From the NCBI GenBank assembly GCA_020055645.1, contig CM034546.1:60698001-60762000 (forward strand): a DNA stretch of 64,000 bases, in the 5' to 3' direction. Position numbers and translations under genes: made by a program. Source of the DNA: Tomocerus qinae (lineage: Eukaryota; Arthropoda; Collembola; Entomobryomorpha; Tomoceridae). This document shows positions 1 through 64,000 of this stretch, piece after piece (position 1 is the first letter of the stretch; each line of letters starts with the position of its first letter). The notes beneath the pieces were generated by a model. The model was not told the DNA's origin. It did no database searches and worked only from the letters and a program-made list of their open reading frames with translations.

Positions 1-619
1 GAAACGTCTAATGCAGTAGAAATCGTAGACGCAATTGAGTATATATATGGAATTTCTTGGATTGACTTCTTAAAATGTGCAGAAAGTCGTGCTGGAGGAA
101 GTGTCAGTCAGGAAATGAAAACACCTATTACTCTTTGCAGTCCTTGTATTCAAATTCTCTCAGAAATCTACTTTGCCCATCGGAAGTTTGAAAATGCAAG
201 ACATCCTTCGTCAATCTTCCGAGGAATAAATTCATTTCGATCTCACCAAACCGCTCAGTCTTTAGAAAAGAAGGATGAAAATTGTAGCCTTCCGTTAGAT
301 AATAGGGAGGAAGACTTGGTCGATTCATTCAACTTTGAAGAGCAATACGACGAATTGGAAGACGAAGTTGAAATAGAAGATAAAGTTGCTGTATCCGAAA
401 GCGATAGTATTATTCAAAAACCAGAAGCTACATCAAATGAAAGCAGTACTGTCAAACCCAATCCTGAACCCGGACAACGGGTTACGAGAAGTTCGATCAA
501 ATTACAGCAAGAAGTGGTTATCAAACTGGAGCGTATTTCCAATGAAGACTTGAATCCCCAGAAAGTTGTTCGTACAGTTTCGTCTGCCAATAACAAGAAG
601 AACCGAAAAAGTAACAAAG
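1..619 (+). CDS. ZAD zinc-finger protein, 5' coding part (partial)
   Basis: The reading frame is open from base 1 and continues past an internal ATG at 115, so the gene starts upstream of the window. Residues of the first ~65 codons fit the second half of a ZAD domain (zinc-finger-associated dimerisation domain of arthropods), ending with the Cys pair in TLCSPC and a hydrophobic helix. An acidic, low-complexity linker follows. The exon most likely ends at 619: AAAG is followed by GTAGAC. Joining phase 1 there to the acceptor at 15551 keeps the frame exactly into the zinc-finger array at 15552. The product would be a nuclear DNA-binding regulator. The intron (620-15551) is 14.9 kb, almost all of it the inserted Polinton. 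Reading past the donor reaches a stop at 652-654, which would give only a truncated product. Confidence is good for the family and moderate for the exact donor. Confidence 0.72.
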
Positions 620-752
620 GTAGACATTTTTTGCTATTATCACAAATCTTGTAATCGAGGATTATTTTTTTTCGATATGAGGGTGTCAGGTGAGGCAAGT
701 TCTCCGGTGTCTCACTTGCTGAGTATCTGAATGATTACAACTTTGATTTTCT

Positions 753-758
753 ATTATC
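753..758. repeat. Left 6-bp target-site duplication of Polinton (ATTATC)
   Basis: ATTATC lies directly before the left inverted repeat and is repeated at 15284-15289 directly after the right one. A 6-bp duplication is the hallmark of Polinton/Maverick integration by a retroviral-type integrase. Confidence 0.85.
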
Positions 759-1737
759 TGTGTTAAGGCAAGTGGAGGTGAAAACTCCCGCCAAAACATT
801 TGAATTTCCAAGGTATGTATCTCACGTGCCTTTCAGCCTGATGTTACCGGAAAGTCTAACCGCAAGTTACCCTAATCACTTTTGTGGTTAATTACTTTCA
901 ACTAATTACCTACTTTATTAATATACTACCCATTGAGTTCTTATTATTTATCTATGAAAGTAAATGTTCCTACTACAGAAAGTACACTCCTATTATGTAC
1001 CTACTTAGCTTGAATGTAATTGCTAGTAATTGTCCACATTAACCACGTCCACAAATAACGATCAGTAACTAAATGTGATTATAAAGATCAGTTTCATTAA
1101 ATCCATAGACTTACGAAATATTGATAATTTGGTTTTGATAACCAGTACGGAAGAAGTATATTAATGCTATTGATTTTAATGAATAGACAATCACTCAAAT
1201 AGTCGATTGGGATTTTCATAATAATTTTAAAAATCGAAAGGCGGAAAATTATTTTCCAAAATTTCAAAATTTTTTTTATCTCACAAACAATCAGGAAAAA
1301 CTATAGGATTGTAGGGAAAAGATTTCTTTATTTTTAGAAATTAATTTCATTAAAATCGGTCTACAAAATAAAATTTTACAATTTATTTACGAAAAGTATA
1401 AAAAAATTTCAAAAACACTGATAAAATCAATTTTTAAGTTTTTAAAATTCTTTCTCGTGGGACGCTGGAAAAGGTTATTGGATATAACGTACATTAAGTT
1501 AAATTAATAAAAGTTAACGGGAAATTGGGTTGGTTACGACACTAAAAAATCACCAATAAAATTTTTTTTAAATCACCAATAAAAAACAATTTTAAAAATC
1601 ACTAATAAAACGTAATGTTAAAAATCAAAGAAAAAGCTATTTTGAACAAAGCTATTTACTATTTTTTGATACCTGTTTTGGCAATAAATGTTTTAAGCAA
1701 AGGGGAGTAGTTTTAATTATTTATTAGCTATTTGTTA

Positions 1738-1868
1738 TTGACCCGCCAGTACGCCCTGTGCCCGCCGGTGTGTCCGCCCGCTGCCCGCCAGCCCGCTGCC
1801 TGCCGGTGTGCCCGCCCGCCCGCTGCCCGCCAGCCTGTTAGGCGACACGCGCGAGCCCGCCAGCTATG
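1738..1868. repeat. GC-rich short tandem repeats inside the Polinton TIR
   Basis: Degenerate repeats of GCCCGCC / GCTGCCCGCCAG / CCGGTGTG type form a GC-rich island in otherwise AT-rich sequence. A related island, in inverted orientation, is at about 14175-14287 in the right repeat, with differing copy arrangement. Short ORFs here are by-products of the composition. Confidence 0.75.
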
Positions 1869-1875
1869 CTCAGTA

Positions 1876-2930
1876 AATTATAAAAAATGTTGTAAGACTA
1901 ATTGTGAAACGGTTGTAAGACCGAAGTGAACGCATACGGGAGATGAAAATAACATTTTCTAAGACTAATTGTAAAACGGTTGTAAGAGTGAAGCTAGCGC
2001 ATGCACAACATGTTAAATTATATGTACCTACCCAAATACAGTTATAAAAAATGTTGTAAGACTAATTGTGAAACGGTTGTAAGACCGAAGTGAACGCATA
2101 CGGGAGATGAAAATAACATTTTCTAAGACTAATTGTAAAACGGTTGTAAGAGTGAAGCTAGCGCATGCACAACATGTTAAATTATATGTACCTACCCAAA
2201 TACAGTTATAAAAAATGTTGTAAGACTAATTATAAAACGGTTGTAAGAGTGAAGCTAGCGCATGCACAACATGTTAAATTATATGTACCTACCCAAATAC
2301 AGTTATAAAAAATGTTGTAAGACTAATTATAAAACGGTTGTAAGAGTGAAGCTAGCGCATGCACAACATGTTAAATTATATGTACCTACCCAAATACAGT
2401 TATAAATAATGTTGTAAGTGTAGTTATAAAACGGTTGTAAGACTGAAGCTAGCGCATGCACAAGATGTAAATACATATGTGTGTGTATACAAATGCAGTT
2501 ATAAAAAATGTTGTAAGACTAATTATAAAACGGTTGTAAGACTGAAGCTAGCGCATGCACAAGATGTTAAATTATATGTACCTACCCAAATACAGTTATA
2601 AAAAATGTTGTAAGACTAATTATAAAACGGTTGTAAGAGTGAAGCTAGCGCATGCACAACATGTTAAATTATATGTACCTACCCAAATACAGTTATAAAT
2701 AATGTTGTAAGTGTAGTTATAAAACGGTTGTAAGACTGAAGCTAGCGCATGCACAAGATGTAAATACATATGTGTGTGTATACAAATGCAGTTATAAAAA
2801 ATGTTGTAAGTGTAGTTATAAAACGGTTGTAAGACTGAAGCTAGCGCATGCACAAGATGTAAATACATATGTGTGTGTATACAAATGCAGTTATAAAAAA
2901 TGTTGTAAGTGTAAAACAGTTGTAATTCCG
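1876..2930. repeat. 97-bp satellite array within the left TIR only
   Basis: About ten copies of a unit containing TTATAAAAAATGTTGTAAGA, CGGTTGTAAGAG.GAAGC and AGCGCATGCACAA. Successive starts at 2205, 2302 and 2399 are exactly 97 bp apart. The first two copies are longer and hold an extra segment (CGCATACGGGAGATG...). Later copies carry a variant with TGTGTGTGTATAC. The array is absent from the right TIR, so it expanded after the two ends diverged. Confidence 0.9.
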
Positions 2931-3032
2931 TCTGCCCACTCGGATGCAAATAAATGCCAATGATATTATTTTATGCAAAGCTAAGAAACTCTAATACATT
3001 TGTAACAAGGGGTCGTTATCGCTAACCGCAAA

Positions 3033-3228
3033 ATGATAAAACAAAGAATTACAGACCAATTATTGATTTATTTCCATACAGTTACACCAGAATACTACTG
3101 TATTATTACAACAACTTATACTACAGTTATACTAATACTTATACTACGGTTATGCTAATACTTATACTACTGCTATACTAATACTCATACTACTGCTATA
3201 CTTCTACCACAGTACTTAATTATACTAC
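3033..3228. other. Polinton spacer with short ATACTA-type repeats
   Basis: This gene-free stretch lies between the left TIR and the last gene. It contains several imperfect ~26-bp repeats built from CTTATACTAC and TATGCTAATA. No open reading frame or RNA structure is evident. Confidence 0.6.
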
Positions 3229-3645
3229 TTATGTATTTATAGCATTATAATTAAACGATTTTGGTTCTTCTTCAGATAACAATGATTTAAACTGAGTAGA
3301 CAGTATATCCAGTGGAACATTATTTTTCTTTACGGCTTGAATAAAAGTATTCATCCCTGGAGTCCCCATGTTCTTTGTAGGCAAGTTTTTCGTAGCCAGC
3401 GAACATAAATTGGCAATGTGCGAAGCTGGAACAGTAGTGTCGTTGAATGTTATCTCACCGGTAGACTTCCAAGAGAAATTTCCAGGAATTAGAAGAGCAT
3501 TGAGTAATCTTTCGCAGCGATTCCGTTGTAGTGGACTAATCAGCTTCAGCACTGTTTGAATTTTGTCTTCTGACTCCACTTCTGACTCCTCGTGTATATT
3601 ATTATTAAATCTATCTATAGGCACGAGCCTATACATTTTAGCCAT
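3229..3645 (-). CDS. Small conserved Polinton protein (138 aa), function unknown
   Basis: The protein begins MAKMYRLVPI and has a C-terminal half with an aromatic-GEI-x-V pattern (WKSTGEITFNDTTVP) followed by a predicted helix. That arrangement is shared with the small conserved proteins found beside the ATPase in many animal Polintons. Its role is not established; a virion or morphogenesis function is a guess from its neighbours. The ATG overlaps the end of the preceding gene by 8 bp (3638-3645) in another frame. There are no membrane segments. The family link is a recognised pattern rather than a computed match. Confidence 0.7.
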   Translation of the reverse strand: MAKMYRLVPIDRFNNNIHEESEVESEDKIQTVLKLISPLQRNRCERLLNALLIPGNFSWKSTGEITFNDTTVPASHIANLCSLATKNLPTKNMGTPGMNTFIQAVKKNNVPLDILSTQFKSLLSEEEPKSFNYNAINT

Positions 3646-3934
3646 GACTGCACACAGCTCCTATCCCGTCTTCAATAATACAAGCTAGTATAGTACCTAC
3701 TACGTATACTATAAACTTGATGTTTTTTACAATGTACTTTCGTAACTTGTTGACAGAAAACTTAATTTTCTTAAACTGCTTTATCTGTAACTTATATTTA
3801 TTTACTTTTACGTTTAAAATACAAGTCCCGATGGCAGCAAGTTCGTCGTCACTGGCTTTTTTAATTAGCTTAATACGAGCAGTACGCTTGGCGTGGACCA
3901 ACTTTTTAAGGAACTCTGTATTCAAGCCCTCCAT
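3638..3934 (-). CDS. Small basic Polinton protein with hydrophobic C-terminus (98 aa)
   Basis: The Lys/Arg-rich N-terminal two thirds (KKLVHAKRTARIKLIKKAS) is followed by a helix rich in K and L. A hydrophobic stretch (FIVYVVGTILACII) lies near the C-terminus and could insert in or disrupt a membrane. Polintons commonly encode a protein of this layout next to the ATPase. By analogy with small adenovirus minor proteins it may be a virion component, but that is inference. Its ATG follows the ATPase stop by 3 nt, and its own stop lies inside the next gene's start region. Confidence 0.65.
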   Translation of the reverse strand: MEGLNTEFLKKLVHAKRTARIKLIKKASDDELAAIGTCILNVKVNKYKLQIKQFKKIKFSVNKLRKYIVKNIKFIVYVVGTILACIIEDGIGAVCSHG

Positions 3935-3937
3935 GAT

Positions 3938-4641
3938 TTACTTTGGTGCATAAATGATGGCTTCATCAGGATATATACTACTCCTAACTCTACACTTTTT
4001 AGGTGTCAATGGGTTAAAGTCTAAAAATAGAAACTGGTAGGGCTTTTTCATAACATGCTCATAAGCAAATACAATATGATCGTATTTACGTGGGGCTATT
4101 TGGGCACCCAGCCTTGCAATAAAATTTTCGTCGCGAGGATAAGCCCCTAACAAAAAGTAGGTAGCATTAATACTCGCTTCACGTAAATTCTTTGCAAAAC
4201 TATTTTGAACAAACAATATTACTCCACAGTTTTTATGGTGGCAGTAATTCACAAACAAGTTTACCAAGAAATCGTTGTATCGCTTACTAAACAATTGCAT
4301 GCAGTCATCGAAAACAATAATACACTCTGATAAGTCAGACTCCTCGTCTTCTATCATATGACGAATATCATCAATAGAATTAATAAACTCTATAGATGGA
4401 TCTCTAACTGTGTTATACGCTTTCTGCCACATTTGATACACATAATACACTTTCTTAATATTGACAGCGTGTACCTCATTTCTCCTACGCAGTAATTCTA
4501 ATATTGTTTGTGTCTTTCCACTGAAACTGCAACCTGCATATAAGAAACAAATACAGAGAATATTCGAGAACCAATGAAAATGCAAATATTACCTGATATT
4601 ATTAGGCTATAAGGAATCCTAAGATTTGTGTCAAACTCCAT
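3938..4641 (-). CDS. Polinton genome-packaging ATPase (FtsK/HerA type), two exons
   Basis: Exons are 4593-4641 and 3938-4533; the 59-bp intron 4534-4592 has GT and AG ends. Joining them gives 214 aa in frame and completes the Walker A loop GCSFSGKT at residues ~17-24, which the splice site interrupts. Walker B is ECIIVFDD near residue 90. This is the A32-like ATPase of the HerA/FtsK superfamily, which in viruses pumps DNA into preformed capsids. The start ATG overlaps the last codons of the polymerase gene by 11 bp (4631-4641). The downstream gene begins 3 nt after the stop. An ATG-initiated unspliced version would lack an intact Walker A, so the spliced form is preferred. Confidence 0.88.
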
Positions 4642-7600
4642 CGTCTGTCAGGTCTATCATTTCGACATCTACTTCGTACAAATCATCTTTGACAAGGTGA
4701 TTCAACGAGTGATCAAACGCGTATGGCCGAGAATTATTTCCGTCGGGCATTAAATACCTATGAGCACTGAATGAATTAAAGCCCATTTTCCTAACTGATC
4801 TGGTTGTAAGGTTCTGGTTCTTAGAACTAATATAATTCATTCTTATATACTTTGCACCGCCATTGAGTGCAATATCTTTATATACTTTATGCTTGATTAT
4901 CTGTAAATCACCTACTTCTCCATTGTCTAATAAAGCGGAACCATTAATACCCTTTTTCTTAAGTACCTCACTTGAATCCTCTAGCCATATCGAATACTGT
5001 TTCAATTTTAGCGAAACTGCTTCTAAGATTCGTGCGTGAGACATTTCAATTTTCCATTTACCACTCACACCCTTGTTGTTAGTATTAAATAATGGTGAGA
5101 AATAAGAATTAGGAGGAATATTTGAGTAGTCCATATAAAATGTCAACTCTTCTAGCAAATGTAGCAAACTTTTACCAGAACTGGCTATTTCAATTAAAAC
5201 TGCCAAACTATCAGTGTCAGTGAATAGCAGTCGTAGTCGGTTATTAAAATGTGGAGACAAAACATCAAAATAGAAAGAATACATTTCGATTTTTGACAAA
5301 TCCAAAATTGATAGTCCAATCATTAAATTGCCTTCGAAGGTGACAGAACTCTTTTTCATTTCTATTACACTCATATCGCTACGACCCTCAATCAAATAAT
5401 GTGTTTTGTATGTGGCTAGTCTTACTAAATTTTCACAATGAGTTGGATCCAAACATATTTGGATGTTTATATAATTACTTGGATCCATCATACTATACCC
5501 TGGGATGGAATTTGCATTAATTTTCAGTGCATGCTTTTCTGACTGAAATTTTGCATCTCTTCTACTATCTAATAAATCATTCATGTGTTCCCTTAATATT
5601 GGCTTTTCTGTAAACTCTAATATCTGTCTAATTTTTCACTTGAATACCTTTTTCCATGTAGAATTTCAACACTCTGTGATGAACGACATAGTCTTCCTTG
5701 GGATGAAATGATAATAAAAGACGTTCAGCTGCATGTGGATTTTTCATGTTGATTTGTTCCATTAATTGCAATTGGTAATCACTGTACTCATCTTCCCTCA
5801 CAATACGCTTCTGTGGCACTAATGGTAACATATATTGAGCTACATGCAGTGAATTTGGAATAACTAAATCGACAGCTAGAAATTGTCCCTTGTTTCGTAC
5901 TGACCCTAATGCGTTTAAATCAAAATTGGCCACTTCTCTTTCAGTTAAAAAGCGATAATCACTAACTGGAAGAGGTTGTTTTGCCACATGAGGGTACATA
6001 CTATTACAATCAACCTGTATGATTGCTGACTCCGGTTTTGATGGATTAAACCCTGCTAAATCTCTGTAGTTTGCTTTAGCAAACCTTTTATTTGATGTGC
6101 ATATACCCCCTCTCAATCCTCTCTTGCAAAATTGATAGATATCCATTGACCTAATAGTCTCAATTTTTGCTTTGCTGTTAAATAAGCAAGCCTGCCAACT
6201 GTATGATGATCCAGTTATACTAGCTGCAGGGTCAATTCCGAATTTATGATAGGCTTCTGACCTATAATTCATGAAAACATCAGCTAGAATGAGGACATCT
6301 ACTTGTAAGTAAGCACGAATATAATCTTGAAATGTTGAACATCTAAATACACCCCACATTTTTCTTGCATGTTCGATATCCTCGTCTGTTGCCTTCTCAC
6401 CAGATAAATCGTTATCAAAATAACTTTTATCTGGTAGGCAAGTGTCACTATACACTTCAGGTCCTGTTAAATACCTATACGGAAATAATTGCTTACGGGT
6501 TACTCCTGAAAACTCATCATCAGTGAGATAAGAAAAGAATTGCCTTGTGTACTTGAACTGTTTCCTACTTTCAAGTAAAGTTTTAGCACAAACTGCTAAA
6601 GAGGATTGAAGGTGATTTAAACTATCAGTAATACGCAAAATTCCATCAATTTCAATGCACAAAAAATGTTCCTTTGTTCTCCCTAAGGGTTTAACTAGTT
6701 TTACACGTTCCGGAGGTAATTCTTTTATTAGCAATTTATTATCATATTTCATTGAGGAGTGTAGGTATACAAAAAGTTGCTTTTTATATTTTAATTGCAA
6801 ATTACATTTACTGCACAATGAGCAAATGTATTGCCCTGCTGTATACCACTTTGATTTAAACCATTGATCACAGTGGGCATGATGTCTGTTTGGAATTATG
6901 CTAGGAAGATTCGCTTTAAAAGTCAGTTGACGTTTAGGGTCATTATAATCTCGTTTGCATAGAGGACAAAATGTTTCACTTTCAAATTGTTGTTGGTCTG
7001 TGGGAGTGAGTCTCATAGTCTCATAATTTTTTATTCTTTCTATACGCATGTTTGCTTCATCTAACAAACTGGAAATAAAGTCTTGTGCTGGGTTAGGTCC
7101 GTCATAAAATTTACTGCTCTCGATTTTGTTTTCAGAACAAATTACATATCCATAACTTTGGGCAACATGTTTATCACGAATAATTGTATTCCTATTATCT
7201 ATAAGACTTGCAGGAACTAGAAATGATTCAAAGTCGGCAAAGGTTATAACATCAGCTGGCAGTAATTGCCCGTATTTTCTAAACTTATTATATTTTTTCA
7301 CTGAAAATTTCATAAATGGAGGTTTAATAGTTCTGCATGTTTTCTCATGTCTTTCTAACGGTGACACATTGTTATATTTATTGTGACATTTGTCACATTC
7401 CTCATACTCTGGATCGTCATTAATAGCCAATGGTTCTTCATTGTCTGAGTCGTCTGAATCCTGACAATAAAGAATATCATTTTCTTCCTCTGCTTCAGAT
7501 GCGTCTGACACCTCAATATATTCAATACCATAATCCACAGCTCCCGCGTCATCAATAAAACTATCATTTAGTTGTTCAATATCTAACTCATCAATACCAT

Positions 7601-8769
7601 TACACATTCTTTTATGTAGTTCTAACTTGGATACTACAGTTCTTTTTACTAGGCAGTACTTGCACAAGTCGTATTTTCCATGGTCATTGCCTAAAAAGGC
7701 TGATAAGTTTTCTATTAATACAAAGTGACTGTTATCACTACCATATTGTTCAAGCAAGAGTAAATCTACGTGCCTACTTCTGTCAATTTCATGTGAAGTA
7801 ATCTGTATAGGATATACTATCTCATCAGAGTATGTGTATACGTTCACTGATACATTATTGTTTTTCTCAAACTTTGGAATATTTTGAATTTTCATAGGAA
7901 AATCCGATTCAATGTATTTATACTTGGTAAACTCATTTATGTAGTGTCTTGCTTGTGCTCTATGTGGTGTACGACCATTCACCGCATGAAATCTGGCAGC
8001 AATGCAATATAAAAAACACTTTTCATCATTATTTTCTATATTTAAAAGCCCACGTTTTCCTTTAAACACTACTGGTGTAGGTATATACCCACGAACTCTC
8101 AATGGAACGTATTTAGCTATAGCCATGTCAATGTAATTAAAAGAATCAATCGACCAACCGCTGCCTTCGGGACCAACAAATAATTCCATAACTGCAATTT
8201 CATGGGTCAAAGCAGTACTAAGTACAAAAGAAATACTACTACTATGTACAATAGTCATAGATGGTGTTCTAAAATGTTCGTTCCTATAAATGTCGTCCGT
8301 TTTGTGATACAATCGAGCACTAATAGTAAAATGAACTTTCATACCTTTATCTTTGCTAAGATAATGCTTTAAGATACGAAATACAGTTGGTTGTAAATAC
8401 TCAAACACGCTGGGAATATCCAAAATATTTTCCAAAGTGTTGCATCTGAATGTTGTCAGTTTATCATGATGTGCAGAGCCGAATTCAAAAAAGGGTGTAA
8501 TGTCCAAATTTCCATAACCGAATTGTGGAGCTTGTGGTGCTGTGCAAGGTAAATGCTGTGTGATGAACCGGAATTTTTCGCCGCAATTAGGACACTCATG
8601 CTTATTAAATGAATGTGACCTCATTTGTCTAGTGTTGTAGGTCTTGTATTTGCAACCAGGAACTTCACAAGTGTACTAATAAGAAACAAATTATTAATTT
8701 ATGATGCAATAATGAATTATATTTAATGCATACCCTTGCGTTTAGTTGGTACGGGCGTCTTGATGCCAT
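4631..8769 (-). pseudogene. Polinton protein-primed DNA polymerase B, frameshifted
   Basis: Exon 1 is 8734-8769 (12 codons); a 58-bp GT-AG intron 8676-8733 follows, then a long frame from 8675. The splice completes an N-terminal C2H2-like zinc motif. Exonuclease motifs are visible: DFE in ITFADFESF (~493), HSSMKYD (~650) and YLQVD (~803). Polymerase motif A is DCNSMYP (~901). Zn-binding Cys pairs lie between Exo I and Exo II. The frame stops at 5628, but the next frame stays open from there through 5584 to 4631 and holds motif C (FTDTDS) and the KKG motif, so the two parts are one gene broken by one base. The break sits at a run of five A (5632-5636), so a real indel or a homopolymer error is possible. 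Motif B reads NSIPGY where NSxYG is usual. Normally this enzyme replicates the element using a protein primer. Confidence 0.88.
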
Positions 8770-8818
8770 TATGTTGACGAGACGAGATTCAAATGATAAA
8801 TGAAGACAATATTCGAAT

Positions 8819-9232
8819 TTATTTCAATTTATTAACGAATCGTTGTACAAGCATGTCATTTTTCTTAGCATTACAAGTGAACAAGTTCATTACTTTACGT
8901 ATAGGTAGTACATTAATGTGATACAGAAAGAACAAGCAAAATTGACCACAAGTCGGCCCGCTTTGTAACATTTTATTATTAACTACTACAGCATTAGGTA
9001 TGTCAAACTTATAATTAGTAGGACTCTGTCCTAGTGAATCAAAAAAGAAAACCTTATCATTATCTACATATACAGCACACCAGTGCAAACCCTTATAAGA
9101 GCCAGTGCAGCAGCTTACTATATACATACCATTCTTAATAACTAATCTATTTCTAGGAATTACATCTACGTCACTTATCTTAAACCTATTTGCTATTACT
9201 AACAATTTCTCTTTCAGCTGGTTTGTATCCAT
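8819..9232 (-). CDS. Polinton adenain-like maturation cysteine protease
   Basis: 137 aa, the usual size for Polinton PRO. Catalytic residues can be placed: His50 in GLHWCAV, Asp65 in FFFDSLG, Gln90 in MLQSG and Cys95 in GPTCGQFC, in the order known for the C5/Ulp1-like proteases. The family cleaves capsid precursor proteins during virion maturation. The gene directly follows the major capsid gene, and its ATG overlaps that gene's TAA stop in the sequence TAATG. This suggests coupled translation or an unseen splicing arrangement. The polymerase ATG lies 50 nt downstream of its stop. Confidence 0.93.
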   Translation of the reverse strand: MDTNQLKEKLLVIANRFKISDVDVIPRNRLVIKNGMYIVSCCTGSYKGLHWCAVYVDNDKVFFFDSLGQSPTNYKFDIPNAVVVNNKMLQSGPTCGQFCLFFLYHINVLPIRKVMNLFTCNAKKNDMLVQRFVNKLK

Positions 9233-10590
9233 TATACCATTGCATCATATTTAACATTTCTAGCATTATCAATATACACATTATTCTGATACTGTGCAAA
9301 AGTTAACACTGTAATAGACTTTTCCAATGCCTGGGCGAATTTAACTTCAAGGCTCAAATTACCCCGTCGCTCTGGTTTTAAAGAGTCTCCACTGCTTGCG
9401 GATATCAATTCAAACACTAGCAAAAAGAATCCTTTCTTGAACTGTTTAATTGTTATTCCATTTCCGTCAGCTTTGTTGAATGCCGCCAAATTTAAGTTTT
9501 TGTAAGCTTCCAAGTATTTCTTATCAGTAAAGTCAATAGCATGATACAGACTTTGGTCATTGTCCACATTAATGGAAATGTTTGCCAATTTGAATTGCTT
9601 AAAGTCGTAGGGATTCAATGTATGATCCCCTGCAAAAGCATCACTTCGTACCATACCCACACATAGCAACTGTGGAATTTGACCAGTAATATGATTATTC
9701 ACCACGGTGGTTTGCAGTCCGCCGGCCACATTAAAAGTAGTTACTTCACACCTTGATATTGGATATCTTGCAGCCTCAGTATTTAGGGATTCTTGAATGT
9801 AGTTGAATGCAACTGGAGTGAGAATATGGCGTTGACACAAATATAGAGCGTCTAGCATTTCAATTTTGAATGGAACAGCATTATTGACTTTTGCAACAGC
9901 CGTCCAAAGCATAAATTCATCCAGAGCTCTGTTTAATTTTATTTTGACGTCACAGTTATTTAGCACGAATCTGTCTTGCATTGCAAAGTCGAGTAATAGA
10001 GGTCCACAGACTTCGACGACTCCACTTTCTTTTATCAGAGCTTTACGTGACTCGTTCCCAGTATTGTCTGCTGTAAAATCGTCTCCTTCAGTATCTTCAT
10101 AGTATCCACTGGCCTGGCCTTGAGCATCTTTATATGCTTTACTATATCCCCAAAATATATTCGTTATAAATTATTGACATTGTAAAGAATATTATTATTA
10201 TTAAATGTACCTATATCCCAAAGCAGTTTGAATGTAGCATTTATATCCATTAGTATTGGATAGAGAAGTGACTGGGTAATCATTGATACTGAGTCCTGCT
10301 GTTTGGAAAAGCGAGTGCATGATATTGTTTATCACTGACACGACTGTGCCAGCAGGCACCGCTGTTCCATCCTGCTTTAGTACTTTGAATCGAAGCCATA
10401 AAAGACTGTTCTTTAGGTCAATGAATGATGAATTTCCAAGAATAAAGAACTGAAGTGCTGCGTAACGTTCACTGAGTGAATTTAAAGGGTAGATATTTTG
10501 AGTGTAAGAGTGAGAGACACTGACGTCACTGATTGGCTTGGAAAAGTAATCCAATTCAGATCGAATAATGGATGTACTCCCCTCAGTCAT
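9232..10590 (-). CDS. Polinton major capsid protein (double jelly-roll), two exons
   Basis: Exon 1 is 10211-10590 and exon 2 is 9232-10141, with a 69-bp intron 10142-10210 (GT...AG). The spliced product is 429 aa and in frame. The start (TEGSTSIIRSELDYFSKPIS) and the stretch FIDLKNSLLWLRFKVLKQDG match the pattern of Polinton major capsid proteins, often annotated in animals as F54H12.2-like. The protein would assemble the icosahedral shell. The sequence GGGATATAG occurs both at the end of exon 1 and at the end of the intron. Without splicing the frame stops at codon 130. The neighbour upstream is a short basic protein and downstream the protease that would process capsid proteins, a typical morphogenesis block. 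Confidence 0.88.
10142..10210 (-). other. 69-bp intron of the major capsid gene, flanked by a 9-bp repeat
   Basis: The donor is AG|GTAC and the acceptor ATATAG|T. The exon end and the intron end share GGGATATAG, so the intron lies between direct repeats. Confidence 0.75.
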
Positions 10591-10607
10591 AAATACCTCT
10601 GCCGTTT

Positions 10608-10802
10608 TTACTTTTTCTTCTTCTTTTTAATAATCTTCTTTTTTCCTTTCCCAATCTGCGCACGATAGCGAGGTGTTGCCTTGGCGGGTTTCTTCTTAGG
10701 AATGGGCTTCTTTTTCTCTGGCACTGGAGGTTTATTTGGAATTGGGATAGAGTAGGACGATTTTTGAGGGCCTAAACCCCCTCCGACTTGAACAACTTCC
10801 AT
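10608..10802 (-). CDS. Short Pro/Lys-rich basic protein of the Polinton (64 aa)
   Basis: The protein starts with a glycine-rich segment, then repeats of KKKP and PKKKPAK, and ends in a run of lysines (GKGKKKIIKKKKKK). It is strongly basic and unlikely to fold alone, which fits a DNA-condensing core protein or a nuclear-localising partner of the capsid; this is inference. Its ATG is 2 nt beyond the stop of the minor capsid gene, and its own stop is 17 nt before the major capsid ATG. Confidence 0.65.
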   Translation of the reverse strand: MEVVQVGGGLGPQKSSYSIPIPNKPPVPEKKKPIPKKKPAKATPRYRAQIGKGKKKIIKKKKKK

Positions 10803-10804
10803 TG

Positions 10805-11857
10805 TCAGTACTTTTTACGACGGAATTGTAGTTTCACGTAACACGGCGAATTCACGACTGATATCGATTCTAAATATTCATCCAGTATTTGTACAGAAAT
10901 TTCTTTCAACTCTGAGGTTGAAACTGGACAATACTCAATATGATCGAATGATAAATTAACAATAGCAGAATCATGATCAGCAATTGGAATAGATTTTATT
11001 ATAGGTAGGTATCTACTTCCAAAGAACTGATTCTTTGTAACATTAGTGAGTACCACTACATGTCTTGGTCCTAATTGACTATGGTCGACGTCATTAAGGA
11101 ATACTGATTCTCCAACTTTTAGTAAAACACCTGAAGTTTTAAATAAATCCTTCATTCGAGGGCCAAATCTTATGTCTACGTTTTGAGCACCGTCTTCGTC
11201 CTTATTTGTAATTTCCAATTTTGTCAACTCGTGCACACTAAAGTTTATGTAGGGAAATTCTGATTCCAAGGCAGTATTGATTTCTGCAGTTGCTAATTCT
11301 GATAGGCTGAAACTATCCGGTTCTTTGACGGTAAGATTGTAAATAGGCAAATCATTCACTATAGTAAAAGTAAATGTATGATCTTCAGGAATATAGTGAT
11401 GATAAAAGTTTTCAGATATTGGATTAGGTGCGACATGTGATCCAGTTTTAAATTCCCGAGTAGAAAATCCTAATAATCTTGCCAAATGAGGGTCAAATGT
11501 AAATATTTTCTTTTCGTCATGTACGGTTATTTGTACTTTTATAACATTGACTCTCATTAGAGTAACATTAATACCCTGTTTTTGTAATTTGGTGGATAAG
11601 TCATTCAAAATATCTGCAAATGCCAAATTGCGTATTGTCACAGTTTTTCGATCAACATCACCGGTTCGAATAGAGAACCAACTGTCGTCACTTTTAAAAA
11701 ACTTTCTATTGGTAGTAGTAAATTGAATTTGAGATAATCCACACTCAAATTGGTCAGGTGGGAGATTAATTGTTTTGTACAATATGTTGGAAAATATTCC
11801 AGGTGACTTTTTTTAAACGTCCCAAGGACTCGCAATTTCAACATAGAATGCGTCCAT
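10805..11857 (-). pseudogene. Polinton minor capsid (penton-type) protein with premature stop
   Basis: The long frame 10805-11782 encodes ~325 aa. Its N-terminal pattern (FECGLSQIQF) and C-terminal pattern (FDHIEYCPVSTSELKEISVQ then VKLQF) are typical of the Polinton minor capsid protein, a single jelly-roll forming the vertices. No ATG is available close to that frame's start. The natural ATG is at 11855-11857, nine bases after the integrase stop, and is in the same frame. A TAA at 11813-11815 (codon 15) separates it from the rest. The gene is therefore interrupted by one nonsense codon, unless initiation occurs at a non-ATG codon or the base is a sequence error. Confidence 0.8.
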
Positions 11858-11866
11858 GACGACTGT

Positions 11867-12877
11867 CTAAGTAGGAATGAAGTGAGACAACTCTTGGTCG
11901 TAGAATATGCCCTCTATAAGGTCTGCTGATTGAGAGTGTAGGTACTTTTTTGGCTTTTTACCAGCTTTAATACGTGCTGCATCTTCTTCAGCTTTTCGCT
12001 TCCTCTCTTGTTCACTTTCAAATAGTCGGTAGGTAGTTGGAATTGTATCATAAACCTTAGCTATGCTGAAAACCTCATTTACGAATCCAGGTAAATATCC
12101 TTTAGCAAATATTTTCTTGATTCGAGCCACTACAACAGTATCCCCAACTTTAAATTTTGGTTTCTTCTTCTTTACATGGATGAGGTGGCCAAAAGTATTT
12201 TTCCACACTTCATTTTCATTACTATCATTTACATCACGAGGTCTAAACTTTGTCGTAGAATGAATAGTAGAATTGTAAGAAGATAATATTTGTTTATACA
12301 CATTAATGTACTTGTGGTTGCCTTTGTATGTAAAATATCTTGCCAAACGAGACATTATTGTACGATGCCAACGTTCCACAACTGAAGCTTTATTTTCTCC
12401 ATAGGCAAATATGTGGCGCACACCAATGTGTTTTAAATAATCTCTCATTGGCTTTCCTAGGAATTCCAAGCCTAAATCTGTAAGTAAAGTCTGAGGTTTC
12501 CCCAGTACCTTAATAACTTGCTTGAGAGCTTTTAGGGCAGTATCAACTGTTTTATTTTTCATTGGAACCATATGAGCCATTTTAGAGAAAACGTCAATAG
12601 CAGTTAAAAAGTATTTGTATCCATTATTTTCGTTTGCATACCGAGATAAGTCTAATAAATCACAATGGAATTGGTACAGACGAAAATGAACCATGAATTT
12701 CCTTTTGGGGAACCTATTAACAACAGGCCTATGTAGCACATATGGTTTTAATTTATAGAGTTCATTAAGTACAACTTTCCTATCTGTGTATTTCCGGTTT
12801 TTGATAAACGTAGCCGCTCCACTGAAAGAGCCTGCAAACTTTGGATTGAGATAGTTACGCTTAATATTGGTCGCCAT
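11867..12877 (-). CDS. Polinton retroviral-type integrase (DDE)
   Basis: 336 aa from the first in-frame ATG at 12875-12877; the open frame extends further upstream only through non-ATG codons. The catalytic triad is visible: Asp73 (FHCDLLDLS), Asp134 (LLTDLGLEF) and Glu168 (KASVVERWHR), 34 residues apart. The C-terminal part (PKFKVGDTVVVARIKKIFAKG) is an SH3-like integrase C-terminal domain, followed by a charged linker and the IEGIFYDQEL motif seen in Polinton integrases. It inserts the linear element into chromosomal DNA, making 6-bp duplications as seen here. It appears intact, so it could still act on related elements. The next gene's ATG follows its stop by 9 nt. Confidence 0.93.
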   Translation of the reverse strand: MATNIKRNYLNPKFAGSFSGAATFIKNRKYTDRKVVLNELYKLKPYVLHRPVVNRFPKRKFMVHFRLYQFHCDLLDLSRYANENNGYKYFLTAIDVFSKMAHMVPMKNKTVDTALKALKQVIKVLGKPQTLLTDLGLEFLGKPMRDYLKHIGVRHIFAYGENKASVVERWHRTIMSRLARYFTYKGNHKYINVYKQILSSYNSTIHSTTKFRPRDVNDSNENEVWKNTFGHLIHVKKKKPKFKVGDTVVVARIKKIFAKGYLPGFVNEVFSIAKVYDTIPTTYRLFESEQERKRKAEEDAARIKAGKKPKKYLHSQSADLIEGIFYDQELSHFIPT

Positions 12878-13130
12878 CCTGGGTGATAATGAATGTATTT
12901 GTTTATTCACAAAGTAATAAATACTACGGCCGGGATTATTAATTAGCTTTCTCAGAGTCACCTAGGCACCATCATGAATGAAAAATGTTATGCCGTAATG
13001 TCAGAAAAGCTTCTTTCATACCATCTAGCGATTGAACTGCAAATGATATAATGATGAAATTGGTTCATTCGTCAAGTTGGTGCATATTTACGCGATATTA
13101 TACTGAATAATACTAATTAACGTCATATTT

Positions 13131-13243
13131 AATACTAAAAACGTTTTATGAATGCTAATTTACACTAATTAATACTAAAAACGTTTTATGAATGCTAATT
13201 TACACTAATTAATACTAAAAACGTTTTATGAATGCTAATTATG
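13131..13243. repeat. 40-bp tandem repeat, about 2.8 copies
   Basis: Units begin at 13131, 13171 and 13211, each with AATACTAAAAACGTTTTATG and AATGCTAATT. The array lies in the gene-free spacer 12878-13286 between the integrase and the unknown gene, the only long non-coding spacer inside the Polinton apart from the ends. Confidence 0.88.
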
Positions 13244-13286
13244 CTACAAAATAATTAATGCCACGTATTCATTATTACAGAATGTT

Positions 13287-13991
13287 TCAATTTATTTCAA
13301 CATTTTTCTCAACCATCTTCATCCTTTCCTGAATTATCTTTTTCCCCTCCTCAGTTTTGCACTCACAGTTTGTTGGGCATGCATAATCAATTTCCATAGG
13401 AGAGCCAATCAGTGGAATATGAGGGCACCTTTTCGTGTACATTTGTTGAAACTTTCCAAATTTGTAGACAATAAATGGAATTTCTGCAACTGAAACTTGT
13501 AAGCAATACTTTTTCTTTGCTCCGTTCCTTATGAGCTCAAATCCAGCCAGGTAGCGACACACACTTCTATGGATCTTTTTGATTTCCACTCCACAGTCCA
13601 AAATCTCATCAAATGTATGCCATTTAAGAGATGGTGCAGTGCTGTCCTGTACCATATATTGGTCTACTAATGTGTAGTGCATTAACAGTGCTTTTATTTT
13701 TCCCATTAAAGACATTGGACAATTGAAATACTGAATGGTTTTATTCAGGCGTAGTCTTCTCATGTGAAGATAGCTTTGTCCATTGTCAAGATATGAAAAC
13801 CAGATCTTCAATTCTCCCATATTAGCAGGAGTGCTATAGGACTTTATCCATTCGTGACTCAAAGATGATTTAATCAAATCAATAGTCTCTTCAAACTCGA
13901 CCGTCTAAGCAAATAAAATGTATTAGATTTCGAAAGTATAATATTAATTATAAATACTTACAACGAGTTCTTCTCCGCTTTCTTCAGCCAT
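13287..13991 (-). CDS. Polinton gene of unknown function, two exons (215 aa)
   Basis: Exon 1 is 13962-13991 (ten codons, acidic, starting MAEESGEELV). The 57-bp intron 13905-13961 has a textbook donor GTAAGT and acceptor TTGCTTAG. Exon 2 is 13287-13904. The splice is in phase 0. The protein has a C-terminal Cys cluster (CPTNCECK preceded by a CPHI) that could bind zinc, and no membrane segment. I do not recognise its family. It is the first gene transcribed from the right TIR side, so it may be an early or regulatory protein, but nothing in the sequence proves that. Confidence 0.7.
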
Positions 13992-14068
13992 GGTGTTATC
14001 GGTTCAGTAAATGAAATCCAAATGGTTATTGTAAGAAATGTTTCGTGGTATATCACTGCCAGAATTAA

Positions 14069-15283
14069 TTTGCGGTTAGCGATAACGACCCCTTGTTACA
14101 AATGTATTAGAGTTTCTTAGCTTTGCATAAAATAATATCATTGGCATTCGCATTGAGAGCATCAGAGTGGCTAGTCGTATTGGCGGGCAGCGGGCTCACA
14201 CCGGAGGGCGGGCTGGTTGTGCTGGCCTGTAGCAGGCGGGCACACCGGCGGGCAGCGGGCTGGCGGGCACAGGGCGTGCTGGCGGGTCAATAACAAATAA
14301 CTAATAAATAATTAAAACTACTCCCCTTTGCATAAAACTTTTATTGTCAAAACAGGTATCAAAAAATAGTAAATAGCTTTGTTCAAAATAGCTTTTTCTT
14401 TGATTTTTAACATTACGTTTTATTAGTGATTTTTAAAATTGTTTTTTATTGGTGATTTAAAAAAAATTTTATTGGTGATTTTTTAGTGTCATAACCAACC
14501 CAATTTCCCGTTAACTTTTATTAATTTAACTTAATGTACGTTATATCCAATAACCTTTTCCAGCGTCCCACGAGAAAGAATTTTAAAAACTTAAAAATTA
14601 TTGATTTTATCAGTGTTTTTGAAATTTTTTTATACTTTTCGTAAATAAATTGTAAAATTTTATTTTGTAGACCGATTTTAATGAAATTAATTTCTAAAAA
14701 TAAAGAAATCTTTTCCCTACAATCCTATAGTTTTTCAAATATACTGATTGTTAGATAAAAAAAATTTTGAAATTTTGGAAAATAATTTTCCGCCTTTCGA
14801 TTTTTAAAATTATTATGAAAATCCCAATCGACTATTTTATGGCTAGAGTGATTGTCTATTCATTAAAATCAATAGCATTAATATACTTCTTCCGTACTGG
14901 TTATCAAAACCAAATTATCAATATTTCGTAAGTCTATGGATTTAATGAAACTGATCTTTATAATCACATTTAGTTACTGATCGTTATTTGTGGACGTGGT
15001 TAATGTGGACAATTACTAGCAATTACATTCAAGCTAAGTAGGTACATAATAGGAGTGTACTTTCTGTAGTAGGAACATTTACTTTCATAGATAAATAATA
15101 AGAACTCAATGGGTAGTATATTAATAAAGTAGGTAATTAGTTGAAAGTAATTAACCACAAAAGTGATTAGGGTAACTTGCGGTTAGACTTTCCGGTAACA
15201 TCAGGCTGAAAGGCACGTGAGATACATACCTTGGAAATTCAAATGTTTTGGCGGGAGTTTTCACCTCCACTAGCCTTAACACA
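14069..15283 (-). repeat. Right terminal inverted repeat of the Polinton
   Basis: 1215 bp, the reverse complement of 759-3032 minus the satellite array. It starts with TTTGCGGTTAGC inside, includes the GC-rich island near 14175-14287, and ends ...GCCTTAACACA at 15283. It lacks the 97-bp satellite. Confidence 0.9.
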
Positions 15284-15289
15284 ATTATC
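15284..15289. repeat. Right 6-bp target-site duplication of Polinton (ATTATC)
   Basis: Direct repeat of 753-758, immediately outside the right TIR. Confidence 0.85.
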
Positions 15290-15551
15290 TAATATTATCT
15301 AAGTTATAGACATAACTATAATAGATTACTAGATAATAATATTTATCTATATTATATTTTTATTTATATAACTTCGATCGTTTTGAATAGCTAACAAGGT
15401 TATAATGACTAAACTACTTAATCTACCCAATTATATATCTAAACAATGAAAAGACCGCCCAAAGTTACATTAATGAAGGCATACTACTAAAATACAAATC
15501 ATATTGGAGAAATTGTGTTTAATGTAATATAGTTTTCATATGTCTTTACAG

Positions 15552-16549
15552 AGTCATTGAAAGGAAATATAAAGAAGCAGAAAAGATATTTTAGCAAATT
15601 GAAAGACAATAATGTTATCGAAAACTGCATCAAGGAAGTCACGAGAAAACAACAACGAACTCGAAAATGTGGCAATGTCAAGTGCAAGATCTGTGGATTG
15701 AGATTTAGTGACATGGGTTACTACAGATACAAACATTTGCCTAGACACTTTGGAAAAGGTGTACGCAAAACATGCGAAATTTGCGGGAAAGTATTTAAAG
15801 ATACAACTGGTTTCAACTATCACACGAAAATTTTTCATGCTGATGAGGAAGAAAAGCAAAAATTAAAGTCTCCATGTGAAATTTGTGGGGCGGTTATGTA
15901 TGCTTCCAGCTTAAAACGACACATGAAACAACTTCATTCTAGTTCACGGGAAATATTCAAGTGTGACAATTGTGATAAACAATATTTGAATAAACAGGCT
16001 TACAATGAACATATTCTGACACATTCTGAACAGTTTACGCCACATTTATGTGTTCAGTGCGGAAAGACCTTTAGTACCAGAAGCATACTGAAAGGACATG
16101 AAAGAACACATCTAGAAACGTTGAATTATTCTTGTAAAGACTGTCCCCGTAAGTTTCGAACTTTTTCTTTATTGAAATGTCACGAAGCAGTTCATACAAA
16201 AGAAAGAAATTTTGTTTGCCATGAATGTGGAAAGACTTTTAAGGGGAGAAGGGATTTACTACGACATATGAAGCTGTGCAAAGAAATTTCTCAAAATGGA
16301 GGGATGAAGAAGCTCAAATGTGGAATTTGTGATCAATACTTCAAGCATTCTGTCAGTCTTTACAAACACAACGCCAAATTTCATAGACCAGATCTAAAAA
16401 AGACAGATTGCAAGTGTTCGTTTTGTGGAAAAATACTTTGTTCTCCGGCTAATTTAATAATTCACGAAAATCTACATAAAAATAATCCAGATTATCAACC
16501 ACGCAAAAAGCAAACTTGGAAGCACAAAAAGAATTTGCAGGAGGTTTAG
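15552..16549 (+). CDS. ZAD zinc-finger protein, C2H2 terminal exon A
   Basis: An acceptor TGTCTTTACAG precedes 15552, and phase 1 fits the donor at 619, so this is the terminal exon of the gene whose ZAD part lies at the window's start. There are nine fingers of C-x2-C...H type (CKIC, CEIC, CEIC, CDNC, CVQC, CKDC, CHEC, CGIC, CSFC). The seventh ends in Cys rather than His (HMKLC), making it C2HC. A basic tail (PRKKQTWKHKK) follows. The product is likely a sequence-specific DNA-binding regulator. There is no ATG near the exon start, which supports its being spliced rather than a separate gene. Confidence 0.82.
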
Positions 16550-16913
16550 TTCTTATTTACTGCATTTTAAAACTTTTATAAAGAAATGAGGGGGCATGAA
16601 AAAATCATATAGAAACGAAATTAATTTTATAACATTGATCAATTTTCCAACCTTTTTTAAAATCATATCTTAAATTATAGGAATCAGCAAAAACGTTGGA
16701 AAATAAACGAATTGATAAAAATCCAAGTAACTTTAGGCTACCTTTCCATTTCATGTTAACTATTTTTCAGTATTTTTTCGATTTTTCAGATGTAACTTGG
16801 TAGTTTAGTCGTTATACTCACTAGTACATAGAATTTACTTATTAAAACAAATTTTATATATGATTCGTATGAAATGTTGTTTGATGTAATATAATTTTAA
16901 TATGTCTTTACAG

Positions 16914-17926
16914 AATCATTGAACGGAAAAATAAAGAAGCAAAAAAAGTATTTTAGCAAATTGGATGACACTAATGTTATTGAAAATTGCATCAAAGAAG
17001 TGACAAGACGACACCAACGAAGTCGAAAAGGCTGTAATGTCAAATGTAAAATCTGTGGATTAAGGTTTAAGGATCAGGATTATTACAAGTACAAACATTT
17101 GCCTAAACATTTTGGAAAAAATGAGTGTCAAACATGTAAAATTTGCGGTAAAAAATTGACCACTCAAGGTGGCTTGAATTATCACATGAAAATTTTTCAT
17201 GCTAATGAAGAAGAAAGACAAAAATTAAAGTCGCCATGCGAAATTTGTGGGGCACTAATTTTGAATTGTACATTAAAAGTTCACATGAAGAAGCATTCTG
17301 ATTCACGGGAAATATTCAAGTGTGACAAATGTGATAAACAATATTTGAACAAACAGAATTACAATGAACATAATCTGACACATTCTGAACAATTCACGCC
17401 ACACTTGTGTGTTCAGTGCGGCTAAACCTTTGGTACGAGAAGCATGCTGAAAGGACATGAAAAAATACATATAGAAATGTTGTATTATTCTTGCAAAGAA
17501 TGTCCTCGTAAGTTTCGAGCTCTTAACTTATTAAAAAGTCACGAAGAAGTTCATACACAAGAAAGAAATTTTGTTTGTCATGAATGTGGAAAGACTTTTA
17601 AGGCGAGAAAATATTTATTACGGCAATTGAAGCTCTGCAAAGAAATTTCCCAAAACAAAGAAATGAAGTTCAAATGTGAAATTTGTGATCAATTCTACAA
17701 GCACTCTGTCGGTCTTTACAAACATAACGCCAGATATCACCGACCAGATCTAAAAAAAGATTACAAGTGTTCGTTTTGTGGGAAAACACTTTGTTCTCTG
17801 GGTAATTTAATAATTCATGAAAATTTACATAAAAATAATCCAGATTATCAACCTCGTAAAAAGCAAACTTGGAAACACAAAAAATATTACCAACGTCTTA
17901 AATCAACTGCAGTTTTAAAATTTTAA
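16914..17926 (+). pseudogene. Duplicate zinc-finger terminal exon B with in-frame stop
   Basis: This is a tandem copy of the preceding exon, including its splice acceptor (TATGTCTTTACAG) and the same phase, so it could serve as an alternative 3' exon. The finger order is the same. The codon that is AAG in exon A's fifth finger is TAA here (17423-17425), so the product would end after four fingers. The frame then continues open for 160 codons to 17926, with one further finger changed (RQLKLC in place of RHMKLC). It may be a decaying copy or give a short isoform. Confidence 0.8.
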
Positions 17927-19252
17927 ACGTACTGCTCACTTTTTGCATATAGAAAATGAAAAATTTATTTTCTATTTTGATAGTTCTCTAAATTTTTGAT
18001 TTTAAAACCTCAATAAAATTCAAAAAATTATAATCAATAAAATCTCTATGAGTGGTAGGACGTTAAAAATGGCTTTATTATTACAATTGTATTTTGACAT
18101 TAACTAGTGGAAAACTGTAGCATAGTTTATATGAAACTATCACTGCGTGGCATAAACAAAATCACACTATAGAAACGCAAATTAATTAATTATTGCATGT
18201 CATGAGGACTGTGGATTCCTCTGGAATAGGCTTCGGTTCTTTTTATCCCAAGCATGGTGTTCTTACAATTATATTTAATTGAAAACTGAAAACATGAGTA
18301 GGACATTATGATTAGGAAATCAAGGTAGTCGTCGTCGCCGTCGTCGTCGTCTGGTGTTTGGAGGCTCGCTGGTAGTGTCTGGCGGCTGGCTGGGGACTTA
18401 TTAGATGTGAAATTGGTTAGATGATAAATCGCGCTTTTTATTTTTTGAAGATAACACAAGTTTTGACAAACCTAAGGAAATCTATTTGAATAAATAAGCA
18501 CTAAGGACAAAATGTTAATATATGTAGATATATTTAGTCTTCTCAAGTTGATAATTAATAATTACCAATATGCCATTTATTGTGTTTGTTTATTTTTTAT
18601 TGTAGCAGTTTGATCACAAATACGAGAATAATTAAATTAATTGAAAACAAGTAAGAAATCAATTTACAAAAGTATTCAACTTATATACATTCTACAACAT
18701 CCTACGGTTTACAAAATGCGCGGATTGTCTATTAACAAAAATTAATAAAATCAAAACGTAATTTATCTGGCATTCTTATTGTATGTAGGTGAACTGGCAT
18801 GAAGCCTCTTCATATAAAATGGTTGGGTTACTTCAGTGATTTGTTCCAAACACAAATTAAGAAAAGCACTAGTTTTCTTCCATATCAAAGTTTATATTGT
18901 ACAAAAACCGGTAAATTTAACAGGTTCTATATCTTAGAGTAGGGTGCCCTCCCTTATGTTAAGTTAGATTATGATAAATTAGGTTCAGTTTTTAAAATAA
19001 GGAATATTAGTTTAGACCTTACAAAAAGTAAAGATTTTTCGAACGTGTAAAAAACAATTTGTGGTTGTTCAAATTGGCGACAAGGAAAATAAAATGTTCA
19101 CAAAATCTGTTGAGAACAAAAAAAAGACAAACAAGAGATAACCTAAGCGAATTCGAAAAGGATGCATCCTCAATGCGTCCCAGTTCTGTCGAGCAGAAGA
19201 ATAGAGAGTATAATATATTTTTTGAAACTTTCTGTTTATTGTAGTAATTGTT
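17927..19252. other. Gene-free spacer
   Basis: AT-rich sequence with no supported gene. A short (CGT)n-type microsatellite is at 18325-18352. A short frame at 18190-18459 runs through it and is not credible. Confidence 0.6.
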
Positions 19253-20993
19253 TCATTTAAAATGGCTTGCAGGAAGTGCAATAAGAATGGAGAGAATATA
19301 ATTAGAAATTGACAAGAAATAAGCAAAGAGATACAAATATTTAATAGCTCTCAAAATGCCCAGTCGAACTCCAAATGGTCTAAGACGTCTTATTTCCCTT
19401 TTAAAAATGGCAGTTTTAGTTCTTTGAGCCTTTAGTGTGTCAATGTAGATTAAAGATCTTTCGTAAATTTGAGCAGCTCGAAAAATAATTATTCCTGCAG
19501 AGACGACACATAAAAATGCAACTATCGGGAACACAGCGTAACTACTCCAAGGTATTTTACCACACAAGCGTATCGACGCACATGTGGGAAATACTGTGAA
19601 AAAAGCAAGCATTGTGATCTTGAATGGCGCATAAACCGTCAAACTTTTGTTAAAACATTCGTTCAGAATCTTCAACGTTTGAAATTTTTGTGTCATGCTC
19701 GAACAATTTTTATGCCCACTGAAATTGAAAATATTATGGATTAAATATTTTTAATGTAATTATACCTCTGAAAGTTGCATTAAAATAATGTAAAAAAATA
19801 TTTGACCTGTTTATTTAAAAACTAATGATTTGAAATTAACTATTTCAGTATAGTATGAACGTACCGTATATATAGTATGAATATATTATAATAATATTAT
19901 TATATAATATATATATAATAATATATATATAATATATATATAATAATATATATATAATATATATATAATAATATATATATAATATATATATAATAATATA
20001 TATATAATATATATATAATAATATAATATTATTAATATTATAATAATATTATGAATATGAATATATTATATAGTATGAACGTACCGTATAACATCAGTCC
20101 AATATGGAACAACAGGCACATAGAAATGAATATATATAACGAAGTAGTAGATTGCATACAAAAAGGCAAACATAGATAGCAGTTCATACGGTGCAAAGAT
20201 CATCATAGTATTGGTTGTTAAATAATGTTCCGGTAGTAAGGATGCCAGAAACATTTTATTTGGAAATTTCACTATGTAAACTCCAAAAAATAGGGCATGC
20301 ATCCAAAAAAATTGTTGCGTAAACGACATAACCGTCAGTTCTACAATCAGGGACATGTTCAACTTTGAAGTCTGCTCAATTGGCATTTCCGCTTTAAAAA
20401 AATAAATCACAGAATGTAAATCACGTAGTTGATGTAATATATTCTATATCGATTATTTCGTAAACATTTGCTATTTTTTAAATTAATCTTTTGGTGTAAA
20501 TGAAACCTAAATAAAATTTCAAATAAAATTAAACAAATCATCCATTTTTAAAATGTAGGAAACTAAATTCCTGATCATTGAAATAATTATGTTTATTTAT
20601 GTAATTGTAATAAACATGTTTATAAAAATTACCACTATATAATGAGTCAATGGCTACTAGTTCGTGAAAAAATTCTGCAATTTCCTGGCTGTTCTTGTGT
20701 AAAACGTAGTAAGCTGTACTTGCCCAAAAATAGGCCAAGCAAAAAAATATTAAAAGAGACATGTCGGCGTAATTTTCAGAGCCACTTTTCACTTCTGAAA
20801 TTAACCGTCCAGTTAAATATATGAAATAGAAAACGCAATTTCCGGCGCAGAGTTTTGCTAAAACCTTCTGAATTCTGCTTTGCTCTGATGATGGTGATTG
20901 AGTTTTATTATTCCATGAAATTGGAGACACTGCAGTATATTGTCCAACTTTATTAAATATGGCAAAGTACTTTATTGTATTTTTAGTTAGCAT
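19253..20993 (-). CDS. Gustatory-receptor-like 7TM protein, intact (GR-like 1)
   Basis: Three exons: 20633-20993 (361 nt), 20085-20391 (307 nt) and 19253-19718 (466 nt), with GT-AG introns and matched phases, giving 377 aa. The size and multiple hydrophobic segments fit insect/collembolan gustatory receptors, which are ligand-gated channels with intracellular N-termini. The C-terminal exon holds GVRLGILRAIKYLYLFAYFL, close to the conserved last-helix region of its paralogues here. The two other copies at 26.2 and 34.9 kb share exon sizes, so these arose by gene duplication. The ligand cannot be inferred. It is the only undamaged copy of the three. Confidence 0.85.
19848..20093. repeat. Duplicated splice-donor segment flanking an AT microsatellite
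   Basis: TAGTATGAACGTACCGTATA occurs at about 19851-19870 and again at 20071-20090. The second copy contains the exon 2 donor of GR-like 1. Between them lie ~180 bp of TATATAATAATA repeats, all within intron 2. Confidence 0.88.
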
Positions 20994-23900
20994 TTTGATA
21001 AATTGATCCTTTGACTGTCTATTTTGTTGTAAGTCCCATTTCGGTTTCTACAGCTTTCTCTTATTAAATTACTAGGCATTTATTTAATTTAAAATGCACT
21101 AAAATTTAGCCATTAGTAAATAGTTATTGAATTGTCAAGAACACATTCTACAACAAGTAAAAGGTAAGGTATTCATCTATTGGTTATAAGCTCTATATAA
21201 ATGCTGAACACACAATTAGAACGTCATTACAGTACTATAGATAGAAGTGATAATTTAATAGGATGAGAAGTGCTATCTACTTATCATCATGTGCCATTTA
21301 CACCGTCAACCTAGTCCTATAGAATACGGGTGCGTTTTAAGTCGTATTATGGCACACACCTTAATTCTGTATGGCAGAATTATTGACATTTAGTATTACC
21401 TGGTATGGTGTTCAAAAGAGCTGAACGTTTGGATGTGTATGGAAGTATGTATATGTATGGGAGACATTCTATTTTATAATCGTAGACTTGATAAAGCAAT
21501 AAATTTACCTACCTATATATCTATGTATGTATGTTTGTATGTATGTCTGGTAGGGCGATCGTAAAAGTAAAATTTGCATGTCATGAAATTTGGAAATGAG
21601 TGTTGAAAGTAGAATAAGCCGAGGCTCTAGCAGTATACCAAAATTAAAATAGAATTGTTTCATAATATGCAAATTTTGTACAATGCAACTTTCAGAAGTA
21701 TCAGCTGAGTTAAAGTGTTTTGCTTTGTTGTGAAGTGTTTTTTATACTGCATACACTGTTTACATTTTGCACTTTCAATTCATTCTTTGGTGAGTTTTGA
21801 CGAAAACACAAACCACCGAATTCACTTCCGTATGCCTGTCAAAAGAAATACTCATTTTTTTATCTGAAAATTATCAACTGCGTATTCATACTTACACGTC
21901 CTGAAGACTGAAACTGCTGCTGAAACGGATTAAACGTATGGTAAAATTTAATTTGTACACTTTAAATAAGATCTGAAAAAGTAGGTTTCATGTTATTTAT
22001 TTGAAACCAATTGTTATTTGTAATTTTAGCTTATAATAATTTCCATTGTATTTGAATAATATTTTCTGCATTTAAAAGTCGTAGTGTATTTTCTGCACAA
22101 TAAAGAAGATTCAATGTGTTTACTATTGGCTAATGACTTTCCAACAAATTATCGAATAATTATGTATATACTAATTACATATTATAATTATAATTACATA
22201 TAATGTATGATACATAGCATCAAAAATTTGGTGTATATGATGGGTTTGCTAGGTTCGTTCCTTTGCTGGGTTCACTAGTACATAAATAATATGTAATTAG
22301 ATCCAAATAGAAACTGTAATAGCCAGGAGGAATGCATAGTTATTCAGAGAAGTGAAGAGAAGTCATTGCTCTAGGTTCTGACGTTATCTCGTAATTAGCA
22401 TGTTATTTGTGATTCTTGTCTGCTGTATTTGTGTTTCATATATTTCGTTACAAGTATGTTTCGTCAGTGAACACAAGGACCATGGCCGGGTCAAGTAAAT
22501 TTGTTAGTTTGCAATACAAAACGGATATTGACTGTGACACTGACGGTGACGAAAGGTTATTTGACAAAGAAAATGGAAAAGAAGAAGGCAAGGGTTCCAC
22601 AGACTTGGACAGAAATTTATATAGAGACTAAAGCATATTATCCTGGAACGTTAAGTAAACATTTATACATAAACCTCTGGGAGCTCTAAAACGACAATAA
22701 TACCGATTATAATACTCGCTTATTACTCGATTTGATTACCATTACTCAATTAATCTAATTATATATAATATAACTAATTAATATTGACATTGACATTTCG
22801 AATTAATAACATTTAACTGCATTGCAAACAACAAAAAACTTTACCATACCTATTCAGTTTTGCCATACTTATTCATAAATTCCATACAAAGTTAGATAAA
22901 CTATTTTTCAAAATCTCATACAAAATTAAGGTGTGTGCCATACGAATTCCATTTTTCCCTATAGAATACTATAAAAAAATCAAAATGTACACTTGCAAGA
23001 CAGGGAATATTTGCCTGAACTGAAATCACCTTCTCCAAATCGATTCCAAATTATCGGAAAGCCTAAAATTGCCGAAGAATAACATGTATGATATTTATTG
23101 AATGTTCTACTTAATCATGAATCAATAAATAATTTGTCTACTCACTCTTCTAAGAGAAAATGATATTATCTTATTTACCTGACACGCCTGACAGTGACGT
23201 ACTTTCTTTCCTTGGGGCGTTCTACTACACTCCATCTCAATTATTGTAATATATTTAAAGAATAATATAATTTCCTTTATCTTGTAAGTTTTAAATATGC
23301 TTCGCTGCCACCTACATGATTGCAATATGTAATAAACGTTAGAACAATTTACAGTTATATATCTCAAGGTGTCTAACTAAACTGCACAGTTATTGCCAAT
23401 GGCATATTACTTCATACGCATGATAAGAATAGAAAATGTTGAAGCATGCTTGCCTATTTATATCCGCACTGCAATCTTGATATCAGCCAAATTACATACC
23501 TATCACTACCGCTATGGATTCCTAGGTAGTAGGCATGTAATAATATACGTCCACTCATTTTGGACCATTGACAAAAGTGATGGACAAAATTGTGAACTTA
23601 TATATTTATCGCTTTTCCAGCCAGACCTACCCTATCCTCCTTCTAATTAAGCTGTCTGAATGCATTGTAATCGTAGTAGCAATAAATGATGTTGTTTGAT
23701 TATGATGAAATCGATGTGAAAGTGCAAATGAAAACGATTGATTCTTGTATAGTATTGCGCCATACAAACTGTGCGTATTAAATCTAATAAATATGACAAG
23801 GATATATATTATCTGTATCATTAGGACAGTTTCTGAAAATGAGTTTCGTAAGAATGATTTTTTAAATGTCTAAATCTCTATGAGAACACCAATTTCTATA

Positions 23901-24219
23901 GTAACGTAGGTTAAGATTGGTAATATCTCATTGGCGTCACCATCAGAATTGCATGAAAACCTCCAAAGAAGATCATCTTTTAATGCTTGTGAAGATGCAG
24001 AAGGATTTAGAGTGGAACATTCAAATGAAAATTTTTAATAAATATTTTAGTGCAAGAAAAGAGTATTTAGAAAAGTTTTGGGGTATTATAAGATTCGAGA
24101 TTTAAACCTTGGCCCAAAGGATTCTAATTGCTACCGACAGAACCCGGTAAGGTACCAATAAATTTCCATAAAAGTACCGACACTGTACCGGATTACTAAC
24201 CATTATTATAAAGTAGCGT
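20994..24219. other. Gene-free spacer
   Basis: AT-rich, with a TATG microsatellite near 21525-21545. A hydrophobic 32-codon frame at 22400-22498 starts like a signal peptide but has no supported continuation. I see no other feature. Confidence 0.5.
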
Positions 24220-24224
24220 AGTTG

Positions 24225-24640
24225 CGTTGTAGGAATGCCTGTACAGTCTGTCTGTCCGTCCGTCCGTATGGCACCAAAACTTAAGAATGGTTTGAAATAA
24301 TCAGTTCAAACTTTCTGAACGTATTTTAGGGATAAAAACTGAGGTAAAGTTTGAATTAAGGAAACATCGGACACACCCCGTGCCTGTGGGCGTGGTTCAA
24401 AAGCTAAAAATTGGTGTAACATTAGTTATCAACATTGTAAAACGTCATGGGATAGCTCGTTCGAAAAGTTATTGGTTAGGTCAGGTCAAGGTCAAGTCAT
24501 CTGGGTCAAAAGATCAAAGGTCATTGGACACATGCAATAAGCGTCATTTGACTTTGCAAAGCCTGGTTATCTCCGCTGCTTTTTTACATGCATTTGACAT
24601 GGTTTGTTTTTATAACAAATGTATTTTTACATACTATGTG
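24225..24640. repeat. Interspersed repeat, half-copy related to 37.7-38.3 kb
   Basis: It begins with CTGTCTGTCCGTCCGTCCG and shares ordered blocks with 37990-38340: AATCAGTTCAAA, ACATCGGACACA, GCCTGTGGGC, TAGCTCGTT..AAAAG.T and TTTTTACATGC. It is diverged and non-coding. Confidence 0.7.
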
Positions 24641-25429
24641 TTTATAATTAACTAGTGAACCCAGCTAAGGGGCAAGCCACCCAACATAGTAATAAAACAA
24701 TTTCGAAAAGATCCCATTACGTTATTATGTTAACTTTGTAAATACAAAGTATATTTAAATTAATATACTTTTATTTTCTACTGTGATTGAAAAAATTGCT
24801 GCAGCCCCAACTTCCTGATAAAAAGGAATTTCCTAAACCAAAATAATAACTGCAGATCGTAGCATCAAATACAGAGAACAGTGAAAGATTCCATTTTTTG
24901 AAAAAAACCACTAAGTCATCAAAAAGCTCCTTTATAAAATCAGAAAAATAAGAATCCCATGAGTAAAGCTTACGATACGAATAAATATTTTTATAGAATA
25001 AATAGTGGCTCCCAGTACAGTTATTTAATTATACAAAAAGGTGTGGCAACTGGCAGAAAGAAATCAAGAGGGTAGTAAAAAATGAAACCCAACTCTACTA
25101 AAAATGTTAAATAAGTTTGTTCATATAGCAGAACCAATAGACGTTTCCCACAATTCCAGGATAACACAGACAGGTATTGGAGTCATTTCAATACGTATTC
25201 ATGTTAATTTGACCGGTCACCAATTTGGCCGGTCACCAAACCTCTAATTGGATCAGAAGTTTTTAAATGCTATGTAATATGCACATTACGAAATTTCAAT
25301 GTCCCCTTTCGCTAATAATTTCCATTCGATCACCACCCACCATTCAACCATCTATGTAAATTTTTTATTATTGTTTTGATGTAATAATAATATGAAACGA
25401 CTCATTTTGGTGGTTTAGAGGAATTGGTC

Positions 25430-26082
25430 TTGCGCATTTTGCTTTTAAGGAACATGCATATATTATGTGTGCAACTGATGGGAGGAGGAGGAAATCAAAA
25501 GTGTTGCAGTCAGCACTTGGGTTACACATGGGGGAGTGGGTTTTGCGTTACATAATACGTGTTGGTTCCCTAAGCTCCTACCAGACATAGATAGATATAT
25601 AGATAGGTAGGTAGGTAAATTTATTGGTTCATCACAGTCTGTGGTTATATATTAGAACTAGGCTCCCAGTAAACTTTGGCAGATTTAGAAAGGTAGGCGT
25701 CCAGCAACCATTAGCAGAATTTATAAATAATTGCAAAAATTGCACCGCTTGTTACATAACAAAACACTTTTCACGCAGATGAGATTGTTGCAAAGTCAAT
25801 TAGAGGTAACTCATTTCGATGGAAGAGGAAGTGGGCATGCGCATTTTGTTATTTTGTCTTTAAGGAACGTGCACATATTACGTGTGCAGTTGATGGGAGG
25901 AGGAGGTACCTAAAAGTGTTACAGTCAACATTTACGTTACAGATTGGTTAAGGGGTTTTGCGTTACACAATAAATGCAGGTCACCCAGGCTCTCCTACCA
26001 GACATACATAGATATATAGTTAGGTTGGTAAATTTATTGGTTTATCTCAGTCTGTGGTTATAATATAGAGATGGTTGATATT
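25430..26082 (+). repeat. Two diverged direct copies of a ~230-bp repeat
   Basis: 25434-25655 and 25838-26070 share GCGCATTTTG, AAGGAAC.TGCA.ATATTA, GATGGGAGGAGGAGG, GGTTTTGCGTTAC, CTACCAGACATA and AAATTTATTGGTT in the same order and orientation. They are non-coding. Confidence 0.8.
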
Positions 26083-26252
26083 TTGACAAAGGACAATTGT
26101 AGGCAGAAAACGTTGGCTTGCATGAATGATAATTAAACACTTTAAATCATCCATCATACTATTTGAGCATTAGAATTGTTTATTCATTTGCTGCTTTATT
26201 AGCATGAATATTAGTAAATTAAATTTAAATAACAAATACAAAATAATTGTTT

Positions 26253-27731
26253 TCAAAAATAACTTGGTGGAAGAGCAATCAAAAAGGATACGACATAATT
26301 TGAGATGGACAAATAATAAGCAAATAAATACAAATATTTGATGACTCGTAAAAATCCCAATCGGACTCCAAAAGGTTTCAAAGATTTGATTTCCCTTTTG
26401 AGCATAGAACTCTTCTTTCCTTTAGCTTTTAGAAGGTTGATGTAAATTAAAGACCGTTCATAAACTTGAGCAGCTCGAAAAATTATGATTGTTGACGCTG
26501 TGAAACAGCAAAATGCAACAGTCGGATAAAGAGCATAAATCGTCCATGGTTCACGGCCATAGAAACGTATGGAAGAAAATAATGAAAACGTTACGAAGAC
26601 TGCCAGCATTGAAACTTTGAAAGGAGCGTATCCTGATGTCAAGCTTTTGTTGAAATATATATTTAAAATTTCTAAAATTTTAAATTTTCGTATCATGTTT
26701 GAAGAATTTTGATGGTTACTAAAATTCAATAAATAGACATAAAAAACAATAATGCATTATATTTTATGTTTTTGTAGAAAAAATCATGGGGGGCCCATTT
26801 AAAACATTTAAAACGAATTTCTTTATAGGCCCTAGAATTGCACATCATTGGTTGTTCACAACAAAGAACATTTTAATGGCGTTAGCACTCGGTATTTGCA
26901 ATGAAAATTTAAAAATGGGTTTCACAAATTGTCACAAGACAAAAGAGGTCATTTATAAAACTAACCACGCATTATAACATTTATGTCAGCAAATACTATC
27001 TTTAAATTTAAAAATGTTGGTGGCAGAGACAAAAGTCATTTTAGTATTAAAGTTAAAAGTAAAGTTGCCAGTGTAAAAATAAAATGATAGTTTCAGTAAG
27101 GATGTAATCATATACCTACCTTAGAACATCGGACCAGTATATACATTAGGGTGACTACACAGTTGAGAGAAATAGTTTGCATTATAAATAGCAAAACTGT
27201 CAGCTCAAGAATTTTAGACGGATTCAACTTTGACGTTTCTTTAACAGGCCTTATTACCCCTGAAAACAAAATTAAAATTCTTATTAAGTATAAATGAACA
27301 ACTCATTTTACCATTTTCTTGTAGAAAGGAGGTTATTTAAACGAGGAAAAGCTACGCAAAGAAATATTACCATTGAATGCAGAATCAGTTGTTTTCAATT
27401 CTTTAAAATACACCACCATGTCGGTCCTTTTCCTCCATAAATTATAATAGGCAACACTTCCCCATAAATATCCCAACCAAAAAAATAGAAGAAGGGACAA
27501 TTCGGAATAATTTCCAGAGCCACTTTTTGTTTCTTTAATTAACATTGTAGTTAAATACAACAAATAGAAAAAACAATTCCCAGCACAAACTTTCCAAAAA
27601 ATTCTTTGAATTCTGTTTGTGGTCAAAACTGGCATTTGCGTGTTAACATTCCATGAAAATGGAGAGATTCCATAAAATGATCCAATTTTTATAAATATTC
27701 CAAAGTATTTGATTGTTATCGTGTTCAACAT
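26253..27731 (-). pseudogene. Gustatory-receptor-like gene with deleted exon 2 (GR-like 2)
   Basis: Exon 1 (27371-27731) is 361 nt and exon 3 (26253-26718) is 466 nt, exactly as in GR-like 1. Exon 2 (27120-27259), bounded by proper AG and GT sites, is only 140 nt instead of 307. The missing 167 nt cover the conserved central membrane segments, and 167 is not a multiple of three, so exon 3 would be read out of frame. The exon ends are preserved, so the loss is internal. The gene is thus almost certainly non-functional despite two perfect outer exons. Confidence 0.85.
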
Positions 27732-27912
27732 TTTTCCAACCTGAGCCTTCGTAGGTACACTCGCGTATAAGTAAAAATGTCATACATCAATATATTTCTT
27801 CTTGATTTACCGAGAAACGATTTTCTAGTTTTACAACTAACGTTTAAAATGTTATTTTTGCGATTTAGGCAATAATTTACCTATCAACATGACAGTGAAC
27901 TATATATATATA

Positions 27913-28097
27913 CAAGCACGTATTTAGTAGGGGGCGGGGGGGCGCAGCGCCCCCCCTAAATCTGAGAAAAAGAGAATTTTTTTCTCAAAAATGGCCTAAA
28001 ATTGCAAAATTTTTTCGCGCTTCGCGCGAATATGTCTTATTTTTGGTATAATTTTTGCTTCCGCCCCCCCTTGAACAATTTTCTAGATACGTGCCTG
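27913..28097. mobile_element. hAT-type MITE copy 1 (CAAGCACGTAT family)
   Basis: 185 bp, starting CAAGCACGTATTTAG and ending CTAGATACGTGCCTG (inverted repeats), with G-runs near one end and C-runs near the other. Flanked by TATATATA on both sides, compatible with an 8-bp duplication. Same family as 30074-30233. Confidence 0.8.
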
Positions 28098-28455
28098 TAT
28101 ATATATTACTCGTGATTCATATTAGGAATGCTATGCTTTAAGTCTTGCCAATTAGACTGTCTGGAAACCTCTATTCAATTCGTATAATATTGGGTCATTG
28201 ATATATTGGGCTATATGTGTATCAACATTAAGCTTAAGGCGTAAATCCATAATTACTACGTAATGGATCTCCATTGTAATGAATGAGCATAGAAAAATCC
28301 TCATAACAGATATTACGAAATAGTATTTACTAGCAATGAATGGTAGATGCTGTGCGTAGTGCAATTTGAGCCCTTTAAAAGTGGAGACATTTTTTGGTAT
28401 TATTCAAAATGTTTTATTAGTTACTGCAAATATAACACTGAAAAAGAATTTAGTG

Positions 28456-28783
28456 CCCAAGCTGCAAAAATGTAATGTTGGCCCAGTGTCAGTTTTGACC
28501 GCCGGGACTGCAGCGGCCCTATATCGGCGAGTAGGGCCACCGCTGGGCCAACTATTCGCCAACCTCGGCGCGTAGTTGGGAGGGCGGACAAAACGGAGAA
28601 TAGCCGACGGTGGGCAATGATTGGCAAATGATCGGGAAAAGATCGGCAACGTACTTCCTTTGAGATAGGGCCCACGCCACCCCAATATTCGTGTTCTACA
28701 TGTGCGATTTAGTTAAAAGACATCGAAAAATACATGGCCGATGGTTTGCCGATGTTGGCCCAACATATGATTTGCAGCTTGGG
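28456..28783 (+). mobile_element. 328-bp MITE, copy 1
   Basis: Inverted ends CCCAAGCTGCAAA / TTTGCAGCTTGGG and a GC-rich interior with many GGCCCA- and CGGC-type motifs. The reverse complement of 47995-48322 is identical over the whole length by eye. Flanking dinucleotide TG on both sides. Non-coding; the short frames inside are by-products of composition. Confidence 0.9.
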
Positions 28784-28887
28784 TGGTTAGACTGAGGTAT
28801 TCAGAACATTAAAACAAAAATACGACTTTTTACAGCTCTAATATGGATTGACATTTTTTGCTTGTCAGTATGATTAGGCGCTGGAAC

Positions 28888-29207
28888 TCAGCACACCTTT
28901 ACAAAAGGAGGGCATGACCCACAGTTACTACACACACCTCCTTCACAACGACACGGAAGAGCAGCTGAAATGAGAAACAGAAAAATGAGATTTACATATT
29001 ACAACTTACAACGTAATAATTTGGCTATTCATTGATAATTTTTCAATTGAATGAAATTCATTTTAACAATTATAGTAAAAATAATGGGAAATTTATGGGA
29101 GAGTTAAAAAATAATTTGCAAATGTACTCACCAATAGCATATTGAATTTCTGCCAATAAACAAACAATTGTATATGCAGCCACGACAAATTTCCTGTAAT
29201 CCAACAT
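28888..29207 (-). CDS. Small secreted six-cysteine peptide, two exons (50 aa)
   Basis: Exon 1 is 29132-29207, followed by a 167-bp intron with donor GTGAGT and acceptor TTCTCATTTCAG, and exon 2 is 28888-28964; the joint is in frame. The first ~25 residues form a signal peptide (hydrophobic core VVAAYTIVCLLA). The mature part is short and has six cysteines in the pattern C-x-C-x5-C-x2-C-x2-C-x6-C, ending on the last Cys. Such peptides often act outside the cell as defence or signalling molecules, but no known family is recognised and no function is claimed. The strong splice signals, the signal peptide and the all-Cys tail together support a real gene. It lies next to a MITE. Confidence 0.68.
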
Positions 29208-30073
29208 AATATCTACTATGTTTCAATAACAGAGAATAAACTGAACAATATAATTTTTCTGTTTCAGGATTCAATTTTTAAGAAGCAACTGGATCAGCTT
29301 TGTCTGAGAACTTGAATTGCTGTGAAGACCAAAGTCACATTAACATGTCATTTATTATGCTTTCAATTCTATTTGTATTTGTAAAGGGCTGCTGAAAAAA
29401 TTGTCTCCACACTTATGGTAAGAGCTTACAATACGTACATAATGTCATTATATTGTTAAGTAGGACGACGTAGGGCTGTAAAGTTGTCGTGAGAAGGAAT
29501 GGTGTATTTATATATATAAGTAGAGTTAGTAATATTTATATCGATAAATCTAAAAATAATTTTTGGTACTTTATGTAGGGACTTAGGGACGTTTTTAATC
29601 CGTATACTTAAAAAGAAACCCTGAATCAACTATTTCCATTAACAAAATATTTAAATAAGGTACTTTTGAAAGACCAAGGGCCAATGTGGCAAGGTTCAGC
29701 CTGATTTATGCTATACCTAGTATAAACTACTACAATACCGATGGTCTTCAGTATGCATGGGAGAAGGTTTTGCCCTTATTTATTTTATTAAGTGCTTGGG
29801 TTTTCCCATTTCTTCTAGTCACTAACACACAAATTTCAAAATTAAAAATATTAGTCTTCACAAAAATACTTTGCATTATTAGCTTTTGGAATTCAAAGAA
29901 GGGGGACCTTTAATTTTAGAAATAAGGAACATTTAAGTAAGTAATATGAACATTAAAATTATAGTAACAGTTTTGTGAATTTTATTATTATCTTTTCAAT
30001 TTTAATGCTAGTACAGCTGGCGGCTAAATAACAAAGCCATTATCTATGTAATTTTAGTGTATAGAGTTGTAAT
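29208..30073. other. Gene-free spacer
   Basis: AT-rich sequence upstream of the small peptide gene. A TATATATATA stretch at 29508-29520 could be a promoter element for that gene, but it is 300 bp from the ATG. Nothing else is supported. Confidence 0.45.
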
Positions 30074-30233
30074 CAAGCACGTATGCAGAGGGGGGAGGGG
30101 CTGGGGGGCAAGCGTTCTGGTTTGTCAAAAAGAGATAAAAATCGAAAAAAATTCGTACGAATCGTGAAAATGTTATAATTTTTACTAATAATTTTTGGTG
30201 TGCCCCCTGGTAAAATTCCTGGATACGTGCCTG
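30074..30233. mobile_element. hAT-type MITE copy 2 with 8-bp target duplication
   Basis: 160 bp, from CAAGCACGTATGCAG to GGATACGTGCCTG, with GGGG-rich and CCCC-rich subterminal parts. The flanks GTTGTAAT at 30066-30073 and 30234-30241 are an exact 8-bp direct duplication, the hallmark of hAT transposases. Confidence 0.88.
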
Positions 30234-31024
30234 GTTGTAATACATACAGTGACTGTTAAGTAACTTCTAACTAATTTTTCATATTAACCAAGTTTCAAGT
30301 CAAAATAAGGACATGTTTATTTGTGCAGCATAAATTTATTTAAGCAGAAAGATAAACAGTGGCTTAAGTTAGATTTTCAGGTTGTCTGTTATTTGTTACG
30401 CTACTATTTATGTTACAATAATAAACCTGACTTGGCTATCGTGTTGTAATTCATTGACATCCTTTCATGCTGTGTAATACGCACTCCTCAGAAACCATTG
30501 TAATCCTTTGAGTGATTATCTATTCCAGCCGAAACTTCAAGAAACAACCAAGCTTCCATCCACTAAGTAATAATGGCAGAATTTAAAAATCTTTTTCTAT
30601 TGCTCCATATAGTTGAAATTATGACTAATGTACTTATTTGTCGGGCACATATTTATTTACTAAAAAAAAAATAGAAAATTGCTTTATAGTCAAATAGGTA
30701 CATCAGATACGTCAGATCCGAATCAGTAGACACAAATCGGTCACTGCTTTCCAACCCATGACTAAGAATCCTTCTGCATTTGCAGATGAAGGAAAGGTGA
30801 ATTATTATCCAGTTTTAACAGATTTATAATGGGACAAGCCTTACCAATCTGCCTTTCCAAGGAAGAGACACTCGTGCCAGTAGAGTGTCGAAGTAATGCA
30901 TATAACTATTCTACTTTATGGCACTTTAGGAGTGAGGCAACGTTTTACGGTATTTAAGGAATTTAATCCACCCCCTCCACGGACAGATACTCCCGTACTA
31001 TCACCGAGCCAGAGTACTACCCAG

Positions 31025-31135
31025 CAAGCAATCCCTAAAAACACCTTGACAGTGGCAGGGAACGAACCCGAGAGTCCGACAATAGTGGCCTAGAACAACC
31101 GAACGCTCTACTAGCCAAGCTACTGATGCTTGCAA
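31025..31135 (-). repeat. tRNA-derived SINE-like fragment
   Basis: On the minus strand the segment reads with an A-box-like TAGCTTGGCTAGTAGAGC and a B-box-like GGGTTCGTTCCC about 40 nt apart, preceded by GCATCAG. The 3' acceptor stem does not pair, so it is not a functional tRNA. A pol III-type SINE head or tRNA relic is the best reading. Confidence 0.5.
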
Positions 31136-31137
31136 AC

Positions 31138-31142
31138 ATGAG
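31138..31142. repeat. Left 5-bp target duplication of LTR element (ATGAG)
   Basis: ATGAG is repeated at 34841-34845; 5 bp is typical for copia-type integration. Confidence 0.85.
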
Positions 31143-31562
31143 TGTTAGATGCAACCAACGATGCAACCAAAGGTGCGGGGATGAGAATTCAATGCGAGAT
31201 CTAATAGCCATTTATCTGTATGCGGATGAAATAGAATCTGACTTTATTATCAAACATTCACGGGTATTTATACAAAATCAGTGTGAAGTTCACAATACAA
31301 ATCAATAAAAGCATAAACACAAAATACATCGGTACATCGGTATGTGTGTCATAAAATGTGTTAGGTAATAAAATGTAATAACATGAAAAAGGTCAACAAG
31401 TAGGAACTTGCTTACAAAGGAAATAGCTTACATAGTCACCTACATACTTAACACGGTATTAGGTACATGAATAGCCAATGTCATATAAGATTACTTACAT
31501 ACTATTACTTCATAACATATTTAAGTAATAATGTCACTGCTATGGATTTCCTACCTCTAACA
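31143..31562 (-). repeat. 3' LTR of copia-like element
   Basis: 420 bp and nearly identical to 34421-34840. The ORF's stop codon TAG lies in its first six transcribed bases (TGTTAG). Confidence 0.92.
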
Positions 31563-33830
31563 CCCTCCTAAATCCGTAGTCGGTGCACTCGGAGGCGAAA
31601 CCTTTTTCAACATATCAGGAGTGCAGAAGCACTTCCATTTCTTCTTGTGTTCATATCCGAACACGCATTCCTTCGTTTCAGAATGATGACCGATGAAACC
31701 CTTCGGGCGTTTATGTCCCCACAGCTCCTTGTACGAGGATTTCTTCCTAGAATTCTTGCCCTTTTTCCTGTGGGCCTTTTCGCACTCTTCTTCTATGGAG
31801 CTACTGCGTGCTGTTTTCTCCGAACTCCCATCCGACTCCTCGGCTTCCGAGTCGATGAATCTCCTGGCTCCAGATTTCTTCCTTTTGTAGGACACCGGAC
31901 TGTCATCTTCGTCCGAATCAGAACTCTGGCGCTTTATTACGGAACATCCCTTCATAGAAGTAGTCAGAGCCTCTACTTCTTTCTGTGGTTGGGGAAGACA
32001 GCATTCTTTTTCCCATTTCTCCATCTGGTCGCTCCAGAGAGAAAGATTTTCATCTTCAGGTGATTGGGGGACTTCATCTGCAGACGTGGTTGACCCTGAT
32101 TCCTTGCTGAGTATTCCAGTTTCAGTAGTACCCTCCTTCAGAGAGACTGCGGCTGCAGAATCTACCATTTTACTGGCCCATGTCAGCTGTGGAGTGACTT
32201 TCGTTAGTCCACTTGGTCCACTTTTTATTTCTTCCACTAGTCTGTCCATCATATTCATGGTGCTGGGGACAATCACTCCCCACTCAACCAATTCGGGCAG
32301 TTTTTCCTTCCAAGGCTTTGGAGGAAATGCAATCAGGCTTTCATAAAAATCCACGGTTTTAGCCTTAAAGTATGTCTTGAGTTTTCCATCCCACACGACA
32401 TTCTCTTTATTTTCGTGCCCAACATAAATCCCATGGCGGAAGAAAGGGGATGACATTCCGCCGGGCTTCTTATTCACTTGCACTTTACAACCAAACAGTC
32501 GTAAGTGACTAACGTTGACACTTTTCCCACGTAGTAGCTCATACGGGGACTTATTATTTCTGGTTGTGTCTGTATAATTGTGGATCTGCGCAGCATGCTT
32601 TGCTGCGTCTTCCCAAAAATTGTTGGTCAAGCCTGAACCCAACAACATTGACCAAGCCATAGTAATCACCTTCTGGCTTGTAATACAATCTGGTCTAGTT
32701 CCACCAGTGTATTTTAACTCTTGTTCTTTGACGAACGCCAACCACTCCGGTGATTTCAAAGTGAACGTGCTTTTCACTTTTCGCAACTTCTTGTTGTCCG
32801 GAAGTTTATAAGCCTTTATAAACTCTATTGCGACCTTCGCAATGTCGGCTTCGTCCAGGGAGTCCGTAAATTCGACGTCCACATAGTTAGTCCTACCCTC
32901 CTTGATCAATACAAGGTGACGGATCTTCTTAAACTTATTCTCCGTCTTCCCTTGAAAAATTTCAAAATAGAGGCAAGCTTCCTCTGTATTTTCAGGGTGG
33001 TCCAGGTACACACACTTCTTCGGCAGCAACTTGCTTGCGCAAATCAAGCAATTAAATTCAGATTCCAGGGACGTACCATTACCAAGGTGGTAGGTTTTTC
33101 TTATTATCCCTTTATGTAGCTTGGGCAAAGGCTGATGCCCCAAACGCTCATGCCAGCGTTGGTCTACATTTTCTTTCGGAGCTCGAAAGAATATCTTGGG
33201 CTGCATCTGATTGTCACGAATTCCCTGTAACATCAGTCTTCGGCTTAAGTTTCTGACATGTACCTGATCTCCCTCACATTCCAGCTCTAGTCCTTCAAAC
33301 TTCAGAGCAGTGGCTGAAACAAAATTGGAGGTAGTCTGCACGTAATAAACATTACGCAAAATTAAGAGTTCCCAACGTCCACAGGCTAGTGCGAGAACTT
33401 TCACTTCCCCATAGGCAGTAGCCTCAGCAACGGTGTCTTCATTGACTCGAACAGACAAGGGCTTCTTGCTGTTTTTTATCCAGCTAAATCGACTTTTATC
33501 ATTGCAAATATGTCGATGGCACTTAAAATTAAGTACCCACTCATAGCTGTCCGCTGCATTTTTAAGTTCTTTCAGCATGGCTATGCAAAGAACAGTCTGC
33601 GTGGACCGGAGCACTGTTGATAAACAAAAATTCAAATAGCAGCACTGGCGGCAACGGCGGCAGCCGTTGTAACTTAACTCGTAGCGCAGCAACACAGGCG
33701 GCGACTTCAGGGGCGTCACAAAGACTTGGGCGGCGGCAACACAGGCAGCAGCTCCTTGCGCAGCAACACAGGCGGCGACTTCATATACGAGTTTTGGCAG
33801 TGCTGTAATCAAGTTAGCTACTTGATTCAC
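31557..33830 (-). CDS. Copia-type Pol remnant ORF with no catalytic residues and a novel tail
   Basis: The frame is open from 33830 (no ATG there); the first ATG is at 33576-33578, giving 673 aa. Regions are recognisable by alignment of framework residues: protease-like (YEWVLNF..HRHICNDKSRF), GAG-pre-integrase (RWHERLGH...CLICASKLLPKK, HHCC zinc residues kept), integrase core, and the NFWEDAAKHAAQIHN...SPYELLRGK...SHLRLFGCKV segment. The protease Asp-Ser-Gly and the integrase D, D and E positions are all replaced (for example TRPDCITSQ where PxxNGxAE is expected). The last ~250 residues are Ser/Lys-rich, with a Cys/His-containing end (CVFGYEHKKKWKCFC). No reverse transcriptase is present. 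The upstream 84 codons are alanine-rich repeats and probably leader. The function may be structural or DNA-binding; this is inference. Confidence 0.8.
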   Translation of the reverse strand: MNQVANLITALPKLVYEVAACVAAQGAAACVAAAQVFVTPLKSPPVLLRYELSYNGCRRCRQCCYLNFCLSTVLRSTQTVLCIAMLKELKNAADSYEWVLNFKCHRHICNDKSRFSWIKNSKKPLSVRVNEDTVAEATAYGEVKVLALACGRWELLILRNVYYVQTTSNFVSATALKFEGLELECEGDQVHVRNLSRRLMLQGIRDNQMQPKIFFRAPKENVDQRWHERLGHQPLPKLHKGIIRKTYHLGNGTSLESEFNCLICASKLLPKKCVYLDHPENTEEACLYFEIFQGKTENKFKKIRHLVLIKEGRTNYVDVEFTDSLDEADIAKVAIEFIKAYKLPDNKKLRKVKSTFTLKSPEWLAFVKEQELKYTGGTRPDCITSQKVITMAWSMLLGSGLTNNFWEDAAKHAAQIHNYTDTTRNNKSPYELLRGKSVNVSHLRLFGCKVQVNKKPGGMSSPFFRHGIYVGHENKENVVWDGKLKTYFKAKTVDFYESLIAFPPKPWKEKLPELVEWGVIVPSTMNMMDRLVEEIKSGPSGLTKVTPQLTWASKMVDSAAAVSLKEGTTETGILSKESGSTTSADEVPQSPEDENLSLWSDQMEKWEKECCLPQPQKEVEALTTSMKGCSVIKRQSSDSDEDDSPVSYKRKKSGARRFIDSEAEESDGSSEKTARSSSIEEECEKAHRKKGKNSRKKSSYKELWGHKRPKGFIGHHSETKECVFGYEHKKKWKCFCTPDMLKKVSPPSAPTTDLGGC

Positions 33831-34060
33831 TTAGTGAAGATGGCACAAACACGAACAACGGCGTAAACTGTTAATTAACCACTAACCAGTCAAACTAATA
33901 ACAAAAAATTGGAGGTGGCAACACGAGCACACGTCACACGCGACTCAAACGCCCAATAATGGCAGCACCCAGCGGCGATTATGGACAATGACACCAATAA
34001 CGGCAGCACCCAGCGGCGGTTATGGAATTTTAAAAAACAAGCCAGTCCAACTTAACTGAA
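33640..34060. repeat. Short GC-rich repeats in the LTR element leader
   Basis: GCAACACAGGCGGCGACTTCA occurs twice (about 33688 and 33764) with a related copy between. GGCAGCACCCAGCGGCG.TTATGG occurs twice (about 33961 and 34002). These sit between the 5' LTR and the coding part. Confidence 0.75.
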
Positions 34061-34420
34061 ATTACTGACAGCGGCAGCGGTCAAGTCTATAACACGCAGA
34101 AGTTCAAAAAAAAAACCACAAAGGTGAAAAATGGCTATTTCACTAAGATTTTAACAAAAAATTCGGCAGTTGCACAAAAATTTTTAACAGTCATCAAACG
34201 GGCTCCACATTAACATAACAAATGTTGGCATACAAATGTTGGGTCTCTTCCTGACGATTTATGAATTTACTAAGTGGTCACTGCTTGACTCACTTTACTT
34301 CAAAAAAACACTTCAAAGTTCTCCCATAAACAGATATCAATTCTCAACTCTCCCTCCTTGCTCTGGAAAAACTAAAATTCTCCAAAATTTTATTTTAGTA
34401 GAGCATAAGTGTAGATAACG

Positions 34421-34840
34421 TGTTAGATGCAACCAACGATGCAACCAAAGGTGCGGGGATGAGAATTCAATGCGAGATCTAATAGCCATTCATCTGTATG
34501 CGGATGAAATAGAATCTGACTTTATTATCAAACATTCACGGGTATTTATACAAAATCAGTGTGAAGTTCACAATACAAATCAATAAAAGCATAAACACAA
34601 AATACATCGGTACATCGGTATGTGTGTCATAAAATGTGTTAGGTAATAAAATGTAATAACATGAAAAAGGTCAACAAGTAGGAACTTGCTTACAAAGGAA
34701 ATAGCTTACATAGTCACCTACATACTTAACACGGTATTAGGTACATGAATAGCCAATGTCATATAAGATTACTTACATACTATTACTTCATAACATATTT
34801 AAGTAATAATGTCACTGCTATGGATTTCCTACCTCTAACA
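34421..34840 (-). repeat. 5' LTR of copia-like element
   Basis: 420 bp, bounded TGTTAGATGC...CCTCTAACA, with a single base difference from 31143-31562. Confidence 0.92.
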
Positions 34841-34845
34841 ATGAG
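34841..34845. repeat. Right 5-bp target duplication of LTR element (ATGAG)
   Basis: Direct repeat of 31138-31142. Confidence 0.85.
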
Positions 34846-34860
34846 TATTAGTTATAGATT

Positions 34861-36380
34861 TTAAAAATAGTTCGGAGGAAGGGCTATCAGAAATGAGACA
34901 ACGTAATTCGAGATAGAAATATAATAAGAGAAAAGGTATAAATATTTTATAGCCCTCAAAACTCCCAATCGAATACCGAATGGTTGTATACATTTCAACT
35001 CCTTTTTAAACGAGAGACTTTTTTCTTTTCTTGCCTTAAGTTTGTTGATGTAGATTAACGAACGTTCATAGACTTGTGACGCTTGGAAAATAATTAACGA
35101 CGAACCGTTGAGACAGCAAATCCCTACTGTCGGGTACAGAGCATATATATGGACAATGGAACGCGGCCGTAGAAACGAATTGATGCAAAAATTGAAAACG
35201 TAGCTAAAATACCAAATATGGTAACCATAAATGGAGTATATCCAATCACCAAGCTTTTGTTAAAACATTCGTTCAAAATTTTTAGAAATTGAAACTTTTG
35301 GAAAATCGTCAAGGAACTTTTGTGGGAACTAGAAACACAATTATAGTCAACACATGAAATTTTATGCTTTATACCCATTCAAAATTGCATATAAAACTAT
35401 ATCCTTTAAATTCAGTGCATAAATACAGTAGTACAAAAATGTGCAGATTAATATATATATTTTTGTATAAAAAATAATGTTTTTAATTCAAATTAATGAT
35501 AATAATTAACTAAATGGGAATTAATGAAAAACAGTATATTACCTTAAAACATTGGACCAGTATGGAGCGACAGAAATATATATTTGTATGTACGTACTAA
35601 TGTGAAACATCGAGTACAACATGCAAAATATAGGCAACATTTCAAATGGTGCGAAGATCAACATTGTTGTTACTGTCAAATATTCCTGAGGTAGTAATGA
35701 TACCATATAAATCTTATTTGGAAAAGTCATGAAGTACATCACTGTGAAAACAAAGTTGAGTGAGAAAAATTGAATTATAAATAGCAGGACTGTCAACTCT
35801 AGAATTAATGATGGGCTCAATTTTGAACCTTTTTTAACATCCACCTCACCTGAAATAAAAACATGATTAACAATTACTCTTGCAAATGGGTACAATTTAC
35901 ATTATGCAACCAATTATGAATTAGGGTTTTGAGAATACAAACTTACAAAAAATATATGCAAATATATAAGCATAAATTATAAATACAATTTTAATAAATA
36001 TAAATGAAGGTTGTCTTACTGCTGAATGAAGAGTCTATTGAAACCAGTTCTTGAAAAAATGCAGTCATTTCGTGATTTCTTTTGTACATACTGTAATATG
36101 TCACACTACCCCACAAATAACCTAATCCAAGAATCAGTAAAACGGAGAGCTCAGAATAATTATGAGAACCATATTTTATTTCTGTAATTAGTCTGATAGG
36201 CAAATATACCAAATAGAGGTAACAACTGCCGGCACAGAGTTTCCAAAAGAATCGTCGAAACCGATTTTTATGTAATGATAATGATTGTTTATCGGTATCC
36301 CAAGAAAATGGAGAAACTGCAAAAAATGCTCCAATTTTTGTGAATGTCCCGAAATAGTTTATTGTATTTGCGGTCAACAT
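34861..36380 (-). pseudogene. Gustatory-receptor-like gene with AT-slippage frameshift (GR-like 3)
   Basis: Exon 1 is 36020-36380 (361 nt), exon 2 is 35543-35849 (307 nt) and exon 3 is 34861-35328. The first two exon sizes and all phases match GR-like 1. Exon 3 is 468 nt instead of 466. The excess is one AT in the run at 35143-35150, which shifts the frame; beyond it the usual C-terminal sequence is still readable in another frame to a TAA at 34861. Two hundred bases downstream of the shift all conserved residues remain, so the damage is recent or a sequencing slip. A copia-like element ends 15 bp past the stop. Confidence 0.85.
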
Positions 36381-37695
36381 CTTAACAAATATAGAAAGTT
36401 ATCCTTTTGAACTCATTTTATTTTAAGCGAGTCCTATCTTACAATTTTGTTTGGGATCTATTTGTACCAACAACTTCCTTCAATGCCTATAAGCATTATC
36501 TATGTATATGTTGTTCTTGAAAAGTGACATTACTTGATTCAACTTATTTATTATTGATTTAATTTCACACAGGTATATGGTAGTTCGCTTTGACAGACAA
36601 CGACCATAAATACTATATCTAATCCTCCCTTAATCCAATTTAATTGACCCCATTAATTATCTGTCGTAACTCTTAGTATGCAATCTGAAGTTATTTCCAC
36701 TTGTAATTCAATGCTATGTCGTTTATGTGTCATTTGCCGATTGTAAATAAATGTCATTATAAATTACATACTATAATTCACACTAAATTCCACCTTTATG
36801 GCTTGTTGCCATTATTTAATTAAATGGAAATTATCAGTGGGACGACATCAATCAAAGTGACAGGTTTAAATTGGTTTCAATACAACTCTCAAAACATGGT
36901 TAATTTGGATATTTTATAAAATTTTGTTTTCAGCACAGAATGCAGTTAAAACAACTAATTCTGTTACAAAAAATTAACATAATTATAACTTTTAGATGAT
37001 TTTACACCTCGTTTCGCTTCGATGTAACGTACCAAAGTTACCTAGTAAAAAACAAAGTAGACGTAAATATATTAACCGCAGAGTTCAGCCAATGCGTAGT
37101 GGCTAGGTGGCTAGGGGCAAAAGTGGGTAATTGGGTAAATTGAGAGTTGGCTAGTGGGCAAAAGTCAAAATGGGGTTAAACGATACACTAACTAAGGGAT
37201 GCAAAAATTGGCGCAAAGTTTTTAATTTTGGGTTCTTCTTCCCCTTTTACCCACTGCTCACTTTGCCCGGGTGGGTGGACAAATGTAGATTTCTCCGGCT
37301 AAATACAACTGAACTTTGATAAAATTTCTGTATTACAACTAATTACAAGCTCTGCATTATCAGTCAGTAGCACAAGTAAGTCATGGTTCGTTCTTGAATT
37401 TCGTGGAACATTCTAACAGAATAAAGTGGAAACAAAATCAATTAACTCGTCTAGAGTCTCTCTGTCTGAAATACAAATACGACTTTCAGCAAGCGGTTAA
37501 TGTCAATCCTTAACACAAGGAAAAAAGTTTAAGATGGTTTTGATTTCAAAGAATGATTATTGTACCGCTCAGCAATGACCACGTTTTATTTATTTATAAT
37601 TATGCTTTATTTCAAGGTCTCTGTGAACTCTGTTTTTACAATCATGACAAGTGTCAACTACATGTAAATTAGTAGCGAAATATTTAATATTTGCA
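36381..37695. other. Gene-free spacer
   Basis: AT-rich. A low-complexity patch with GTGGCTAGGTGGCTAGG and GGGTAATTGGGTAAATTG is at about 37098-37142. No gene signal. Confidence 0.5.
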
Positions 37696-37719
37696 TGACG
37701 TTATTCAGAATAGGTTGGA

Positions 37720-38340
37720 CCCATATTACCTGACTTAGACCTGACCTAACGAGTAGCTTTTAAAATGAGCCATCTCATGACGTTCTACGATGTGGAGGAC
37801 TGAAGTTACTTAACTTTTTGGTTTTTGAATCATTCCCACACGCGAGGGTATGTCTAATCTTGTGCATCATCAAACTTGAGCTCACCTTTTATACCTATAG
37901 GTTATGTACAGGAAGTTTGAACTGATTATTTATAACCGCTCTTGAGTTGTCCTAAGCTATAACAAACGCACAGACAGACAGATTGCTCATTCGTGACCGA
38001 TCTGTCTGTTAGAACGATAAGTCAAGAACGGTTTAAGATAATCAGTTCAAATTTTCTGTACGTCATCTGTATCTGGATAAATACTGAGGTCAAGTGTGAA
38101 GATATGTAACATCGGACACATCCTCTGCCTGTGGGCAGGGTTCAAAAACTAAACGTTAGTTTTGGAAATTGTAGAACGCCATGAAACAGCTCGTTTAAAA
38201 GGTTGCCCGTTAGGTCAAATCTAGATCATGTTATACGGGTTTTTAAACGTTGAATTTCATTAGAGAGATGCATAGAAACGTCATGTAACGTTGTAAAGCA
38301 TTATCTCCTTTACGTTTTTACATGCTTTTTACACGGATGG
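37720..38340. repeat. Fold-back repeat, two inverted ~300-bp arms
   Basis: The left arm (GACCTGACCTAACGAGTAGC... through AGTTTGAACTGATTATTTATAA) is the imperfect reverse complement of the right arm (TAATCAGTTCAAAT... through AGCTCGTTTAAAAGGTTGCC.CGTTAGGTCAAAT). CAGACAGACAG lies in the centre. The right arm also matches 24225-24640. Non-coding foldback transposon or MITE. Confidence 0.75.
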
Positions 38341-38436
38341 TTCATTTAAAAAATTTTTTTAGTTTAATAATTATTGTGGTAATACAAAGGGCCTCATTAC
38401 CCATGCATTTTATCGAGACAGCATTTCCATCTCATT

Positions 38437-40593
38437 TTAATGCTTGTGCAAACATTTATTAGTGAATTTTTCGAATAGAAATGGGAAAATAGAAAATCCC
38501 ATGAGAATTGTATAAACATAAAATACGAATGCAATATTTTGATTTGACAATTTGATGGGTTGAAATTCATTTGGATCCATTGTAGTATTAAACAGACTTC
38601 CATTTGACTTAATAACCATTTCTAAGTGGTGTATATCGTAAATATCAATCCATTTTTCAAAGAGGGAGTAAATGCCAGAACTGATGACACATTCCAATTT
38701 AAAGTGGAGTTGCTTCTGAAATGAGTATAAGTATCTAGGGATTTTAAACCATCGAAATTGTGTAAACAATTTTTCTTCGCTGGTGAAGTACGATTCGTTG
38801 AATACAAATCTTCTGTATTTTTTTATCTCACTAATGAGTTCCAGATAGATTCTGTTAGTGCATGTATTTAATATAGTAGTAACTCTTTTGAAAAAATGAA
38901 ACTTGTCATATTTAGTGCATCTTCGGGATTCTTTAGCAATCAAGAAATTTTCTGGAAAGTGTTTATATTCTGTAATATACGTTTTATAGTTTCGTATCAT
39001 ATTCCATTCCCACTCAGTAAGTTCATTTTTGTTAAGATTGTATTCCTTGAAAATGGCCACAGAATGTTCCAAAAGTTGTAACTCTATTTGTTTGCGGTGA
39101 GAGCAATTTAGATTTTCCTGTATTTGAATTTGTCCACATGAATCTGTTGCATTTAGAGCATATTCACAATAATCAAATGGAATTTGACGCTCAACTATAT
39201 ACCAGCCAGGTTGGTAATTGCCCTCATTTATTAAAATAAATGAAGGGGAACTAAAAACAACAAATTGGGTCAAGTCCTTTAAATGTGGCAAATGAGGCTT
39301 TAGTGGCAAAGGGAATGACATTCTGCTTACAATAATTCCTTTATAGACGTTACTAAAAATAATACCAACTAGAATCCAAAAGCCAAAAGTGACAAACAGT
39401 TTTGATTTTTCTATATTTTGACAGAAATTAACACCCTGCTCAATTAATGACGACCAGTAAAGAAAAATGTTATGAATGAATTGAGACAAAAACTTTTTAA
39501 TTGAAAATTCATTGAAAATTGCCATTTGTAAAGAATGTACGAAAGGTATTATCACACAAGTAGAGAATATTAGAATCCAGCAAATCAGATCAAAAGGTGT
39601 AGTGTACATTCTCCAAGGTCCTTCTTTTGTCACTCCATAGCAAGTGATAAACGTCCAAGTGTCAATATGTGTCAAAATTTGTATTGGCATTAATCCATAA
39701 AAACTTTGCAGTTGACCTAGCACCCACCCTTCAAAATCGATTGATTTCTTTTGATTGCTAATAATTCCGTAGCTGTCCCACATAAATGTATTTAAAACAT
39801 GTCTAAAATCCACATTTTGGTCTGTTAACGGTTTAAAAGGAGATATCCAAGTTGCTCTTAGGCTAGACGACAAATTTATATGGACGAGTGTCATGCAATC
39901 TTCTGCAATTTGTGCTACATACGGATAAGATTGATATTTTGTGACCAACATTCTATATTTCTCGGCCACTTCTTTTATAGAAAAATTTGATGGAATTACT
40001 CCCATTGTAAAATACGGTCTTCGTGGTACTTTTTTTTGACACGAATTGTCTTTGTGTATATATGGGCAGCCATAACAAGTAATATGCTCCTTAGTTGCCA
40101 CCACATTTATTGGAATATCTTCAATTTCCTCATTATTATTATAATCATATTTAACAAAGATACCCAAAGATATTCCAGGATGTTCAGAGTTCCAAAAACT
40201 ATTCCAATAAGACTCCCATGCAATGTCAATGACATAGCCGAACTGTTCTTGACAAAATGTATCTACCGGTGTATTATCTTCTTGGCATTTGCTATACCAT
40301 TGATTTAAATGTCTTCCAGAGTCGAAATTTAATATTATACGTAAATATGGAAATACCCATTTCCGATTAGCTGATATGTTCCAAATTTGGCGACCGTGAA
40401 TAATGGCTGTAGGAACTTTCAAGGGATTTTCTATGTAAGGGGAAAAAATGTTATAAATTATCACAACCGAACAGTTATCAAAAGAGTTAATGACCGATTC
40501 TAAGTCTGTGATATTAACTTTTAAAGCTGTTGTACAAATAAAGTGAGATACGATGGCGAATATAGTGAAAAAACATACACTTACAGCTCCCAT
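38437..40593 (-). CDS. Ionotropic-receptor-like channel, intronless (IR-like 1)
   Basis: 718 aa from the first ATG (40591-40593), which starts a signal peptide (SVCFFTIFAIVSHFICTTA). The order of segments fits an ionotropic glutamate-receptor-like subunit: a long extracellular N-terminal part with N-glycosylation sites, TM1 at ~334-354 (FDLICWILIFSTCVIIPFV), a short pore-side region, TM2 at ~399-420 (FVTFGFWILVGIIFSNVY), a second extracellular lobe with many Cys, and TM3 at ~686-707 before a short cytoplasmic tail. Such divergent receptors are abundant in springtails and act as chemosensory cation channels in sensory dendrites. Ligand-binding residues of classic receptors are not recognisable, as is usual for divergent members. 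The single long exon is undamaged. Confidence 0.8.
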   Translation of the reverse strand: MGAVSVCFFTIFAIVSHFICTTALKVNITDLESVINSFDNCSVVIIYNIFSPYIENPLKVPTAIIHGRQIWNISANRKWVFPYLRIILNFDSGRHLNQWYSKCQEDNTPVDTFCQEQFGYVIDIAWESYWNSFWNSEHPGISLGIFVKYDYNNNEEIEDIPINVVATKEHITCYGCPYIHKDNSCQKKVPRRPYFTMGVIPSNFSIKEVAEKYRMLVTKYQSYPYVAQIAEDCMTLVHINLSSSLRATWISPFKPLTDQNVDFRHVLNTFMWDSYGIISNQKKSIDFEGWVLGQLQSFYGLMPIQILTHIDTWTFITCYGVTKEGPWRMYTTPFDLICWILIFSTCVIIPFVHSLQMAIFNEFSIKKFLSQFIHNIFLYWSSLIEQGVNFCQNIEKSKLFVTFGFWILVGIIFSNVYKGIIVSRMSFPLPLKPHLPHLKDLTQFVVFSSPSFILINEGNYQPGWYIVERQIPFDYCEYALNATDSCGQIQIQENLNCSHRKQIELQLLEHSVAIFKEYNLNKNELTEWEWNMIRNYKTYITEYKHFPENFLIAKESRRCTKYDKFHFFKRVTTILNTCTNRIYLELISEIKKYRRFVFNESYFTSEEKLFTQFRWFKIPRYLYSFQKQLHFKLECVISSGIYSLFEKWIDIYDIHHLEMVIKSNGSLFNTTMDPNEFQPIKLSNQNIAFVFYVYTILMGFSIFPFLFEKFTNKCLHKH

Positions 40594-41875
40594 ATTCAAC
40601 AATAACCTATTGAACAGGTAAATGTCAGACAACTAACAATTGTAATTTTTAATCAACTGACGAAACTCGAAAACACAGTTCTCTATTTCTCCAGAAAGTA
40701 CGCCAAAATTTTCTGTTATTCAATCAAGTTTTGTCGAAACCTGGACTGGAGACACTTAAGGTTTTATTGTTTTACTAAAAATTGGAGATTAATACAAATA
40801 CATTTTTATAAATTGAAGTTATAGGTAAATAAATTGAAGTATGAGAAATTATTGCGTACACTGCTTTTTATGTTTTTTTTATTCTACTACCTGTAAACTT
40901 TTACAAACATTATTTTACAAATAAAATGCACATGTGAATATGCTGACTTAGTAATAATCTATTAAATGGTTTCGTAAACGGGGATAGTCTGTGTAAGACT
41001 TCAATGATTTCATATTTTAACTTCGTTTATTCATGGTCGATGAAATGCAAGGTACTACTTAAGTTCTGCACTAATGGAATTTCAATGAGATGCTTAAATA
41101 ACGACTATACGACTATAGTACCAGGATTTCGAGTGCAACATGAATTGAAATGTTGAGTAGTAATTTAAAAGGAACCATTGCCTCTCAAAATTCATTGGTA
41201 ATACATATTATAATGATTTTTTTACTTATTGTTATACATCCAGAATTAAATTGGATGTACTTCCTTACTTTAATGTGACAATTACATTGGTTATGCTGTA
41301 TTTTGTAATTTATGTAACCTTGTGGCGTCTATGACGCTTCACAAGGGCATTCTGAAGCTTCTGCATGATATGATATAAGGTATAAGGCTGCCTTGATTGC
41401 TAAGCAACGAGCAGCAATATATTATGGTGTTAAATTGGGTGCTTGGTGATAAATAAACCCTTCCTCCCTGTAGTAACAATTGCCATAGTCTAGTGTAACC
41501 GTATATTGGGTAAATAGCCACTACAATATAGCCATTTACTCTAATACAAATATGTGACAAATGTTTAAAAAATATATGAAAACTTTTTATTGGGGAGCGA
41601 TGAGATGCGTTACCAATATTCTGCACCTCAACCAGCGGACTTAACGAAAGCATAATAATTCTGTATAGCTATATACACATTCTGTGACGTACTTTGCTAA
41701 TGCATCCTCAGATGCAACGATCCTCTCGTCCTCTACTGCACTGGATACATGCTTGGTCGACATGAAACCATATTGATAATTCATGATGCAAGACAGTTGA
41801 AGAGACAATGTGTTTACATTTAGTTGACGCATAAAATTTATTTCGAATTTATTTCGTTAAGTTTTCGCTTTATTT
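40594..41875. other. Gene-free spacer
   Basis: Intergenic between the IR-like gene and the receptor gene at 41.9 kb. Short frames near 41339-41832 have no recognisable content. Confidence 0.5.
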
Positions 41876-43384
41876 TTACATGAAACTAAATACCTCTTCG
41901 CCTGCTTCACCAGTAGACATTGACAGTAATTTTGCTACTCCTCTGCTAATACTTAATATAAACATTGGCCCACTTTGATTTGTCACAAGCTCATCTAATC
42001 CGAATCTGAAATGGAACGCCTTACTAGCCCTTTTGAACTTCATTATATACATTCTGTCTCTTTTGCTTTTTGACGAGTAATTTTCTAAGCTGTCAACAGC
42101 ATTGTTATACGTAGATGCAGTCTTGTCCACTGCTGACAAAATCGCAAACCATAAAATAGTACCGAAAGAAGCTACACCCAGTATTTGCAAAACAATAAAG
42201 GGGTGCATGATGTGGCTCTGTTCTATACTTAAAACAGTGAGGACAATTACTACTCTCAAAACAATTGACTGAATAGGTCCCGCTAGTAATCCAAAACTGT
42301 CTTGTGCAAACTGCAGAAGGTATTTCATCACGTTGCAATATTTTGTGAAAATTTCTGGACAACTGCGAACGACATCTTTGGACTTGTATAACTGGTTTCC
42401 ATGCCTAAAAATTAACATACTTATTATATTAAAACTAATTGCACCTGCTGTTTTGTACTCAAGCTAGGTTGTTTAATTATTAATCAATTTTGGCCATAAT
42501 ATAAGCCAAAAGGTAGCAAGCATGAGAAAAATTTATGTGATTTATTTGTAAATATATTAGGGCTTACATTAATTCCTTTCCAAAAACTCCACATATCGAA
42601 TAACCAAATAGTATTAATGTCATCATAATTAATGCTAGGTACAAAATCGTGACCGTGAACAAAAACAAAACCACCGCAAACAAAATGACAAAAGAGAAAT
42701 TTTGGTATTCTCTTGGGAGGTCGACGTAAATAAAAACAGGTTCATTATAGTAAAATAAATAGACTGATGCCCACGAACAACCCACCGTGAAAGGGATAGA
42801 AAAGAATGGAAGCTTATAAAGAAGGCTTTTCGGTGGAGGCACATTCAGTTCGACAATATAATTTTCTATAAAAACATAAACATTGTTAATTTCTGAATAC
42901 CATTATTTTAATTTGGTATTAAATTAAACAAAAAATAAGTACCTTCAAACTCTTGAAGACTCCTTAACAGATTATTTATAATTGCCACTATATCACCGGA
43001 GCTTTTTATCCAAAGGATTTCGTTAAGAATGTCATACAAGCAACACATCATAACAAATAACGAAAATATGTACGAAAGTGGAACCTCATTCATTTTTGAA
43101 AATCGGACGAATTGAATGAAAAAGAAAATGAAAAGTAGGAAGGAAAGTGCGCAAATAAAATAATTTAAAATAAATGGAATTTTTGATTTTGTCTTTTTGA
43201 TTGAAAATTCTTGATTGTCCCAGTAATAGGGACACACTCTCAATAGGTATCCAAGATTAATGATGGATTCCACTTGGCTGATTATCTCATTTGGAATTAA
43301 ATTGATGGGTTTATTCTCATTTACTTTAAAAGCAGTTATATTTTGAGATGAAATTAGACTGGTCAATCGTTTTGACACTGTCAT
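41876..43384 (-). CDS. Gustatory-receptor-like protein of a second subfamily, intact (GR-like 4)
   Basis: Three exons: 42943-43384 (442 nt), 42568-42865 (298 nt) and 41876-42404 (529 nt), with GT-AG introns and consistent phases, giving 422 aa ending FSFM. Seven or so hydrophobic segments are visible, for example FILNYFICALSFLLFIFFF, FSFVILFAVVLFLFTVTIL and FIVLQILGVASFGTILWFA. The end of the protein has the FHFRFG motif and a hydrophobic helix typical of gustatory/odorant-type receptors of primitive hexapods. Exon sizes differ from those of GR-like 1 to 3, so it is a separate lineage. No damage is seen, so it is likely functional. Confidence 0.82.
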
Positions 43385-43678
43385 TGTAATCTTTGAATGA
43401 AGATATTCAAATTAAAGAAAAGTTTCATCAGTATTTAGGACTAATTAAAATGTTGAATATATGTGACGTATAGGAACTATCGCATACAACTCGCTGTTTA
43501 TGTATTTAGTTTGTAATTAAGACCTAACTCCTTAATTTCTAACGATATAAGAATATATATTATGGGGTTTGAATGCCGTTCTAGCTACACCAGACTGAAG
43601 AATTGAAATGGTTAAAATATATTTTTGAGTCGTAACTGGAGTGAAAAACTTTTAAGGGTATTGTAAGCCACAAAAATA

Positions 43679-45666
43679 GCATGAATACCGCAATGCGACA
43701 TTTAAGATATTATTTATTTAGATGTAGCATATCAATATAATACAATTCGCTCAACAACGGCCACCAGCATAGCAGTAAAGGAGTAGAGTTTATTTGCAGT
43801 ATCTTCGAGTTGAAGGTAAGCTTTTCCATTAAATTAAAATTACTTTCATGTCAGTAGTAGTGAAAGACCATTATTTCTCTTGTTCTTAATTAAATTGCTT
43901 TATGTAAAGTAATCGATATTGACCTTTGACTTTTTCACCAAATCTAACATTGAAGTTACTACATACTTCTACTTTGCATAAAAACTATACATGGCATGGC
44001 AAGTATACAAGTCTTCTTCTATTTTTACATACGATACCTGTCTGTCAGCTCTAGATCTCGCACAAATGTTCATGAATACACTAACATTTACTGTTAGTCT
44101 AGAAGTAATATTATAACACTCATAATATTTTCTTAGTAAGTTATTTTCTTCTTGTATTATGGTAATTACTTTGGGCAAGTTTTCCCTCAGTATGCTTTGT
44201 GCTTATTCTATAGGTTTATTTAATATTTGTACTTACCGTAGTAGGTGGAGTGGTTTTACATTGCTCTACTCATAGTCATCTTAATTAAATCTAACAATTT
44301 GGTTTACCGATTATTAGGTTCCTTTGCACATGAATAATATGGAAATGGAAACTAGAGTGCTTCTGTATGGTTTATAATGTTTATGCAAAGAAAGCGGTAA
44401 GGAAGTTATAATGATTCATATAAAACTATCTCATTTATCTAAATTAATTTTATATCCACTTTTATCGGTATGCAAAAGAAAATAGTATTGTAATTCTATC
44501 ACAGCTACCAAGTGGATCCTCCGGTTAGGCTTTCTCCCGACTGCCGATACGACTACTAATTTGAGACATGCATGAGTCAATATCTCATTGGAATGTAGTT
44601 AAATACTATGTTAGGTTATGACAAAAACTTACAAAGTTTGAAAACACTCAAAAATTATATTTCGTTAATTTTTAACTCATTTAAATTAACTTTATACTCT
44701 TTATTGTGCATTTTCCGCTTATATGTATGCTGTGTGCCAATAAAGATGTCTCACATTCACGTCATTTAAATAGAGGAGCGCAATCATTTGTTCTCTATAT
44801 TGAAAGTCAAATGCGTAGTATGTGATAAATAAAATTAGCCGTTTGGCTTATGTTTATGAACTAATTATGACTAAAACTTTACTGCTCCTTGGACATCATA
44901 GAGGAAATGAAGATATCTATATGGTTTGGATGTAGGGCTAGTTGTATGATACTTAAGCACATTTTTATGCGTCATAATTTAAGTGAAAATTTTTGAAGCT
45001 GCTGCAAGCTATAAACAAAGCAATAGTAGGTATTATTTGCTGTTTTATACTTATGTTATGAAAAATACCGTAATGCGACATTTAAGATATATTATTTATT
45101 TAGATCTTGCTTCTATATCGATTGAATACAATTGATTCCTCAGCGATCACCAGCAGTAAAGTATCAGAATATAATCGCAGTATTTTGGAGTTGAAGGTAT
45201 ATTTTTCCATTATTATAAAACTACTTTCATGTCAGTAGTAGTGAAAGACCAACATTTCTCTTGTTCTTCCTTAAACTGTTTTTAGTAAAGTAATGGATAT
45301 TGCTCTTTATTGTTTTTTTCACAACATCTAAACGTTTATGTGACTACATACTTCTACACTACATCGAATAAAAACTATACATGGCATGGCAAGTATACAA
45401 GTCTTCTTCTGTTTTTACATACGATACATGTCTGTCAGCTCTAGCTCCCGCACTATTGTTCTTCCATACAGTAATATTTACTGTTGATCTAGAAGTAATG
45501 TTATAACAATAATATTATTTTTTTAGTGCGTCATTTTCTTGGAACTTAGTTCGTCGGACAAGCTTTCCCTCAGTATGATTTATGTTTATTTTATCGCTAT
45601 ATTGATATTTGTTCTTACTGTAGAAGTTGGTGTAGTGTTTTTACATTGTTCTACCCAAAGTCATTG
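43679..45666. repeat. Diverged tandem duplication with conserved core (two ~605-bp copies)
   Basis: Copy 1 (43679-44283) and copy 2 (45059-45666) match in order. The best-kept blocks are CTTTCATGTCAGTAGTAGTG (in copy 1 at ~43840) and, 130 bp on, AACTATACATGGCATGGCAA. Around the latter ~73 bp differ at only two places while the flanks are far more changed. On the minus strand this core lies in a short frame ending in the same stop region in both copies (CHAMYSFY), so it may be the relic 3' end of a gene. Confidence 0.75.
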
Positions 45667-45844
45667 CATTGGAAGCTACAACTATAACGTTAACTTTTGT
45701 TTTTTAGCTCACTATTATAATGAATATACCGAACTGAATACGACATTTAGGATATTATTTATTACTCCGATCTCATTCTAGCTTCATTAATACATTTTAA
45801 AACGGGCTCAAGCTGTAATGTAATGTTAACGGCAATAAGTAAAT

Positions 45845-45995
45845 TCAGGTATTAAGTTTAATGCCTAGTCAATAAGCTTAATGCCTAAAAATGCTTAAAG
45901 ACTAGTCTTTAAGCTTAAAGCCTACGAAGTAAGCCTAATGGCTGAATTTTACTCGGCATTAAGCTTAATGTCTAGTCTTATTGCCTGATTTGGGT
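45845..45995. repeat. Short palindromic repeat (AGGCATTAAGCTTAATGCC type)
   Basis: TCAGGTATTAAGTTTAATGCC at the left and GGCATTAAGCTTAATGTCTA...TTGCCTGA at the right can pair; the interior holds several inverted AAGCTTAA motifs. Likely a small MITE or hairpin element. Confidence 0.6.
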
Positions 45996-46277
45996 GGAAA
46001 TCAATATAGACAAAAAACTTAAGTCTAATATACACAGTCTTACACATACACATGTATTTATGTAAAATGCAAATGTACATGATTAGGGTTAGTCATTTAA
46101 AACAATAATATTGGATTTTTACATGTATTTTAATTTCATAAATTTTACTAATTATGCTTTAATATGTTACCACCTCCTCTCCAATGCAACTCTTTAACGC
46201 TCGACTTACCGGAAAATCCGAATGGAGGAGGTTTGTCGCTATTTATACAGTTAGGAGTAAAAGGGGTCACCAAATCA

Positions 46278-46413
46278 AATTAATGTTGTCGATAATGTAC
46301 CCTAAAGCAGTTTACCCGACATGTCGGGTAACTTTGGAAGGCCCCCGACATAGGCACATTACGTGTAATGGACTTCGGGTAAACTGCTTTGGGGTAAATT
46401 ATCGAAAACATTA
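46278..46413. mobile_element. MITE with TTAATGTTTTCGATAATGTACC-type ends, copy 1
   Basis: The left end TTAATGTTGTCGATAATGTA is the near reverse complement of the right end TAAATTATCGAAAACATTAA; both then continue with CCC.AAAGCAGTTTACCC. Shares termini with 51806-51898 but has a different interior. Confidence 0.75.
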
Positions 46414-46429
46414 ATACAGTAAAGATCAA

Positions 46430-47300
46430 CTATGACTTTATACATGAGACATTTTTACAAATTTTATACATATTTTGTACTTCTGAAATTGAGAGCTTGA
46501 ATACTTCGATATTTATGGCTGGATCACTTGTATTAAAAGTTTCTAAATTGCCTTTGCAAATCTTATATACGACTGGCGTGTAGGCGAAATTGTTTTTTAC
46601 AATTTATTTCTTTCGTGTCACGTTATATTACAATTATTGGTGTCAAATCTATACAGTAGGTATTAGACATGGAAATTATAAAAAAGTCACACTAATACAT
46701 TATAATAAATAAATTATGGAGAATAATTAATCATAAACATAGACCTAAGCAACTAGACTGATTAAATGTCTCAAGAATATTAATACAGAGCTCAATGTTA
46801 TTATGTTTGGTTCTCCGTTGTCATTGCAGGATTCTAAATTTATTCCTGGGAACGACATGTAAGCACTTATTTTAATTTGGTTTCTGTAATCACGTAAGTA
46901 TAAGACCGAAATATACTTATAGAAATTCTGTTAGCATGTAATAATGATTCAAGTTAGTTAGTTAAGGGTACATAATGATATATTATAATATTTATATTAA
47001 AAGGATTAATATGAACAATTATTTTCCTTTAACTTGTGTACAGTAAAAAGAATGCCAACATTAAAAAAGCATCTTGGTAATTCTAAGTATATATACTGAG
47101 AAATCCGTTTATATACCAAAAAGTCTTATTATTATCGAAATTATAACCAGCACTCATGAACAACTTTTAGGCATTATATTTATCTTATGAAAATTGGCAA
47201 TTGAATAGTTGAAATGAAAACGGTCATAGTTACAAAATGAAATCCAATGTGATGAACTAGTTTATTAACAAGTTACTAGAAACTTAATGAACAAATTGTT
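46430..47300 (+). repeat. Segmental duplication copy 1 (partner 55890-56870)
   Basis: Shared ordered blocks: GGCTGGATCACT, CATGTAGGCGAA-like GCGTGTAGGCGAAATTG, GTCTCAAGAATATTAA, CTTATTTTAATTTGGTTT and ATGAAAATTGGCAATTG. Same orientation as the partner, strongly diverged and non-coding. Confidence 0.65.
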
Positions 47301-47470
47301 TTGTATCTCTATAATATTTTATATTTATTATACATATAATAGTGTAAAACTAATTCCTATGCAATAGTGCTAATGATTTAACAATTCTGAAGGTATATCA
47401 CTATTAAAATTTGCAAAGATTCTCGGTTTGCTGAGAAATCTTAAGAATGACATGGGTTGGGATACACTAG

Positions 47471-47838
47471 CTGTAAAAAGCTTGGGTGTGGCCGAAAGTA
47501 TAAATTGTATGGATGCAGTCTATTGTAATTTAAGTCAAAATATAGTTTTCACTTCATTTCACTAAAAAAATTCGGGGGGAAGTAGTTATCTCCCCCGGGG
47601 ATAAGTTGGATATTTTAGAAAGTACTAGGAATTTATAATTAAGCTGTTAATGTAAGGAAGATATTTTATAGTTTTTAAAGCCCTTATCCCAAGGGGGTAG
47701 GAGATAGCCTAATGGGGATAAATCCCTCCGAGAAATTGTGATATGAATGGAAAATATATTTTAACATAATTTGCAATAGATTACAACCATATTTGGCATA
47801 CAATACTTTCGGCCACTACCCCAAACTTGAATTTACAG
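47471..47838. mobile_element. MITE with CTGTAAA...GTGGCCGAAAGTAT inverted ends
   Basis: The left end CTGTAAAAAGCTTGGGTGTG then GCCGAAAGTATAAATTGTATG is matched inverted by CATACAATACTTTCGGCCAC and TACCCCAAACTTGAATTTACAG. Interior ~300 bp with CCCCCGGGG; non-coding. Confidence 0.75.
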
Positions 47839-47994
47839 TCTATTCATTACTTGTAGGAGAACAATGATTAGAACAACTAATTAAAGCTTAACACACTCAT
47901 TTACACTAAGCACAGAATATAAAATGGGAAACACTAATAATACAGTCTGGCAATAGAATGTTATTATTTTCACTACGAATGTTTGATGATCCTA

Positions 47995-48322
47995 CCCAAG
48001 CTGCAAATCATATGTTGGGCCAACATCGGCAAACCATCGGCCATGTATTTTTCGATGTCTTTTAACTAAATCGCACATGTAGAACACGAATATTGGGGTG
48101 GCGTGGGCCCTATCTCAAAGGAAGTACGTTGCCGATCTTTTCCCGATCATTTGCCAATCATTGCCCACCGTCGGCTATTCTCCGTTTTGTCCGCCCTCCC
48201 AACTACGCGCCGAGGTTGGCGAATAGTTGGCCCAGCGGTGGCCCTACTCGCCGATATAGGGCCGCTGCAGTCCCGGCGGTCAAAACTGACACTGGGCCAA
48301 CATTACATTTTTGCAGCTTGGG
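47995..48322 (-). mobile_element. 328-bp MITE, copy 2, inserted in the Hsp70-like gene
   Basis: Exact reverse complement of 28456-28783. Flanked by TA on both sides. Its end on the gene side adds the last four codons and the stop of the Hsp70-like frame. Confidence 0.9.
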
Positions 48323-50415
48323 TACCTTCATTTAATTTTTCAATTACATCCGGCTCTTCTTCATTTGCAACTTCTTCATTATTGATAGTGATTTGATTTT
48401 TATTTCCCGTGGATTTTTCGACAGCAGTTACGAACAGGGCTCCATTGGCATCAACTTCGAATGTTACTTCAATTTGAGGAACACCACGAGGTGCCAGAGG
48501 TATGCCCTTCAGCTCAAATTTACCAATAATTTTATTATTATCTTTTGTGTAATGCCGCTCACCTTCAAATACCTGGATTAAAAAAAATTATTAATTTGCT
48601 TTGCATCAAAGTAAATCCAACGTATGCTATAATTTTATACCTTAATTATTATTCTTTGTTGATTATCTGAGTACGTTGTGAAGGTTTGACTTTCATTGGT
48701 TGGGATAGTAGTATTTCGCTTGATAAGAATCGTCATAACATCATTTCCATCTTTTACAGTTTCAATCCCCAAACTTATAGGTGTGGCATCTAAAAGTAGA
48801 ACATCTTTTATTTCTTCGGAATTATCTTTATGTAAAACAGCAGCATGTATTGCTGCTCCATACGCTGCAGCTTCTTCGGGATTGATCGATTGGTTCAACA
48901 CTTTTCCATTAAAGAAGTCTTGTAACAATTTCTTAATTTTTGGAATCCTGGAAGAGCCTCCCACTAAGACAATCTCTTCCACTTGATCTTTGTCCATCCT
49001 TGCATCCCTTAAGGCTTTTTCAATTAGCTCCAGTGTATAACGAAATAAATCAGCATTCAATTCCTCGAATCGAGTTCGAGTGATTGAAGTATAAAAGTCA
49101 ATTCCATCAATCAGAGAATCGATTCCGATAATGGCAACCGATGAACCGGATAAAGTCCTCTTTGCCCTTTCGCAGGCAGTTCTTAGTCGACGAAGGGCTC
49201 GCTTATCCTTTCCCAAGTCCTTTTTGTGTTTTCTCTTAAATTCTTGTATAAAATGAGTAACCATTCTGCTATCAAAATCTTCACCTCCTAAATGAGAATC
49301 TCCAGCCATTGACATGACTTCGTAGATTCCATCTTGAATATTCAAGACAGACACATCCAAAGTTCCGGCTCCCAAATCAAATACAAGCACATCCTTGTTA
49401 CCACGGACCTGTAATTATAACGATTCTTAAATATTGTTGCACGGGCGGTAGCAGCCAGTCTTGACGCATTAGAGAGCCTCATTGACTTTACAGTAGTGAA
49501 AATATTTAATACGAAAGCGAGAAATCGCAAAATTTGGCAATGCTATGGACACTTTTTAAATTTTCGTTCGATATTTCTAATTGCAAATGGCAAATAGTTA
49601 ATCCACCCTGTCCCTAGCACTTGTAACTAGTTAGTATGTCTTTCGAAAACTTTGAATTTTATTACAGTATATTTCAAAATTTCAATGCAATAATTTGAAA
49701 GTGCAACATACGTGTGAAAAGATACCTTATTTTCCAAACCGTAAGCCATGGCAGCGGCCGTCGGAGCATTAATGATTCTCAAAACATTAAGTCCGGCTTT
49801 TAATCCAGCATCTTTTGTATTTTGTCGCTGTGCATAATTGAAACAAACCGGGACCGAAATAACTGCATCGGTTATAGGTTTATCCAAATAAGCTTCAGCA
49901 GTTTCTTTCATTTTCTTCAACATCATCTCACAGATTTTTTCTGGGGAAAATGAAATCTTCTTTCCCTTGTACTCAACCTGAAGCTTAGCTTTTTTGTCAT
50001 GGCTAATTACCTCGAAAGGCCAATGTATCATGTCACCTTGGACAGCAGGATCTTTGAATTTACGACCGATCAATCGATTAGAAGCTATAAAGTTAATAAT
50101 AATTGAATTATTATCGAAAACCTGTCATAATTTCAAACTTTATATAAAACCTCTCATAAAACCTTATAGATACTGAATATAAATACCAGAAATTGTGTTT
50201 TGAGGGTTCATTGCGTCTTGATTTTTAGCCGCATGTCCAACGAGAATCCGTGAGATTATTCTTGTACCTGTGAAAGTATCTGTGAAAGCGACACAGCTGG
50301 GAGTCGTCCTGTAGCCCTGATCATTAGCAATTATTTCCACTTGGCCATCGTGGAAAACAGCAACACAAGAGCTACTTGTCCCCAAATCAATTCCAATTGC
50401 TGGAGGCTTAGACAT
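48303..50415 (-). CDS. Hsp70-like protein truncated after the substrate-binding beta domain
   Basis: Four exons: 50187-50415, 49726-50084, 48641-49408 and 48303-48572, all with GT-AG introns and matching phases; 541 aa against ~640 for Hsp70. The nucleotide-binding domain is clear: [14 protein letters not shown] (10-23), [23 protein letters not shown] and [11 protein letters not shown]. The substrate-binding beta domain ([20 protein letters not shown]) follows, but the alpha-helical lid and C-terminal motif are absent. The frame runs into a MITE that supplies the stop. Residues conserved for ATP hydrolysis differ: NAPTAAA replaces NEPTAAA (the catalytic Glu), and DLGAGTL replaces DLGGGTF. An extra ~8 residues sit before AAKNQ. 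It may be a divergent or decaying chaperone; the frames themselves are undamaged. Confidence 0.85.
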
Positions 50416-51085
50416 AATATTGTTGATAGTTCAAAGATCAGCAGTATTAAATCCTAAAAATACAGAATATTGATGACAAATGACAAACAATGAACAAGAT
50501 TATAAGTTGGATGTACTACGCAGCAGGCTCTCGTTACCTCCAAATGTAATACAGGTCTTATTTATACAAATAACATAGGTTGTTCATTACATGGATAGTT
50601 TCGAGAGATGTATTATCTATTATAAATTATAAATTAAACAGAGACGCAGCAATGGAAGCGAGCGACCAGACGACCTCCCGAAATCAAAAAAGAAAATTTT
50701 TACTTCAAACCCCGAAAATTTTGAACTTGAACATTTAACTTCATACAGTTTTTCTGTAGAATTTTGTCAGGCCCTTTCCGAAATAGTATTCTGGCTACGA
50801 CCTGATTATAAACACAAATTAATAATTTTTTCAGTTAGGTTAGGTTAGGTTAAGCGGTTACTAAGCGTGCGATTGCGATGCATTAGTAACCAGTATCTGA
50901 TTGGAAGGGCGACAAATTAGGTTAATAGATTAAAAATATCAACGCAGCAAGAGGGCAACGGGATGATGAATTAAATGATTTACACTTTTGTTAAAACCAA
51001 TAGTGGACTCAAGTTTCATAATCACAAAGAATAAATAATCTCATTATTATTATTATAGGTATTTCCATTATACATAAAAATAATA
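50416..51085. other. Spacer upstream of Hsp70-like gene
   Basis: Presumed promoter region. It contains TTAGGTTAGGTTAGGTTAAG at 50835-50854, a short run of the arthropod telomere motif. I do not see convincing heat-shock elements (nGAAnnTTCn arrays). Confidence 0.45.
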
Positions 51086-51240
51086 CCAGAAATTTTATTC
51101 GTTGGTGTTATTGCCTCTGCTTGATTTTTAGTCTTAGCTCCAACGAGAATCCTTGAGATTATCTGTGTATCGGTAGAAATATCTATGAGAACAACAAAAT
51201 CATAACACAAGAACCGTTTTTCCCCAAATCAATTCGAATA
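51085..51240 (-). pseudogene. Degenerate Hsp70-like first-exon fragment
   Basis: On the minus strand it reads as a decayed copy of the first exon at 50187-50415: IDLGKNGSC at the start, then after a frameshift QIISRILVG...KNQ and NKISG followed by the GTATT donor. It shares the unusual IISRILVG insertion, so it is a sister copy and not a canonical Hsp70 relic. No further exons are seen. Confidence 0.75.
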
Positions 51241-51799
51241 ACTATAAACTTTGAATGACTTTAGTAGGTAGATTAAAAATATAGAAATAATAACAGGCAC
51301 TTATTTGGAAATTTGGTCAAGAGAGGACGCAACCAAAAAGAATGACAAAAATGGTACATATTCGCGCGAATTTTTGCAACTTTTGGTCTTTTTTTAAAAA
51401 GTCCTCTATTTTTCTCAGATTTAGGTAAACTTTTAATGCTACGTAAATTGAAATTATACCTAAGGCTTAATAAAGAAGAAAATGATGAATAACTTACAAT
51501 GAAAATTTGATAGAGTTGTGCAGTGGCATGTGAAGTTAACAGAAGTGAAGTTTAGACTTCAGCAAGCAAAACAACCATCAACTTAAAAAAAATTAAAATC
51601 GATTGATCGATGTCTGCGTGTCTGCGTAGAAGACTTAACTTTCTGGACTTTACTTTACTCTTCACGCAGAGTTGTATGAGTGGAGTAAAGCATAGCCAAA
51701 ATAATATCCTGTGGAAAGGGAAACTATTTATATATGCATGAGAGTGATAAAGAATTTAAAGGGTCGAGTTGCCGGGCAGTTGGCTCTACTAATTGATTC

Positions 51800-51900
51800 T
51801 CAATTAATGTTTTCGATAATGTACCCCAACGCATACCTCTATGAACTAAATTTAGCACATGAAGGTATGCGTTGGGGTACACGATCGAAAACATTAATCA
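51800..51900. mobile_element. MITE with TTAATGTTTTCGATAATGTACC ends, copy 2
   Basis: TTAATGTTTTCGATAATGTA and CACGATCGAAAACATTAA form inverted ends; the arms continue CCCCAACGCATACCT / AGGTATGCGTTGGGG, leaving a small loop, so nearly the whole 92 bp can fold into a hairpin. Confidence 0.8.
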
Positions 51901-52088
51901 CCTTAATCTGACTACCGCGGCGGTAGTACCGCCTCACTCTAGTTCAAACCATCATGGATCAAGGAAAGTTTGTCTGGGTATGTTTAGCTTATCATGGAAA
52001 TAGAACACGAAGGAGAAGAAAAATATTTCATCTCTGAGTCAGTTGTGACATTCACATCAAAAATCATATCAAAAGGCTGGAGTTTTTA

Positions 52089-52303
52089 TAATAAGACCTT
52101 TTTTTATTCCCGATCATATCCCAACTCCTATGTACTTCATGAATAATTTTAAATTATTTTTTGGTGGGAACAGCGTCTCGGATGTACTCTAGCCGAGATG
52201 GTACATCCAAGACGCTGTTCCCACCACAAATAATTTCAAATTATTCATGTAGGACATAGGAGTTGGGATAGGATCGGGAATTTAAAAAAGGGTTTATTAG
52301 TTT
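52089..52303. repeat. Long near-perfect palindrome, ~105-bp arms
   Basis: The left arm (CCCGATCATATCCCAACTCC, GAATAATTTTAAATTATT, GGTGGGAACAGCGTCT, GGATGTAC) is matched inverted by the right arm (GTACATCC, AGACGCTGTTCCCACC, AATAATTTCAAATTATTC, GGAGTTGGGATAGGATCGGG). The loop is about 15 bp. MITE or a long hairpin RNA source. Confidence 0.9.
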
Positions 52304-52385
52304 GTGCTGGCAGGAATAGAATAGTTTAGCAATGTACCCCAACATGCAATAGGGTACGCTTTTGAACTCCTCTATTCCTTCTTCA

Positions 52386-52500
52386 CGTTAATGCAGGCAG
52401 CTTTCTAATGCAGGCAGCTTTCTAATGCTGGCAGCTTTCTAATGCTGGCAGCTTTCTAATGCAGGCAGCTTTCTAATGCTGGCAGCTTTCTAATTCTGCC
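52386..52500. repeat. 17-bp tandem repeat, ~6.5 copies
   Basis: Unit AATGC(A/T)GGCAGCTTTCT repeated head to tail; the A/T position alternates between copies. Confidence 0.88.
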
Positions 52501-53273
52501 TGCATCCTAAAGCTCCCTGAAATTCCTGCCAGGAATGTAACGAAACAGTTTATGAAATACGTTGTTTTTAAAGGATTTCATAAAGAACCCCCGGATCTAT
52601 TTTTGCGACTAATCTCCCCTCATAATGGTGTGTCTCATAGCAAAGTAATGGTATTGGGCCCAGGCTCATTTCTAAATACCTCAGCACTGGCATTGTTGTT
52701 AAATAATGCCGAAGAAGCTTAAGGCTGTCATTAATAGTCATTGTTGCGGAACTGTACAGAGACAGGTGATCCAAGCTACTCTCGTAGTCACATGTACTAT
52801 AATTATGCATATGATCGCCCTTGTCGTTTCGGGGTTCGTGTTTATAACCTTTGTTCAAAAACTTTGGAAGCATTTATTGCAAAACTTATTTATTGCAAAC
52901 TGCAAAAAATAAGGCAAACATTTATTAACTTGAGCTTTACAATTTCATTTTAAACACTTTTTTTGGCTTTTGAACTTATTATTATGGTTATTATCATACT
53001 TCGATATTATATAATACATCATTTGACGTTTTAGTCAAGCACACTTTTATTTTCAACTGGCTTCCCCATTACCTGGCAAACACAGTTGCGGTAATGAAAT
53101 AACATGAATGGTTAAAATTGGACACAATCAATTTCCTGGATAAATTTAGTTCCTTCCTAGGCAAAAGGGGACAAAATTAAATTCGTCCATGACCAAAACT
53201 AATTTAATCCGGGACAATTTTTATTTGTCCGAGCAATATAAAACCCTGCTGACACATATCTTTCTTCTGCCGA

Positions 53274-55670
53274 TTAAGCACATCGGTCCTTCCTGTTCCA
53301 TCTACAAAGCTTCCAGTGTGTAAAACTATGAACGCCTTTTATACAAAATGTGGATATAAAGTTTTTGATGCGCTTAAGTGCCCTGTAAATATTACGGATA
53401 AAAGTGGCAATCGCAGTTTTTAAGGACACTCGATTTTCCCAAATAAATGAGGCTATCCAAATCAATGCGATGCTCAGAGTGATGTGGAAAATGGTGGCTA
53501 TATTGGAGTTGTAAAATGTCACAGGCCGTGGCAGAACTCTGCCCCAACAAGTTCTGCATTTGGTGAAATTGCGTGCCTGAAAATGTTGCAACCAAACTTG
53601 AAATATTCCTGAGTGACTTAGAGCCGTCAATCTCTTCTTTAGAAATGGAGTGAGCAAGGGAACGTTTACATTTTCAATGTGAGTGTTGATTGTTGTCGGT
53701 AAAAACGAAGTTTCGTGTGTCCCATGATACAATTTCTTTAAAGTTTTGACGCCGCCAACGTTAGGATTCCAATGTGAGTCATTGAGCAGTCGATGAAGTT
53801 CAATGTTAGAAAGTATGAGAGCAGAATTATTGCATTTGGAAATCCAATGTTGGGGATTGCTGTAATAAAAACCCGGAGGAAATCGATAGATTTCTTTGAG
53901 TTTGTTGTACATCCTGGCCAGTTTGAGAAATCGGTTTTTATCCATGTAATTCTTAAGCACCCTTAGAAATATACTACTGTCTTGTCTACGCCGAAACGAA
54001 GAATATTTAAGAGCTTCCTCGACCAAACTTCGATTTTCATTGGCAAAATGGCAATTACTTTTGTCCATTTGCTTACAATACCTGCATTTCTGGGTATAAA
54101 ATGATGATTTTTTAGCTCGATTCTTATAGCAATAATATTCCTTCATCGTCATCCTTTGTTGAAATATATTCAAATTGAAAGGATCAAACTCATTCGTGCC
54201 GGCGCGACGCTGAAGAGCCCCGAAGACTCTGATATCAGATAAATTGACCAAATGTTCAATGGATTCAATTTGTTTCACCGGTCGTGGTTCAACCAAATCT
54301 GTAATGACAATTCCTTTGTATCCATTTGTCAATACAATAAGCATTAACAGCAATGGACCGATCACAATTTTGACCCAGAATCTTTTTTCTGCTGCTGATG
54401 ACAACGAGTAGCTGATTTCCAGTGCATAGGCATAGCAGATCATCAGAAATGGAATGCTACTTTCATTTTCTTTCCAAAATGTGACACCGTGGACGAAAGA
54501 AATCACAGAGAATAGAGTAATCACAATAGCCAGCCAGGCATAAGGTTGGAATGGTCGGATGTATCCGTAAAACGAGAGACTCTCATCTTCCAAAACGACA
54601 CAAGACAGAAAATTGTAAAATATTTCCATCGTTGGTAAAATGAATGTACTGGGGTCTCCATGTATTTCAGTCGCCATTAGAGGACCGCTTTGAAAATAAA
54701 ACTGTACAAATTGGTGTTTCTGTTGTACTGTGAAACATTTACTATTTTCGTATTGCCCCATGGTGGAATTTGCCAAGCTTTCCAAAATAATTGACGCTAG
54801 AGCGTACGAGGGTGTTTTTTCCCCTTTAAAATTTATCTTTCCAAAATAAGCCTTGCTAAGTGGAGGTCCACAACGGTTTTTAGTTAGGTCTTCTATGTAA
54901 TAACGTGTGTAAGCCTCATCTGATATGACCATTGCGACACTCTTGGCCACATTGCTTTTCTCAAGGAAATTTTGGATAGCCATTTGACGCAGTTGTAGGC
55001 CAATGCAATTGTTTCCGGAACACAAGGGTACCATTTTATATAAATAGTGTGGTTCTTCCTCGGGAGAAATGAAATACACATTTTGGTCATTATTATTGGT
55101 CATTGACAATAAAAACCACGGTTTGTGCAAAAAACAACGCTGAAGAACTTTACTTCTTGTGTCACTCGAAATGAAACTGGAATTCGTTTGGCGTTTTCTT
55201 AAAATATCTCCACCGACGAAGAGATAAACCGCTGAATGTTCTCCTATGAGATGCCACCGACGACTGAAAAATTTCAACTTATAATCTTTAGGGAAGAAAG
55301 ACTCACTTAATTGATTAATCAGTTTTCCATTTCCAAAATCTTTCGGTTTGAAATTGATCACTATATGAACAAAGCAAACAAAGCGTCTAATCATTCCTGG
55401 TGCAGAAAATCCCAACTTTTTTGTATTTAAATTACGACGATTGGATGGACCTGGTACGGTGTTTTTCGAATTAAGACGTAACTTAGAGAGTGTATAAGGA
55501 ATGTCTAATTCTTGGAATTCATTCCATATTTTGTAGTAAGGATTCCGTTGGAAAACCAATTCAATGTAACAATCTTTCTCCAATTCCATAACATTTTTTA
55601 ACTTCCACCCAAAAGTGGACACAGCCGAAAATGCTAACGCACCAAAATAAATAATTTTTGAAATATACAT
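53274..55670 (-). CDS. Ionotropic-receptor-like channel, intronless (IR-like 2)
   Basis: 798 aa from an ATG at 55668-55670 with a signal peptide (KIIYFGALAFSAVSTFG). A long extracellular part precedes TM1 at ~376-397 (PYAWLAIVITLFSVISFVHG). TM2 is at ~430-457 (IGPLLLMLIVLTNGYKGIVI), a long extracellular lobe with a Cys-rich patch (CYKNRAKKSS..YTQKCRYC) follows, and TM3 is at ~722-743 (IFHITLSIALIWIASFIW) before a basic cytoplasmic tail. This is the S1-TM1-pore-TM2-S2-TM3 order of ionotropic receptors. It is only distantly similar to the IR-like gene at 38.4 kb, both on the minus strand. The uninterrupted frame suggests a working gene; the ligand is unknown. Confidence 0.8.
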   Translation of the reverse strand: MYISKIIYFGALAFSAVSTFGWKLKNVMELEKDCYIELVFQRNPYYKIWNEFQELDIPYTLSKLRLNSKNTVPGPSNRRNLNTKKLGFSAPGMIRRFVCFVHIVINFKPKDFGNGKLINQLSESFFPKDYKLKFFSRRWHLIGEHSAVYLFVGGDILRKRQTNSSFISSDTRSKVLQRCFLHKPWFLLSMTNNNDQNVYFISPEEEPHYLYKMVPLCSGNNCIGLQLRQMAIQNFLEKSNVAKSVAMVISDEAYTRYYIEDLTKNRCGPPLSKAYFGKINFKGEKTPSYALASIILESLANSTMGQYENSKCFTVQQKHQFVQFYFQSGPLMATEIHGDPSTFILPTMEIFYNFLSCVVLEDESLSFYGYIRPFQPYAWLAIVITLFSVISFVHGVTFWKENESSIPFLMICYAYALEISYSLSSAAEKRFWVKIVIGPLLLMLIVLTNGYKGIVITDLVEPRPVKQIESIEHLVNLSDIRVFGALQRRAGTNEFDPFNLNIFQQRMTMKEYYCYKNRAKKSSFYTQKCRYCKQMDKSNCHFANENRSLVEEALKYSSFRRRQDSSIFLRVLKNYMDKNRFLKLARMYNKLKEIYRFPPGFYYSNPQHWISKCNNSALILSNIELHRLLNDSHWNPNVGGVKTLKKLYHGTHETSFLPTTINTHIENVNVPLLTPFLKKRLTALSHSGIFQVWLQHFQARNFTKCRTCWGRVLPRPVTFYNSNIATIFHITLSIALIWIASFIWENRVSLKTAIATFIRNIYRALKRIKNFISTFCIKGVHSFTHWKLCRWNRKDRCA

Positions 55671-55889
55671 TGTGATCCGGTGATATAAAAATTAATGTTC
55701 CTCATTAACCTGATAACAATTGAGCATTTGTCCCTCCAATGTTTGAACTCTGTTTGAAAATAAAGTGTCTATTTATCTATTATTGCAACTTTTAATTGAA
55801 ATAGTAAAAACGACTACTGATAACAATAAGAGTTTATTACGAAGATTTAAATATTTTACATACATTGTGTACTGCTACAAGTATTGAGA

Positions 55890-56870
55890 ACCTTTGTTGA
55901 GACGAATCCTTAAGCCTTTCAACTTTATTGCTGGCTCACTGGTTATAAATAATTTATACTTACATTAATCTTATATATGGGCATGTAGGCGAATTTGATT
56001 TTTACCAATAAGCTCTTTGGTGCCACTTTACATAATTATTTGTATTGTTTAACAATGTTAAATACATGTAAAAAAGTAGCAAAGATTACTTGAAATTTTC
56101 ATTTTTACCCACTCTCCAAGTCAGGGGTGTATTTAAAGCATTAAGTCCCTTCCTGAGCATTTACACGACTACTTACAATGACGTATAAAATTTAACTCTA
56201 CCTTAGAATTAAATTCGATCCACTCATACAAACAGGCAATGTTTCCGACTTTTCCTCTTTTTCAAACTCGACATTACTTACATATACAAAGTAATTTGAA
56301 CCGGTTGTCTCAGATCGTTCTAGACATATTGTGCTAACGGAAAAAGGAGACAGACATATATTAAGTATTTTTCCTATAAAGCCACTGCGCTGCTTAATAT
56401 ATCATACTAGCAAAGGATAGATAATGAATGAGATAGATTAATTATACATAACCATTTTAGCAGAGTAACAACTGTCTCAAGAATATTAACACCGACCATC
56501 TTATGTTTATTTAATTATCCTTTGTCCTAGCCCGATCTCTGACAGTTTCTAGAAACGATATTCAGGCTCTTATCTTAATTTGGTTTTTGCAGTCACGCAT
56601 GCAATACCACGACAATGATGGAAATATTATATACTTGTTTACATATTGGACTACACAATTGCATACCAACAAGCCTTATTTTCAGCGAAATTAAAATGTG
56701 TAGGCATCATTATTAATACTTTTAGATGGAATATTTTTACGCATATGAAAATGCCAATTGTAAAAATGAAATGGTAGTAGTAATAAGTTACACGAAGTAA
56801 ATATACTAATGTGGTGAACTACCATGTTAACAAAGCATTGAAAACTTTTTGAACTGCATAATAATACCAA
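55890..56870 (+). repeat. Segmental duplication copy 2 (partner 46430-47300)
   Basis: Blocks such as GGCTGGCTCACTGG, GGCATGTAGGCGAATTTG, GTCTCAAGAATATTAACAC, CTTATCTTAATTTGGTTTTTG and ATATGAAAATGCCAATTG appear in the same order as in the partner. No gene. Confidence 0.65.
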
Positions 56871-57121
56871 CAGAGCTGTAAAGTCTGAACCATTCGAAAT
56901 GGAAGAAGGGAAAGTAATTTTTTTTAAAACCCAAAAATACATAAAATTTGTCCCCCATCTTCCTGAAACTTGTTTCTTCTGCGGCCCTGTATGCCAATTT
57001 GCTATTTAATCATTATTCATGTTGAAGTTGTAAGGTTTCGGACAGTGGTAACCGAGAATTAGAAGATACGACATGAAATGAATTACATGAATTTAATGTC
57101 TACTTTTAAAAAATATGAATG

Positions 57122-57418
57122 TTAACCCTTAAACGTGCAGCATTCTCCATCCGAAGGGAGAAAGTACCCCAGACCAAAAAATAGAAAAAGCGTTAGCTTC
57201 GCATAGTTATTAGAACCTACTTTAATTTCTATCACTAATCTAATAATCAAGTATATCATAAATATTAACAAAACAGTTTCCAGTAAAGAGTTTTCAGAGT
57301 ATATTTTGAATCCGTTGCAAAGATGTGTCTGAGTTACTGAATTCAATGAAAATGTAGAAACTGCTAAAAATGATCATATTCTTAATGCTGTAAAACTTTA
57401 TTATTTTTTAGTTATCAT
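57122..57418 (-). pseudogene. Orphan, decayed gustatory-receptor-like exon 1
   Basis: The ATG at 57416-57418 begins a frame with stops that follows the exon 1 pattern of GR-like 1 to 3. From 57346 it is readable: LIIRLVIEIKVGSNNYAKLT then FFGLGYF, equivalent to the LITEIKYGSHNYSEL...LGLGYLW region. No exon 2 or 3 follows within the next kilobase. It is a dead fragment. Confidence 0.75.
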
Positions 57419-58200
57419 CTTATACTAGCTATATTTCGGTGTCATATATATAATTTTTGCACTAATAATCTCGCGTTAGTGTAAAATAGAATGTCATTTA
57501 CGATGAATGATATCAGGAAATTTAAGCACCGAAAAGCCGGGAAGATTGAATCGGGTTAATTAACAAATAACTATTAATCATTAAATGGCAGTGTCATAAG
57601 CAGCTATACATCATTGTTAATCACTCATCAATCACTATTCCATTGTCAATTGGTTCACATTGTCATGATGTAATTAAATACAACGTACGCACGATGTGAG
57701 TTGCAACTTGCAAAATATTCGTAGTTATAAGTTCATAGCCAAGTGGAAAAGCCAGACGAAATTCTAAGAGATCTGAAATATGCCTCTCCGTATAGCCAAT
57801 CACCTAATTAAATTTTCACCAGAGAGTACGAGTTAAAATTATAGATACTGCTATTGACAACAATCAATTTCCTCCTTAAAATTCTTCCTTACGTGCATTA
57901 TATTGCAAACTGCAATTTAAAGAAAGACAATTTAATTTAAAGACAGATTTAAAGACAATTCAATGGCAGTTAATTTCAAACTATACATAGATGTAAGTAT
58001 ACAGCTACTCTGTCAAATTACTTTGTAAAGTCTATAAATATCCAGTACTTTATATTGATGCAAGAAAATAAGTCAATACAAATGGAATCATTATAGCGGC
58101 CAGACTAAAAAGCCCCTCCCTAGGGTGGGGCGCCCCACCCGCCCCACCATGCTCAATACATACAGGGTGGAAATAATATTTTTATATATAAATTTTCACG
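57419..58200. other. Spacer before the minisatellite
   Basis: AT-rich, then abruptly G/C-rich from 58110 (GGGTGGGGCGCCCCACCCGC), where the transition to the repeat array starts. No gene. Confidence 0.5.
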
Positions 58201-58201
58201 C

Positions 58202-61200
58202 AGGTACCAGTGTCTACCAGGGTGGGGACAATGTCTACCAGGGAGAGGCCAATGTCTACCAGGGAGGGGCCAATGTCTACCAGGGAGGGGCCAATATCTT
58301 CCAGGGTGGGGCCTATGTTTACCAGGGTGGGGCCAATGTCTACGAGGGTGGGGTAAATGTCTACCAGGGTGGGGCCTATGTTTACCAGGGTGGGGCCAAT
58401 GTCTACCAAGGTGGGGCCAATGTCTACCAGGGAGGGGCCAATGTCTACCAGGGAGGGGCCAATGTCTACCAGGATGGGGCCAATGACTACGAGGGTGGGG
58501 CCAATAACTACCAGGGTAGGGCCAATGTCTACGAGGGTGGGGCCAATGTCTACGAGGGTGAGGCCAATGTCTACGAGGGTGGGGCCAATGTCTACTAGGG
58601 TAGGGCCGATGTCTACCAGGGTGGGGCCAATGTCTACCAGGGTGGGGCCTATGTCTACCAGGGTGGGGCCTATGTTTACCAGGGTGGGGCCAATGTCTAC
58701 CAGGGTGGGGCCTATGTCTACCAGGGTGGGGCCAATGTTTACCAGGGTGGGGCCAATGTTTACCAGGGTGGGGACTACGTTTACCAGGGTGGGGCCAATG
58801 TCTACCAGGGTGGGGGCCAATGTCTACCAGGGTGGGGCTAATGTCTACCAGGGTGGGGCCAATGTCTACCAGGGTGGGGCCTATGTTTAACAGGGTGGGG
58901 CCAATGTCTACCAGGGTGGGGCCAATGTCTACCAGGGTGGCGCCAATGTTTACCAGGGTGGGGCCTATGTCTACCAGGGTGGGGCCAATGTTTACCAGGG
59001 TGGGGCCAATGTTTACCAGGGTGGGGCCAATGTCTACCAGGGTGGGGCCAATGTCTACCAGGGTGGGGCCAATGTCTACCAGGGTGGGGCCAATGTCTAC
59101 CAGGGTGGGGCCAATGTCTACCAGGGTGGGGCCAATGTCTACCAGGGTGGGGCCAATGTCTACCAGGGTGGGGCCAATGTCTACCAGAGGAGGGCCTATG
59201 TTTACCAGGGTGGGGCCAATGTCTACCAGGGTGGGGCCAATGTCTACCAGGGTGGGGCCTATGTTTACCAGGGTGGGGCCGATGTCTAACAGGGTGGGGC
59301 CAATGTCTACCAAGGTGGGGCCTATGTTTACCAGGGTGGGGCTTATGTTTACCAGGGTGGGGCCAATGCCTACCACGCTGGAGCTTATGTTTACCAGGGT
59401 GTGGCCTATGTTTACCAGGGTGGGGCCTATGTTTACCAGGGTGGGGCCAATGTCTAACAGGGTGGGGCCTATGTTTACCAGGGTGGGGCGAATGTCTACC
59501 AGGGTGGCACCAATGTCTACCAGGGTGGGGCCAATGTCCTCCAGGGTGTGGCCTATGTTTAACAGTGTGGGGCCAATGTCTACCAGGGTGGGGCCTATGT
59601 TTACCAGGGTGGGGCCAATGTCTACCAGGGTGGGGCCAATGTCTACCAGGGTGGGGCCAATGTCTACCAGGGTGGGGCCTATGTTTACCAGGGTGGGGCC
59701 ATTGTCTACCAGGGTGGGGCGTATGTTTACCAGGGTGGGGCCTATGTTTACCAGGGTGGGGCCAATGTCTACCATAGTGGGGCCAGAGTCTACCAGGGTG
59801 GGGCCAATGTCTACCAGGGTGGGGCCTATGTTTACCAGGGTGGGGCCATTGTCTACCAGGGTGGGGCCTATGTTTACCAGGGTGGGGCCAATGTCTACCA
59901 TGGTGGGGCCAGAGTCTACCAGGGTGGGGCCAATGTCTACCAGGGTGGGGCCTATGTTTAACAGGGTGGGGCCAATGTCTACCAGGGTGGGGCCAATGTC
60001 TACCAGGGTGGGGCCAATGTCTACCACGGTGGGGCCAATGTCTACCAGGGTGGGGGCCAATGTCTACCCGGGTGGGGCCATTGTCTACCAGGGTGGGGCC
60101 AATGTCTACCAGGGTGGGGCCTATGTTTACCAGGGTGGGGCCGATGTCTAACAGGGTGGGGCCAATGTCTACCAAGGTGGGGCCTATGTTTACCAGGGTG
60201 GGGCTTATGTTTACCAGGGTGGGGCCAATGTCTACCATGGTGGGGCCAGAGTCTACCAGGGTGGGGCCAATGTTTACCAGGGTGGGGCCTATGTTTACCA
60301 GGGTGGGGCCTATGTTTACCAGGGTGGGGCCAATGTCTACCAGGGTGGGGCCAATGTCTACCAGGGTGGGGCCAATGTCTACCAGGGTGGGGCCTATGTT
60401 TAACAGGGTGGGGCCAATGTCTACCAGGGTGGGGCCAATGTCTACCAGGGTGGGGCCTATGTTTACCAGGGTGGGGCCGATGTCTACCAGTGTGGGGCAA
60501 ATGTCTACCAGGGTGGAGCCAATGTCTACCAGGGTGGAGCCAATGTCTACCAGGGTGGGGTCTATGTTTATCAGGGTGGGGCCAATGTCTACCAGGGTGG
60601 GGCCAATGTCTACCAGGTTGGGGACTATTTTTACCAGGGTGGGGCTGATGTCTACCAGGGTGGGGTCAATGTCTAACAGGGTAGGGCTAATGTCTACCAG
60701 GGTGGGGCCTATGTTTAACAGGGTGGGGCCAATGTCTACCAGGGTGGGGCCAATGTTTACCAGGGTGGGGCCAATGTCTACCAGGGTGGGGCCTATGTTT
60801 ACCAGGGTGGGGCCTATGTTTACCAGGGTGGGGCCAATGTCTACCAGGGTGGGGCCAATGTCTACCAGGGTGGAGCCAATGTCTACCAGGGTGGAGCCAA
60901 TGTCTACCAGGGTGGGGTCTATGTTTACCAGGGTGGGGCTAATGTCTACTAGGGTGGGGACTATTTTTACCAGGGTGGGGCTGATGTCTACCAGGGTGGG
61001 GCCAATGTCTAACAGGGTAGGGCCAATGTCTACCAGGGTGGGGCCAATGTCTACCAGGGTGGGGCCTATGTTTACCAGGGTGGGGCCATTGTCTACCAGG
61101 GTGGGGCCTATGTTTACCAGGGTGGGGCCTATGTTTACCAGGGTGGGGCCAATGTCTACCATGGTGGGGCCAGAGTCTACCAGGGTGGGGCCAATGTCTA

Positions 61201-64000
61201 CCAGGGTGGGGCCTATGTTTACCAGGGTGGGGCCATTGTCTACCAGGGTGGGGCCTATGTTTACCAGGGTGGGGCCAATGTCTACCATGGTGGGGCCAGA
61301 GTCTACCAGGGTGGGGCCAATGTCTACCAGGGTGGGGCCTATGTTTACCAGGGTGGGGCCGATGTCTACCAGTGTGGGGCAAATGTCTACCAGGGTGGAG
61401 CCAATGTCTACCAGGGTGGAGCCAATGTCTACCAGGGTGGGGTCTATGTTTACCAGGGTGGGGCCAATGTCTACCAGGGTGGGGCCAATGTCTACCAGGT
61501 TGGGGACTATTTTTACCAGGGTGGGGCTGATGTCTACCAGGGTGGGGTCAATGTCTAACAGGGTAGGGCTAATGTCTACCAGGGTGGGGCCTATGTTTAA
61601 CAGGGTGGGGCCAATGTCTACCAGGGTGGGGCCAATGTCTACCAGGGTGGGGCCAATGTCTACCAGGGTGGGGCCTATGTCTACCAGGGTGGGGCCTATG
61701 TTTACCAGGGTGGGGCCGATGTCTACCAGGGTGGGGCCAATGTCTACCAGGGTGGAGCCAATGTCTACCAGGGTGGAGCCAATGTCTACCAGGGTGGGGT
61801 CTATGTTTACCAGGGTGGGGCTAATGTCTACTAGGGTGGGGACTATTTTTACCAGGGTGGGGCTGATGTCTACCAGGGTGGGGCCAATGTCTAACAGGGT
61901 AGGGCCAATGTCTACCAGGGTGGGGCCAATGTCTACCAGGGTGGGGCCTATGTTTACCAGGGTGGGGCCATTGTCTACCAGGGTGGGGCCTATGTTTACC
62001 AGGGTGGGGCCTATGTTTACCAGGGTGGGGCCAATGTCTACCATGGTGGGGCCAGAGTCTACCAGGGTGGGGCCAATGTCTACCAGGGTGGGGCCTATGT
62101 TTACCAGGGTGGGGCCATTGTCTACCAGGGTGGGGCCTATGTTTACCAGGGTGGGGCCAATGTCTACCATGGTGGGGCCAGAGTCTACCAGGGTGGGGCC
62201 AATGTCTACCAGGGTGGGGCCTATGTTTACCAGGGTGGGGCCGATGTCTACCAGTGTGGGGCAAATGTCTACCAGGGTGGAGCCAATGTCTACCAGGGTG
62301 GAGCCAATGTCTACCAGGGTGGGGTCTATGTTTACCAGGGTGGGGCCAATGTCTACCAGGGTGGGGCCAATGTCTACCAGGTTGGGGACTATTTTTACCA
62401 GGGTGGGGCTGATGTCTACCAGGGTGGGGCCAATGTCTAACAGGGTAGGGCTAATGTCTACCAGGGTGGGGCCTATGTTTACCAGGGTGGGGCCGATGTC
62501 TACCAGGGTGGGGCCAATGTCTACCAGGGTGGAGCCAATGTCTACCAGGGTGGAGCCAATGTCTACCAGGGTGGGGTCTATGTTTACCAGGGTGGGGCTA
62601 ATGTCTACTAGGGTGGGGACTATTTTTACCAGGGTGGGGCTGATGTCTACCAGGGTGGGGCCAATGTCTAACAGGGTAGGGCCAATGTCTACCAGGGTGG
62701 GGCCAATGTCTACCAGGGTGGGGCCTATGTTTACCAGGGTGGGGCCATTGTCTACCAGGGTGGGGCCTATGTTTACCAGGGTGGGGCCTATGTTTACCAG
62801 GGTGGGGCCAATGTCTACCATGGTGGGGCCAGAGTCTACCAGGGTGGGGCCAATGTCTACCAGGGTGGGGCCTATGTTTACCAGGGTGGGGCCATTGTCT
62901 ACCAGGGTGGGGCCTATGTTTACCAGGGTGGGGCCAATGTCTACCAGGGTGGGGCCTATGTTTACCAGGGTGGGGCCGATGTCTACCAGTGTGGGGCAAA
63001 TGTCTACCAGGGTGGAGCCAATGTCTACCAGGGTGGAGCCAATGTCTACCAGGGTGGGGTCTATGTTTACCAGGGTGGGGCCAATGTCTACCAGGGTGGG
63101 GCCAATGTCTACCAGGTTGGGGACTATTTTTACCAGGGTGGGGCTGATGTCTACCAGGGTGGGGCCAATGTCTAACAGGGTAGGGCTAATGTCTACCAGG
63201 GTGGGGCCTATGTTTAACAGGGTGGGGCCAATGTCTACCAGGGTGGGGCCAATGTCTACCAGGGTGGGGCCAATGTCTACCAGGGTGGGGCCTATGTCTA
63301 CCAGGGTGGGGCCTATGTTTACCAGGGTGGGGCCGATGTCTACCAGGGTGGGGCCAATGTCTACCAGGGTGGAGCCAATGTCTACCAGGGTGGAGCCAAT
63401 GTCTACCAGGGTGGGGTCTATGTTTACCAGGGTGGGGCTAATGTCTACTAGGGTGGGGACTATTTTTACCAGGGTGGGGCTGATGTCTACCAGGGTGGGG
63501 CCAATGTCTAACAGGGTGGGGCCTATGTTTACCAGGGTGGGGCCATTGTCTACCAGGGTGGGGCATATGTTTACCAGGGTGGGGCCTATGTTTACCAGGG
63601 TGGGGCCAATGTCTACCATGGTGGGGCCAGAGTCTACCAGGGTGGGGCCAATGTCTACCAGGGTGGGGCCTATGTTTACCAGGGTGGGGCCATTGTCTAC
63701 CAGGGTGGGGCCTATGTTTACCAGGGTGGGGCCAATGTCTACCATGGTGGGGCCAGAGTCTACCAGGGTGGGGCCAATGTCTACCAGGGTGGGGCCTATG
63801 TTTACCAGGGTGGGGCCGATGTCTACCAGTGTGGGGCAAATGTCTACCAGGGTGGAGCCAATGTCTACCAGGGTGGAGCCAATGTCTACCAGGGTGGGGT
63901 CTATGTTTACCAGGGTGGGGCCAATGTCTACCAGGGTGGGGCCAATGTCTACCAGGTTGGGGACTATTTTCACCAGGGTGGGGCTGATGTCTACCAGGGT
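58202..64000. repeat. 21-bp G-rich minisatellite array, >5.8 kb, with higher-order repeats
   Basis: The unit is GGTGGGGCCAATGTCTACCAG, with variants CCTATGTTTACC, CATTGTCTACC, AGAGTCTACC and TAACAG. From about 60480 onward a block of variants recurs: matching positions at 60939, 61821, 62598 and 63438 are spaced 882, 777 and 840 bp, i.e. 42, 37 and 40 units. Because 21 is a multiple of 3 and the unit has few stops, long frames arise on both strands in several phases (up to 1711 codons on the minus strand). Single-base gains at about 58811-58816 and 60051-60056 shift frames without creating stops, so these frames are most likely not genes. The array runs off the window. Confidence 0.95.

What the first reader, a model, noticed from the sequence alone, without database searches (positions are those of the whole stretch)
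31143..34840. Freshly inserted LTR element whose intact ORF has lost all copia catalytic residues and all reverse transcriptase
The LTRs differ at one of 420 bases and the 5-bp duplication is intact, so insertion is very recent. Yet the single ORF keeps the copia framework (GAG-pre-integrase zinc residues, integrase helices, the SPYELLRG/SHLRLFGC block) while the protease Asp and the integrase D, D and E are replaced, and no RT/RNase H exists. A dead but uninterrupted ORF in a moving element suggests selection for a non-enzymatic role, such as binding its own RNA/DNA or hijacking a partner, helped by the novel Cys/His tail. This is the best candidate in the window for an undescribed system.
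Basis: partly seen in the sequence, partly recalled or inferred. Interest (0 to 1): 0.78.

Follow-up and report, generated by a model that had tools for sequence, protein, structure and literature searches.

The report
Mobile elements with conserved dead integrase
A short jumping element in a eukaryote genome carries one intact gene for a protein whose protease and integrase active sites are gone, and it belongs to a clade of recently moving elements that keep this dead protein under selection while they must rely on other elements to move.

Summary
Window 31143-34840 (minus strand) is a 3,698-bp LTR element with 420-bp LTRs (one difference), a 5-bp target duplication and a 673-codon ORF. No gag or reverse transcriptase was found. 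It is not a lone deleted copy. I examined 18 related elements or remains in the host genome, this one included. Six full proteins are 29-59% identical to the window's. Eight rows form one side of a 100/100 branch against copia. Protease Asp is Asn in 7 of 7 rows that reach it; integrase D1 is replaced, D2 deleted and the E block deleted in 8 of 8; HHCC is kept in 8 of 8. Twelve of 18 have LTR pairs at least 99.7% identical; nine of 18 have an uninterrupted ORF. dN/dS against two diverged copies is 0.17 and 0.21. Primer sites are of the same tRNA-Ile type as in copia. Best reading: helper-dependent retrotransposons encoding a conserved pseudo-protease/integrase. What the protein does is inferred, most likely an adaptor that binds nucleic acid or helper integrase.

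The parts
34421..34840 (-). 5' LTR (element runs on the minus strand)
   Evidence: 419 of 420 bases identical to 31143-31562
31143..31562 (-). 3' LTR
31138..31142 (.). target-site duplication ATGAG, left
34841..34845 (.). target-site duplication ATGAG, right
34515..34551 (-). TATA-like GTATAAATAC (34542-34551) and AATAAAGTCAGA (34515-34526) in the 5' LTR; core shared with most other families and with copia L059
34400..34420 (-). primer binding site, matches the complement of an internal 5'-half stretch of tRNA-Ile (AAT) with position 34 read as inosine
   Evidence: score reached by 0 of 2000 shuffles; tRNA gene called by ARAGORN
33579..34399 (-). leader with GC-rich direct repeats; nucleotide matches only to 53.49, 55.17 and 74.11 among 12 other leader stretches compared
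31557..33578 (-). single ORF, 673 aa plus stop: pseudo-protease/integrase with new C-terminal tail
33300..33539 (-). protease-like barrel (PF22936); catalytic Asp replaced by Asn (WVLNFKCHRHIC)
33036..33158 (-). GAG-pre-integrase / integrase N-terminal zinc residues, HHCC intact (RWHERLGH ... FNCLIC)
32487..32975 (-). integrase-core-like region: D1 is E, D2 deleted, NGKxERD block deleted
32337..32528 (-). SH3-like domain (PF25597, E 2e-5, below curated cut-off)
31560..32278 (-). C-terminal tail of the clade with KRKK, DSEAEES and SIEEEC stretches
   Evidence: no tail match in the copia loci held
31611..31673 (-). Cys/Trp motif KECVFGYEHKKKWKCFCTPDM, pattern kept in 4 of 6 distinct full proteins aligned
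31563..31569 (-). polypurine tract AGGAGGG next to the 3' LTR

Best explanation
The window element is one member of a clade of about 3-kb, helper-dependent LTR retrotransposons derived from copia. Its ancestor lost gag, reverse transcriptase and the protease and integrase active sites, yet its lineages kept the protease/integrase framework (HHCC zinc finger, SH3-like domain) with a new C-terminal tail as a non-enzymatic protein. Shown: the clade, the lost residues, recent independent insertions, and purifying selection over deep divergence. Inferred from anatomy: full copia elements supply Gag, reverse transcriptase and integrase in trans, recognising primer site, polypurine tract and LTR ends. 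Inferred with less certainty: the dead protein binds the element's own RNA or cDNA ends and/or helper integrase, so that helper particles carry and integrate the small element. I put the helper-dependent, selected pseudo-integrase clade at about 0.9 and the adaptor role alone at about 0.4.
For: (a) Clade: 8 RT-less rows on one side of a 100/100 branch, 6 other rows on the other. (b) Catalytic residues lost, HHCC kept. (c) Selection: dN/dS 0.173 (0.13-0.22) over 629 codons and 0.207 (0.16-0.26) over 627; two pairs of decayed copies give 0.54 and 0.64, as relaxed copies should. Between families pS is 0.76-0.80 against pN 0.27-0.43 in three pairs. (d) Recent movement: 12 of 18 elements have LTR pairs at least 99.7% identical; 15 of 16 checked have a 5-bp duplication, 13 of them with no shift of the boundaries. 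(e) Possible helpers: 80 RVT_2 rows (lower bound), frames up to 1,995 aa, none at a dead-clade place; L059 has gag, protease barrel, rve, SH3 and RVT_2. (f) Shared signals: tRNA-Ile-type primer site in the eight dead-family sites tested and in L059; a site with the same first 18 bases as that of C2_0.93 lies in copia L060; TATA..AATAAA core shared with L059; element 33.10 shares a leader block, about 80% over 174 nt, with L037/L038 copias and 86-89% over shorter blocks with a Gag-only element.
Against: No expression, protein or binding data. Structure prediction of the window ORF alone failed (pLDDT 34). Of 8 dead elements compared with the copia pieces held, only 33.10, an older one with a truncated 412-aa frame and 93% LTRs, shares leader, so no helper is named for the window family. 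Primer-site scores of 20-23 also turn up by chance somewhere in 9 kb of copia DNA, so the weaker sites rest on their position beside the LTR. Five of 12 young elements have broken ORFs: intact copies may serve them in trans, or the assembly has indel errors; either weakens a strictly cis adaptor. Constraint is not visible among the youngest copies, nor clearly in the first 120 codons against 55.17 (0.63). The Cys tail is not universal. Three protein searches and one viral-contig scan found no outside relative but two plant copia proteins, so age rests on divergence alone.
Confidence: 0.55

Rival explanations
1. The dead protein is an interfering factor: in the manner of Ty1 p22 or Drt2 it poisons helper assemblies (here integrase or protease multimers) and so limits copia activity or copy number.
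For: Inactive forms of multimeric enzymes often act dominantly (general knowledge). Ty1 p22/p18 and Drt2 are element-derived restriction factors (PMC12530519, abstract and outline seen). In the three families whose LTR was searched, 2, 3 and 5 full copies were seen.
Against: p22 and Drt2 come from capsid, not integrase. A parasite that needs the helper would hold back its own movement. The elements have moved very recently.
Confidence: 0.2
2. Not the protein but the RNA is selected: the PR-IN stretch keeps packaging or dimerisation signals and the open frame is incidental.
For: Leader homology with copia for element 33.10. Some young copies have frameshifts.
Against: Window against 53.49 the ratio is 0.10-0.23 in all six segments, tail included. 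Frames stay open between families with pS near 0.8.
Confidence: 0.08
3. Ordinary deleted copia copies that happen to be intact, moved in trans and not yet decayed.
For: Non-autonomous LTR elements moved by partners are reported (titles and abstracts). Some copies are broken.
Against: Same losses in families 29-59% identical, one clade, dN/dS 0.17-0.21. A recent deletion would leave a parent copia of high identity; the genome search with the ORF shows none, nor do the copia pieces held at nucleotide level.
Confidence: 0.05
4. The protein still has some enzymatic activity through shifted residues.
For: D1 is E in four rows, and an E lies at the aligned third position in three rows.
Against: These are different rows; D2 is deleted in 8 of 8 and protease D is N in 7 of 7.
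Confidence: 0.04
5. A host-serving gene (domesticated), for example against copia, that is merely carried by mobile elements.
For: Deep conservation in a genome with many copia RT matches.
Against: All nine intact copies seen sit between LTRs; no LTR-free version was seen in the searches made, which are capped.
Confidence: 0.06

Closest known systems
Ty1/copia retrotransposons (Pseudoviridae)
   Same: LTRs, 5-bp duplication, protease barrel, HHCC zinc finger, SH3-like domain, and an internal-tRNA primer site as recalled for Drosophila copia
   Different: No gag, no RT/RNase H, no catalytic protease or integrase residues, new C-terminal tail
TR-GAG, BARE-2 and similar partly coding non-autonomous LTR elements (plants)
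   Same: Helper-dependent LTR element that keeps one protein gene (definitions recalled; search listings only)
   Different: Those keep gag or most of pol (recalled); here gag is absent and the kept protein is a dead protease/integrase
TRIM and LARD elements
   Same: Short or RT-less LTR elements moved in trans (listings)
   Different: No coding frame (recalled); here full frames of 673-762 aa are conserved
Ty1 p22/p18 and Drt2 restriction factors
   Same: Non-enzymatic proteins derived from copia-group elements (PMC12530519 abstract)
   Different: Capsid-derived; p22 is self-encoded by the autonomous element and Drt2 is endogenised, neither is made by a separate mobile family
Domesticated integrase genes such as GIN1 (recalled)
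   Same: Integrase-derived proteins kept under selection
   Different: Host genes without LTRs; here the gene still moves with its element

Membership tests
Autonomous Ty1/copia retrotransposon | two LTRs and 5-bp target duplication | tested here: met
Autonomous Ty1/copia retrotransposon | protease DSG/DTG-type motif (as described in PMC3587641, passages seen) | tested here: not met
   N in the window ORF and in 7 of 7 clade rows that reach it
Autonomous Ty1/copia retrotransposon | integrase HHCC zinc finger | tested here: met
   8 of 8 clade rows
Autonomous Ty1/copia retrotransposon | integrase DD35E | tested here: not met
   D1 replaced, D2 deleted, E block deleted in 8 of 8; an E stands at the aligned third column in 3 rows, not in the window ORF
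Autonomous Ty1/copia retrotransposon | reverse transcriptase and RNase H | tested here: not met
   no RVT_2 match at the window element; none in Pfam scans of the ORF
Autonomous Ty1/copia retrotransposon | gag | tested here: not met
   no gag family in Pfam scans of the ORF; a gag query lists 81 matches, none here
Copia-derived sequence (descent) | homology of the PR-IN region to copia | tested here: met
   tblastn 24-27% identity, best E 1e-40; PF22936 in 5 of 6 members
TRIM/LARD | no coding capacity (recalled) | tested here: not met
   673-codon frame under selection
TR-GAG | gag present without pol (recalled) | tested here: not met
   no gag in this element; separate Gag-only elements exist in the genome
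Ty1 p22-like restriction factor | derived from the capsid C-terminal domain | tested here: not met
   protein is PR-IN-derived
Ty1 p22-like restriction factor | inhibits the helper in trans | not testable with these tools
   needs an experiment
Domesticated integrase gene | host locus without LTRs | tested here: not met
   the nine intact copies lie between LTRs

The most novel reading that the evidence does not exclude
A multipartite LTR-retrotransposon system: full copia elements, Gag-only 3-kb elements and dead-PR/IN 3-kb elements circulate together in one genome, share primer-site type, LTR core and (for some) leader, and exchange proteins in trans, the dead integrase-like protein being the part that steers helper particles or intasomes to the small elements.
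Probability: 0.2. Interest if true: 0.88.

Novelty: new variant of a known kind. Interest (0 to 1): 0.74.

Why it matters
Non-autonomous LTR elements are usually thought to keep either nothing or a structural gene. Here a clade has kept, diversified and recently spread a protease/integrase that by its residues cannot cut or join DNA. That makes the non-catalytic roles of integrase (RNA binding, particle maturation, targeting, multimer building) directly testable in a natural separation-of-function protein, and it offers a case of a parasite of parasites with its own gene.

Tried and rejected
Rejected: simple deleted copia (no close parent in the genome search with the ORF; selection). Rejected as main reading: pure RNA role (synonymous bias). 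Rejected as main reading: host gene (LTRs round all nine intact copies).

Led nowhere: AlphaFold on the window ORF alone (pLDDT 34), so no fold search was made; PDB profile search (0 hits); protein database searches with the window ORF (none), the six-protein alignment (two plant copia proteins) and the C2_14.79 ORF (none), all limited by shared-word preselection; IMG/VR scan (0 confirmed of 11 stretches). A genome search with the window leader, meant to find its helper, was asked nine times and never answered.

Literature: eight listings, showing the top 4 to 25 of 4 to 738 papers, and one on Ty1 p22 (8 of 56). No listed title or abstract start describes RT-less LTR elements with a dead integrase ORF. 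This covers only the open PMC library and these search words. Seen further: abstract and outline of PMC12530519, 12 passages of PMC3587641. No paper was read whole.

Rows dropped and caveats: 51.59 (L030) carried two stops, shown as X in alignment and tree. Codons with gaps or stops were left out of dN/dS counts. C3_38.90 lacks the protease part in the frame read; its N-terminal piece lies in another frame. L039/L058, which I first labelled autonomous, has an 811-aa frame, no RVT_2 match and D1 as N; it stays among the 7 comparison rows and the 6 'other' rows of the tree. L060's active sites were not tabulated. No LTR pair was seen for L060 in the stretch held, so its LTR end is inferred from the primer site. 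Primer sites: eight of the 16 elements were tested, chosen one or two per family; 53.49 was not tested because its LTR end was unclear. LTR boundaries of 45.96, C19 and 1.459 are uncertain by one to a few tens of bases; the ungapped LTR comparison for 45.96 and C19 was out of register and is ignored, values being used (45.96: 98.1% over 415; C19: 100% over 389).
Full report
What is there. The element at 31143-34840 lies on the minus strand. Its 420-bp LTRs differ at one base and ATGAG is duplicated at both ends. From the 5' LTR inward come a primer binding site, a leader of about 820 bases with GC-rich repeats, one ORF of 673 codons (31557-33578), and a polypurine tract AGGAGGG against the 3' LTR. 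The frame is open for 84 codons further upstream, but relatives align only from the ATG at 33578. A Markov model of the internal sequence gave a longest open run of 312 codons in 2,000 simulations, against 756 observed. Pfam recognises the copia protease barrel and, below cut-off, the SH3-like domain of copia integrase; no gag, rve or RT family is reported for the window ORF.

Where it lies. The window is part of a 334-Mb genome in 115 contigs. Multi-pass receptor-like ORFs in the window suggest an arthropod (recalled resemblance only; Pfam found no family for the four I scanned). The species is unknown.

It is a clade, not a copy. LTR and ORF searches of the genome, all capped to best candidates, led to 18 elements or element remains that I looked at: the window copy, 12.07, 53.49, 55.17, 74.11, 1.298, C2_23.47, C2_14.79, C2_0.93, 45.96, C19, 1.459, 52.169, 52.165, 14.30, C3_38.90, 33.10 and 51.59 (names are contig and Mb, C1 if not stated), plus smaller fragments. 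Six full proteins aligned are 29-59% identical to the window protein. No dead-clade place is among the 80 RVT_2 rows listed for the genome. A maximum-likelihood tree puts 8 dead rows on one side of a 100/100 branch and 6 other rows (four copia types with RT, the RT-less L039, and a plant copia) on the other; five inner forks are unresolved.

What is lost and what is kept. Against seven PR-IN pieces from the same genome: protease Asp is D in 7 of 7 comparison rows and N in 7 of 7 dead rows that reach it. D1 is D in 6 of 7 comparison rows (N in L039) and E, H or N in 8 of 8 dead rows. D2 is D in 7 of 7 and deleted in 8 of 8. The block that holds E (about nine residues) is present in 7 of 7 and deleted in 8 of 8; in three dead rows an E happens to align at that column, so the third residue is less certain there. 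The HHCC zinc residues are present in 15 of 15 rows. After the SH3-like domain the clade has a new tail with conserved DSEAEES- and SIEEEC-like blocks. In four of six distinct proteins it ends in a C..GY..W.C.C.P pattern; in two it does not. The tail has no match in the copia loci held.

Selection. Window against 53.49: 629 codons, dS 0.61, dN 0.11, ratio 0.173 (bootstrap 0.13-0.22), below 0.24 in each of six segments. Against 55.17: 0.207 (0.16-0.26), with 0.10-0.21 in five segments but 0.63 (0.28-1.17) in the first 120 codons, where 55.17 is badly broken. 53.49 against 55.17, both broken, gives 0.54; C3_38.90 against the decayed 51.59 gives 0.64. 53.49 inserted recently (LTRs 97.7%), so most of its divergence from the window copy arose while the lineages were moving. 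Between families synonymous sites are saturated (pS 0.76-0.80) while pN is 0.27-0.43 in the three pairs compared. Against: among five near-identical copies of the 759-762 aa family, 1-8 differences give ratios up to 1.5, which says nothing either way.

Recent movement. Twelve of 18 elements have LTR pairs at least 99.7% identical. A 5-bp duplication was found at 15 of 16 elements checked: 13 with the boundaries as taken and two (C19, 1.459) with a shift of one base; 53.49 was unclear, and that of 12.07 is a run of T. Nine of 18 have an uninterrupted ORF: window, 74.11, C2_14.79, 45.96, C19, 1.459, 52.169, 14.30 and 52.165. Five of the twelve young ones are broken: 12.07, 1.298, C2_23.47, C2_0.93 and C3_38.90. 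In the four of these that were compared with an intact sister, 23 indels fell outside the LTRs and none inside. This may reflect movement of broken copies in trans or assembly error; I cannot tell which.

Who moves them. With no RT they need a helper. The genome has 80 RVT_2 rows, many in frames of 1,000-1,995 aa; L059, whose PR-IN piece is row L040, has gag, protease barrel, rve, SH3 and RVT_2. The primer site of the eight dead-family sites tested, and of L059, matches the complement of an internal 5'-half stretch of tRNA-Ile, in most of them with a C opposite anticodon position 34 as an inosine would template. Between 0 and 24 of 2,000 shuffles reached the scores; C3_38.90 (24) and L059 (12) are the weakest. 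Scores of 20-23 also occur by chance within 9 kb of copia DNA, so the weaker sites count only because they lie beside the LTR. Nine copies of that tRNA stretch were found in the genome and ARAGORN calls the one fetched tRNA-Ile. L060, a copia with a 1,942-aa frame, has a site whose first 18 bases are those of C2_0.93. A TATA..AATAAA core is shared by LTRs of the families and L059; 52.165 shows only the AATAAA part in the stretch compared. One dead element, 33.10 (older, truncated frame), shares about 174 nt of leader at 80% with L037/L038 copias, though their ORFs show no nucleotide match; the other seven elements compared share none with the copia pieces held, not all of which include a leader. 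Conserved non-coding leader next to unalignable coding DNA suggests template switching in a shared particle (inference).

A third class. The LTR search for the 1.459 family also hit, in pairs about 3 kb apart and over about 125 bases of the LTR only, elements at C4:10.63, C2:19.71, C5:12.43 and C1:99.31. The part of the C4 element I could read carries a copia gag (PF14223) with a zinc-knuckle-like end. Four near-identical copies have frames of 513-518 aa, their Gag is 78-79% identical to that of L037/L038-type copias, and no RVT_2 row lies there. So elements with gag but no RT coexist with dead-PR/IN elements. The second halves of their frames were not read.

How it most likely works. Shown: a monophyletic set of RT-less mobile elements keeps a PR-IN-derived protein without its catalytic residues under purifying selection. 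Inferred: copia helpers supply Gag, RT and integrase. Inferred with less certainty: the protein uses its kept zinc finger and SH3-like domain to bind nucleic acid or helper integrase and favours packaging, import or integration of its own kind. A dominant-interference role is the main rival.

Limits. One genome only; searches report lower bounds; no expression data; no usable structure; two plant proteins are the only outside hits.

Noticed in passing
window 759-15283: Long inverted repeats at both ends (438 nt at 100% and further arms) enclose ORFs including an rve integrase at 11870-12961 and a 1,015-aa ORF: looks like a Maverick/Polinton (name recalled).
   Followed up: partly
window 58098-64000: Large tandem array with 21-bp spacing, GC 57-58% against 29-45% elsewhere in the window, open in several frames.
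   Followed up: no
window 28453-28784 and 47994-48325: 332-nt inverted repeat, 100% complementary, 19 kb apart.
   Followed up: no
L063 598-1401 (G000 C4:10.626 Mb); also C2:19.71, C5:12.43, C1:99.31 Mb: About 3-kb LTR elements carrying a copia gag, no RT match, near-identical copies.
   Followed up: partly
L058 / L039 (G000 C1:136.927 Mb): 811-aa gag-PR-IN frame without RT match; protease Asp kept but integrase D1 is N: a possible intermediate or a decaying copy.
   Followed up: partly
L047, L049, L052 flanks: Three of the dead-clade insertions sit inside tandem-repeat arrays present on both sides of the element; possible target preference.
   Followed up: no
L009, L044, L045, L047: Young copies with identical LTRs but 23 indels in total outside the LTRs and none inside them, relative to intact sisters.
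   Followed up: partly
window 34400-34420 and L061 1480-1554: Primer sites carry C where position 34 of tRNA-Ile(AAT) would template it if inosine, possibly a trace of tRNA modification copied into DNA.
   Followed up: partly
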